A stretch of 40,831 nucleotides of DNA. Source: Prevotellaceae bacterium (GTDB lineage: Bacteria > Bacteroidota > Bacteroidia > Bacteroidales > UBA932). The notes beneath the pieces are model-generated. The model ran no database searches and was not told the origin of the DNA. It saw nothing but the letters and a program-made list of their open reading frames with translations. The position numbers were made by a program, and so were the translations under genes. Numbering within the stretch: the stretch's first letter is position 1; every line of letters starts with the position of its first letter. Location: positions 1 to 40,831 of the forward strand of contig JAISFN010000082.1 in the NCBI GenBank assembly GCA_031263585.1. Reading direction: 5' to 3'. This document shows, piece by piece, positions 1 to 40,831 of this stretch.

Positions 1-117
1 CGTTCCTTCAACAAGCCTATTGTCCAAATAACGAACATTGTCAGGATCGTCCTTATCACAAGAGTAAAATACGAATACAAACAATAATGAATATAATACT
101 AATAATCCTTTTTTCAT
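1..117 (-). CDS. Putative lipoprotein, N-terminal part only (runs off the window)
   Basis: An ATG at 117 on the minus strand opens a frame that stays open to the window edge, giving 39 residues. The start MKKGLLVLYSLLFVFVFYSC is a typical short lipoprotein signal, with the lipobox cysteine at residue 20 followed by an acidic stretch (DKDDPDN). In Bacteroidota, an acidic run after the lipid cysteine is often linked to surface export of lipoproteins. It lies 35 bp downstream of the small gene at 153-353 on the same strand, so the two may be co-transcribed. The mature domain lies outside the window, so no function can be given. Confidence 0.6.
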   Translation of the reverse strand, partial: MKKGLLVLYSLLFVFVFYSCDKDDPDNVRYLDNRLVEGT

Positions 118-152
118 AATAAATACATTTTTAGTGTAAAAAATTATATACT

Positions 153-353
153 TTATCTTGCATTAGCTTCTTCTCTGTTGAATTTGTAATCCTGTGGTAA
201 AGCGAGTCCGAAATCGGTAAATGTTACTTTTTTTGTACGCTTGCGTTCATCGGAATATCGCACTCCTGCATTGATTCCCCAGGTTTTTAGAAACAGCAAC
301 AACGCATCTGTCTTTACATTGTCTATCTCTGATTTGAATATTATTTCTGTCAT
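153..353 (-). CDS. Small protein (66 aa), antitoxin-like, unknown function
   Basis: This is a 66-residue soluble protein with no signal or membrane segment. It begins with a short strand-like segment (TEIIFKSEI), then a helix-like segment (ALLLFLKTWGI), a basic middle (DERKRTKK), and ends in FKFNREEANAR-like residues. This layout resembles small Bacteroidota proteins often labelled as antitoxins, but I cannot name a family, and no toxin follows: the next gene on the strand is a lipoprotein. A full Bacteroidota promoter (TTG, 19 bp spacer, TACCTTTG) sits just upstream, which is good support that the gene is real. Confidence 0.5.
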   Translation of the reverse strand: MTEIIFKSEIDNVKTDALLLFLKTWGINAGVRYSDERKRTKKVTFTDFGLALPQDYKFNREEANAR

Positions 354-374
354 AATCCTTTATTTTTGGAAATA

Positions 375-404
375 CAAAGGTACAATCTTTATTTCGAATG
401 GCAA
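375..404 (-). promoter_or_regulatory. Complete Bacteroidota-type promoter for the 66-aa gene
   Basis: On the minus strand, TTG at 404-402 is followed by a 19 bp spacer and TACCTTTG at 382-375. This matches the -33 TTG / -7 TAnnTTTG pattern of the Bacteroidota primary sigma factor. Transcription would start near 368, about 15 bases before the ATG at 353. Confidence 0.6.
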
Positions 405-754
405 AAAAATTCTTTTCCCAACGAAACACCTCAGGAATGTGAAATAAACAAGATATAACAGTTTTGGTGGAATTGCCCCTGCGCTCATCCAATGTTTTAT
501 AAGTTATAAATTTTTTGTTCCTAAGATAAACGATTTCAAACAGTGTACCAAATCAAGTTACAGCTATTTCAGAACAAACGTATAAAATTATATTTTACAC
601 TTGATTATTCAGGGCTTTTCTTCCACAATAATACACTAAATCAATATTTTACATTATCGTAAGCCATAGACGAAACAATCCAGTATTTTTCATTTTTTAC
701 ATCAATAATTTTGATACTTGATTATCTTTTCATGCGTTTGCCCTGACAGCTATT
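405..754. other. Intergenic region, no gene recognised
   Basis: About 350 bp between the promoter of the 66-aa gene and the stop of mtgA. It is AT-rich. The longest minus-strand frame through it (247-492) overlaps the promoter and has no protein-like features. No clear terminator hairpin, RNA gene or repeat was seen. Confidence 0.5.
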
Positions 755-1474
755 TTACTTCTTCTTTTTGATTTTTTCATCCTTTTTATTTTTTGTATTC
801 ACATCTATATCTCCAAGTTGCTTCATTACCCTCATAATTTGTTGCTGCCGCTGTCTCATATAGGCTGTCGGATTAGCGGGATTGCGTTCCCGCGGATTGG
901 GCAATGCCGCCGCAATTAACGCAGCTTCTTCACGGGTTAATTTCCGTGCCGGCTTATTAAAATAGCGCTGTGCTGCCGCTTCAACTCCATATATCCCTTT
1001 ACCCGTTTCGATAACGTTCAAATACACTTCGATAATCCGCTCTTTATTCCAAAAAAATTCGATTAAAATGGTAAAATAAGCCTCTAAACCCTTACGCACC
1101 CAAGTACGCGAAGATATCAGAAAAACATTTTTTGCCACCTGCTGGGTTATTGTACTTGCACCGCGTTTGCGTTTACTTTTTTTATTATGCTTCAAGGCGG
1201 CATCAATGGCATCCCAGTCGAACCCGCTGTGGTTGATAAATTTATTGTCTTCCGAGGCTATAACGGCCATTAGCATATTAGGTGAAATATCCTCAATCGG
1301 CGTCCATTTTTTCTGCGTGTAAAAATTTTTATCGTTTATATTTTCGAAATAACGGATGGTCATTAATGGGGTATAACGTACAGGTAACCATTTAAATATA
1401 ATGATCGATACAATAGTAGATACAAAAAATAATAGTACCAGGTAGAGAATTATTCTCCCTATTTTTTTGAACAT
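755..1474 (-). CDS. mtgA: Monofunctional biosynthetic peptidoglycan transglycosylase
   Basis: Polymerises lipid II into glycan strands on the outer face of the inner membrane, without a transpeptidase domain. The 239-residue length fits the monofunctional GT51 family. One membrane anchor spans about residues 7-28. The GT51 motifs follow in order: ASEDNKF, with the likely catalytic Glu75; GASTITQQVAKN; RKGLEAYFTILIEFFWNKE; and the ETGKGIYGVEAAAQRYF block. The C-terminus is a lysine/aspartate-rich tail (KNKKDEKIKKKK) of no known role. It appears to be a single-gene unit, with a -7 box at 1521-1528. The catalytic region looks intact. Confidence 0.93.
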   Translation of the reverse strand: MFKKIGRIILYLVLLFFVSTIVSIIIFKWLPVRYTPLMTIRYFENINDKNFYTQKKWTPIEDISPNMLMAVIASEDNKFINHSGFDWDAIDAALKHNKKSKRKRGASTITQQVAKNVFLISSRTWVRKGLEAYFTILIEFFWNKERIIEVYLNVIETGKGIYGVEAAAQRYFNKPARKLTREEAALIAAALPNPRERNPANPTAYMRQRQQQIMRVMKQLGDIDVNTKNKKDEKIKKKK

Positions 1475-1520
1475 TTGTTTTTATGCTAAAATAAAGTTCG
1501 GGATAAAATGTTGTTATTTG

Positions 1521-1528
1521 CAAAATTA
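1521..1528 (-). promoter_or_regulatory. -7 promoter box of mtgA
   Basis: TAATTTTG on the minus strand matches TAnnTTTG and lies about 47 bases upstream of the mtgA start. No TTG is present at the usual -33 spacing, so this is a partial match. Confidence 0.35.
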
Positions 1529-1607
1529 ATATTTCTATTCTGAATAATATAAAAACAAGCTTATTTCGAGGTTTTCCCTAATATATTTGCTTATTGTATG
1601 ATCTTTA

Positions 1608-2555
1608 CTATTTCCTTCTGTCGTAGCTTTTATATGCTGGGCAAAGCGGTTCCTTATAAAACAAACGATTAAGCTGCCAGGCCAGAAATATTTCGTGCGT
1701 ACCATAGCGCGAAAGGCTGTTAAAACCATATCCATAGTCGAATGAATAGCCCATACGCAGGCTTTTGGTAATGTTAACCCCGGCCAGTAATGCAAATTCC
1801 TTGTTAAAGCGGAACATTCCGCCTAACCAAAAACGGTCGTTATACTCATACCGTTGTTCCATTTTAAGAAAATAAAACAGGGCGCCAACTTCAACGCGCG
1901 AAGATTTATTACGGTATGTAAAGGCAACGGAAGGCTCTACACTCATTATCGTTCCGGTATTTAGCCTCGACGATGCATAGGCCCATATATTTTCGGTATT
2001 AGCAAAATATTTTTCTTTTTTATTTACACCCAGATGCTTAACAGCTAACCCGATTTTAATCGATCCGCGATACTCTACTCCGAAATCAAAATCGGGTGAT
2101 ATTTCCGAGGCATTACCGTATGCCAGATCAGGGTCGTAGCTATTATCAACCAAAGCCCTGTTTATGTCCCTGTTACGGCTCAATATACCGCCCGATATAC
2201 CAAGAGAGATAAACGACATCTGTGTTAGTTGAAAATGGTATGAATAACTAGCCCGCACGTTAAAGGAACTAGTTATGCGGCCAATTTCGTCGTGCATTAC
2301 CGATATACCTATACCCGACTTCCAATTTTCGATATAACTGTCAGCACTAAATGCCTGGGTAGACGGAGCGCCTTTAATACCCACCCATTGCTGACGTGCA
2401 TGCAAAAATAAGCTCGAAGTATAGCTATTGCCTGTTGCCGCCGGATTATACAACGTCTCGTTAAACCAACGTTGGGTAATATCGGCATCGCCCTGAGCAG
2501 ATAAGGAAACTCCCAACGATACGAATGCAAAGAATAATATTAATCGTTTTATCAT
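1608..2555 (-). CDS. PorP/SprF-family T9SS outer-membrane protein
   Basis: A predicted beta-barrel outer-membrane protein that helps secrete or anchor a partner adhesin through the type IX secretion system. A signal peptide (about residues 1-20, ending SLSAQG) is followed by the family hallmarks: an early WFNETLYNPAATGNSY segment (the NPA motif typical of PorP/SprF), ARQQWVGIKGAP, and many alternating strands, for example GIGISVMHDEIG and SFDYGYGFN. The length is 316 residues. The upstream TTG at 2561 is less likely than the ATG at 2555. It sits 8 bp downstream of the large adhesin gene on the same strand, the usual adhesin-SprF pairing, so the adhesin is its probable client. Confidence 0.9.
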   Translation of the reverse strand: MIKRLILFFAFVSLGVSLSAQGDADITQRWFNETLYNPAATGNSYTSSLFLHARQQWVGIKGAPSTQAFSADSYIENWKSGIGISVMHDEIGRITSSFNVRASYSYHFQLTQMSFISLGISGGILSRNRDINRALVDNSYDPDLAYGNASEISPDFDFGVEYRGSIKIGLAVKHLGVNKKEKYFANTENIWAYASSRLNTGTIMSVEPSVAFTYRNKSSRVEVGALFYFLKMEQRYEYNDRFWLGGMFRFNKEFALLAGVNITKSLRMGYSFDYGYGFNSLSRYGTHEIFLAWQLNRLFYKEPLCPAYKSYDRRK

Positions 2556-2563
2556 TATCAAAA

Positions 2564-5500
2564 TTAACGCTTTACTATTGAAATGGGGCCGCTTTTCTTT
2601 TCTTTTTTACCTTCTTCATTAACAATAGTTACGGTATAAAAATAGGTATCTGGAGGTAAAATCATTCCTTTATATGTACCATCCCAACCGTTATCGCCTT
2701 CAAACAGCTTAACACCTAAACGATTGTATATTATCACATGACAACCCTCCATAAAGTGGTCGTTAAATCCGTCGCCGTTAGGGGTAAATACTTCAGAAAT
2801 AAACACCTCGCCTTCCAACAGATAATCCTTATCAACAGAACATCCGTCAACATCCGTAACTTCAACTGTAAATGTCGATTTTTCCAACAAACCTTCATCC
2901 GATGTGATGCCGCTTATCGCTCCCGATGTCGTTAAAATAAACCCTGTCGGAAGGTTTCCATCGGTAATTGTAAAATTAGGCGATTTAGCATTTGTTATCA
3001 GCGAAACATCATACGATGCCCCCCGCTTATACCGGGGTAATTTATCCGGATTGATATAGAGTGAATCTCCCACAGTAATAGTAACTTCATCAGTAGCATC
3101 TCCACAACCTGTGTTTGTAGCAGTTACCGTATAAGTAGCCGTTTGTGTCGCCCTGAATGTAGTCGATGGTACATTCCAGCTGATATCGCCCTCGCCGCTG
3201 ATTACGGTAAGTGTAAGCATTTCGCCATAACACACAAACTTGTCACCCATAGCGATAACCGAAGGAGGCAGAGACATGGTAATATTAACCGTATCGTAAG
3301 CCTCACAAGTCCCGTTCGAGGCCATCACATAAAACGACGTGTCGCTAACAGGTGTTACAATAGTATTTGAAACATTCCATGTAATGGGAGAATCCGACTG
3401 AGCGGTAAGTTTGACGGTTTCGCCCATACAAACCGTTAAATCGTCCATTGCTTTTAAAACAGGTGTAGGTTTAATTGTAATAGTAACCATAGCAAGTGTT
3501 TCGCATCCGTTTCTAAAACCCTTAGCCGAATAAATGGTTGTTTCGGTAGTATGTATGATAATCTCAAGTTTATTTATCCATTGATTATTGATATTCCATA
3601 AAATAGAATCACCATTAAAATCGACCGCACATAAATCAACAGGTTCATTACTGCAAACTATGGTATCGGCGCGTAGTTTCAATATTGGGGGCAGGTTAAC
3701 GTTTACGGTAACACTATCGACCGCCGTAGCGCACGAATTAAAAGCATTACCATAGTATACTGTTGTTGCGTTAGGGCTTTGTGTTGCCGAAATAGCCGTT
3801 CCTCCTATCGATTTGCTCCAATATACTTCACCTGTCGATTCGGCTGTAAGTGTGAGCGAACTGCCTTGGCAGATGGTCGTATCGGCCATTGCTTTAATGC
3901 TAAGGTCTTTGGCTATGAAAATGTTTACAGTATCATAAGCCGTGCAAACATCATTGGATGCTGTAACATAAAAAGATGTATCACTAACAATGGTTACGGT
4001 TGTGTTCGGAACATTCCAGCTTACCGAAGCATTGGACTGTGCTGTAAGTTTAACCGATTCACCCCGACAAACCGTTAAATCATCCATTGCCTGTAAATCG
4101 GGTGTAGGGCTGATTTTTACGGTAACAGTGGCCAACGCTTCGCATGTATTTTTATAGCCCTTAGCCCTATACATTGTTGTTTGTTCGGCGTTTACGGTTA
4201 GCTTGGGGCTATTTATCCACTGATCGTTAATTTCCCACAATATCGAATCACCGTCGAAATCAACCGCATATAAATCAACAGGTTCATTTTTACATATTAC
4301 GGTATCCGAGCGCAATTTCAGCTCAGTAATATTTATACTAACCAAAACACTGTCGGTAGCAATGCCGCATACATTTTTAACATTGGCATAGTATGTAGTT
4401 GTTTCTATGGGTGTTTGCATTGACGATATGGGCGAACCTCCAATGGATTTTGTCCAGTAAACACTTCCCTGCGATTCGGCTGTAAGCGCTATCGGTGAAC
4501 CTTTACATATAGCGGTATCGGCCATAGCTGTAATGTCCATCAATGTATTTATATGTAAATTAATATCTCCCTCTATATCATAGTTTTCCATGTCCTGGCA
4601 ACGATAAGCCGATGTTGCTTTTACATGGTATGTATTGCTCTCCTTCGGATTTACCAGCGTCGGGTTAACATCACCCCAATCGGGCAGACCTATATACACA
4701 TTTTTATTTAACAAATCATTCAGGTCTATTGTTTGCTCGATGTTATTACAGGTAGTCGTATCGGTTATTGCCACCAGCTTCGGATAATCTTTTACATCAA
4801 TGGCTATTGTAGCGGTTTCTGTAGTAATTGTTCCGTCACTTAAGCTTTTTGTTTTGATATTTGCTTTAAATGTTGTGGCGGCAGTTGGAGACCAACTGTA
4901 TTTCCATTGAGATGGAGTTGCTTCAATCCTGTCCGAGTGTTTGATTGCAGGACTTACCCATTCAACAGTGTCGATAGTACCGCACGAACCAGATAATACA
5001 GCAATTTCAACTACATCATTTTTACAAATAACATAAGGATAGTAATTCTGGGAGCTTACTACCGATTGGTGGGATAACGAAGGCTTTGTCCCCTCGACTT
5101 TCAAGTTTACCGATAACTCCTGATTTGAAAAATTTTGTGAAATATTTTGACAATCGTTTGGTATAGAAACATTTGCCTCGAAACGAGCGATAAGCGTTAC
5201 ATCATTATTTATTTTATAAGCCGACGGATTGGTTATGTCTTTCCACGATACATTAAAACCGCTTATTTCGCTATCTGTTCCCGGGTGGTAACTGTACTCT
5301 TTTCCTTTTACATTGCTAACTGTAAAATAAATAAGATTAGTTAAATCGACTATTTCTCCCACACAAAATGTATACTCGTTTTTTACTTTTAATGTTTTTC
5401 CATCCAAGGGTATTTTAACATCGACTTTAACATTTTTCTGGGCTCTTTTACCGCAAACGTTATTTAAGGCATAAACCCTGAAAGTTATTTGATAATCCTC

Positions 5501-5992
5501 CTTTTCTCCCTCTTTATCAGGTATTAATGATGTTCCATCGGCATATATATTATTTGTACCTAACCACTCCCACCAAATACTGTCGGCATAAGTTGTCGAT
5601 ACTACCTTTAATGTCAATTCATCACCAACACACAGGGATACATCCCCCGATACTTGAATTTCGGGCATGTCGGCAATTGAAATAATTACAGAAGCGCGTC
5701 CTGTTTCTCCATCCGACAACTGGTATACCAAACGATATTCGGATGTATCTGTAGGGAATATTACACTATCATAGATAGGGATAGGGGACTTGCCGGAATT
5801 GGGAGGAGGAATTTTATACCAATTTAACGTAACTGCATCACCGCGTTTAACTATAAGGTCGTTTAAATCAATCGACTCTCCTTTACATATCGTTGTATCT
5901 GTTATAACGGTAGGAGGGATAGCATTTTGCGCGTAAGATGGCACAAAAATATATAGGAATATCACACAGAATAACGAATACCGTTTTAGCAT
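2564..5992 (-). CDS. Large secreted SprB-like adhesin with Ig/PKD-like repeats and T9SS type B C-terminal domain
   Basis: This 1142-residue protein has a signal peptide (residues 1-22, ending PSYAQ) and then a chain of Ig/PKD-like modules. Each begins with a Cys-containing motif such as DTTICKGES, DVSLCVGDE, DTAICKGSP, DDLTVCRGES or DKFVCYGEM. Near the C-terminus is a putative-Ig type segment (LPTGFILTTSGAISG) and then the gliding-motility-associated C-terminal domain (FTPNGDGFNDHF ... IYNRLGVKLFEG ... GWDGTYKG ... PDTYFYTV), the sorting signal for type IX secretion and cell-surface attachment. The downstream PorP/SprF gene is the expected export partner. Residues about 487-912 hold a tandem duplication (see repeat). 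Likely role: surface adhesin or gliding-related filament; its ligand is unknown. Confidence 0.88.
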   Translation of the reverse strand: MLKRYSLFCVIFLYIFVPSYAQNAIPPTVITDTTICKGESIDLNDLIVKRGDAVTLNWYKIPPPNSGKSPIPIYDSVIFPTDTSEYRLVYQLSDGETGRASVIISIADMPEIQVSGDVSLCVGDELTLKVVSTTYADSIWWEWLGTNNIYADGTSLIPDKEGEKEDYQITFRVYALNNVCGKRAQKNVKVDVKIPLDGKTLKVKNEYTFCVGEIVDLTNLIYFTVSNVKGKEYSYHPGTDSEISGFNVSWKDITNPSAYKINNDVTLIARFEANVSIPNDCQNISQNFSNQELSVNLKVEGTKPSLSHQSVVSSQNYYPYVICKNDVVEIAVLSGSCGTIDTVEWVSPAIKHSDRIEATPSQWKYSWSPTAATTFKANIKTKSLSDGTITTETATIAIDVKDYPKLVAITDTTTCNNIEQTIDLNDLLNKNVYIGLPDWGDVNPTLVNPKESNTYHVKATSAYRCQDMENYDIEGDINLHINTLMDITAMADTAICKGSPIALTAESQGSVYWTKSIGGSPISSMQTPIETTTYYANVKNVCGIATDSVLVSINITELKLRSDTVICKNEPVDLYAVDFDGDSILWEINDQWINSPKLTVNAEQTTMYRAKGYKNTCEALATVTVKISPTPDLQAMDDLTVCRGESVKLTAQSNASVSWNVPNTTVTIVSDTSFYVTASNDVCTAYDTVNIFIAKDLSIKAMADTTICQGSSLTLTAESTGEVYWSKSIGGTAISATQSPNATTVYYGNAFNSCATAVDSVTVNVNLPPILKLRADTIVCSNEPVDLCAVDFNGDSILWNINNQWINKLEIIIHTTETTIYSAKGFRNGCETLAMVTITIKPTPVLKAMDDLTVCMGETVKLTAQSDSPITWNVSNTIVTPVSDTSFYVMASNGTCEAYDTVNITMSLPPSVIAMGDKFVCYGEMLTLTVISGEGDISWNVPSTTFRATQTATYTVTATNTGCGDATDEVTITVGDSLYINPDKLPRYKRGASYDVSLITNAKSPNFTITDGNLPTGFILTTSGAISGITSDEGLLEKSTFTVEVTDVDGCSVDKDYLLEGEVFISEVFTPNGDGFNDHFMEGCHVIIYNRLGVKLFEGDNGWDGTYKGMILPPDTYFYTVTIVNEEGKKEKKSGPISIVKR
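3255..4533 (-). repeat. Tandem ~640 bp duplication inside the adhesin gene
   Basis: Two head-to-tail copies of a three-module cassette, about 213 residues each: a MADT-ICxGS module, then a module with VDLYAVDFDGDSIL in copy 1 and VDLCAVDFNGDSIL in copy 2, then a DDLTVCxGE module ending AYDTVNI. Matching motifs are about 640 bp apart at all three positions (near 4530/3890, 4310/3672 and 4090/3450). This points to unequal recombination extending the surface stalk. Confidence 0.75.
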
Positions 5993-6023
5993 TACAGATT
6001 TTTAAAAGAATCAGATATCAAGG

Positions 6024-6031
6024 CAAAAGTA
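6024..6031 (-). promoter_or_regulatory. -7 promoter box of the adhesin-PorP/SprF operon
   Basis: TACTTTTG on the minus strand fits TAnnTTTG and lies 32 bases upstream of the adhesin ATG at 5992. No TTG was found at the -33 position. Confidence 0.4.
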
Positions 6032-6135
6032 CGGTTTATGTATTTATAGTAAATATAAATAAACGTTATATAATCTAAAAAATATGTTATTAGCCGACTA
6101 AATGAGTAATTAATAATAACTAATGATATAGTTGC

Positions 6136-6240
6136 TTGTCATGATGAATGTCGATGAAGCATCTTACATCTCATCAAATAGAGTTCCTTCGCTTTGCTCA
6201 AAACCGAACTTGCGAGCTCGCCGAAGGTAATGACAAAATT
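6136..6240. repeat. MITE-like intergenic repeat, copy 1
   Basis: About 105 bp beginning TTGTCAT and ending near ATGACAA (6230-6236), a 7 bp terminal inverted repeat. The interior includes TCCTTCGCTTTGCTCAAAACCG and an internal palindrome (CTTCG...CGAAG). It aligns along its whole length, in the same orientation, with 7759-7861. No coding capacity, so it is best read as a non-autonomous mobile repeat. Confidence 0.6.
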
Positions 6241-6258
6241 TTTGAAATACTTAGTTAG

Positions 6259-7632
6259 CTATATTCCGTACTTTTTCATTTTGTTAAATAATGTTTTCCG
6301 GCTAATGTTCAAAGCTTCGGCTGCCAATGTACGATTGTAGTTATAACGCATTAATGTATCAACAATCAATTCTTTCTCAACATGTTCGCTGGCATCTCTA
6401 ATTTTATTGTTATCACTTTCTGTATCAAGCAGAATAGATTCAATGCGGGGATAAACTTTTATGCGCATTGGTAAATGGTCTGCTATAATTTGTCCGGTTT
6501 GCGATAATATCATAGCGCTTTGTATAGCATTTTCCAAATCCCGGATATTACCTGGCCAATCGTATTCTTTAAGCAGATCTACAGCCTGTTGCGAAATATT
6601 GTTAACCGTAAGGTTCAATATCTTATTATATTTCATAATAAAATAATCAACCAATAAAGGTACATCCTCTCTCCGCTCGCGTAATGGCGGAACATTAATT
6701 GTAAATATATTAAGCCGGTATAATAAATCGAGCCTGAACGTTCCTTGCCTTACTTTTTCTTCCAGATTCCGGTTAGTAGCGGCAATAATGCGTACATCAA
6801 TCGGAATTGATTTTTTCCCGCCTACCCGGTTAATAACGCGTTCTTCAAGTACTCGTAATAACTTTACCTGGGCATCCAAAGGTAGTTCGCCTATCTCATC
6901 CAAAAAAAGCGTACTGCCATTGGCCTTTTCAAATGTTCCTATTTGCGTTTCTTTGGCATCGGTAAAAGCTCCTTTTTCATGACCGAATAATTCGCTTTCG
7001 ATTAATGTTAACGGGATAGCGCCACAATTTACGGTTATCAACGGCTTTTCGCTTCTCTGACTGTAATTATGTATCTGTCTTACAATAAGTTCTTTACCTA
7101 CTCCGCTTTCACCCAAAACCAACACGGTAACAGTAGTTTCCGCTATTTTTCGGACCTTGGCCATTACTTGCTGTAATTTGGGACTGTTTCCTATAATTTG
7201 CCAAAACGAGTAATTCTCTTTTAATTGCCCTTTTAAACGGGTCAGTTTATTCGAAATATCATTAAATTCTATGGCTCGCTTTACCGTAAGTAATAACTTA
7301 TCGTTGTCGAAAGGCTTTTCAATAAAATCATAAGCTCCGTTTTTAATTGCGTCAACAGCTAACGAAATTGAACCGTATGCAGTAACAATTATAATGGTTT
7401 GATTAGGGTTTTTGTTTTTAATTTGCAGCATGGCCTCCATACCCGTCATATCCGGCATTTGTTGGTCAAGCAATACAATGTCAGGCTTGAATGAACTTAA
7501 GGCTTTAACAGAGGCAACACCGTTTTCAACAGCCATTACCTCGTAACCCTCATCCTTAAGCAACATGACCATTACTCTCCGAATTTTTACTTCGTCATCG
7601 GCAATTAAAACTTTACTCTTCATAATTTCCAT
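6259..7632 (-). CDS. Sigma-54-dependent response regulator (NtrC/AtoC type)
   Basis: A DNA-binding activator that turns on sigma-54 promoters when phosphorylated. Domain order in 457 residues: receiver (about 6-120) with the acidic pocket ADDE and phospho-acceptor Asp56 in DIVLLDQQMPD; AAA+ ATPase (about 145-370) with Walker A GESGVGKE, the sigma-54 contact loop as GAFTDA (a variant of GAFTGA), Walker B LFLDEIGELP and an arginine-finger region (YRLNIF); and a C-terminal Fis-type helix-turn-helix (YNRTLAAEALNISRKTLFNKM). The alternative ATG at 7623 is equally plausible. No histidine kinase is next to it, so the partner must be encoded elsewhere. The gene stands alone and is bracketed by two copies of one repeat. 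Confidence 0.93.
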   Translation of the reverse strand: MEIMKSKVLIADDEVKIRRVMVMLLKDEGYEVMAVENGVASVKALSSFKPDIVLLDQQMPDMTGMEAMLQIKNKNPNQTIIIVTAYGSISLAVDAIKNGAYDFIEKPFDNDKLLLTVKRAIEFNDISNKLTRLKGQLKENYSFWQIIGNSPKLQQVMAKVRKIAETTVTVLVLGESGVGKELIVRQIHNYSQRSEKPLITVNCGAIPLTLIESELFGHEKGAFTDAKETQIGTFEKANGSTLFLDEIGELPLDAQVKLLRVLEERVINRVGGKKSIPIDVRIIAATNRNLEEKVRQGTFRLDLLYRLNIFTINVPPLRERREDVPLLVDYFIMKYNKILNLTVNNISQQAVDLLKEYDWPGNIRDLENAIQSAMILSQTGQIIADHLPMRIKVYPRIESILLDTESDNNKIRDASEHVEKELIVDTLMRYNYNRTLAAEALNISRKTLFNKMKKYGI

Positions 7633-7693
7633 ACAACGGAACAGGATGATTTATACTATCTTCTTATTCTTATTCTTATTCCCCACAATCTTA

Positions 7694-7701
7694 CAAAGGT
7701 A
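7694..7701 (-). promoter_or_regulatory. -7 promoter box of the sigma-54 regulator
   Basis: TACCTTTG on the minus strand is an exact TAnnTTTG match 62 bases upstream of the start at 7632. The -33 element is not evident. Confidence 0.4.
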
Positions 7702-7758
7702 CTATATTTAAAATAGCATAAAAACAGGACTGCTCAAAAAGCCGTACTTTAACTCATT

Positions 7759-7861
7759 TTGCCATCCTGAACGAAGCGAAGGATCTTATTATCAATTATA
7801 TTAAATCCTTCACTTCGTTCAGAACCGAGTTTTGCAAGTTCGACGAAGCCAATGACAATAT
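7759..7861. repeat. MITE-like intergenic repeat, copy 2
   Basis: About 103 bp beginning TTGCCAT and ending near ATGACAA (7852-7858). It contains CCTGAACGAAGCGAAGGATC and TCCTTCACTTCGTTCAGAACC, which can pair with each other as a long hairpin. It aligns with copy 1 at 6136-6240 in direct orientation. It lies between the aldolase stop and the regulator start. Confidence 0.6.
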
Positions 7862-7911
7862 AAAATACTTTTTGGATAACCCCATTTTTCGTAATCTCAT
7901 TTACAGACAAA

Positions 7912-8907
7912 TTATTGCACACGGTTTGCACTTCCTAGTACATTTATCGTTTTATGTATATAAAGTTTTTTCAAACTATCGCGGGCAGGCCCTAAATATT
8001 TACGCGGGTCGAATTCGGCAGGCTGAAGGGCGAATACTTCACGTACGGCAGCAGTCATAGCCAATCGGCCATCACTGTCGATATTAATTTTACATACCGC
8101 AGATGCAGCAGCCTTGCGCAATTCTTCTTCGGGAATCCCGATCGCATCTTTCAATTTTCCACCATATTTGTTAATAATAGCAACTAGGTCTTGCGGTACA
8201 GATGATGAGCCGTGCAACACGATAGGAAAACCAGGGATACGATTCATTATTTCGTCCAATATATCGAAACGTAAAGGCGGCGGAATCAAAATACCATCGG
8301 CATTACGCGTACATTGCTCAGGTTTAAACTTATTGGCTCCGTGCGATGTACCGATTGAAATAGCCAATGAATCAACACCCGTCTTGCTCACAAAATCTTC
8401 AACTTCTTCGGGGCGTGTGTAGGTATGGTGTTCAGCCGAGACCTCGTCTTCAATTCCAGCCAATACACCCAACTCACCTTCAACAGTAACATCGTATTTA
8501 TGTGCATATTCAACAACCTGGCGGGTTAATTTCACATTCTTTTCGTACGGATGATGCGAACCATCAATCATCACGGATGAAAAACCCATTTCGATACATG
8601 ATTTACACAATTCAAAAGTATCGCCATGATCTAAGTGCAAAACTATGGGAATACTAAGTCCCAGTTCTTTAGAATACTCAACTGCACCTTGTGCCATGTA
8701 ACGCAACAATGTTTGGTTGGCATATTTACGTGCGCCACTGGATACTTGCAGAATTACAGGCGATTTTGTTTCAACACAGGCTGAAACAATAGCCTGCAAT
8801 TGTTCCATGTTGTTAAAGTTAAATGCAGGGATGGCATACCCACCTGCCATGGCTTGCTTAAACAATTCGCGTGAATTAACAAGCCCCAGTTCGGTATAAT
8901 GAACCAT
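7912..8907 (-). CDS. fba: Fructose-bisphosphate aldolase, class II
   Basis: A cytoplasmic Zn2+-dependent enzyme of glycolysis and gluconeogenesis that splits fructose 1,6-bisphosphate into DHAP and glyceraldehyde 3-phosphate. Class II hallmarks are visible: an N-terminal GGYAIPAFNFNNMEQ, the metal/catalytic segment VLHLDHGD, a SVMIDGSHHPYEKN stretch, the EGELGVLAGIEDEV loop, and the SIGTSHGANKF and PIVLHGSSSVP blocks that carry the remaining metal and phosphate ligands. The ATG at 8907 (MVHYTELG) is chosen over the upstream TTG at 8913. The length of 331 residues fits the family. It is a single-gene unit with a -7 box at 8949-8956. Confidence 0.95.
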   Translation of the reverse strand: MVHYTELGLVNSRELFKQAMAGGYAIPAFNFNNMEQLQAIVSACVETKSPVILQVSSGARKYANQTLLRYMAQGAVEYSKELGLSIPIVLHLDHGDTFELCKSCIEMGFSSVMIDGSHHPYEKNVKLTRQVVEYAHKYDVTVEGELGVLAGIEDEVSAEHHTYTRPEEVEDFVSKTGVDSLAISIGTSHGANKFKPEQCTRNADGILIPPPLRFDILDEIMNRIPGFPIVLHGSSSVPQDLVAIINKYGGKLKDAIGIPEEELRKAAASAVCKINIDSDGRLAMTAAVREVFALQPAEFDPRKYLGPARDSLKKLYIHKTINVLGSANRVQ

Positions 8908-8948
8908 AATCAAATAATTTTATTTATACTAATTCTTTTATTCTTCTA

Positions 8949-8956
8949 CAAAGTTA
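8949..8956 (-). promoter_or_regulatory. -7 promoter box of the aldolase gene
   Basis: TAACTTTG on the minus strand matches TAnnTTTG exactly and lies about 42 bases upstream of the ATG at 8907. No TTG at -33. Confidence 0.4.
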
Positions 8957-9199
8957 CAAATAAAAACGATATACATTAAGAATCCAGACTTTTTAAATTA
9001 GATATGCGATGTGTGAAAAATCACAATACGCTGTACACAATACATATATCTCTTTTCATGATCAACAAATCAATACATTCAGTTTTACACTTTACAGATA
9101 AGCATTAACAAATTATCGCATTAACATATCTTCAAATTAATAAAAGATCTTTAATCTATAAAAACTCTATCTGTTCTAAGTCCTATAAGTAGGTTAAAA

Positions 9200-9961
9200 C
9201 TAATAAAATGAAAAATAAGATGAAAATTTTTGGTGGTGTTCTCCAAAGTATGCTATATAGACAAAACTGAAATTGATGTAAAAGAAAGCGGGATTGACAA
9301 CTTTCAAATGATTAAACAAGTTTTTTGAAAAACAGCAAGTTTTACGAAAGGCTCTGCGGATACAATACCTCAGCCGACAATTATTTCCTTCGGTACCCGA
9401 CGGTATATTTCTTTCCTGCACGTGGTTTTCGCCCTTGAATGCGGCCGCAAAGCTATTCCAATCATCGACGACAATATGCCCGTAGTTTACCTCCTGAATC
9501 AGACAAGTTTTTCTTCGAGTCTTCGGCTGTTTTCATTCCCGTTTGTCTCAGACAAACGCTACGATCCCGCCACTGTCCTTATGGCAAGCGTAGATGAGCC
9601 AAAGCTTGCTGCTCTTTTTCCCTTAATAAGTCCAAAACTCATCTGCTTCCAAACTATCATAATACTGCCGTCTGGGTTGGATCTTATGCAGGGAGCGTAG
9701 CAATATCGGCAGTCGTTTTTTGATGCCGATGTTCTCAATTTCAGCAATATCCCTTATGCCTATCCCGCGGACAGGCATCATAAATATCTTTTGTGTCAGG
9801 GATGAATGACAGCCTTTGTACCGCAAAGCATGGCCGCCGGATAAACTACTGTCTGCATTTCTTGCACAAATAATTTTGCATCCCGTACGATTTCTTGCCG
9901 TTCCTTTTTATCTTTATATACTTTGGCAATTGAAGCAATGGAGGGTAATTTTTATTTTCAT
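9200..9961 (-). pseudogene. IS1-family transposase, decayed
   Basis: Pieced together across frames, the minus strand encodes an IS1-type transposase. It starts at the ATG at 9961 (MKIKITLHCFNCQS, a zinc-finger start), then NGKKSYGMQNYLCKKC, HALRYKGCHSSLTQKIF, RGIGIRDIAEIENIGIKK, the DDE-region motif LEADEFWTY, then KLWLIYACHKDSGG, HIVVDDWNSF, EGNNCRLRYCIRRAFRK and a C-terminal FFYIN. The reading is broken by several stops (after FWTY, after IVAFV and after DKRE) and by frameshifts in the N-terminal quarter, so no active enzyme can be made. Flanking inverted repeats were not resolved. It sits just upstream of the Ter module, a common spot for boundary debris of transferred blocks. Confidence 0.8.
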
Positions 9962-10434
9962 TTACAAAAATATAAAATTACTTACTGATTATAAAAACTT
10001 TACAGTAGTATACTTTTTACATTACCACCGAATTATGTTCTATATTCAACCGGAGATACTTTGAAGAAGCTTTGTTTAAAGACTAATAATAGCTTGTGTA
10101 ACGTATAAAAGTCAATTTAGCCATATATTTGAATAATCATTTATTTTTATCACTAATATATTAATTGACAATAAATAAAGCAAAATTGCTTTTAAAATTA
10201 TCAACATTGGCAGTTATTAGATAAAAAATATTTTTACCTTTACGCAAATGATAATCAATTTAAATTTACTATAGTATCCTCCTAAATATTGCAGGTTTAA
10301 AATAATGTATTGGTTTAGTTTAGTTTGTTGTAGGCTTTTATAATTTAAAGCAATATAAAGTTATTTACACTATTATTAATACTTAACTATGAATCAGTAT
10401 CATAAAGCTATTTAATCATATAAACAACATATTT
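9962..10434. other. AT-rich intergenic region upstream of the Ter module
   Basis: 470 bp without a gene. It contains an exact -7 box TATATTTG at 10124-10131 (plus strand) and a near match TACCTTTA at 10235-10242. Neither has a TTG at the right spacing, so the start point of the Ter operon is not settled. If either box is used, the leader of the first terD would be roughly 190-300 bases long. Confidence 0.4.
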
Positions 10435-11025
10435 ATGGCAATTGTTTTAACTAAAGGACAACGAATTGAGATAGGTTTGTCGAAAGTAGGTGTTGGTTTG
10501 GGATGGGATCCCAATGAAGGTACCGGATATGATTTTGATTTGGACGCTTCAGCATTTATGCTTGGAGAAAGCAAAAAATTGCTGAAAGATGAGTACTTCA
10601 TTTTTTACAATAACGTTTGCGGACGTGGACATCAGAGCGAAGAATGTCATTGTGCAGACGGATTGTTCGGAATTAAAAGTTCGGGCGATGACACTACCGG
10701 CGGTAGTAGCGATGGAGACGACGAAACACTGATGGTTGATTTGACTAAAGTCCCGTCGGAAATTCAGGAAATCATTTTCACCGTAACTATCCATGATTAC
10801 GAAGCACGTAAACAGAATTTTGGACAGGTTCGTAACTCATTCATTCGCATTTACAACGCTCAAACAAACGAAGAAATTGCCAAATATGAATTGGATGAGG
10901 ATTTTTCAGTTGAAACAGCCGTTGAATTCGGTCGTTTGTACAAACGCAACAACGAGTGGAAATTCGAAGCAATGGGCATAGGCTATAAAGGCGGATTACA
11001 ATATTTTGTAGACAAATACGTATAA
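10435..11025 (+). CDS. terD: TerD-family protein with a Cys/His insert
   Basis: A cytoplasmic TerD-fold protein of the chemical-stress (tellurite, phage, oxidant) response; family members bind Ca2+ through acidic loops. The 196 residues show the start MAIVLTKGQRIEIGL, then GLGWDP, FDLDASAFML, the acidic SDGDDETLMVDL loop, TVTIHDYEARKQNFGQVRNSFIR, and the end FGRLYKRNNEWKFEAMGIGYKGGL. Compared with the paralogue at 11976-12530, it carries about 17 extra residues after FYNNV. These hold Cys62, His66, Cys71, His72 and Cys73, a possible extra metal site. First gene of the plus-strand Ter block, followed after 140 bp by the TerA-like gene. Confidence 0.93.
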   Translation: MAIVLTKGQRIEIGLSKVGVGLGWDPNEGTGYDFDLDASAFMLGESKKLLKDEYFIFYNNVCGRGHQSEECHCADGLFGIKSSGDDTTGGSSDGDDETLMVDLTKVPSEIQEIIFTVTIHDYEARKQNFGQVRNSFIRIYNAQTNEEIAKYELDEDFSVETAVEFGRLYKRNNEWKFEAMGIGYKGGLQYFVDKYV

Positions 11026-11165
11026 TAGAGTTTATATTTAATAAAAGATTATTGTGTATTATTATCAATAATTTACAATATATTATGTATTATTTTGTAT
11101 TTAGCTTATTTTCAGCCAATTTTAAAATTGAATATAATGTTTAATAAACTAAAAATTATACAAGT

Positions 11166-11825
11166 ATGGCAATTAATCTGAATAAAATCACCTTGGAAAA
11201 ACAAGGTGACAGTCATAAAATTGACTTAACAAAAGGCGGTAGCGACCTGACAAAAGAAATTATTGTAAACTTAAACTGGTCTCAACCCGAAAAAAAGAAA
11301 GGTTTTTTTGCGAATCTTTTCAGTGGAAACCAGGAAATAGACCTTGATTTAGGTTGTTTTTATGAATTGGCAGACGGACGTAAATCTGTAATCGACGGAT
11401 TACAGTTTGCTCACGGCGTCGGCGGGCCCCGCAATAAACCAACCCGACAAGGCTGTTACATCGAGGCCCCTTGGGTATGGCACTCGGGAGACGATCGTTC
11501 AGGCGCTGGTGAGGGCGAAAATATCCTGGTTAATCCTACAGGTATCGGCGACCTGAAACGTATGATAATCTATTGTTTTATTTATGACGGTGTTGCAAGA
11601 TGGGACTTGTCGAACGGTATTGCAACCGTTAAAGTAACTGGGAACCCCGACATTGTTGTTGAAATGGGTAAACAAACCGATCCCCGTAAATTCTGTGCTG
11701 TTGCAGAGATATTGTTTGATAAAGAATCGATTACCGTAAAAAAACTTGTATCGTTCCACAACGGACACGAAGAGTGCGATAAAGTATACACATGGGGAAT
11801 GAAATGGGAAGCCGGAAGTAAATAA
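11166..11825 (+). CDS. TerA-like TerD-superfamily protein
   Basis: A 219-residue TerD-superfamily protein of the TerA-like branch. It has an N-terminal strand region (KITLEKQGDSHKIDLTKGG), a WSQPEKKKGFFANLF linker, IDLDLGCFYELADG, a distinctive GCYIEAPWVWHSGDDRSGAGEGENILVN acidic loop that replaces the canonical TerD Ca2+ loop, and a C-terminal RKFCAVAEILFDKESITVKKLV / YTWGMKWEAG. Family knowledge suggests TerA-like proteins work with TerD and TerB in a membrane-associated metal-responsive complex. It has no signal peptide. The gene lies between two terD genes on the same strand. Assignment to the TerA rather than the TerZ/TerF branch is by motif memory. Confidence 0.8.
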   Translation: MAINLNKITLEKQGDSHKIDLTKGGSDLTKEIIVNLNWSQPEKKKGFFANLFSGNQEIDLDLGCFYELADGRKSVIDGLQFAHGVGGPRNKPTRQGCYIEAPWVWHSGDDRSGAGEGENILVNPTGIGDLKRMIIYCFIYDGVARWDLSNGIATVKVTGNPDIVVEMGKQTDPRKFCAVAEILFDKESITVKKLVSFHNGHEECDKVYTWGMKWEAGSK

Positions 11826-11975
11826 ATCCAATGTGCTGATATGTTGATTTGCGAATGTGCTAATGAAAAGATTAATAATCAAAATGGGCAAACACATTCA
11901 TTCATTAAACTGTCTTATTTTCAAATAAACATATTAGCCTGTTTTCAAATTAGCAAATTAACGCATTATTAAAAC
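11826..11975. repeat. Imperfect inverted repeat between ter genes, copy A
   Basis: The 150 bp gap holds two arms that pair imperfectly, about 24 of 36 positions: AATGTGCTGATATGTTGATT... on the left and ...AAATTAGCAAATTAACGCATT on the right. The TTAGCAAATT words also occur at 15677-15870. Probably a dispersed intergenic hairpin repeat rather than a gene. Confidence 0.45.
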
Positions 11976-12530
11976 ATGGGAATAAATTTAGAAAAAGGAC
12001 AACGGGTAAGCGTAACTTTACCTAAATTTGTAGTAGGCTTGGGATGGGACACAAACTCATCGTCAACCGGAGATGATTTCGATCTCGATGTTTCGGTTTT
12101 TATTTTGGGCGAAAATAAAAAATTAGTATCCGACGGGCATTTTGTTTTTTACAATAATCTGAAATCGGCCGACGGCTCGGTGGAACATACAGGCGATAAT
12201 CGTACAGGCGAAGGAGATGGCGACGATGAGTCTATAAAAATTGATTTGTCGAAAGCCGATCCAAGGGTTACCGAAATGTGTTTTGTAGTAACCATACACG
12301 AAGCCGAAAACCGCAGGCAAAATTTTGGGCAGGTTCGTAATTCGTTTGTACGCATTTACAACCCCGATACCAACGAAAAAATTTTGGAATATGAGTTGGA
12401 AGAAGATTTTTCGATTGAAACTGCCGTAGAGTTCGGACGTTTATATAAAAAAAACGGAGAGTGGAAGTTTGAAGCCGTTGGCGTTGGTCAAAAAGGCGGA
12501 TTAGCTGATTATTTAAACAAATATAACTAA
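11976..12530 (+). CDS. terD: TerD-family Ca2+-binding stress protein
   Basis: A canonical 184-residue TerD/TerE-type protein: MGINLEKGQRVSVTLPK start, VGLGWDTN, DDFDLDVSVFIL, the classic Ca2+ loop HTGDNRTGEGDGDDESIKIDL, VTIHEAENRRQNFGQVRNSFVRIYN, and the end FGRLYKKNGEWKFEAVGVGQKGGL. Its acidic loop is complete, so Ca2+ binding is likely. It shares long blocks with the protein at 10435-11025, so the two are paralogues. The gene is followed by a broken TerX-like gene. Confidence 0.94.
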   Translation: MGINLEKGQRVSVTLPKFVVGLGWDTNSSSTGDDFDLDVSVFILGENKKLVSDGHFVFYNNLKSADGSVEHTGDNRTGEGDGDDESIKIDLSKADPRVTEMCFVVTIHEAENRRQNFGQVRNSFVRIYNPDTNEKILEYELEEDFSIETAVEFGRLYKKNGEWKFEAVGVGQKGGLADYLNKYN

Positions 12531-12599
12531 CCTAAACATACGGCTATTGATTTCCAACGTATTGATTTGATAAAAGATGTTGATGCACATTAACTAGCT

Positions 12600-12980
12600 T
12601 TTGCGTAAGCGCTAAGTGGGGCACTATCGAAACTAAAAGCGACTTTTCGGGAATGAGTGAAAAAGTGACTAATGCTGATTTAGATTTAAGTTGCGTATTG
12701 GTTAACAGCAATAACAAACTTTGTGATTATATTTGTTCACCTTTTTGTAAAACCGAAATACTTCCTTCAGAAATTCGGTTTGCTCCGAAACAATTAACCA
12801 CTGGCGATAATGTTTTGTGACACTCCGGCGATGGTTTGGAGGGAGATAAAGGCGGTGACGACGATTTGGACAATGAAATTATTACGGTTGATTTAACGGA
12901 ACTTGACAGTAATGTTGCGCAGATTTTCTTTTTCCTGAATAATGTCGGTCAGGAAGATTTTTCATAGATACGTTTCGGCT
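12600..12980 (+). pseudogene. TerX-like TerD-superfamily gene, 5' part (broken)
   Basis: One reading frame, from about KWGTIETKSDFSGM through LDLSCVLVNSNNKLCDYI, TTGDNVL, HSGDGLEGDKGGDDDLDNEIITVDL and IFFFLNNVGQEDFS, gives a clear TerX/TerZ-like middle section with an intact acidic loop. It is interrupted by TGA (12817-12819, between NVL and HSGD) and TAG (after EDFS, near 12966), and the N-terminal region is missing. The C-terminal remainder lies 1.7 kb away at 14708-14902. Confidence 0.8.
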
Positions 12981-12982
12981 TT

Positions 12983-13192
12983 GGCCCTTACATAATGATT
13001 ACTAACAAGCTTTTTGTGTTCAAAGACGATGACGAGTTGTATGCTTACGAGGTTTAATAATAAAGCATTAAACTACTGAAAATACAGCGCATTATTAATG
13101 ACGGGACAGATGCTTGGCGATCCTTAGTTTATGCCGACAGAATGCTGATTGTAGGGGATGCATACAAAGTTAAATGTATTAAAATTGTATAG
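12983..13192 (+). pseudogene. Remnant of a PQQ-like beta-propeller protein C-terminus
   Basis: Continuing in the same frame as the TerX fragment, the sequence changes character to PYIMITNKLFVFKDDDELYAYEV, three stops, then INDGTDAWRSLVYADRMLIVGDAYKVKCIKIV and a stop. The LFVFKDDDELYAYE and YADRMLIVGDA words look like repeat blades of PQQ/WD-type beta-propellers. Only the last ~60 residues are left. It lies directly upstream of the thioredoxin-like gene and probably came in with it. Confidence 0.5.
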
Positions 13193-13195
13193 TAT

Positions 13196-14659
13196 ATGAA
13201 AAGAGTATTTTATCTGATATTCGGAAGCATTCTTTTTTTCGCTTGCTTGCAGGAAAAGGATCGATTAGAACCAAAAAGAACGGTTATTGCAGGCATTGTC
13301 AATAACTTTCCGGATAATGCAAGCGTACTTGTTATAAACTATTGTAATCCTTTAAGCGATGAATACCGGTTTGCCCAAAACTTAACTGAATCAAATGGAT
13401 ATTTCCGAACCGAACACGAATATGTTTTTGCTCAAAATTTAACCATTCGTTTTGCTAATAGATTCATTAATTTGTTTGTCCACCCTGGAGATTCCATATT
13501 CATAAGTATTGATGCCAATGAAATAGAGCGTAATTTTGACAATGCTGTCACTTTTTCAAATGACAATTCAAAACTAAACAAAGAGTTATTTATTTGGACA
13601 AACTATTGGTATAATTCGCTCAATAAGCATACTACACAGTTTGATGATAATGCTGATCCCGAAGATTTATTAATAAGTGTCAAACAAAATTTCGACAAAG
13701 CTCAAGATTCTATCCAAATATATTCCCAAAGGACAAATATGAGCGATTTTTTAAAAAAATGGGCTTATATCGACCATAAATTTATAATGGCAAATTCCCT
13801 TATAGACTACAACAATCCAGAAGCCGATAAATGGGATATTTTTACAAATCCTGTATTTGATGTTTTTAATGAGAATAATTTCCAGTCAATGTATTTTTGT
13901 TACCACCTTTCCGTGTGCATGAATGCCCTTATCCAAGGCGATGTTGAAATCACATCTTTATTCTCAGATAAAGAGTATGTTCCTGCTATCCGGCTGACAA
14001 TTGAAAGCTTGCTTAAAAAAGCGCCGGAGGGAGTTGCCAGGGACGTAATGTTATTTGGTTTTTTGAAAAATAAGTTAAAAGAAATGCCCGAATTGTATGA
14101 TGCTATACCTGAAATCAAAACAGCTTTTTCACAAGAACTGTTTTATATAAAATTAGGGGAAATAGTAGACGGGATTAGAAAAACAGAACAAATCCAACAA
14201 TTATATGAAACAGAGACGCAATCAAGCAATATTTTATTTTTAGCCGACAATAATAAAATTGAAAATCTTCCAAAAGTAAAGTTACTGAAATTCCTTACCG
14301 AAAAGCATAGAAATAAAGTATTATATATTGATGTTTGGGCAACATGGTGCGGTCCTTGTATAAAAGAGTTCGAAGCTGCACCCAGCCTACATAAGTATTT
14401 CAAAGACAAAGATGTTATTTTTATTAACTTATGCATGGGTTCTAATTTCAAAAATTGGCAGTCGGCAATAACGAAGAATAATATTGGCGGGGAAAATTAC
14501 TTTTTAGATGATAATGCGTCACAACTATTCAGCGCAGAACATAATTTAGGGGGATATCCATTTTACATAGTAATCGGCAAAACAGGGGAAATATACAATC
14601 ATGCGCCAAGACCGTCGAACTTAGAAGCTGTAATTCAAAAAATAGAGTCATGTTTATAG
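13196..14659 (+). CDS. TlpA-type thioredoxin-domain lipoprotein
   Basis: A 487-residue lipoprotein with lipobox FFAC (Cys17), so it is anchored in the cell envelope on the periplasmic side. The first ~330 residues form a helical/beta region like the N-terminal part of Bacteroidota TlpA-family proteins (GYFRTEHEYVF, LFVHPGDSIFISI). The C-terminal thioredoxin fold has the active site WATWCGPC near residues 382-388, and YPFYIVIGKTGEI carries the cis-proline region. It probably reduces or exchanges disulfides of exported proteins. It sits inside the split TerX-like gene with the beta-propeller remnant, so it is an insertion into the Ter block, not a core member. No obvious promoter. Confidence 0.85.
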   Translation: MKRVFYLIFGSILFFACLQEKDRLEPKRTVIAGIVNNFPDNASVLVINYCNPLSDEYRFAQNLTESNGYFRTEHEYVFAQNLTIRFANRFINLFVHPGDSIFISIDANEIERNFDNAVTFSNDNSKLNKELFIWTNYWYNSLNKHTTQFDDNADPEDLLISVKQNFDKAQDSIQIYSQRTNMSDFLKKWAYIDHKFIMANSLIDYNNPEADKWDIFTNPVFDVFNENNFQSMYFCYHLSVCMNALIQGDVEITSLFSDKEYVPAIRLTIESLLKKAPEGVARDVMLFGFLKNKLKEMPELYDAIPEIKTAFSQELFYIKLGEIVDGIRKTEQIQQLYETETQSSNILFLADNNKIENLPKVKLLKFLTEKHRNKVLYIDVWATWCGPCIKEFEAAPSLHKYFKDKDVIFINLCMGSNFKNWQSAITKNNIGGENYFLDDNASQLFSAEHNLGGYPFYIVIGKTGEIYNHAPRPSNLEAVIQKIESCL

Positions 14660-14707
14660 TAAAAAAATTTAATCTCGGCCGAACGCCGGTTTATAATTAA
14701 AACCTCA

Positions 14708-14902
14708 AGGTATGAAGGGATACAAAATGCAAAAAAGAAGGAACCTCGACTAAAGTAAAAGAAGTGTTTGTATTGTATAACGCGTATCGGACAAAGCACA
14801 ATTTGCCAGTAAACGTGCCTTGATTATGGAAAAATTATACAAGAAAAACGGCGCATGGAAATTTGATAACATCGGTGATCCTACCGAGGATGTATTTCCG
14901 TA
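14708..14902 (+). pseudogene. TerX-like gene, 3' part (broken)
   Basis: Across two frame changes this stretch reads RYEGIQNAKK, EGTSTKVKEVFVLYNA and LIMEKLYKKNGAWKFDNIGDPTEDVFP before TAG at 14900-14902. This is the C-terminal end of a TerX-like protein (compare GRLYKRNNEWKFEAMG in the TerD paralogue). It continues the fragment that ends near 12980 with only a few residues missing, showing that the region between was inserted into one gene. Confidence 0.75.
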
Positions 14903-15037
14903 GCAAACAATTGTACGCGTTGTTCAATCGTATTTGTAATAAAGTATAATTTTACCGAACATAAAAATAATTTAAAGTATTTAATTCCACTAACTTGTAC
15001 TTTACTATAATAAGTTGGCGGTTTATAAATTTGTGAT

Positions 15038-15676
15038 ATGAGAAGATTACCAGTTTATTTATTGTTGGACACATCTGGCTCTATGATGGGAGAACCGATT
15101 GAGGCCGTCAAAAACGGTGTCCAGGTTTTAATATCTACTTTAAGGCAAGATCCGTATGCCCTCGAAACAGCTTATTTAAGCGTTATTACTTTCGACAGCT
15201 CGGCAAGGCAGGTTGTACCGCTGACCGAATTATCAGCCTTTCAAATGCCCGATATTCAGGCTACCGGAACAACATCGCTGGGTGAAGGCTTGACTTTACT
15301 GGCTAACAAGGTAACAGCGGAAGTTACCAAAACAACTGCCGATGTAAAAGGCGACTGGAAACCGTTAGTATTTATTATGACCGACGGCGGGCCTACTGAT
15401 AACTGGAAAAAAGGCCTGATCGATTTTCAAAAGCAAAAATTCGGAATGGTAGTTGCCTGTGCAGCTGGCCAGGCTGCCGACGTAAATGTGTTAAAACAAA
15501 TTACCGAAGTTGTTGTACAGCTCGATACAGCCGACAGTACAACTATCAAGGCTTTCTTTAAATGGGTCTCGGCATCGGTAAGTACAGGCAGTAAAAAAAT
15601 TGAGGATAGCGGAAAAGACATTGCCGGAATAAGCGAATTACCGCCGCCGCCGCCCGAAGTTAATATTGTAGTTTAA
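15038..15676 (+). CDS. terY: TerY-type von Willebrand factor A protein 1
   Basis: A 212-residue soluble vWA protein. The metal-ion adhesion site is intact: DTSGSM (residues 9-14), the Thr in ATGTTSLGEG, and the Asp in IMTDGGPTD. The end is a proline stretch, LPPPPPEVNIVV. TerY proteins are vWA domains encoded with a PP2C phosphatase and a Ser/Thr kinase (the TerY-P triad); they are thought to recruit or assemble the Ter stress complex through a bound divalent metal. First of three paralogues in a row (15038, 15871, 16760). The proline-rich tail is shared with the second copy. Confidence 0.92.
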   Translation: MRRLPVYLLLDTSGSMMGEPIEAVKNGVQVLISTLRQDPYALETAYLSVITFDSSARQVVPLTELSAFQMPDIQATGTTSLGEGLTLLANKVTAEVTKTTADVKGDWKPLVFIMTDGGPTDNWKKGLIDFQKQKFGMVVACAAGQAADVNVLKQITEVVVQLDTADSTTIKAFFKWVSASVSTGSKKIEDSGKDIAGISELPPPPPEVNIVV

Positions 15677-15870
15677 TAATTAATAATTGAAAATTAGCTA
15701 GTTTACTAAGGAATGCGCTAATGAGTTAATATGTCAATATGCTAATTTAGTAATGATTAATGGAGAAATGTAAATTTACTTATTGTTTATTTTCTAATTG
15801 TTAGCACATTAGCAAATTGGTAAATCGATGCATTACTTTTTAGCAATTAATTTATACCGTTACAGATATA
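15677..15870. repeat. Imperfect inverted repeat between ter genes, copy B
   Basis: The 194 bp gap contains arms around AGTTTACTAAGGAATGCGCT (left) and AGCACATTAGCAAATTGGTA (right) that pair imperfectly. It shares the ATTAGCAAATT word and layout with the repeat at 11826-11975. No gene is visible. Confidence 0.45.
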
Positions 15871-16506
15871 ATGAGGAGATTACCCGTTTACTTGCTTTTG
15901 GACACATCCGGTTCCATGAAAGGTGAACCGATTGAATCGGTAAAGGTAGGCTTGCAGGCTATGATTGCCAGCTTGCGTCAGGATCCCTTTGCGTTGGAAT
16001 CGGTATACATAAGTATTATTACTTTTAATAGGGAGGTAAAACAGATAATGCCGCTTACCGAACTGGAAAATATGCAATTGCCTGAAATTGTTACACCTGA
16101 GTCGGGGCCTACACATTTAGGTGCGGCGCTCGAAATACTTTGCCAAAAGGTTGATACCGAGGTCAAGCTAAGTACACCCGAACAAAAGGGCGACTGGATG
16201 CCCTTACTGTTTATTATGACAGACGGTAAACCGTCGGATTTACAGAAATATAACGCCATGATACCGGAAATAAAAAAGCGACACTTTGCCGGCATAATTG
16301 CCTGTGCAGCTGGTATAAAAGCCGACCCTAAACCGCTAGAACTGTTAACTCATCAGGTATACTCGCTGGATACGACGGACAGTGCTACGTTTAAGCAATT
16401 TTTCAAATGGGTTTCGGCATCGGTAAGTGTGGGTAACCGCAGTATCGGTGCATCCGACGAGATTATGCTGCCGCCGCCGCCGCCCGAAGTACATTCTGTA
16501 ATATGA
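15871..16506 (+). CDS. terY: TerY-type von Willebrand factor A protein 2
   Basis: A 211-residue paralogue of the preceding gene: MRRLPVYLLLDTSGSMKGEP start, MIDAS residues DTSGSM, a GPTHLGAAL Thr loop and IMTDGKPSD, and the same LPPPPPEVHSVI proline tail. Its stop codon overlaps the ATG of the next gene in ATGA, so translation is probably coupled to the small membrane protein at 16503. Both copies share the extended FFKWVSASVS segment before the tail, which may be the surface that meets the phosphatase or kinase. Confidence 0.92.
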   Translation: MRRLPVYLLLDTSGSMKGEPIESVKVGLQAMIASLRQDPFALESVYISIITFNREVKQIMPLTELENMQLPEIVTPESGPTHLGAALEILCQKVDTEVKLSTPEQKGDWMPLLFIMTDGKPSDLQKYNAMIPEIKKRHFAGIIACAAGIKADPKPLELLTHQVYSLDTTDSATFKQFFKWVSASVSVGNRSIGASDEIMLPPPPPEVHSVI

Positions 16507-16763
16507 TAGCTGTGTTAATTAATATCATAATTCTTCTGGCTATCATCGCTTTGTTTGTTTATTCGAAGCTAACGCCGCATAAAGACAGATTATCCAGTCA
16601 ATACCGAAAAATATTCGATATCTGCGACAAAATATTTAACCCGGTATTGAATTTTTTCCGCAAAATAGCAAAGCCATTGCAAGTTGGCTCCGGCATTGCG
16701 GTCGATATGTCGCAGATTATATTGCTTATGCTACTTTTACTAATATTAGTTGCAAGGTTATGA
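16503..16763 (+). CDS. Small two-helix membrane protein, YggT-like
   Basis: This 86-residue protein has a first membrane helix at about residues 2-20 (AVLINIIILLAIIALFVY), a basic middle (YRKIFDICDKIFNPVLNFFRKIAKPL) and a second helix at about 67-85. The stretch NPVLNFFRKI..PLQVGSGIAVDMSQIILL resembles one half of YggT-family membrane proteins (pattern P-L-x-R...G-x-D-x-S-P-I). It overlaps both neighbours by ATGA, at 16503-16506 and 16760-16763, so it is tightly coupled to two vWA genes. I infer that it anchors the TerY proteins at the inner membrane. Function not known. Confidence 0.85.
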   Translation: MIAVLINIIILLAIIALFVYSKLTPHKDRLSSQYRKIFDICDKIFNPVLNFFRKIAKPLQVGSGIAVDMSQIILLMLLLLILVARL

Positions 16764-17800
16764 GAAGATTACCTATATATTTTCTTATTGATGTTTCCGA
16801 GTCGATGGTGGGTGACCCTATCGAGCAAGTACAAGCCGGGATGGCAGCTATTATCAAGGAATTAAAAACTGACCCATATGCTTTGGAGACAGTATACCTG
16901 TCGATCATTGCCTTTGCAGGCAAGGCTCAAAAAATAACCCCGTTAATGGAGATTATAAACTTCTATCCGCCTAAATTGCCCATAGGCGGAGGAACATCGT
17001 TGGGAAATGCCCTTAATTTTCTGATGAATGACCTTGACGCGTCCATCCAAAAAACCACTTACGAGGAAAAGGGCAATTGGAACCCGATAATCTTCTTATT
17101 TACCGATGGCAACCCTACCGACGATGTGAACAGCGCCTTCGACCGCTGGAATCAAAAGTACCGGAAAGCTGCGAATCTTATTGCTATTTCGTTGGGAAAC
17201 AACACAGATACAAACATTTTAGGGCGCATTACCGATGATATATTATTGCTGAAAAATACTGATGAAGAATCGTTCAGTCGCTTTTTCAAATGGATAACGG
17301 CTTCGATAAAAACCAGCAGTGTTGCTGTAACTGAAAGTAATAACACCGGTTTAAGTCTTGCTCCTGTTACCGAGGGCTTAACAAAAATAGAACCGAACAA
17401 ACAAAGCCCAGCCAAAATTGACGAAAACTTTGCGGTCATTCTAGCCAAATGCCAAACCACCAAGCGCCTCTACCTTATTAAATACCAGAAATACCTTTCG
17501 GAATCCAACTACGTGGGGATGAAAGTGCTTGGCTACAAACTGGCTGGCGCATACCCTATTGATAACACATACTTTGAGTTGGCTGACGATAAACAAAGCT
17601 CCCAAACCGTGAATACCGACTCTCTTGATGGTTTCCCCAGTTGCCCGTGTTGCGGCAATCAATACGGTTTTAGCCATTGTGCATGCGGTAATATTTTATG
17701 TACCGGGGGCGAAGAAATTACAACATGCCCTTGGTGTGGCAGTCAGGCTAAATTCGGGTTCAGCGATGGCAGTGCTAACATAACGCGTACAAGAGGATAA
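16760..17800 (+). CDS. terY: TerY-type vWA protein 3 with C-terminal zinc ribbon
   Basis: A 346-residue protein. Residues 1-200 are a vWA domain with a changed metal site: DVSESM replaces DTSGSM, while the GGGTSLGNAL and LFTDGNPTDD loops are kept. A helical linker (KTTKRLYLIKYQKYLSES) follows, then a Cys-rich end (about 292-330) with CPCCGNQYGF, CACGNILC and CPWCG, the TerY-C type zinc ribbon. It starts inside the stop of the membrane protein gene and is 4 bp from the PP2C gene, so it likely links the membrane unit with the phospho-signalling pair. Confidence 0.92.
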   Translation: MRRLPIYFLIDVSESMVGDPIEQVQAGMAAIIKELKTDPYALETVYLSIIAFAGKAQKITPLMEIINFYPPKLPIGGGTSLGNALNFLMNDLDASIQKTTYEEKGNWNPIIFLFTDGNPTDDVNSAFDRWNQKYRKAANLIAISLGNNTDTNILGRITDDILLLKNTDEESFSRFFKWITASIKTSSVAVTESNNTGLSLAPVTEGLTKIEPNKQSPAKIDENFAVILAKCQTTKRLYLIKYQKYLSESNYVGMKVLGYKLAGAYPIDNTYFELADDKQSSQTVNTDSLDGFPSCPCCGNQYGFSHCACGNILCTGGEEITTCPWCGSQAKFGFSDGSANITRTRG

Positions 17801-17804
17801 TTTC

Positions 17805-19490
17805 ATGAAAATCATAGACTTTCTTAATACCATAATTGCCGATGCAAACGAAAATGAAATAAACGATTTTCTTTCGGTGAAAGAGGCCAGTATCATTGCC
17901 GAAATCCATAAGTTATGGAACGAGTATAAACAAAACCCCGTGTCCGGTACAGCAGAAAATCAAGGTGATATCCTGGTTAGAAAAGGTGAAAAAGAAGCTC
18001 TTGCCGGAAACATTGATACCGGCAGGGAGGTAAATAATACCGGATCGGACAAAGATAACATTGAAAAACAGCTTGGTACTGACGATTTGAAAGAGCCTGT
18101 AAATATCAATGAAGCAGAGGATATTCCTCTGGATATTAAAATAAATGATGCATCAACCATTATTATAGATATGGGAATAATTCAGGGAGGAGTCAAACAA
18201 GAGTACAACCAAAAAACCCGCGAAGCTGCAATTAATAAAGCTTTTAACAAACAAATACAAAGTATTCATATCAGTTTGCCGAATGCCAAAGTAAACCAGG
18301 AATATAATGTTGAATTCGATTTTGAAAAATTAGGTATACCCGAAATCGGAGAAATTGAGTTTGAGGGCTTAGGCGAAATCGGGCTGGAATATGCAGCAGA
18401 GGAAAAACGCATAAAAGGAATGCCGACAACTGCCGGCGACCATAAAATAAAACTATTAATAAAACGCAAAAACTGGGAAAACGGAAAACGTATTTTTGAG
18501 TGTAACATTATCCTGATAATCAATCCAGATCCTCGATTGTTGTGGAATAGTATCCCTACACTTACAAGCATATCGTATTATAAGCCCGACAGTGCCGAAC
18601 AATTTTTAGAAGCAGGCTTGAACAAAGTAAAATTTGGTAAAAAATGCATTGTAGCAGCAAGCCAGCGCGGGCGCTCGCATGCCCACGAAGGAAAGCCGCG
18701 CGATGACGATTTTGCCATGTTTTTTGACGAGCAAACAGGCTGGTATATTATGACGGTTGCCGATGGTGCAGGCTCCGCACAATTTTCGAGAAGAGGCTCC
18801 CAAATTGCCTGCGAAACGGTTATAGAGGTATGCAGGGTGCAGCTTACCGCTCAAGACAAAGATTTTGACAAACATATCGAAAATTTTTACAAGGAAAAAG
18901 AACCGAAAATTACCGAAAAACGCAAAATGGTAGGCGATAGCCTTTATACAATTATTGGAGCTGCTGCATTTAAAGCCTATAAGAATATTGAAAAAGAAGC
19001 AGCCGGAAATAACAACCCGATAAAAGATTATTCAACTACCTTAATCATATCTATTTGTAAAAAATTCAAATTTGGTTGGTTTGTGGGTGCCTTTTGGGTT
19101 GGCGATGGAGGTATCGGGATTTATGACCATAAAATTCAATTTCTGAAAGTTTTAGGAGAATCGGACGGTGGCGAATATGCCGGGCAGACTCGTTTTTTAA
19201 CAATGCCCGAGGTAATGCAGCCTAACGAAATTTATCGTCGCTTACGTTTCGATATTGTAAAAGAAGACTTTACATCCGTAATACTTATGACAGACGGAAT
19301 TACCGACCCTAAGTTTGATACGGATGCCAATTTAAATAAAATTGAGAAGTGGAACGATTTATGGGCAGACTTGTCGTCCGAAGTAAATTTTGATGCGCGC
19401 AATGACGAAACGGCTGGACAATTACTTAAATGGCTGGATTTTTGGTCGCCCGGAAATCACGATGACAGAACCATTGCGATTCTTTATTAA
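17805..19490 (+). CDS. PP2C-type protein phosphatase with N-terminal Ig-like region (TerY-P triad)
   Basis: Removes phosphate from Ser/Thr residues, presumably on targets of the kinase encoded next. The 561 residues run as follows: a helical/acidic start (1-150), an Ig-like beta region (about 150-245; ISLPNAKVNQEYNVEFDFEKLG and GMPTTAGDHKIKLLIK, similar to putative-Ig domains), then PP2C from about 270. Metal-binding motifs are GKPRDDDFAMF, VADGAGSAQFSRRG, WVGDGGIGIYD, LMTDGITDP and HDDRTIAIL, all with their Asp residues intact. Lies 4 bp after the zinc-ribbon vWA gene and 43 bp before the kinase. Confidence 0.92.
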   Translation: MKIIDFLNTIIADANENEINDFLSVKEASIIAEIHKLWNEYKQNPVSGTAENQGDILVRKGEKEALAGNIDTGREVNNTGSDKDNIEKQLGTDDLKEPVNINEAEDIPLDIKINDASTIIIDMGIIQGGVKQEYNQKTREAAINKAFNKQIQSIHISLPNAKVNQEYNVEFDFEKLGIPEIGEIEFEGLGEIGLEYAAEEKRIKGMPTTAGDHKIKLLIKRKNWENGKRIFECNIILIINPDPRLLWNSIPTLTSISYYKPDSAEQFLEAGLNKVKFGKKCIVAASQRGRSHAHEGKPRDDDFAMFFDEQTGWYIMTVADGAGSAQFSRRGSQIACETVIEVCRVQLTAQDKDFDKHIENFYKEKEPKITEKRKMVGDSLYTIIGAAAFKAYKNIEKEAAGNNNPIKDYSTTLIISICKKFKFGWFVGAFWVGDGGIGIYDHKIQFLKVLGESDGGEYAGQTRFLTMPEVMQPNEIYRRLRFDIVKEDFTSVILMTDGITDPKFDTDANLNKIEKWNDLWADLSSEVNFDARNDETAGQLLKWLDFWSPGNHDDRTIAILY

Positions 19491-19533
19491 TTGAAGATTG
19501 AAGGTTGAAAATTAATGAATATTCAATGCCTAT

Positions 19534-21030
19534 ATGGCTAAAACAATTAAACTGACAGCAACCGATGGATCTGCGGTTGAATTTGTCGATGAAGTTATTG
19601 GGGCGGGAGGGATGAAAGATGTATATTTCAGTCTCGATAAATCGTATGTTGTTGCATTTTTCCGCGACAAGCAGGACTTTAATGCCAAAGACCGGTTGCA
19701 GAATATAACAGGCGTGTACCGCGAGCGCATTTTTAACGCCGTAGGCGGCGATTACTGGAAAGATTTATTTTGCTGGCCTACTAAAATAGTGGAATATAAC
19801 GGAAAGCTCGGTTTGGTATGCCCTACGTATCAAAAGCAATTCTTTTTTTCGGTAGGCTCTGTTAACAACGATTTTTTAGGCATAAAAGGAAAAGAAAAAG
19901 AGGGCAAATGGTTTGCATCAGCTAAAAACCAGAACAAATTTCTGGCTCCTGAAGAAAAAGGCGACTGGTTTAAATACTTCCAAATTTGTATTCGTATCAG
20001 CCGGGCCGTAAAGCGTATGCATGCAGCAGGTCTGGCTCACTCCGACCTGTCGTACAAAAATGTTTTAGTCGACCCCAGTACAGGCAGGGCATCTATTATT
20101 GATATCGACGGGTTGGTGGTTCCCGGCAAATTTCCGCCCGATGTGCTGGGAACGCCTGATTTTATCGCTCCTGAGGTAATAGGCACCAAGCATCTTAAAA
20201 TTGACGATCCCGGACGTAAATTGCCCAGCATCGCCACCGATAGGCATGCCCTGGCGGTAATGATATACATGTACCTGCTTTACAGGCATCCGCTACGGGG
20301 AGGGAAAGTCAACGACCTGGATTCGGCTAAGGATGAGGAATTGTCGATGGGTACTAAAGCCTTGTTTATCGAACATCCGATGGACAAATCGAACCGTGTA
20401 AAAGTAAAGCAGTTGCAACCCAGTCAACTACCTCAAAGCGATCCTGATAAATTACCCTATACCATATGCGGACCCTATTTAAAAGAATTATTTAACAGGG
20501 CTTTTATCGACGGCTTGCACAATTCAGCACTACGCCCCACCGCCGATGAATGGGAACAAGCCTTACTAAAATCGGTTGATTTAATGCAGCCCTGTCAAAA
20601 TAAAAACTGTAATAGCAAATGGTTTGTATTCGACAATTCGACCAAGCCCAAATGTCCGTTTTGCGGAACTGAGTATAAAGGGCAACTACCTGTATTAAAC
20701 CTGTACTACTCGCCTAAACTGGGAGTTTTTAAGCCTGAAAATTACAGGCTGATGGTTTACGACAAACAACTGTTATACATGTGGCATGTAAATCGGTTTG
20801 TAAATGCAAACGAACGTTCAACAGCCGAACAACGGATTCCGGCGGGCGATTTCCATTTCCACAATGGTAAATGGATTTTAATAAACCGTAGGTTACTAAA
20901 TCTGTATGATAAAGATAACGATAAAAAAATAGAAGTGGGTGATTTTGTAGAACTAAGCGAGGGGAAAAAGATACTTCTTTCAACTGAGGACGGAGGTAGG
21001 CTTATTATTGTACAATTAGTAAACAGTTAA
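19534..21030 (+). CDS. Divergent Ser/Thr protein kinase with zinc ribbon (TerY-P triad)
   Basis: Likely phosphorylates Ter components, opposed by the adjacent PP2C. In 498 residues: glycine loop GAGGMKDVYFS (near 26-36), a strand YVVAFFRDKQD with no lysine at the usual VAIK place, the catalytic loop AHSDLSYKNVLV (about 167-178; Asp kept, HSD for HRD), DIDGL in place of DFG (near 190), and GTPDFIAPEVIG as the APE motif. A zinc ribbon (CQNKNCNSKWFV...CPFCG, about 354-378) and a beta-rich C-terminal region (HFHNGKWILINRRLLNLYD ... LIIVQLV), perhaps FHA-like, follow. Last member of the kinase-phosphatase pair. Confidence 0.9.
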   Translation: MAKTIKLTATDGSAVEFVDEVIGAGGMKDVYFSLDKSYVVAFFRDKQDFNAKDRLQNITGVYRERIFNAVGGDYWKDLFCWPTKIVEYNGKLGLVCPTYQKQFFFSVGSVNNDFLGIKGKEKEGKWFASAKNQNKFLAPEEKGDWFKYFQICIRISRAVKRMHAAGLAHSDLSYKNVLVDPSTGRASIIDIDGLVVPGKFPPDVLGTPDFIAPEVIGTKHLKIDDPGRKLPSIATDRHALAVMIYMYLLYRHPLRGGKVNDLDSAKDEELSMGTKALFIEHPMDKSNRVKVKQLQPSQLPQSDPDKLPYTICGPYLKELFNRAFIDGLHNSALRPTADEWEQALLKSVDLMQPCQNKNCNSKWFVFDNSTKPKCPFCGTEYKGQLPVLNLYYSPKLGVFKPENYRLMVYDKQLLYMWHVNRFVNANERSTAEQRIPAGDFHFHNGKWILINRRLLNLYDKDNDKKIEVGDFVELSEGKKILLSTEDGGRLIIVQLVNS

Positions 21031-21177
21031 GTATTTGAAGATTTTATGTTGTTGATTTTATATTTTATAATATGATGATATAATGTATTTTATGATTTAT
21101 AAAACATAGCAGTAAATTCTTTCGACTATTTAACAGAGTTTATATGGATTAAAGATGTAAAGACAGAAAAACAAAAC

Positions 21178-21215
21178 GCCTCTCTGCCACTTTCCTAAGG
21201 GAAGGTCGAGAAGGC
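21178..21215. repeat. GC-richer imperfect palindrome after the kinase gene
   Basis: GCCTCTCTGCCACTTTCC, TAA and GGGAAGGTCGAGAAGGC can fold back on themselves with mismatches. It lacks a following run of T, so a terminator is doubtful. It is the only GC-richer patch in the 266 bp gap and may be a remnant of a dispersed repeat. Confidence 0.25.
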
Positions 21216-21296
21216 TGTTCTTTAAATTCTTGTTCAACGATAAATAGTAATAAATTAACGCGTTACTATTAACGCATAACTATAAAAACAAAAAAT

Positions 21297-21668
21297 ATGA
21301 GTAAATTAGACGAATTAAAAAAATCAATTTTAGCTAATGGTGTTATTGATAAAGACGAAATTGCCGAACTTCGCAAAGTTTTATTTGCCGACGGCATTAT
21401 TGATAAAGAAGAGGCCGAATTTGTATTTGAATTGAACGATGCGGTATCGGGTAAAAATAACGATGCCAGCTGGCAAACTTTGTTTGTTGATGCAATATCA
21501 AGCTATTTACTGGAAGATGAAATTTCTCCGGGCGAAATTGATGACGAAGAAGCAAATTGGCTATTGGCCAAAATACAAGGCGATGGTAATTTAGATGCTA
21601 CTGAAAAGGCTTTGTTAGCCAACTTAAAAGCCAAAGCAAAAAATTTTCCTGCCATGCTCAACTTGTAA
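21297..21668 (+). CDS. TerB-like protein
   Basis: A 123-residue soluble acidic protein with repeated DGxIDxxE-type turns: NGVIDKDEIAEL, DGIIDKEEAEFVFEL and GDGNLDATEKALL. This matches the all-helical TerB family, whose conserved acidic residues are thought to bind metal and which act as cytoplasmic partners of membrane Ter proteins. It lies 266 bp after the kinase on the same strand and 129 bp before the Ca2+ ATPase. The assignment is by pattern only; a distant EF-hand-like relationship cannot be excluded. Confidence 0.7.
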   Translation: MSKLDELKKSILANGVIDKDEIAELRKVLFADGIIDKEEAEFVFELNDAVSGKNNDASWQTLFVDAISSYLLEDEISPGEIDDEEANWLLAKIQGDGNLDATEKALLANLKAKAKNFPAMLNL

Positions 21669-21688
21669 TTTGGTCAGTAGTGGTTGAA

Positions 21689-21735
21689 AGTTGAAAATAG
21701 GAAGTTTATTGTATATAATCTTTTTATTTTCAACT
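21689..21735. repeat. 11-bp perfect inverted repeat between terB-like and Ca2+ ATPase genes
   Basis: AGTTGAAAATA (21689-21699) and TATTTTCAACT (21725-21735) are perfect inverted copies with a 25-base loop. Similar GGTTGAAAATT words occur just after the PP2C stop (19495-19517), so this looks like a dispersed intergenic motif. Confidence 0.4.
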
Positions 21736-21797
21736 CTTAATATCAAGTAAATAATCATTATTTTGATTTTCGCATTTATACAAAACATCTTTATAAA

Positions 21798-24725
21798 ATG
21801 GAACAAAAACGACATTATACCGGACTTACTAATGAGCAGGTTTTGGAAAGTAGGAAAAAACATGGAGCCAATATTCTTACTCCTCCCAAGCGGGATCCGC
21901 TATGGAAACTTTTTTTAGAAAAGTTTGAAGACCCTATCATCCGTATATTATTAATTGCAGCTTTCCTTTCGCTGGGTATTGCCATTGTACACCATATAAA
22001 TACAGGTGCAGCCGAGTATGCCGAAACCATCGGTATTTTCTGTGCAATTTTACTTGCCACAGGCGTAGCTTTCTGGTTCGAAATGGATGCCAACAAAAAA
22101 TTCGACATTCTGAACTTGGTGAATGACGATACTATGGTGAAGGTAATCCGTAACAGTAATGTTTGCGAAATTCCGAAAAAAGATGTTGTTGTCGGCGACA
22201 TTGTTTTACTCGAAACCGGAGAAGAAGTTCCAGCTGATGGGGAATTACTTGAAGCCATATCCTTGCAGTTAGACGAATCGACGTTAACTGGGGAGCCAAG
22301 TATCAGTAAAACCACCAATCTGGAATATTTTAACAAAGACGCGACGTACCCCTCGAACTGGGTAATGCGCGGAACAAATGTAATGGATGGGCACGGTGCA
22401 TACGAGGTTAAATTTGTAGGCGATGCTACCGAATATGGTAAAGTTGCCGAAAAATCAACCGAAATGACCGGCGAAGAAACACCTCTGAACCAACAGTTGA
22501 ATGTACTGGCCAAATTTATCGGGGTAGTCGGCTTTTTATTGGCTGCGTTAACTTTCAGCGTATTATTCATACGGGATATTTTCCTCGGCGAAGTGTCTTA
22601 TTCTTTAGGTAAGCTGGGATTAATGGGTGCGGTTATTATAGGCGCCATGCTTGCTCTTATCAAAGTTTGGCTGCCCATTATTTACGATGCATTCGAATTA
22701 CTTAGCAAAAAAAAGAAAGTACCTAAAAGCGTAAGCGAAGGTACATGGTTTAAATGGATTGCCACTGGGGTATTTATTTTTATTTTAATTGCTGCATCGG
22801 GTTTTATTTTCGGTGTAAATCCGCTCGATACAAATTCATGGATATCGATTGATGTCGCCGCCCGTGTATTGCGGTATTTTATGGTAGCTGTTACATTAGT
22901 TGTAGTAGCTGTACCTGAGGGATTACCAATGAGTGTGACCTTGAGCCTGGCGTTGAGCATGCGCCGTATGTTACAAACAAATAACCTTGTGCGCAAAATG
23001 CACGCTTGCGAAACAATGGGCGCTACTACAGTTATTTGTACCGATAAGACAGGTACATTAACCCAAAACCAAATGCAGGTTTACGAAACCCAATTTTACG
23101 GATTGGATAACCAGAAACTTACGGATAACGATATCAGCAATCTGATAAAAGAAAATATATCGGCTAATTCTACGGCTTTTCTGGATTATTCCGACCCTGA
23201 AAAAGTAAAGGCGTTGGGAAATCCTACCGAAGCGGCATTGCTACTTTGGTTAAATGCCAATAAAATAAATTATTTGGAAATACGAGAGCAAGCAAATATT
23301 GTAGAGCAACTTACATTTTCGACTGAACGAAAATACATGGCCACTTTGATTGATTCGCCCTTATTGAAAAAACGGGTACTTTATGTAAAAGGCGCACCCG
23401 AAATTGTATTGTCGAAATGTAAAAATGTATTGGCCAAATCAAATGTGCCGGTATCCGAATATCAGAAAGCTATTGAGAACCAGTTGTTGCAATATCAAAA
23501 CCAAGCGATGCGTATGCTGGGTTTTGCCTTTAAATTTGTTGACAAGGATAATAAACTAGCTGTTCGTGAACTGGTTGAAGAAGGGTTAACGTTTGTAGGT
23601 ATTACAGCGATTTCGGACCCTGTACGGGTAGAAGTCCCTCAAGCTGTTTACAAATGCTTGAATGCCGGTATCGATGTGAAAATAGTTACAGGCGATACTC
23701 CCGGAACAGCCAAAGAAGTTGCCCGCCAAATCGGAATATGGAATGAAAACGACAACTTGCGCAACATATTGACGGGGACTGAATTTGAAGTAATGTCAGA
23801 CGAAGAAGCTTTAAAACGTGTTGATTCTCTGAAAATAATGTGTCGCGCACGGCCTACCGACAAGCAACGGCTTGTACAATTATTACAACAGCACGGAGCA
23901 ATTGTTGCCGTTACTGGAGATGGAACTAACGACGCCCCTGCATTAAATTACGCGCATGTGGGCTTATCAATGGGTTCGGGAACTTCGGTCGCTAAAGAGG
24001 CCAGCGATATTACTTTACTCGATGACTCATTCGGCAGCATAAGTACTGCAATTATGTGGGGACGGTCGCTTTATCAAAATATACAGCGTTTTATTTTATT
24101 CCAGTTAACAATTAACGTGGCTGCTTTAATTATTGTATTTTTAGGTTCGGTTTTCGGGTACGAGTTGCCATTAACCATAACCCAAATGCTTTGGGTTAAC
24201 CTTATTATGGATACATTTGCAGCAGGGGCGCTGGCATCGTTACCACCCGACCCCAATGTTATGAATAAAAAACCGCGCAGAAATAGCGATTTTATTATTA
24301 CTCCGGCTATGCGTTTCAACATCTTATTCGTAGGGCTTACCTTCGTTGTTCTATTGATGGGAATGTTGTTCTTGTTTACGCGCCCCGATTTCCTTGCATG
24401 TTTCTTCTCATATATTCCAGAACCTGAAAGATTTGCCTATTCGCGATCCTACTTCTTTACGGTATTTGTATTATTGCAATTCTGGAATATGTTTAATGCA
24501 AAAGCTTTTTTAACAGGCAAATCGGCCTTTGTAGGCATGAACAAAAGCATAGGCTTTATTATTGTTGCTTTGGTTATCTTAATCGGCCAGTTTTTAATTG
24601 TAGAGTTTGGCGGCGATGTATTCCGTACAGTACCGCATATAGGCAGAGACTGGCTGATAATAATCGGGGCAAGCTCGCTTGTATTATGGATTGGTGAAAT
24701 TGCCCGGCTTATCAGGAGAAAGTAA
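21798..24725 (+). CDS. P-type ATPase, Ca2+-translocating (PMCA/SERCA-like)
   Basis: An integral membrane pump of 975 residues that exports a cation, most likely Ca2+, at the cost of ATP. In order: N-terminal cation ATPase region (GLTNEQVLESRKKHGANIL), the actuator motif LDESTLTGEP, membrane helices including VAVPEGLPMSVTLSLALSM (the PEGL signature of Ca2+ pumps), the phosphorylation site VICTDKTGTLT near residue 415, KGAPEIVLSKC, the hinge VTGDGTNDAPALNYAHVGLSMG, and six C-terminal helices with TITQMLWVNLIMDTFAA. Its position right after the Ter genes and before a strong terminator suggests it belongs to the same transcriptional block and sets the Ca2+ level that TerD proteins would sense. 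Confidence 0.93.
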   Translation: MEQKRHYTGLTNEQVLESRKKHGANILTPPKRDPLWKLFLEKFEDPIIRILLIAAFLSLGIAIVHHINTGAAEYAETIGIFCAILLATGVAFWFEMDANKKFDILNLVNDDTMVKVIRNSNVCEIPKKDVVVGDIVLLETGEEVPADGELLEAISLQLDESTLTGEPSISKTTNLEYFNKDATYPSNWVMRGTNVMDGHGAYEVKFVGDATEYGKVAEKSTEMTGEETPLNQQLNVLAKFIGVVGFLLAALTFSVLFIRDIFLGEVSYSLGKLGLMGAVIIGAMLALIKVWLPIIYDAFELLSKKKKVPKSVSEGTWFKWIATGVFIFILIAASGFIFGVNPLDTNSWISIDVAARVLRYFMVAVTLVVVAVPEGLPMSVTLSLALSMRRMLQTNNLVRKMHACETMGATTVICTDKTGTLTQNQMQVYETQFYGLDNQKLTDNDISNLIKENISANSTAFLDYSDPEKVKALGNPTEAALLLWLNANKINYLEIREQANIVEQLTFSTERKYMATLIDSPLLKKRVLYVKGAPEIVLSKCKNVLAKSNVPVSEYQKAIENQLLQYQNQAMRMLGFAFKFVDKDNKLAVRELVEEGLTFVGITAISDPVRVEVPQAVYKCLNAGIDVKIVTGDTPGTAKEVARQIGIWNENDNLRNILTGTEFEVMSDEEALKRVDSLKIMCRARPTDKQRLVQLLQQHGAIVAVTGDGTNDAPALNYAHVGLSMGSGTSVAKEASDITLLDDSFGSISTAIMWGRSLYQNIQRFILFQLTINVAALIIVFLGSVFGYELPLTITQMLWVNLIMDTFAAGALASLPPDPNVMNKKPRRNSDFIITPAMRFNILFVGLTFVVLLMGMLFLFTRPDFLACFFSYIPEPERFAYSRSYFFTVFVLLQFWNMFNAKAFLTGKSAFVGMNKSIGFIIVALVILIGQFLIVEFGGDVFRTVPHIGRDWLIIIGASSLVLWIGEIARLIRRK

Positions 24726-24750
24726 TCTCATTATATTTTGATAGAAAAGC

Positions 24751-24786
24751 AAAGGAACAGTATATGCGCTGTTCCTTTTTGTTTTT
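24751..24786 (+). terminator. Rho-independent terminator after the Ter/Ca2+ ATPase block
   Basis: AAAGGAACAG (24751-24760) and CTGTTCCTTT (24769-24778) form a perfect 10-bp stem with an 8-base loop, followed by a T-rich tail. It lies 26 bp after the ATPase stop and could also act on the convergent gene at 24844. Confidence 0.8.
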
Positions 24787-24843
24787 CAAGGTGGTAACGA
24801 TTCGAAAAATAGTCTACGTTTACCTTTCCTATCTGTTATTTTG

Positions 24844-25728
24844 TTATTTTGTTGTTTCACTCCCAAGTTGTTTGCCTAATTTTTCATATTCGATATCGTC
24901 AGGCTCCCAAAGTTCCAATTTATTCCCCTCAATGTCAACAATATGAATAAATTTGCCGTATTCATAAGCTTCAATGGAGTCTAAAATGCTTACGCCATTT
25001 TTTCTTAATTCTTCAACAAGGGTTTCAATGTTTTCGACCCTGTAATTTATCATAAAATCTTTGATGGAAGGTTCGAAGTATTTTGTTTTTTCGGTGAATG
25101 GAGTCCATTGTGTAAAGCCTTTTTTGGAAACATCGGAACCCTGGTGCCATTCGAAAACCGCACCATATTCATTGGTGTTTATACCGAGATATGTTCGATA
25201 CCATTCTTTCATTTTTTGAGGGTCTTTGCATTTGAAAAAAATCCCCCCAATACTGGTTACCTTTTTCGTTTTTTGTATTGTGTCTTTTTGTTCGCTGGAG
25301 TGTTTTATCATTTTATAATACATATTTTTATCTCCACCGGATAATTGAACCGATATTTCGGTATTCGATAATTTTTCATAAACAATCCGTTGAGGAAAAT
25401 CGTGCCGGAGATTTTCGAAAATCCAAAGGCTATTGTCTGTTATTTGCATAAAATCAATAGCTTGGCCTTGATTATGCCCCGGAACGGTTGCCGTATAAAC
25501 TACCTCTTTATCAATTACAGCGATATTTAGATATTCGATGAAAACTATATTGCCATTTTTGGTGGTGTAGGAAATACCTTTCATGTGTTTCTGTGAAAGG
25601 ATGTCCCAATGTTCATAAATGTTCTCATTTTCCATTTTCCAAGTTCCCTGTAAAAAGGCAGGTATGGTTTGGGCTTCTAACTGGTCGAATGCAAAAGCAG
25701 CCAGTGTTGTAATAAATATTTTTTTCAT
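24844..25728 (-). CDS. Secreted DUF6265 - VOC (glyoxalase-like) fusion protein
   Basis: A 294-residue protein with a possible N-terminal signal (MKKIFITTLAAFAF...EAQ). Residues about 22-145 match the lipocalin-like DUF6265 pattern: FLQGTWKMENENIYEHWDI, VFIEYLNIAV, VYTATVPGHNQGQAIDF and RHDFPQRIVYE. After a short linker, residues 158-285 form a VOC/glyoxalase-like fold: GGIFFKCKDPQKMKEWYRTYLGI, AVFEWHQG, MINYRVENIETLVEELRKNGV and HIVDIEGNKLELWEPD with its metal-ligand Glu. The two domains are usually separate proteins. No substrate can be inferred. Convergent with the Ca2+ ATPase. Confidence 0.75.
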   Translation of the reverse strand: MKKIFITTLAAFAFDQLEAQTIPAFLQGTWKMENENIYEHWDILSQKHMKGISYTTKNGNIVFIEYLNIAVIDKEVVYTATVPGHNQGQAIDFMQITDNSLWIFENLRHDFPQRIVYEKLSNTEISVQLSGGDKNMYYKMIKHSSEQKDTIQKTKKVTSIGGIFFKCKDPQKMKEWYRTYLGINTNEYGAVFEWHQGSDVSKKGFTQWTPFTEKTKYFEPSIKDFMINYRVENIETLVEELRKNGVSILDSIEAYEYGKFIHIVDIEGNKLELWEPDDIEYEKLGKQLGSETTK

Positions 25729-25999
25729 ACGTAAATAAATTATAGTTTATCGTCCCCTAAAAGGAGTTTTTGTTATTAAATCGTTATTTCAGACAAAACA
25801 AGAGAGAGCGCTTATCGTAATAAATGCACGGTTATTGGATATAGTAAAAGGAAACAGCCAAGAATATTAAAGTTTCATACACGTGGTTTATTCCACAATT
25901 TTTGGCGCTTAGCTGTTGAAGTCAGTTTCATAATCGGCTTATGTGTTATGCTTTAGATAACCCGGAGCCAGTAAGAATCGACCTTTATTGTAATTTGAG

Positions 26000-27243
26000 C
26001 TATCCGGCTTTAGTTTCGACCAAATCCACCTGATAGCCCAGTTTCTCCAACTCTTTCTTCAGGTAAGACTTGCGTTTGGCTTCCATCCTCTGGTTGATAT
26101 AGTCGGCTCCAAGTTCCCGGTAATCCTTTTGTGTGCTTAATATATGGTAGACAGACTTCAGGATCGAATGTCCTATAGCTACCAGGGCTCTTTTCTTGCC
26201 CCGTCTTGCTGCCAGCCGGTGATACCTCGCACTGTAGAAGGTATTTTTAGTTTTTGTCGCCGCCCATGCAGCTTCTAGCACTGCCGCTTTGGCTGATTTG
26301 TTTCCGTGGGTGGTTCGTCCGCTTTTTTTTTGCCCGCGCTCTCGTTATTACCGGGAGATATCCCCACCCAGGAACACAGATGCTTTCCGCAGGGAAAGAC
26401 TCTCATATCCAGTCCAATCTCAGCAATAAGGTCTTGCGCCGTTTTAAGATTGAACCCCGGTATGCCTTTGAGCAGCTCGATGACATTATCGTAAGGGGAA
26501 AGCATCTGCCTGACTTTATCGTCAATGTCGGATATGATAACCTCTGAGGCGGCAATATCACGCCTTATTAAATCTAACATGTAAACATGATGTTCGGTTA
26601 TAAACCCGTTGCAGGCTTCCAATAGTTCTTCCTTGCTGGCTTTCAGCTTACCATGATAGACCCTGTCAATATCTTCCGGGCTTATCTGCTTTCCTTCGAT
26701 CAGTTTATCGATCAACTTGGTGGCTACAACACCGTCAGTACCGCTCATCACGCTCGACAATTTTATATTGCAATCTTCCAGAATCCGGTTTATGCGGTTC
26801 TTGTTGGCTGCAATGCCTTGTATCAGCTTTACCCTATACCTGGTCAGGTCCCGCAACTCCCGCTGCTGGCGCGGTGGTATATAACTCGGCTTGAGTAAGC
26901 CGACAAGCAGTAACTTGCAGATCCATGCGCTATCCTTCTTATCGGTTTTGTAACCCGGGACATATTTGATATGACGAGCGTTGACAATCCATACTTTCAT
27001 CCCTGTCGGCTCCAATATATGATATACCGGTTTCCAGTAAACTCCGGTACTTTCCATGGCAACATGGGTAATACCCAATTCCAATAACCAATCTCTTAAT
27101 TCTGTCAAAGAACTCGTGAAAGTAGAGAACTCCCGTGTCGCTTTCTTTATACCTTCGCCTGCCACAGTGGAAACTACTACTTTCTGGCGTACGTCTATGC
27201 CGCATCCCCTGGATACGACCTGATTGAATGTAATTTGATCCAT
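26000..27243 (-). CDS. IS110-family transposase, two frames joined at an A9 run
   Basis: The first frame (27243-26275) has the RuvC-like DEDD domain: GCGIDVRQK (Asp), AMESTGVYWKPVY (Glu) and YKTDKKDSAW (Asp), then the Tnp_IS116 region LKGIPGFNLKTAQDLIAEIG, CSWVGISPGNNESAGKKK. At nine A residues (26331-26323 on the minus strand) the frame must shift -1 to continue as SGRTTHGNKSAKAAVLEAAWAATKTKNTF and end at 26000. Without the shift the first frame ends after 17 foreign residues. The shift falls right after the Ser-x-Gly-Lys segment thought to hold the catalytic serine. It is either an inactivating indel, a sequencing homopolymer error, or programmed slippage. Confidence 0.8.
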
Positions 27244-27269
27244 AGCCTTACTCTTTAATAGGTTATGAT

Positions 27270-27277
27270 CAAAGCTA
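27270..27277 (-). promoter_or_regulatory. -7 promoter box of the IS110 transposase
   Basis: TAGCTTTG on the minus strand matches TAnnTTTG 27 bases upstream of the transposase ATG. No -33 TTG at the usual spacing. Confidence 0.35.
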
Positions 27278-27339
27278 AGGGCCTTTGCTAACTTTTACAT
27301 TCTCTTTGGAGTCTTGTTTACGTCATGGAGCTTTCATAA

Positions 27340-27624
27340 TTACTTATTTTTGACTAATTTACCATCCTTAAATTCTTCGTTGTACTCTATTCGGTCATTT
27401 TTATCATACCTAACCCAACTTCCATCTTTCTTATCATCCTTAAAATAACCGATTACCCACAATTGTCCGGTAGCTCGGTAAAATTTCCATTCACCCTGCA
27501 TCATGTCGTTTTCATAAGAGCCCTCCGCTTTCAATTTTCCATCTTTGAAAAAGAAAGTGAGTTTAGTGCCTTCAAGTATATAAATTTTTTGCCTGTTAGC
27601 GTATGTGTCTTTGCCTAATTCCAT
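27340..27624 (-). CDS. Small MORN-repeat (YwqK-like) protein
   Basis: A 94-residue protein made of MORN-type beta repeats: LTFFFKDGKLKAEGSYENDMMQGEWKFY, then GQLWVIGYFKDDKKDGSWVRYDKNDRIEYNEEFKDGKL. This pattern is found in proteins often labelled YwqK-family. It is soluble, with no signal. Its start lies 2 bp downstream of the stop of the chimeric fragment at 27627-27854, on the same strand. It looks intact, although the surrounding 800 bp are full of fragments and an IS element. Function unknown. Confidence 0.65.
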   Translation of the reverse strand: MELGKDTYANRQKIYILEGTKLTFFFKDGKLKAEGSYENDMMQGEWKFYRATGQLWVIGYFKDDKKDGSWVRYDKNDRIEYNEEFKDGKLVKNK

Positions 27625-27626
27625 AT

Positions 27627-27854
27627 TTATTTTGCTCTGATTGTTGGTTTATGTTTTACTAGGAAATTAACCGAGTTTGCAATAAAACACAGTTTATGCG
27701 CCTTTTGGTATAATTCTTCCACTTTGCTAATCATGAAACTTTCGGAGACAGTTACTGCCGGATTTAATATAATTTTGGTCAACACATCCCACATTCTATT
27801 CGGAGTTGCATTGATAATTACTGATTTTGATACAATTAAATCGTTCCGCTTCAA
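27627..27854 (-). pseudogene. Chimeric remnant: SRPBCC N-terminus joined to OsmC C-terminus
   Basis: Opening from a TTG, the 75 residues split into two unrelated parts. The start (DLIVSKSVIINATPNRMWDVLTK) is the beginning of an SRPBCC/AHSA1-type protein. The rest (VTVSES ... EELYQKAHKLCFIANSVNFLVK) is the C-terminal end of an OsmC-family peroxide reductase, with the conserved Cys in LCFIANS. The join suggests a deletion that fused two neighbouring genes; the result lacks most of both folds. Confidence 0.55.
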
Positions 27855-27911
27855 CTTTATTAAAACCCTCTACGTTTTCCGAAATAGGTTTTGTTTTTAT
27901 TGCTGCCATAT

Positions 27912-28028
27912 TCATGACGATTTGAGATGAGTTTCAAGGATCGTGTCCAACAATCCAAATTCCGGATTACGCGACCAATCCACCTGCTCTAATTTTATAC
28001 GAAAGTCTTCAAATAATTTCATTTTCAT
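27912..28028 (-). pseudogene. Short transposase-like N-terminal fragment
   Basis: An open stretch of 38 residues, MKMKLFEDFRIKLEQVDW then SRNPEFGLLDTILETH, resembles the first residues of a transposase family common in Bacteroidota (pattern DWSxNPEFGLxDTxLExHP). It stops abruptly. Identification is by pattern memory and is weak. Confidence 0.35.
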
Positions 28029-28131
28029 AATCCCAAAGATAATTCTTTCTAATCAAATATAAAAGTCTGATTGAAAATTATTTGTGGCTTATAGACAGAC
28101 ACTAGTTAATAATACTCAATAAAAAATATTT

Positions 28132-28818
28132 TTATTGCTGTGATTCAAAATATCTCCACAGGGTGTCATTGGGTGTCGGCGCTATAATTTTTATCCGTTC
28201 TTTTTTAATCGGATGTATAAATTCAATGCTACGAGCATGTAAAGATATGCTGCCATCGGGATTCGAGCGGTCTGCCCCGTATTTAAGGTCGCCTTTTATT
28301 GGTGAACCAATTTTCGACAATTGGCAGCGTATTTGGTGATGTCTGCCTGTAAATAATTGTACTTCGATTAAAGAATAGTTATCGCTTTTGCTTATTACCG
28401 AATAATGTAGGTGTGCTTCTTTACTGTCTTTTACCGGTTTATCATAAGCAAACGATTTATTCTGTTTTTCGTTGCGAACAAGATAATGTACTAAAGTGCC
28501 TTCTTTTTTTGGAGGGAGTTGCTTTACAATAACCCAATAAAATTTAGTAATGCCACCATCTCTGAAAAGCTCGTTCATTCGGGTTAAAGCCTTACTTGTT
28601 TTGGCAAAAACCGTTACTCCACTTACAGGCCTGTCAAGACGGTGGGTTACGCCTAAAAACACGTTACCGAGCTTAGCATCCCGTTGCTTAATGTATGTTT
28701 TTAATAACTCGCTAAGCGGTTCGTCTCCTGTTTTATCCCCTTGCACAATCTGCGACGGCTGTTTATTTACAACGATAATATGATTATCCTCATATAATAT
28801 TTCAATAACTTCTTCCAT
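28132..28818 (-). CDS. RluA-family RNA pseudouridine synthase
   Basis: Converts uridine to pseudouridine in rRNA or tRNA. The 228 residues carry the catalytic core only, with no S4 RNA-binding domain: ILYEDNHIIVVNKQPSQIVQGD, the catalytic motif THRLDRPVSGVTVFAKTSKA (Asp of HRLDR), KFYWVIVKQLP, and the LFTGRHHQIRCQLSKIGSPIKGDLKYGA block. RluA subfamilies differ in target, and I cannot tell which site this one modifies. It lies downstream of panB with a terminator in between, so it likely has its own promoter or depends on read-through. Confidence 0.92.
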   Translation of the reverse strand: MEEVIEILYEDNHIIVVNKQPSQIVQGDKTGDEPLSELLKTYIKQRDAKLGNVFLGVTHRLDRPVSGVTVFAKTSKALTRMNELFRDGGITKFYWVIVKQLPPKKEGTLVHYLVRNEKQNKSFAYDKPVKDSKEAHLHYSVISKSDNYSLIEVQLFTGRHHQIRCQLSKIGSPIKGDLKYGADRSNPDGSISLHARSIEFIHPIKKERIKIIAPTPNDTLWRYFESQQ

Positions 28819-28825
28819 TTTTGTA

Positions 28826-28858
28826 AAAAGAAATGGCAGTGTTTTTATCCACTGCCAT
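28826..28858 (-). terminator. Rho-independent terminator after panB
   Basis: ATGGCAGTG (28833-28841) and CACTGCCAT (28850-28858) form a perfect 9-bp stem with an 8-base loop. Read from the minus strand, the stem is followed by TTCTTTTTAC. It lies between the panB stop and the pseudouridine synthase start. Confidence 0.7.
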
Positions 28859-28878
28859 CATTATTAGTTTTTTATGTC

Positions 28879-29694
28879 TTAATATTGTTCATTTTCACTC
28901 GGGAAATTACCACTTTTAACATCGGCTACATAATTGTTAAAAGCCTTAAGCATTTCATCGTACAGGTTTGCATAACGGCGTAAAAACCTGGGTGAGAAAG
29001 TATTATTCAGTCCCAACATGTCATGGCTTACCAATACTTGCCCATCGACACCGTTACCAGCGCCTATCCCGATTACAGGAATTTTTAATTCCTTAGCAAC
29101 CCGGGTACCCAATTGTGCAGGTATTTTTTCGAGTACCAAGGCAAAACAACCTGCTTTTTCTAGCATATGTGCATCCTCAAGTAACTTTTCGACTTCAGCT
29201 TCTTCTTTAGCCCTTACGCTATATGTTCCGTACTTATGTATCGATTGCGGCATCAACCCTAAATGCCCCATAATAGGTATACCGGCCGATAAAATACGAT
29301 TTACAGACTCGATAATCTCTTTGCCTCCTTCAAGCTTCACAGCATCGGCCGAACTCTCTTTCATTATGCGGATGGCAGAATGTAATGCCTCCTTTGAATT
29401 ACCCTGGTATGAGCCGAAAGGAAGATCTACAACAATAAGAGGATTTTGCGCAGCACGGGCTACCGATTGTGCATGGTAAATCATCTGGTCAAGTGTCATA
29501 GGCAAAGTTGTTTCGTGTCCAGCCATAACATTTGATGCCGAATCTCCTACTAACACAATATCAATTCCGGCCGCATCAATAATACAGGCCATAGTATAAT
29601 CGTATGCCGTCAGCATAGCTATTTTTTCACCTTGCTGTTTCATTTCAAACAACCGGTGTGTAGTAATTACACGTGAGCTTCCCTGTACCGACAT
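28879..29694 (-). CDS. panB: 3-methyl-2-oxobutanoate hydroxymethyltransferase
   Basis: First committed step of pantothenate synthesis: adds a hydroxymethyl group from methylene-THF to 3-methyl-2-oxobutanoate to make ketopantoate. The ATG at 29694 is chosen because the longer frame overlaps the upstream gene. Hallmarks in 271 residues: [30 protein letters not shown] with the metal-binding Asp of [42 protein letters not shown] and [22 protein letters not shown]. Complete. Located 19 bp after the secreted hypothetical on the same strand. Confidence 0.96.
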
Positions 29695-29713
29695 TTCAAA
29701 CAGATATCTATGT

Positions 29714-30625
29714 TTATTTCTTTTTGCGGACAACAATCGGCTTAACCCTAAATTCAAACGTCCGGGTTACTATCGTATTAGGCTGATTATTCGAGTATTG
29801 AGTAAGCTTGGTCCAATTCCCGTTACCGTCAAACTCATATTCATAATCAATTTTACGCATAACCTCACCTTTTGAATTTATATATTTTTTCTCGGTCATT
29901 AAATCTTTTTTCTTATCATAAATATACAATATCTGTGTACCATCTGTTAACCTTGTATCTCTGCTTTCTTTGTTTCTGGCTAAATTCCAATCATTTATAA
30001 AATTAGGTAACCACGAATAATCATCAAGATCACCCAGCTCGGTAATTAAATGTTCAATACTTTTACCATCTTTTATATCAAAACTTTTCGATGTTTTTTT
30101 TCCTATTATTCCCCTGTAAATATCCCATACATATCTGTCTAAATTTATAGTTTTACCAGTGGCGCCAACCATCCAATTTTCTTCAACCAGCAATGTATCT
30201 CCAGATCCATATTTCCTTAAATTCACGGTTTTTGCTTTGGCATTACTTTGCGTAATTTTTTTAGCAATCTCATAATTATCATTATCTAATTTATACTGTC
30301 CAACGGTTTCATTGGCAATATTATAATCCCATGTATTGGTATGTAGTTTTTCGCCTGAAGCACTATAAATAATTTCTTTTACTCGATTCCTCAATGTGTC
30401 GAACGATATTTCAACAGCATAATCGGCCAACATATTTGTGCGTACCACTCCGTCGTCATTTCTAATACTGTAAACATTTACCTGCATTTTAGCAACATCA
30501 CCCTCTTTTATATTGTACTGCTGAATATTGTTAACAAACGGAATTTTTTGTGCAAACGAATATCCAGATAATAAACAAATAATAACTATTAAAAATAATT
30601 TTGTGTTAATGTATTTCATTTCCAT
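29714..30625 (-). CDS. Secreted protein of unknown function
   Basis: A 303-residue protein with a signal peptide (residues 1-25, ending GYSFAQ). The ATG at 30619 is an equally good start. The mature part is beta-rich with hydrophilic turns: [45 protein letters not shown] and [17 protein letters not shown]. The last resembles YD/RHS-like strands seen in Bacteroidota secreted proteins. No catalytic motif was recognised. It ends in basic residues (VVRKKK). It has a -7 box at 30663-30670 and probably forms a transcript with panB. Confidence 0.7.
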
Positions 30626-30662
30626 ATAATTATATTATTATAAAAGTAAAACTATTTTGTTG

Positions 30663-30670
30663 CAAATTTA
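30663..30670 (-). promoter_or_regulatory. -7 promoter box of the secreted hypothetical - panB unit
   Basis: TAAATTTG on the minus strand matches TAnnTTTG, 38 bases upstream of the start at 30625. No TTG at -33. Confidence 0.35.
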
Positions 30671-30814
30671 ATTTGCTGTTATACTTATTATTAAAGTACA
30701 ATTTAAGCAAAACATACAGAGTACAAAAATATATAATTTTATATAAATATTACTTTAATATCCAGATTATAACGTAAAATAACAATTACAGAAGTAATAT
30801 CATTCACTTCCGAA

Positions 30815-31297
30815 TTATCTATAATCTTCTAAATCAAAAGTTAATGGAAGTAGAGATTTTATACTGTCGACTATTTGAATATCCTCACTACCGGCCATAA
30901 TTACACGAATAGGTTTTTGCTGACGCATCTCACTCTGTATCATCGATTGACGACAGGCCCCACAAGGGTATACTGCTTTATTATTTTGTTTACCGTTGGA
31001 TAATGATGTTATAGCCATAGTTTTTATGGCAATATCGGGATATTGCGAATTGGCATAAAATATAGCCACACGCTCAGCACATAATCCCGATGGAAAAGCG
31101 GTATTTTCCTGGTTACTACCTTGTATTACTACACCGTTTTCGAGTACTACTGCAACCCCGACATTAAATTTCGAATACGGGGAGTATGCCTGTTTTGTTG
31201 CTTTATAAGCCTCTTCGATCAATTGTCTATCCTCTTCCGGCAATTCCTTGTCCGAGCCTGCAACCCATACAGTTATTATTAGTTTTTTTTCTTTCAT
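30815..31297 (-). CDS. cdd: Cytidine deaminase
   Basis: Pyrimidine salvage: deaminates cytidine and deoxycytidine to uridine forms, using one zinc. The 160 residues hold the family core: EAYKATKQAYSPYSKFNVGVAVV, the zinc/catalytic motif CAERVAIF (Cys and proton-shuttling Glu) and VYPCGACRQSM (two more Cys ligands). This fits the compact three-cysteine homotetrameric type. The N-terminal residues (KLIITVWVAGSDKELPEED) are a short extension. It is divergent from the glucosaminidase gene at 31430, with a -7 box at 31359-31366. Confidence 0.95.
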   Translation of the reverse strand: MKEKKLIITVWVAGSDKELPEEDRQLIEEAYKATKQAYSPYSKFNVGVAVVLENGVVIQGSNQENTAFPSGLCAERVAIFYANSQYPDIAIKTMAITSLSNGKQNNKAVYPCGACRQSMIQSEMRQQKPIRVIMAGSEDIQIVDSIKSLLPLTFDLEDYR

Positions 31298-31358
31298 ATT
31301 AATTTTTATCAGTAATCAACAGCAAACAGTATTGTTTTGTTTAATATAATTTTCGAAA

Positions 31359-31366
31359 CAAATATA
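31359..31366 (-). promoter_or_regulatory. -7 promoter box of cdd
   Basis: TATATTTG on the minus strand is an exact TAnnTTTG match, 62 bases upstream of the cdd start. No TTG at the -33 spacing. Confidence 0.35.
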
Positions 31367-31389
31367 ACCAATAAATGTAAAAAACTTAC

Positions 31390-31397
31390 TACCTTCG
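31390..31397 (+). promoter_or_regulatory. Possible -7 box of the glucosaminidase-LysM gene
   Basis: TACCTTCG on the plus strand differs from TAnnTTTG at one position and lies 33 bases upstream of the ATG at 31430. It sits in the divergent spacer shared with cdd. Confidence 0.3.
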
Positions 31398-31429
31398 CAT
31401 AAAAGTTGAAGTGTAACAAAACTCGGATT

Positions 31430-32374
31430 ATGAAACACAATATACTTGTAGGTCTCCTTTTAGTATTAACTTTTTCCTCTTTAACCGAAATTATTGCTCA
31501 AAAAAAATATTCAAAACAAGAGTACATAGATACTTATAAAAATATTGCAACGGAATTGATGCAAAAATCGGGTGTCCCGGCCAGCATCATTCTCGGACAA
31601 GCCTGTATGGAATCGAGTTACGGCAACAGCGAACTTACTATAAAAGGCAAAAACCATTTCGGAATAAAATGCTATAACAGTTGGAACGGTGAAAAAGTAT
31701 ATTATGACGATGACGCTAAAGGAGAATGTTTTCGTAAATACAAGAAAGATGAAGACTCGTTTACCGATCATTCCGACTTTTTGCGCTATAATAAACGGTA
31801 TGCCTCATTATTCGAGCTGGACCCTACCGATTACAAGGCTTGGGCCAAAGGATTAAGAAGCGCAGGCTATGCAACCAATCCGCAATATACCGAACTGCTG
31901 ATAAAAACCATTGAAGAAAATAAGCTATACTTGTACGACAAAGAAGTAGAAGTGGAAGTTTTATCACCTTTACAGCTTGAAGCAATTGACTTAGAAAATT
32001 TTGTGATATACCTGAACCGAAAGGTATACACGCGTAATGGAGTGAAATTTATTATTGCAAACGAAGGTGATACCTATGAAGCAATTGCCGAGGAATTTAA
32101 ATTACGTACCCATCAGTTATTAAAATATAACGACCTGAGTAAGTCTGATAAAATACAGGTCGGGCAAGAATTATACATAAAGAAGAAAAAATCGAGAGCC
32201 GATAAACATTATCCGGTACACATTGTACAGAAAGGAGAAAATATGAAGCAAATTGCCCAAAAATATGCCATTCGTCTTAATTCGTTATATTTTTATAATG
32301 ATATGGATATGAAAAAAGACGAACAACCTATTGAGAAACAAGAAATTTACTTACGTAGTCAAATGCGCAGATAA
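31430..32374 (+). CDS. Secreted N-acetylglucosaminidase with two LysM modules
   Basis: A peptidoglycan hydrolase acting in the periplasm or at the cell surface. The ATG at 31430 begins a signal peptide (MKHNILVGLLLVLTFSSLTE...AQ); the upstream TTG is less likely. The catalytic glucosaminidase domain (about residues 20-160) includes SGVPASIILGQACMESSYGNS with the likely catalytic Glu, GKNHFGIKC and KGLRSAGYATNPQY. Two LysM segments follow: YEAIAEEFKLRTHQLLKYNDL and the last 50 residues, VQKGENMKQIAQKYAIRLNSLYFYND. The gene ends 56 bp before the sodium symporter. Confidence 0.92.
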   Translation: MKHNILVGLLLVLTFSSLTEIIAQKKYSKQEYIDTYKNIATELMQKSGVPASIILGQACMESSYGNSELTIKGKNHFGIKCYNSWNGEKVYYDDDAKGECFRKYKKDEDSFTDHSDFLRYNKRYASLFELDPTDYKAWAKGLRSAGYATNPQYTELLIKTIEENKLYLYDKEVEVEVLSPLQLEAIDLENFVIYLNRKVYTRNGVKFIIANEGDTYEAIAEEFKLRTHQLLKYNDLSKSDKIQVGQELYIKKKKSRADKHYPVHIVQKGENMKQIAQKYAIRLNSLYFYNDMDMKKDEQPIEKQEIYLRSQMRR

Positions 32375-32430
32375 ATTGTTGTAAAATAACAAACCCAAAA
32401 TATCAACTACTAACTTAAATAATTAAACCT

Positions 32431-33777
32431 ATGACTCGTGATAACTTTGGCAGCCGCTTTGGTGTACTTATGGCTGTAATTGGCTCGGCTGTGGGACTGG
32501 GTAATTTATGGAAATTCCCTTATGTGGCCGGTAAAAATGGTGGTGCTGCATTTATTATCCTCTACCTTGGCTTTATGGTTTTGCTTTGCATCCCGTTAAT
32601 GCTTAGTGAGTTTGTAATCGGCCGGCGGTCGCAGGCAAATGTAGTCGGATCTTTTCGTAAACTGGCTCCCGGTACGCCATGGTATTTTACTGGAGTTATA
32701 GGCGTGGCTGCTGCATTTTTCATTCTGTCTTTCTATGGTGTGGTTGGCGGTTGGACGTTGGAATATATTATATCGTCGGCCGGTATAGGTCTTAATTCGG
32801 AGTTAATTGATAGTGAACAGCAGTTTCATAGTTTTACGCAATCTACCGTACGGCCTATCATATTTTTAGTCATATTTATGGGGCTTACTACATATATTGT
32901 TTTGGCCGGAATAAAAAACGGTATCGAACGTTATTCAAAAATACTTATGCCGTTATTATTTCTTATGATTGTGATATTGGCCATACGCTCACTAACATTA
33001 TCCGGAGCGTCAGCAGGGATAGAATTCTTACTAAATCCTGATTTTTCGGCAATTGATGGAAATGTTATACTTGATGCTCTGGGGCAGGGTTTGTTTTCAT
33101 TAAGCTTAGGTATGGGGTGTATGATTACGTATAGCTCGTATTTCAAAAAAAATATAAACCTTTCAAAAGTTACACTTATAACTATATCTGCCGATACCCT
33201 GTTTGCCCTTATTGCCGGCATTGCAATTTTACCGGCTGTTTTTGCCCTTGGTTTTCAACCCGATGCGGGTCCGGGACTTGTGTTTATAATTTTACCGAAA
33301 GTATTTGAATTGATGCCCGGAGGTTCGGTTTTTGCAATTATCTTTTTTATCGTTCTGGCCGTGGCTGCATTAACATCAGCTATATCATTGTTGGAAGTTG
33401 TGGTAGCCTATCTGTCGGAAGAATTAAAACTTAAGCGCAAAACGGCTACATGGATTGCTGCTGTAACTATTTCGATAGCCGGGGTATTTTGTTCGTTATC
33501 GCTGGGATCGTTAGCCGGAATTAAAATATTTGATAATACTATTTTCGATTTCTTCGATAAGTTTTCGTCAAATTTCCTTATGCCGTTCGGCGGTATGCTC
33601 ATTGTATTGTTTGTTGGCTGGAAAATGCGTCGTGCAGATGTTTACGATGAATTATTGAATGGCGGAACCCTGAAAATAAAAATGTTCAACACTCTTATGT
33701 TTCTGTTGAAATTTTTTGCACCAATTGCTATCGCTTTAATTTTCTTAAATAAAATAGGATTATTAAACTTTATGTAA
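32431..33777 (+). CDS. Neurotransmitter:sodium symporter family transporter (NSS/SNF)
   Basis: An inner-membrane Na+-coupled importer of small amines or amino acids. The 448 residues have the signature start RFGVLMAVIGSAVGLGNLWKFPYVAGKNGGAAFI (NSS helix 1 with the unwound Na+/substrate site), LMLSEFVIGRRSQA, and the FSLSLGMGCMITYSSY motif. It has about 11 hydrophobic spans and a C-terminal FFAPIAIALIFLNKIG. The short C-terminus is typical of prokaryotic members. The substrate cannot be read from the sequence. It follows the glucosaminidase on the same strand. Confidence 0.93.
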   Translation: MTRDNFGSRFGVLMAVIGSAVGLGNLWKFPYVAGKNGGAAFIILYLGFMVLLCIPLMLSEFVIGRRSQANVVGSFRKLAPGTPWYFTGVIGVAAAFFILSFYGVVGGWTLEYIISSAGIGLNSELIDSEQQFHSFTQSTVRPIIFLVIFMGLTTYIVLAGIKNGIERYSKILMPLLFLMIVILAIRSLTLSGASAGIEFLLNPDFSAIDGNVILDALGQGLFSLSLGMGCMITYSSYFKKNINLSKVTLITISADTLFALIAGIAILPAVFALGFQPDAGPGLVFIILPKVFELMPGGSVFAIIFFIVLAVAALTSAISLLEVVVAYLSEELKLKRKTATWIAAVTISIAGVFCSLSLGSLAGIKIFDNTIFDFFDKFSSNFLMPFGGMLIVLFVGWKMRRADVYDELLNGGTLKIKMFNTLMFLLKFFAPIAIALIFLNKIGLLNFM

Positions 33778-34083
33778 TTAAATTCTATTATTAAAAAATC
33801 AAACACCCCGGTTTTATCATACTATTGGTAAAAATAGAGATGCATTTATATGAAATTTATACCAAACTATTGTCATATTATTTCAGATTTGGTAAAAAAT
33901 TATCATTAATTATAAATTATAATGATGCCTGATAGGTAATTAGTTGAAAATTATGTGATAAAATTTCATTTCAACTTATTGGAAATTAAATTAATCAGAA
34001 GTGATTTTTGAAAGAGTAATTTTTAGGAAAACGGCTGAAATTTGACATAAAAAATAATACAGAAAAGTAGGTATATAATCATC
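33778..34083. other. AT-rich intergenic region, nothing recognised
   Basis: About 300 bp between the convergent NSS transporter and FGE-like genes. It is very AT-rich. A possible weak palindrome near 33808 (ACACCCCGG) lacks a clear stem. No gene, repeat or strong terminator was seen. Confidence 0.5.
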
Positions 34084-36417
34084 TTAATCGTAGGGGACAA
34101 GTACGCGGAACCCGAGACTACCGTTGTGGCTTAAGCTATTCTCGGGAGCGCAGACGGTACGGAAAATCGACCGGCAGTGCCGTTCATCAGTACAAAAGCT
34201 GCCGCCGCGGATAACCTTATGTTTCCCTGTAGCCGGACCTGTGGGATTGTTTTTTGGACTTTTTGAATAGCCTCCGCCTTCAATGTACCAGTCGGAGCAC
34301 CATTCGTATACATTCCCGCTCATGTCGTACAAGCCCAATTCATTGCTTTGCTTTTTACCAACGGGTTGAGACTCCCAAAAGCCCGAGATATTATCCTTAC
34401 TGTTATTGGTATACCATGCTACTTCCGACAAGGTATTGCTTCCGGCATATTTATACCCTTTACTATTATTGCCGCCGCGTGCAGCATATTCCCATTCGGC
34501 TTCGGTGGGTAGCCGTCCGCCAACCCAGATGCAATATTCCGTTGCACCATACCAGCTGACATTGGTTATGGGATGATTTTCAAATCCTTCCTTAACAGCC
34601 CATTTGTTATCGGTATATTCAATCTGGATGAACGGAGCCGATATATCAATTAACCTGTTGTTTTTGTACCGACCACTGGAGTCTATATTTAAAGCATTTA
34701 AAAATGCAGCATATTCATTGTTTGTAGTTTCGGTTTTGCTTATTTTAAAACCATTAATGGTCACTTGGTGTGCGGGTTGTTCGTTAGGATAACAATTGTC
34801 AAAATCCATATTGCATCCCATTGTAAATGTTCCCCCTTCAACTTTAACCAAATTATTATGAACATATTGAATAATATAGGCATCCGATAGTGACGAATCT
34901 GGATTCTCATTAGTAGTACCAGTATCTACAGGGTTTTGTTTATTGCAATTATCATAACGTTCTTTTGCATGTGGGTCTTTGGGGTTTATTTCCAAAAGTT
35001 TTTTGTATTGATCTTTTGCATCGTCAAGCTCCTCGCTTTCGTATAAAAAATCGGCTACAGATAATAGCTTCTGGCACTGTTCTATTTTACTAAGTTGAGT
35101 ACTGACATCTATACTTGCGGATGTTTGATAAAGTTCGTAGTTTTTTCTGGCACAATCGTAATCTCCTTTATCAAAACATGCTATAGCATTGTGTAAATGT
35201 TCATCTTGTTCTGTATTTGTTATTGAGGATGGTTCTACTTTTTCTAAGGAATTTAATTGTTTTTTGGCGTGCGGATCATCCGGATTCATTTCCAAAACTT
35301 TTTTATACTGAGCAATAGCGTCATCAAGAACATTGCTTTCGTATAAAAAGTTTGCAACAGCCATAGTTTTCTGGCATTTATCCGTCTTGTCAAGTAATCC
35401 AGAAATATCTTCACCCGAAAAAATAGTATGGGTTTCATAATTCTTTTTCGCACAATCGTAATCACCTTGAGTAAAACATTCATTAGCTTTTTTCAGAAAG
35501 TCGGAATCGACAGTTATTTTGCTTTTCGACAGTTCGCTGATGCGCTCTTTAGCCCAGGGGTCATCCGGATTCAGTTCCAGCACTTTTTTATATTGTTCAG
35601 CAGCCTCATCCAATTCCTTGCTTTCATACATAAAATCGGCCACGGCCAATGTTCTTTTACATTTGTCGGCTTTATCTACCAGTTCGGTAACATCTTGTCC
35701 TGAAAATATTTTGTGAGCCTCGTAATTCTTTTTTGCACAATCGTAATCACCTTGAGTAAAACATTCATTAGCTTTCTTCAGAAAATCGGAATCGGCAGTT
35801 GGTTTACTTTTCGACAGTTCGCTGATGCGCTCTTTAGCCAGAGGGTCATCCGGATTCAGTTCCAGTACTTTTTTATATTGTTCAGCAGCCTCGTCCAACG
35901 CCTTACTTTCGTACATAAAATCGGCCACGGCCAATGTCTTTTTACACTTGTCTGCTTTGTTCACTAAATCGCTAATATCTTGTCCTGAAAATATTTTGTG
36001 AGCCTCGTAATTCTTTTTCGCACAATCGTAATCGCCTTGTGTAAAACATTCATTGGCTTTTTTCAGAAAATCGGAATCGGCAGTTGTTTTACTTTTCGAC
36101 AGTTCGCTGATACGTTCTTTAGCGCGTGGGTCGCTCGGATTCAGTTCCAGCACTTTTTTATATTGTTCAGCGGCTTCATCCAATTCCTTGCTTTCATACA
36201 TAAAATTGGCCACGGCCAATGTCTTTTTACACTTGTCTGCTTTATCTATCAAGTCACTAAGATCTTGCCCTGAAAATATTTTATGAGCTTCGTAATTCTT
36301 TTTTGCACAATCGTAATCACCCTGAGTAAAACACTCGTTGCCCTTTTGCAGAAATTCCTGGCTGTAGCCTGTTAAACTACATGATAATAGAAAACACAAT
36401 ATGAAAAATCGTTTCAT
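34084..36417 (-). CDS. Secreted TPR-repeat protein with formylglycine-generating-enzyme-like domain
   Basis: A 777-residue protein with a signal peptide (residues 1-19, ending LTGYSQ). Residues 22-401 are four almost identical 95-residue units, each with NECFTQGDYDCAKKNYE, KTLAVADFMYESKELDEAA and QYKKVLELNPDDP: TPR-like helices with paired cysteines. A fifth, diverged unit follows. From about residue 525 there is an FGE-sulfatase/SUMF1-type domain: VEGGTFTMGCN, KTETTNNEYAAFLNAL, PITNVSWYGATEYCIWVGGRLPTEAEWEYAARGG, YDMSGNVYEWCSDWY and KVIRGGSFCTD...FRT. Such domains often act as non-catalytic C-type-lectin-like modules in Bacteroidota, so enzyme activity is not assured. Confidence 0.88.
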   Translation of the reverse strand: MKRFFILCFLLSCSLTGYSQEFLQKGNECFTQGDYDCAKKNYEAHKIFSGQDLSDLIDKADKCKKTLAVANFMYESKELDEAAEQYKKVLELNPSDPRAKERISELSKSKTTADSDFLKKANECFTQGDYDCAKKNYEAHKIFSGQDISDLVNKADKCKKTLAVADFMYESKALDEAAEQYKKVLELNPDDPLAKERISELSKSKPTADSDFLKKANECFTQGDYDCAKKNYEAHKIFSGQDVTELVDKADKCKRTLAVADFMYESKELDEAAEQYKKVLELNPDDPWAKERISELSKSKITVDSDFLKKANECFTQGDYDCAKKNYETHTIFSGEDISGLLDKTDKCQKTMAVANFLYESNVLDDAIAQYKKVLEMNPDDPHAKKQLNSLEKVEPSSITNTEQDEHLHNAIACFDKGDYDCARKNYELYQTSASIDVSTQLSKIEQCQKLLSVADFLYESEELDDAKDQYKKLLEINPKDPHAKERYDNCNKQNPVDTGTTNENPDSSLSDAYIIQYVHNNLVKVEGGTFTMGCNMDFDNCYPNEQPAHQVTINGFKISKTETTNNEYAAFLNALNIDSSGRYKNNRLIDISAPFIQIEYTDNKWAVKEGFENHPITNVSWYGATEYCIWVGGRLPTEAEWEYAARGGNNSKGYKYAGSNTLSEVAWYTNNSKDNISGFWESQPVGKKQSNELGLYDMSGNVYEWCSDWYIEGGGYSKSPKNNPTGPATGKHKVIRGGSFCTDERHCRSIFRTVCAPENSLSHNGSLGFRVLVPYD
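35215..36354 (-). repeat. Four tandem 285-bp units inside the TPR/FGE gene
   Basis: Four 95-codon units, very similar at the DNA level. For example, the stretch reading AATTCTTTTTCGCACAATCG or a close variant recurs at about 285-bp spacing (near 36300, 36010, 35730 and 35440). A fifth, more diverged unit continues to about 34930. Recent tandem duplication is likely, and copy number may vary between cells. Confidence 0.8.
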
Positions 36418-36882
36418 TGTTTTAAAATTTTGCGGTGTTCTGGTTATTAATAAATCATAAATCAGATTCCCGATATTTAACGAAAAAATATTACTAATGT
36501 ATTAGATATTATACCGAACAAGAATTTAAAGAACAAGGATCAAAGACTTTATGAAATATAATAACGAATAAAACAACTGTTTTTCAAATAATTAATTTTA
36601 ACAATACGCATAAAGTCTTTGTCCTTTTGTCTTTATATCTTTAATCTATATAATCTCTATTTTACATTCTTTAAATCAAATTATTATACAGAGTTGAATA
36701 AGGTATACAATTCGAGCATAAATATACGCGATTTTATATAAAAAAGAAAATAAAAAAAAAATTGGTGGTGATGTAAGAAGTATGATGATATAAATACTTA
36801 ATAATCAATGAATAAATTTCTATTTCTTTACATTATGTGTTTTTTTATCTCTATAACACGATTTTTGAACTTCATCATCCGT
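36418..36882. other. Intergenic region with a long imperfect inverted repeat
   Basis: 465 bp without a gene. The only structure seen is the inverted repeat at 36535-36627, listed separately. No -7 box with good spacing to the FGE-like gene was found. Confidence 0.5.
36535..36627. repeat. Imperfect inverted repeat (~19 bp arms, extendable to ~32)
   Basis: AAGGATCAAAGACTTTATG (36535-36553) and CATAAAGTCTTTGTCCTTT (36609-36627) are inverted copies with two differences, and similarity extends outward with gaps. The 55 bp between shows no coding capacity. Possibly the core of a small mobile repeat. Confidence 0.5.
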
Positions 36883-37257
36883 TCACTTTTGAATGGGACG
36901 TTCTGCTCCATCAAGAAGAACATTCCTGCATTCTCCCAGCAGACGGTTCTCCTTTCTTGAATTTTTTCCGGGTAATTCCCCTAAGCTCTTCAAAGTTTTA
37001 GACAATATATCCGGCAGGAGATGAATCCGGACATTAACCAAAGGAATACAGCTGGGTTTCCTGTTGCAGGATGTACGCTGACGGGGATTCCCTTCCAAGG
37101 TAAAACAACTGGAATACTCATCCCAATGATATTTGAAGCTTAGGAGTAGAGTATCAAATTCCTGAATGCTAAAACCTGTCATGCTCAGCAATTGACTCGA
37201 CGTTTTTCGAACTTTGCCGTATTTCATTGATATAGATATATGCTCTTTATCTTGCAA
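36883..37257 (-). pseudogene. IS5-like (DDE) transposase remnant with internal deletion
   Basis: The minus-strand frame reads TSSQLLSMTGFSIQEFDTLL, KYHWDEYSSCFTLEGNPRQR, then jumps at IPLV-NVRIHLLPDIL to SKTLKSLGELPGKN, LLGECRNVLLDGAERPIQK and stops. This is the N-terminal and early catalytic part of a transposase common in Bacteroidota (pattern LDGTERPIQRP). A central piece and the whole catalytic C-terminal half are missing, and the start is a TTG. Inactive. Confidence 0.65.
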
Positions 37258-37363
37258 AATATATAAAAAAACCTTATACGAATTTATTCATTATAAACTC
37301 TTTTGAACTACGGGCAAGCATCATAAAAAAATACTTGTAACTTCGCTGAAAAAAAGTAGGCAT

Positions 37364-37948
37364 TTGTTCAAGCTAAAACAAAACATAGAGAAATTATCCG
37401 ATAAGAGATTGCTTCAACATTATAAAGATACGCATGATACGGTGTATTTGGGTGAATTGTATAAACGTTATATGCCGTTAGTGTACGGTAGTTGCTTGAA
37501 ATACCTGAAAAATAGGGCAAACGCACAGGATGCCGTAATGAAGATTTTTGAAGAACTGCTTGAAAAAACATTGAACTATGCGGTGCAAAATTTTAAATCG
37601 TGGTTGTATATTTTAACTAAAAACTATTGTTTGATGCATTTGCGCAGAGAGTCGAAACATAAGACAATAAGTTTTGAAGATAATTTTATGGAATTGGCCG
37701 ACGATTTTCATCTTGATAAAGTAATGGAAGATGAATTGCGCGTAAAGGCTTTGGAAGATTGTATCAAAGCATTGTCTGCTGAGCAACATGCAAGTGTTAC
37801 GAAATTTTATATCGAAAATTTATCGTATGTAGAAATTTGTGAAATAATGAGTTACGATATTAGCAAAGTAAAAAGTTATATACAGAACGGAAAACGTAAT
37901 CTTAAATTATGTCTTGAACGTAAGGGAATTAAATCGGCAGCATTTTAG
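37364..37948 (+). CDS. ECF-type RNA polymerase sigma factor
   Basis: A 194-residue sigma-70-family factor. Region 2 starts with LLQHYKDTHDTVYLGELYKRYMPLVYGSCLKYLKN, followed by AQDAVMKIFEELLEK and the -10 recognition stretch FKSWLYILTKNYCLMHLRR. The region 4 helix-turn-helix is YVEICEIMSYDISKVKSYIQNGKRNLK. It begins at a TTG at 37364; no in-frame ATG keeps region 2 intact. A one-mismatch -7 box TAACTTCG sits at 37338-37345. The next gene, 14 bp downstream, looks like its membrane anti-sigma/TonB-type partner, so the two probably form a signalling pair. Confidence 0.85.
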   Translation: MFKLKQNIEKLSDKRLLQHYKDTHDTVYLGELYKRYMPLVYGSCLKYLKNRANAQDAVMKIFEELLEKTLNYAVQNFKSWLYILTKNYCLMHLRRESKHKTISFEDNFMELADDFHLDKVMEDELRVKALEDCIKALSAEQHASVTKFYIENLSYVEICEIMSYDISKVKSYIQNGKRNLKLCLERKGIKSAAF

Positions 37949-37962
37949 ATTGTAGCAGCATA

Positions 37963-39300
37963 ATGAGTTATATAGATAAAATACGGGCATATCTGCAATC
38001 GGAGCGGCGTGGTAAACTGGCGAACGAGCTCGAACGGGAGGCTATGGACGATGTTTTCCTGAACGATGCTCTGGACGGTTTTGCATCGGCTAGCGATAAC
38101 GGAGAAATGCTTGCCGATATGGATTTGTTGCAGGAAAACTTAGACCGGCGGGTACATAAATGTACACGAAAGCATAATATACACTGGGTTGCAACGACGG
38201 CTGCTGTTTTATTAGTTTTAGTAACAGGTTATTGGGTTGTAAATACTGAAACGGCCAGTGAACCCCAACTCGCTATACTGAAAGAATTCAAAATTGAACA
38301 AGATAATAATATATTAGACGATTATAATGCTGCTGCAAAAGATGTTCCTGCAGATGTACCGGATGACATGCTTGCGCGGGAGAACAAGCTGCGTAAAATA
38401 TTTTCGGAAGAATTGAGTGAAAAAAACTACAGTAAAAATGATGAAAAAATCGTGGCTCCGGCTGTATCCGATTTAAAAGTTGCGATGAACGATATTGCCA
38501 TCGAAGCCGAACAGGAACTTATGGAGGAAATACAGCATGTTGAGGCAAAAAAAACAGCACCTGAGGAAAACGCAACGGATTTGAAAATGTGGCAAGCACA
38601 AAGTGAAAGATCAATGTCATTAAGCAATTCGAATATCCGCATGACAATAAATGACACAAATTTTGATAACCAGAATTTAGACAGGTTGCCAACAATTACC
38701 GATAATTCAAGACTGGCGCAAATTAATAACCAGAATACTTATTATGCCGGAACAAACGAATCGAATTTGAGTAACCGGCGTTTAAACAAGGCGCTTAATT
38801 TTGTCGACAATAATGCAAGATCGTCAATACAGATGCAATCGAATGTGAGTAAGGAAAAACCCGACGAATTTAATAAATTTGTTGATAAACAGCTCGATGA
38901 AGTTGTTGTAACGGGTTATGGTAATTTGCAAAAGAAAACAGTTGCGACAGTGGCGACTCCTGCTCAATCCCGTCCATTGACTGGTGCTGGCGACTTGTTA
39001 CCGACTATTAATAAAAATATATTGGAGCCTGTAATTGGTATGGATGAATATGAAAAATACATTGATAAACAATTGGTTTATCCCGCCGATGCCCGCAAGC
39101 AGAAAAAAGAAGGCAAAGTAATGCTTAGCTTTCTTGTGGCAGACAATGGCTGCCCTTACGATATAAAAATCGAAAAAAGCCTTTACAATAGTTGCGATGA
39201 AGAAGCCGTGCGTTTAATAAACGAGGGCAGTAATTGGAACCCTTCTCCCAATAATCCGCAAAATCGGGTAAAATATAGCATCAGCTTTAAGCTGAAATAG
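37963..39300 (+). CDS. Membrane protein: anti-sigma-like N-terminus, SusC-like motif, TonB C-terminal domain
   Basis: A 445-residue protein. Residues 1-70 are a cytoplasmic helical segment (RREAMDDVF-like region; LANELEREAMDDVFLNDALDGF) that may bind the upstream sigma factor. One membrane helix lies at about 74-93. A long periplasmic linker follows. Near residue 312 it contains DEVVVTGYGNLQKKT, the conserved N-terminal motif of SusC/RagA-type TonB-dependent receptors. Residues about 355-445 are TonB_C-like: YIDKQLVYPADARKQKKEGKVMLSFLVADNGCPYDIKIEKS and DEEAVRLINEGSNWNPS. It lies 14 bp after the sigma factor gene. Likely links outer-membrane energisation with sigma control. Confidence 0.85.
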   Translation: MSYIDKIRAYLQSERRGKLANELEREAMDDVFLNDALDGFASASDNGEMLADMDLLQENLDRRVHKCTRKHNIHWVATTAAVLLVLVTGYWVVNTETASEPQLAILKEFKIEQDNNILDDYNAAAKDVPADVPDDMLARENKLRKIFSEELSEKNYSKNDEKIVAPAVSDLKVAMNDIAIEAEQELMEEIQHVEAKKTAPEENATDLKMWQAQSERSMSLSNSNIRMTINDTNFDNQNLDRLPTITDNSRLAQINNQNTYYAGTNESNLSNRRLNKALNFVDNNARSSIQMQSNVSKEKPDEFNKFVDKQLDEVVVTGYGNLQKKTVATVATPAQSRPLTGAGDLLPTINKNILEPVIGMDEYEKYIDKQLVYPADARKQKKEGKVMLSFLVADNGCPYDIKIEKSLYNSCDEEAVRLINEGSNWNPSPNNPQNRVKYSISFKLK

Positions 39301-39338
39301 GCTTATTCAGTAAATAAAAATACAATCGCATGATAATA

Positions 39339-39655
39339 TTATAAAGTTCCTGATTCTACAATAAAGCTACCCTGCATAACATATATTTTATCCGAGTCGA
39401 TAATCTGCGATATGCTGTGGAATACAATAATCACCGTCCTGTCTTTTTTATGGCATTTAAGCTATTTTAATCTGTTCGATGAATATGGCATCTAAGCTGG
39501 CAGTGAGTTCCTCTATAAAAATAATAGACATATTTTTAATAAACATCCGGGCAATAGCTATTTCTTATTGCTGCCCGCTCGACAAGGGCAAAACTGAGTT
39601 CATACTCATGCTTGGGACGGTGGCACCAGCTAAGGAAATTCCATAAATTGTCCTG
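39339..39655 (-). pseudogene. ABC transporter ATPase remnant
   Basis: The minus strand reads SVLPLSSGQQ, a stop in the signature region, then EIAIARMFIKN, IIFIEELTASLD (degenerate Walker B and D-loop), stops and a frame change, then DRTVIIVFHSISQIIDSDKIYVMQGSF (H-loop His kept). The N-terminal Walker A half is missing. Several nonsense codons and at least one frameshift make it inactive. It sits between the convergent TonB_C gene and the AMP nucleosidase gene. Confidence 0.75.
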
Positions 39656-39661
39656 AAAAAT

Positions 39662-40432
39662 TTAAAACCTCAGATGTTTTACCGAACGCCCGTCCCGTTT
39701 AATTAGTTTTAATGCCTCAATACCTATTTTTACATGCGATTCGACAAATAGGTCGGTAATCACTTTGTCGCTCTCCTTGGTTTTAATTCCTGTTGAAATC
39801 ATCGGCATATCCGAGGTCAATAATAGAACTCCGGTGCTAATGTTATTGGCAAATCCGGCAGTAAAAATAGTCGCTGTTTCCATGTCGACAGCCATGCAGC
39901 GTATTTTTACAAGATATTGTTTAAATTCCTCATCGTGTTCCCATACTCGGCGGTTGGTTGTATACACGGTACCCGTCCAGTAATCGAGTCCGAAATCGCG
40001 AACGGTTGTAGATACGGCGCGCTGTAAACTAAAAGCCGGCAAAGCCGGTACTTCGGGCGGTAAATAATCATTCGATGTCCCTTCGCCCCGAATAGCAGCA
40101 ATGGGCAATATCAAATCGCCCACCTTATTTTTTTCCTTCAGCGTGCCACATTTGCCTAAAAATAAAACGGCCTTGGGGTGGATAGCTGATAGCAAATCCA
40201 TTATAATGGCTGCATTGGCACTGCCCATGCCAAAATTTATCATGGTAATGCCATCGGCCGTAGCACAAGGCATGTTGGCATTAGGGTCGATTATCTCTGT
40301 ACCTTGCCATTCGGCGAATTTATTCAGGTAATATTTAAAGTTCGTCAATAAAACGTGTTGCCCTAAATCGCTTAACTCGCTGCCGGTATAACGCGGCAAC
40401 CAATTTTTAACAATTTCTTCTTTTGTCCTCAT
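39662..40432 (-). CDS. amn: AMP nucleosidase (nucleoside phosphorylase family)
   Basis: Hydrolyses AMP to adenine and ribose 5-phosphate, setting adenylate levels. The ATG at 40432 (MRTKEEIVKNW) is used; the longer frame begins at a TTG. In 256 residues: ITMINFGMGSANAAIIMDLL, AVLFLGKCGTLKEKNKVGDLILPIAAIRGEGTSNDYLPPEVPALPAF, the substrate-binding MAVDMETATIFTAGF block (conserved Met-Glu-x-Ala/Thr core of the phosphorylase fold) and TSDMPMISTGIKTKESD. This is the short Bacteroidota form, without the extra N-terminal domain of the E. coli enzyme. A -7 box lies at 40459-40466. Confidence 0.88.
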   Translation of the reverse strand: MRTKEEIVKNWLPRYTGSELSDLGQHVLLTNFKYYLNKFAEWQGTEIIDPNANMPCATADGITMINFGMGSANAAIIMDLLSAIHPKAVLFLGKCGTLKEKNKVGDLILPIAAIRGEGTSNDYLPPEVPALPAFSLQRAVSTTVRDFGLDYWTGTVYTTNRRVWEHDEEFKQYLVKIRCMAVDMETATIFTAGFANNISTGVLLLTSDMPMISTGIKTKESDKVITDLFVESHVKIGIEALKLIKRDGRSVKHLRF

Positions 40433-40458
40433 ATACAATGATTAATTGGGTAAAGATA

Positions 40459-40466
40459 CAAAAATA
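40459..40466 (-). promoter_or_regulatory. -7 promoter box of the AMP nucleosidase gene
   Basis: TATTTTTG on the minus strand fits TAnnTTTG, 27 bases upstream of the ATG at 40432. No TTG at -33. Confidence 0.35.
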
Positions 40467-40650
40467 CGTAAACCGGTAGTTGAGTTCACATATTTTCAGC
40501 AGGATAAATATATGAAAAAACAATAAAACATTAAATTATTGATGTGAAAAATGCAGTTTACCTATAAGCATTCACTGTTTCCTGTTTGCATCATTCCACA
40601 TAGCCTATTATAACTCAAAGTAAACAAACTTTACAATTAAAAATAATAGC

Positions 40651-40672
40651 GGGTGTGTCAAAAAGTACACCC
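40651..40672. repeat. Hairpin at the probable left end of an IS1182-like element
   Basis: GGGTGT (40651-40656) and ACACCC (40667-40672) are perfect inverted 6-mers around a 10-base loop, 91 bp before the transposase ATG. GGGTGTGTCAAAA-type ends are typical of several Bacteroidota insertion sequences, so this is a likely terminus. The other end lies outside the window. Confidence 0.45.
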
Positions 40673-40762
40673 TCGAATTTTTTGTAAAAAGTCTGGATTT
40701 TCCCAATCCCGAACTTTTCTATGTGTCCTAAAATTTGTATCTTGAGGCATATAACATAACTT

Positions 40763-40831
40763 ATGGTAAAGGTACAATTTAAATCTTACAATTAAGGCCA
40801 AACGGTATTATTTTCCTCCCGTTTAGATGAA
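40763..40831 (+). pseudogene. IS1182-like transposase, 5' end with an in-frame stop (runs off the window)
   Basis: ATG at 40763 opens MVKVQFKSYN, then TAA, then GQTVLFSSRLDE up to the edge. IS1182-type transposases of Bacteroidota begin M-V-K-x-x-F-K-x-Y-x-Q-G-Q, so the TAA replaces the expected Gln codon. It is probably an inactive copy unless translation restarts downstream. The rest is not visible. Confidence 0.6.

Follow-up and report, generated by a model that had tools for sequence, protein, structure and literature searches.

The natural role of ter clusters is a long-open question, and most of their hosts never meet tellurite. Ca2+ binding is known for the TerD family. The classical enterobacterial form, exemplified by the Klebsiella plasmid pSW25HRG (locus L171), comprises terZABCDEF together with a terY/terX/terY/terW side. 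Pan 2011 is cited in PMC8123226 for Ca2+ binding by Klebsiella TerD, and Daigle 2015 for an effect of a TerD-domain gene on Ca2+ homeostasis in Streptomyces. The best-known role of TerC is in Mn export or metalation, and its superfamily also includes Ca2+/Mn2+ carriers (PMC10550928, PMC12096827); for TerY-P, the role of a metal-sensing phospho-switch has been put forward (PMC11090510).

A Bacteroidota form of the classical ter cluster, with TerY-P, is present in a window of 40,831 nucleotides (the whole stretch of DNA analysed here; positions 1-40,831 of JAISFN010000082.1) from a Prevotellaceae bacterium, GCA_031263585.1, whose genome is 88% complete. The block lies at 10435-24725 with all genes on the + strand, as given by open reading frames and by Pfam/NCBIfam calls at curated cut-offs, and every gene named in the first-pass annotation was recovered there. 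Two TerD, YggT, three vWA, TerY_C, PP2C, protein kinase and PMCA-type Ca2+-ATPase matches scored over cut-off. With one TerA-like protein and one TerX pseudogene besides the two TerD proteins, the block has the TerD-domain complement of a ter cluster. No TerC was found in the window or in the rest of this genome; the block is filed as a variant because TerC is absent and its position is taken by PMCA. Its features, in order, are:

10435-11025, + strand: TerD-family protein 1 (Pfam TerD, 219 bits)
11166-11825, + strand: TerA-like protein with a divergent TerD domain (weak Pfam TerD match, below cut-off)
11976-12530, + strand: TerD-family protein 2 (Pfam TerD, 245 bits)
about 12590-12976, + strand: TerX pseudogene, N-terminal relic with two in-frame stops (tblastn with the intact TerX of L118)
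13196-14659, + strand: thioredoxin/Redoxin-like lipoprotein gene (Pfam Redoxin, 32 bits)
about 14737-14933, + strand: TerX pseudogene, C-terminal relic, frameshifted (tblastn with the intact TerX of L118)
15038-15676, + strand: TerY1, stand-alone vWA protein (Pfam VWA; intact MIDAS, DTSGS..T..D)
15871-16506, + strand: TerY2, stand-alone vWA protein (Pfam VWA; intact MIDAS)
16503-16763, + strand: YggT-family small membrane protein (PF02325; Pfam YGGT, 32.7 bits against a cut-off of 27)
16760-17800, + strand: TerY3, vWA with a TerY_C metal-binding cysteine domain (PF15616; Pfam TerY_C, 153 bits)
17805-19490, + strand: PP2C phosphatase with an N-terminal extension (Pfam PP2C_2, PF13672, 134 bits)
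19534-21030, + strand: TerY-P kinase with a zinc ribbon and a C-terminal beta-rich part (Pfam Pkinase; HSDLSYKN, IIDID)
21297-21668, + strand: acidic six-helix protein of 123 aa, weakly TerB-like; its gene immediately precedes that of the pump in several relatives
21798-24725, + strand: PMCA-type Ca2+-translocating P-type ATPase, in the exporter slot (TIGR01517, 648 bits against a cut-off of 507)
24751-24778, no strand assigned: bidirectional terminator-like hairpin (11-bp stem with 4 G-C pairs, T-rich sequence after it)

The second TerD protein aligned with the Ca2+-binding TerD structure 2kxt/2kxv, including the acidic GDNRTGEGDGDDE loop, and the TerA-like protein showed 37-41% identity over 99% of its length to TerD-family proteins on many plasmids; its gene is conserved in other Bacteroidota loci. 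TerX had been read as broken from the sequence alone, and the tblastn search confirmed this, placing its relics in shifted frames with stops, split by the inserted thioredoxin-like gene. Relatives lack that gene at this place, and it lies outside the module. It encodes a lipobox-like FFAC and a CGPC motif, and no transposase adjoins it.

The MIDAS motif DxSxS..T..D was found in all three TerY proteins of the window and is conserved across loci, the motif residues of TerY1 being kept in 53-54 of 54; the TerY3 cysteines are conserved as well. The YggT gene overlaps TerY2 and TerY3 by 4 bp each, and YggT lies within the TerY2-TerY3 interval in 32 of the 70 loci having both. TerY3 relatives in four loci (L031, L033, L035 and L046, at about 10000-11000) have no PP2C or kinase nearby, possibly reflecting a second, kinase-free use of TerY3; that of L035 adjoins a DUF4301 protein.

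The phosphatase retains its metal-binding Asp residues, which are kept in 70-71 of 71, and the kinase catalytic Asp and Asn were present in 68/68 sequences, as were the HSD and DID residues and the zinc-ribbon cysteines CxxxxC..CxxC. With intact MIDAS motifs, PP2C Asp residues and a kinase bearing a C-terminal zinc ribbon, the proposed identity of the vWA-PP2C-kinase set as the TerY-P triad holds. An EF-hand-like loop at the kinase C-terminus (Pfam EF-hand_1, E 0.045) was rejected, being not conserved in 70 kinases. A search for phage carriage of the kinase returned one weak, partial match.

The naming of the 123-aa acidic protein as TerB-like could be kept only in that loose form. Similarity to TerB/DUF533 is present below threshold, and 8 of 9 relatives match TerB weakly (best E 3.5e-4), but the protein itself scored 14.4 bits against the Pfam TerB (PF05099) cut-off of 24.4. 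A TerB fold found no support either: the structural model reached pLDDT 90, yet no TerB chain was among the Foldseek/VIA-align matches listed. Profile comparison with plasmid TerB gave a probability of 4.6%.

The scan for TerY3, made over one genome per species in 84,980 species, returned 76 loci, whose gene orders were assigned with profile HMMs built from the same loci. The block recurs in Bacteroidales, Chitinophagales and Flavobacteriales. A two-contig genome of the same order (L118) has a gene order identical to the window, with TerX intact: TerD-TerA-TerD-TerX-TerY1-TerY2-YggT-TerY3-PP2C-kinase-TerB-like-PMCA. Near-identical orders were found in L005, L006 and L174, the last of which lies elsewhere in the phylum and has the window order with TerY3 and the TerB-like gene not detected. 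Since the same order recurs in many genomes, it is far beyond chance. The association of YggT and of the PMCA (19 loci) with TerY-P accordingly extends far beyond this genome, settling in favour of the first-pass annotation the question of whether the ATPase and the membrane protein occur beside the triad only here. The module is rare and patchy, occurring in 7/393 genomes sampled from the order and 11/395 from the phylum.

Two protein families with no Pfam match also recur in these clusters: u29 (120-142 aa, with GWWG and PWGP motifs; L032 7529-7957 and L008 9590-9952) and u33 (about 320 aa), which follows TelA (L043 6728-7705).

The position downstream of the kinase, whether adjoining it or separated from it by a TerB-like, HAD-PRTase or PrsW gene, acts as a slot for cation exporters. 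Over the 76 loci it is filled by PMCA in 19, by TerC in 21 and by a Na+/Ca2+ exchanger (PF01699) in one (L049), and no locus has two exporters in the slot. A second Na+/Ca2+ exchanger, in L066, lies upstream rather than in the slot. A DUF475/TerC-like protein occupies the slot on a Hymenobacter plasmid, and several loci, mostly from Chryseobacterium, have the kinase with no exporter within 4-7 kb. In the sample of 395 genomes from across the phylum, which was chosen independently of the TerY3 scan, 8 of the 11 kinase-bearing genomes have a slot exporter (PMCA 2, TerC 5, exchanger 1). A 919-aa gene after the kinase in L010 was considered as an exporter and rejected, as it is a rhamnosidase. Four genes separate kinase and PMCA in L017 (14413-20561), where the PMCA begins at the contig end; read by eye, they are one of no assigned function, a HerA-like ATPase, a RecQ-like helicase and a DprA-like protein.

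The pump motifs PEGL, DKTGT and NLxxD (cation site) are present in 19/19 slot PMCAs. The best solved relatives of the window pump are plant and animal PMCAs, and it is the sole PMCA match in its genome at E<=1e-60; six genomes from clusters without PMCA gave no PMCA match at that threshold.

Slot type broadly follows lineage, with a strong correlation, PMCA being mostly in Bacteroidales, and most PMCA loci form one Bacteroidales group in the kinase tree. One kinase clade with 100/100 support nevertheless unites L029 (TerC), L049 (exchanger) and L123 (PMCA), a grouping repeated with TerY3, PP2C and kinase combined, and in an AU test on 20 rows the monophyly of the PMCA-slot kinases was rejected (p = 2.5e-6). 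The idea that module PMCAs form one module-specific clade was likewise rejected: they fall in several PMCA clades, interleaved with free-standing pumps, with at least 5 forced changes. The kinases of L013 and L005 are closely related and their pumps distant. Unrelated cation exporters have thus taken each other's place in the slot within a persisting kinase lineage. The pump of L075 is very divergent; this record, labelled 'uncultured proteobacterium', has a Bacteroidales-type cluster with its kinase nested in the Bacteroidales clade and is probably mislabelled or a mixed bin.

The spacing of genes in the window differs from that in relatives. The gaps around the TerB-like gene are 266 and 129 bp, against 25 and 1 bp in L118, and gaps are short in relatives generally (median 21 bp from TerB-like to PMCA; 35 bp from kinase to TerC). 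These gaps and the break of about 2.2 kb from the TerX relic to TerY1 make it doubtful that the entire block is transcribed as one unit here, even if it is so in relatives; with TerX lost and the thioredoxin-like gene inserted, the unit may have been weakened or split. A search for the Bacteroidota -33/-7 promoter returned 6 sites against 3.6 expected; TerD1, the TerB-like gene and the pump each lack one immediately ahead of them. The hairpin at the end of the block, which sits between convergent genes, is plausible as a terminator but does not merit the word 'strong' given to it earlier, as it is not exceptional in a region with 23 terminator-like sites against 15.2 +/- 3.7 in shuffles.

Several other elements were observed around these genes. 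An AT-rich 26-nt palindrome (81%, 5-nt loop; 21684-21740) lies between the TerB-like gene and the pump and has weak similar copies elsewhere in the genome. An IS110-family transposase is present on the other strand just past the cluster (26275-27243), and a PorP/SprF-like type IX secretion membrane protein adjoins a large CHU_C-tailed protein at 1611-5992 of the window.

The exchange of three unrelated cation exporters beside a conserved kinase points to cation export, probably of Ca2+, as the output of the cluster. The preferred reading, to which a probability of roughly 0.45 is given from sequence and gene order, is a ter stress cluster in which the TerY-P switch would control efflux of Ca2+, or of another divalent cation, through the slot exporter. 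The switch may be triggered when Ca2+, or another divalent cation, rises in the cytoplasm following stress from phage, from oxidants or at the envelope. TerD-type proteins would bind Ca2+; the vWA proteins would assemble client proteins at the membrane through their MIDAS metal sites, with YggT perhaps helping to anchor TerY3; and the kinase and PP2C would set the phosphorylation state of the vWA-assembled clients, such that the switch would raise cation efflux via the adjacent exporter. Ca2+ is the best guess for the ion because Ca2+ transport characterises two of the three slot families and TerD is a Ca2+-binding protein, and the exchange of PMCA, TerC and Na+/Ca2+ exchanger in one slot strengthens the idea. 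If true, this would be among the few bacterial examples in which Ser/Thr phosphorylation is linked to Ca2+ transport.

A wider proposal, that Bacteroidota ter clusters are phosphorylation-controlled Ca2+-efflux stress circuits in which any available Ca2+ exporter, be it PMCA, the Na+/Ca2+ exchanger or TerC in the role of a Ca2+ exporter, can be plugged into a stable kinase-phosphatase-vWA core, is rather unlikely as a whole. If it were true, TerC and the ter operon would share a common physiological ion.

As TerC is best known for Mn export or metalation, the common slot ion need not be Ca2+. The slot protein might instead serve Mn or general metal homeostasis, exporting Mn2+ or several divalent cations or metalating secreted proteins, with Ca2+ not the signal and PMCA replacing TerC because it also moves Mn2+. 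The Mn export and metalation roles of Bacillus TerC proteins (PMC10550928, PMC12096827) and the rank of TerC as commonest slot filler agree with such a role, which is judged unlikely, since the other two fillers belong to Ca2+ families (the PMCA over the TIGR01517 cut-off, the exchanger in PF01699) and TerD, of the 2kxt/2kxv family, binds Ca2+ (Pan 2011, as cited in PMC8123226).

It is less probable still that the cluster serves chiefly in phage defence or biological conflict, with the pump as a hitchhiker or as protection of the cell during the response. TerY-P sets do accompany CoCoNuT restriction systems, TerY-P-like modules act in phage defence (PMC11090510), and the rarity and patchiness of the module in the order would fit this role. 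PADLOC, however, returned no match beyond weak generic kinase ones, Pfam/NCBIfam identified no restriction or nuclease gene inside the cluster, and the exporter slot is filled repeatedly. That the pump is an unrelated neighbour, adjacent by chance and retained in related genomes by descent, is very improbable: PMCA is widespread in the order, with 160 of 393 sampled genomes (41%) having one, and a long gap lies ahead of the pump in the window, but in the sample from the order a PMCA would fall within 5 kb of the kinase by chance with a probability of about 3e-7 (6e-5 without the window), the PMCA-slot kinases are not one clade, their pumps come from different PMCA clades, and the slot is shared with TerC and the exchanger.

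The comparison with described systems separates what is known in this cluster from what is new. Along its full length the window kinase shares 62.7% identity with that of Klebsiella/E. coli ter plasmids, and 2,343 plasmid records match it, mostly from Klebsiella, Escherichia, Salmonella and Enterobacter. As in the window, the Klebsiella plasmid has vWA, TerX, vWA, TerY_C-vWA, PP2C and kinase genes in order, with TerD/TerA genes nearby. The first-pass annotation did not recognise three TerY copies, a small membrane protein and a Ca2+ pump together as a described layout; the three TerY copies are familiar, as Klebsiella/E. coli ter plasmids carry three vWA genes followed by PP2C and the same kinase. 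Unlike in the window, the kinase of the Klebsiella cluster is not directly followed by an exporter, and no YggT separates the vWA genes there. That cluster also has metabolite genes of the ATP-grasp, PRTase and aldolase-like types, which are missing from the window; the window's genome has no PRTase_3.

The ter clusters of Chitinophaga and Flavobacteriia with TerC (L047, L176) share TerD-TerX-TerY...TerY-YggT-TerY_C-PP2C-kinase with the window, but have TerC in the exporter slot and HAD and PRTase_3 genes, or TelA, inside. The TerY-P triad of Anantharaman et al. 2012, as described in PMC11090510, consists like that of the window of vWA, PP2C and a zinc-ribbon-fused kinase; the window triad is tied to TerD/TerA and a Ca2+ pump, whereas TerY-P as treated in PMC11090510 is tied to restriction genes. 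Several TerY-like vWA genes bracket an accessory gene both in Type III-A CoCoNuT (PMC11090510) and in the window, this gene encoding an ATPase in the restriction operon of the former and a small membrane protein in the latter. The known part is thus a ter cluster with TerY-P, and the apparently new part is the replacement of TerC by PMCA, together with YggT; what sets the cluster apart from the systems compared here, with the 2012 work taken as PMC11090510 describes it, is that interchangeable exporters fill a slot downstream of the kinase.

Follow-up and report, generated by a model that had tools for sequence, protein, structure and literature searches.

Why should a gene for a small membrane protein lie between genes for TerY-like vWA proteins? 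The question is raised by the window, a 40,831-nucleotide stretch of DNA from a Prevotellaceae bacterium, which contains a ter cluster with a TerY-P triad, the TerY-like vWA, PP2C and kinase genes standing together (Table 1). Passages of PMC11090510 describe this triad as a TerY-like vWA protein, a PP2C phosphatase and a kinase, hypothesised to form a metal-sensing phosphorylation switch. A hydropathy scan found zero membrane segments in vWA_a, vWA_b, TerY_C, PP2C and the kinase, in agreement with a preliminary description of this DNA, which held that the vWA proteins have no membrane anchor of their own. Among the other members of the cluster, the thioredoxin/redoxin-domain protein had no homologue in the related loci compared, and homologues of the 123-aa protein recur at varying places in the cluster, in one locus (L068) between two vWA genes. 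A kinase of this triad is expected to carry a C-terminal zinc ribbon; in the window kinase, residues 354-384 or so gave only weak matches to YdjO (0.053) and DUF5817 (0.39), which we take to be zinc-ribbon families. When eight cluster proteins were compared with the PADLOC defence models, weak matches were obtained for the kinase only (best PD-T4-6, 7.8e-7, 26.8 bits).

Table 1. Features of the ter cluster in the window, and of related loci where a locus is named
Feature	Position	Strand	Evidence or remark
TerD family protein	10435..11025	+	PF02342 3.8e-65
Divergent TerD-like protein	11166..11825	+	PF02342 0.0014, 18.6 bits, under the Pfam cut-off
TerD family protein	11976..12530	+	PF02342 5.3e-73
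Thioredoxin/redoxin-domain protein, 487 aa	13196-14659		between TerD and vWA genes
vWA_a, first single-domain TerY-like vWA protein, 212 aa	15038..15676	+	Pfam VWA 4.3e-12
vWA_b, single-domain TerY-like vWA protein, 211 aa	15871..16506	+	Pfam VWA 2.2e-12; C-terminal tail LPPPPPEVHSVI
YggT-family membrane protein, 86 aa	16503..16763	+	Pfam YGGT (PF02325), hydropathy, AlphaFold2 model
Parts of the YggT-family protein	residues 2-29; 32-55; 56-72; 69-85		helix; amphipathic helix; conserved loop (KPxQVGxGxAxDMxQ); helix
TerY_C, vWA + TerY-C metal-binding domain, 346 aa	16760..17800	+	PF15616 6.1e-45, VWA 9.5e-12
PP2C-type phosphatase, 561 aa	17805..19490	+	PF13672 5.5e-39; AlphaFold2 model, N-terminal beta-sandwich ~155-240
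Protein kinase-like protein, 498 aa	19534..21030	+	PF00069 2.6e-10; third TerY-P triad member
123-aa protein	21297-21668		very weak TerB match (E 0.048)
P-type cation ATPase	21798..24725	+	PF00689 7e-35, PF00122 3e-33; homologues in several loci, frequent neighbour
ORF between vWA_b and YggT	L050:9023-9481		
ORF between vWA_b and YggT	L051:10013-10501		
ORF between vWA_b and YggT	L052:8903-9394		

The start of the YggT gene shares an ATGA with the stop of the vWA_b gene, and its stop shares an ATGA with the start of the TerY_C gene, so that the double overlap attributed to the 86-residue reading frame and its two vWA neighbours is present in the window DNA. It had also been called the tightest coupling in the window. 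Indeed, no other pair of adjacent genes among those compared there overlaps by 4 nt, an apparent -44 overlap at 29714-29757 being dependent on the chosen start codon, but the double ATGA is not conserved in relatives: among 13 intact loci, the upstream overlap between vWA_b and YggT is found in the window only. The gap from vWA_b to YggT measures -4 to 13 nt in 11 of these loci, with an extra ORF lying between the two genes in the other 2, and the gap from YggT to TerY_C measures -4 to 15 nt in all 10 intact loci with TerY_C (exactly -4 in 4). Of 78 pairs of YggT copies, 25 were usable for dN/dS and the remainder were saturated or failed; the median was 0.16 and the highest value 0.27. Given this median, the 86-aa ORF is a real gene under purifying selection.

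Subsequently, the family of the protein was considered. It matched PF02325 (YGGT) with an E-value of 1e-7 and 32.7 bits against a cut-off of 27, and 12 of the 13 intact subfamily members gave a YGGT match at E<=0.01; NCBIfam returned no match for the window protein. The hydropathy scan placed two hydrophobic segments at residues 1-26 and 61-86. An AlphaFold2 model (pLDDT 80.5, pTM 0.65) found its best solved-structure match in 7xzi_D by Foldseek (TM 0.62, probability 0.77), at an E-value of 1.2 that is not significant taken alone. By VIA, the same chain aligned over 80 residues with an rmsd of 2.8 A and a Z of 9.2, a score that helical models may reach by chance, and the next row stood at Z 5.5. 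A sequence search established that entry 7xzi contains YlmG of the chloroplast TIC complex. The lower VIA matches, to the 1orj flagellar export chaperone (Z 5.5), FliS (4.9) and 14-3-3 proteins (lower), were judged to be common helical arrangements. The subfamily profile had no match among the sequences of solved structures, and the link to YlmG therefore depends on the fold comparison together with Pfam; E. coli YggT itself found among solved structures a single weak chain, the uncharacterized 3rms_A (E 1.5). Pfam and the fold match agree that the protein is a YGGT-family member with a predicted YlmG-like fold, and the YggT kinship proposed in the preliminary description is borne out by the Pfam score over the cut-off and the fold match to YlmG.

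Alignment of the 13 intact copies revealed 20 invariant columns, and conservation is strongest at the helix borders. Mean entropy was 0.48 at residues 56-72 and 0.68 at 20-31, compared with 1.19-1.38 in the other regions. For the stretch 58-72, which was chosen post hoc, the entropy was equalled or undercut by 4 of 20,000 random column sets. Residues 37-54 are strongly amphipathic, with only 2 of 5000 shuffles scoring as high. Furthermore, the central stretch of about residues 21-60 carries a net positive charge in 13 of 13 intact copies, as expected for the cytosolic side of a membrane.

The nearest precedent with experimental support comes from Streptomyces. Passages of PMC4852450 describe SepG (YlmG) as a small two-helix protein of the YggT family whose central domain is cytoplasmic by reporter fusions; in the literature covered, SepG is the only family member for which experiments place the central domain there. 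The same passages describe SsgB as lacking a membrane domain and needing SepG for its localisation, with support from FRET. On the strength of this SepG-SsgB analogy, we consider YggT a candidate anchor of vWA_b or of the triad, and we would give about an even chance to its forming a branch of the YggT (YlmG/SepG) family that has diverged, is specific to ter clusters and serves as the membrane-anchor subunit of the TerY-P phospho-switch. The central part of the protein (about residues 20-72) would then face the cytoplasm, and the conserved strips by the membrane (20-31 and 56-72) would provide a docking site for a cytosolic protein, for which vWA_b or the vWA/PP2C/kinase assembly is the likeliest candidate. 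Docking would bring the switch to the membrane, where the P-type ATPase, TerC or other membrane partners would be nearby, and the close spacing and overlaps of the genes may keep the amounts of the subunits matched. Co-inheritance in one cluster is not direct proof of binding.

The two helices and the strongly conserved loop, whose Asp, Gln and Gly lie at the edge of the membrane, would also suit a small membrane sensor or ion-flux modulator, which would not only anchor the triad but report osmotic or metal stress to it. A cation ATPase or TerC-like gene is often present in the cluster, and in L050-L052 the kinase is followed by a gene that we take to be TerC. E. coli YggT, moreover, is termed osmoregulation-related in a passage of PMC4852450. 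However, the alignment of the 13 intact copies contains no pore-lining or metal-ligand set and no conserved Cys or His, and the ATPase also occurs in a cluster without YggT (L031); we regard a sensor as unlikely. A slightly smaller probability attaches to a role of YggT in the assembly or quality control of one of the system's membrane proteins, either the P-type ATPase or TerC, much as YlmG proteins serve membrane complexes such as TIC or cytochrome b6. YlmG is part of the TIC complex, and CCB3 is implicated in cytochrome b6 maturation in a passage of PMC2923531, whereas the YggT slot lies between the vWA and the TerY_C or PP2C genes, not next to the ATPase or TerC gene, and L031 again has the ATPase without YggT.

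We then determined where relatives of the protein occur. Searching genome contigs with the window protein yielded seven loci, all from Bacteroidales or Bacteroidia records; in all seven, YggT directly follows vWA_b and precedes TerY_C (five) or PP2C (two, L007 and L010). A profile search of 393 genomes of the order gave three strong matches, namely the window genome, G303 and G392, with both new copies in the same slot. The same profile gave four further strong matches in 395 genomes of the phylum, again all in this slot, with YggT preceding PP2C in G674 and TerY_C in G562, G714 and G413. Overall, in 14 of 14 strong loci (13 intact, including the window, and one broken), YggT comes after the second terY-like vWA gene and before TerY_C, or before PP2C where TerY_C is missing. 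This is the opposite of a distribution mostly away from ter genes and bears out the expectation that homologues sit between terY genes. Weak matches were excluded: five in one relative search (E 0.0014-0.0097), five in the search of 393 genomes (E 0.0036-0.0095), where about four are expected by chance, and two in the search of 395 genomes (E 1.8e-4 and 4.7e-4), both with internal stops and, by tblastn, with no ter gene at their loci (L054 and L055).

Within this constant slot, the immediate neighbours vary. In L050-L052, from one genus of the window's class, an ORF of 152-163 aa separates vWA_b from YggT; two of these ORFs were scanned and had no Pfam match over the cut-off. The YggT copy of G413 (L052:9391-9640) is broken by frame changes and stops, and the rest of its cluster looks intact. 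Conversely, YggT is kept and TerY_C is absent in L007, L010 and L049. PF15616 found no match in G674 (88% complete) when run against 395 genomes of the phylum, a sample presumed identical to that of the profile search. In L010, the PP2C reading frame begins with MRRLP (L010:5226-5260), a typical TerY-type start, which would fit loss of TerY_C by deletion from the ancestral order. vWA_b, PP2C and the kinase are present in all YggT clusters with a long enough contig; L009 ends inside TerY_C. An exclusive partnership of YggT with TerY_C is ruled out by the three clusters that have the former without the latter. The preliminary description had called the protein an unexpected partner for TerY, and its fixed place among terY-like genes favours this, but the partner cannot be the TerY_C protein alone, and YggT is optional. 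Taken together, the extra ORF in L050-L052 and the missing TerY_C in three clusters imply that the candidate partner of YggT is not fixed by gene order.

A phage or plasmid origin was considered and rejected. No YggT relative was found in 72,556 plasmid records by single-protein tblastn (E<=1), which is less sensitive than a profile and may have missed distant plasmid copies. TerY-like vWA matches were present in 2317 plasmid records. Viral contigs contained no YggT relative, with 22 stretches matching a pattern and none confirmed.

Next, we quantified how often ter clusters carry the gene. Across 15 genomes with full-length TerY_C, drawn from the order and phylum samples, YggT was intact in 5 (G000, G303, G392, G562 and G714), broken in 1 (G413), absent in 8 (G352, G133, G602, G655, G667, G702, G721 and G733) and undecided in 1 (G239, where only 251 bases of contig precede TerY_C and show no YggT); G178, G201 and G096, 3 of the 9 TerY_C matches of one sample, were left out as partial or weak. 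The Raoultella (L073) and Hymenobacter (L072) plasmid ter clusters likewise have no YggT. YggT is an optional, not a core, part of ter clusters, and its absence in 8 of 15 genomes and breakage in another indicate that the switch can exist without it. On a tree of vWA_b with 22 rows, the YggT label could be explained by 3 changes, where shuffling gave a mean of 6.7 and 2 of 500 shuffles were as low; 7 of the 14 YggT-bearing rows came from the YggT search itself, which biases the proportion. The presence of YggT is clustered on the vWA_b tree, with loss or repeated gain.

The phylum at large provides a background for this pattern. Among 149 genomes of the order, two (the window genome and G026) had a PF02325 match above the cut-off, as did 1 of 75 phylum genomes, the window's own, and 7 of 14 control genomes; G413, the only other strong genome among the 75, had no PF02325 match, its copy being broken. 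The contig that carries the G026 match is 3.8 kb long and has no ter genes; the match is located directly downstream of an ORF that we take to be YlmD-like, and it may be a contaminant. Most sampled Bacteroidota are without a recognised YggT, the ter-linked copy being nearly the only one, with the proviso that the general Pfam YGGT model may miss diverged copies. As most of the phylum has no recognised housekeeping YGGT, the copy in the ter cluster looks kept for the ter cluster. Its optional presence, one broken copy and the insertion of other genes between vWA genes (the 123-aa protein homologue in L068) would suit a neutral or hitch-hiking gene that travels with a modular operon and is not physically connected to the triad. 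This reading is as improbable as an assembly factor against a dN/dS of about 0.16, an identical slot in all 14 loci, which represent different families of the phylum, the retention of YggT where TerY_C is absent and the near lack of any other YGGT gene in the phylum.

Returning to the membrane anchor, we propose tentatively, at somewhat under even confidence, that in one branch of the Bacteroidota ter systems the phospho-switch is bound to the membrane. Here, a dedicated YggT, acquired in a phylum largely without YggT, would dock the vWA/PP2C/kinase proteins through the conserved loop at the membrane border, and TerY-P signalling would start from the membrane, beside the cation ATPase or TerC.

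Two further observations concern the soluble proteins. Both vWA_a and vWA_b end in LPPPPPEVxxV[VI], and PPPP occurs near the C-terminus in 40 of 42 vWA rows from 22 loci, with or without YggT, with a near variant in the other 2; the ter plasmids L072 and L073 together encode four single-domain TerY proteins, all of which carry the same type of tail. By its sequence, this LPPPPPEV-type tail looks like a short C-terminal docking motif, and as it is independent of YggT, it probably serves another partner. In PP2C, a beta-sandwich is predicted ahead of the phosphatase domain, with pLDDT mostly above 85 by block and no name in Pfam; its consensus recalls, in our estimation, Ig-like repeat domains. 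It is speculation from a model that this beta-sandwich is a candidate reader of the PPPP tail.

The YGGT family and the ter cluster are each known, and their combination was not found in the literature searched: no paper joining YggT with tellurium resistance came up in a search that did not extend to the 2012 paper on Ter systems (Anantharaman et al.). In passages of PMC11090510, the metal-sensing TerY-P switch is still called a hypothesis, and whether that switch acts at the membrane can be approached directly through a membrane subunit that is small, dedicated and in part lost. The YggT/YlmG family, about whose roles in bacteria little is known, would also gain a candidate function, and this in a phylum otherwise nearly without YggT.

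Among known systems, the YlmG/SepG/YggT family (PF02325) is the closest to the window protein, sharing one YGGT domain, a pair of helices around a central segment, and the fold match to YlmG of TIC. Housekeeping members of this group are defined by a yggS/yggU or ylmD-F/dcw context, together with GID[FL]SP. The window gene, in contrast, lies in a ter cluster rather than in a yggS-yggT or dcw/ylm context and has DMSQ for DFSP, and on these two grounds we class the ter YggT as a separate branch of the family rather than an orthologue. Relative to E. coli YggT, GIDFSP is replaced by GxGxAxDMxQ with 5 extra residues, and unlike the wider family, the ter subfamily was found here only in Bacteroidota. 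The likeness to SepG, as passages of PMC4852450 present that protein, would by analogy extend to anchoring a soluble partner. With the TerY-P triad and ter clusters, the window shares TerD, vWA, TerY_C, PP2C and kinase genes in one order; it differs by the added YggT gene, whereas in the Raoultella plasmid cluster the second vWA is followed directly by TerY_C. Finally, CoCoNuT type III-A operons, as described in passages of PMC11090510, carry ATPases between duplicated TerY-like vWA genes and so resemble the window in that a pair of TerY-like vWA genes is interrupted by further genes; according to the same passages, however, those inserts are large ATPases and not YggT, and the window has TerD genes.
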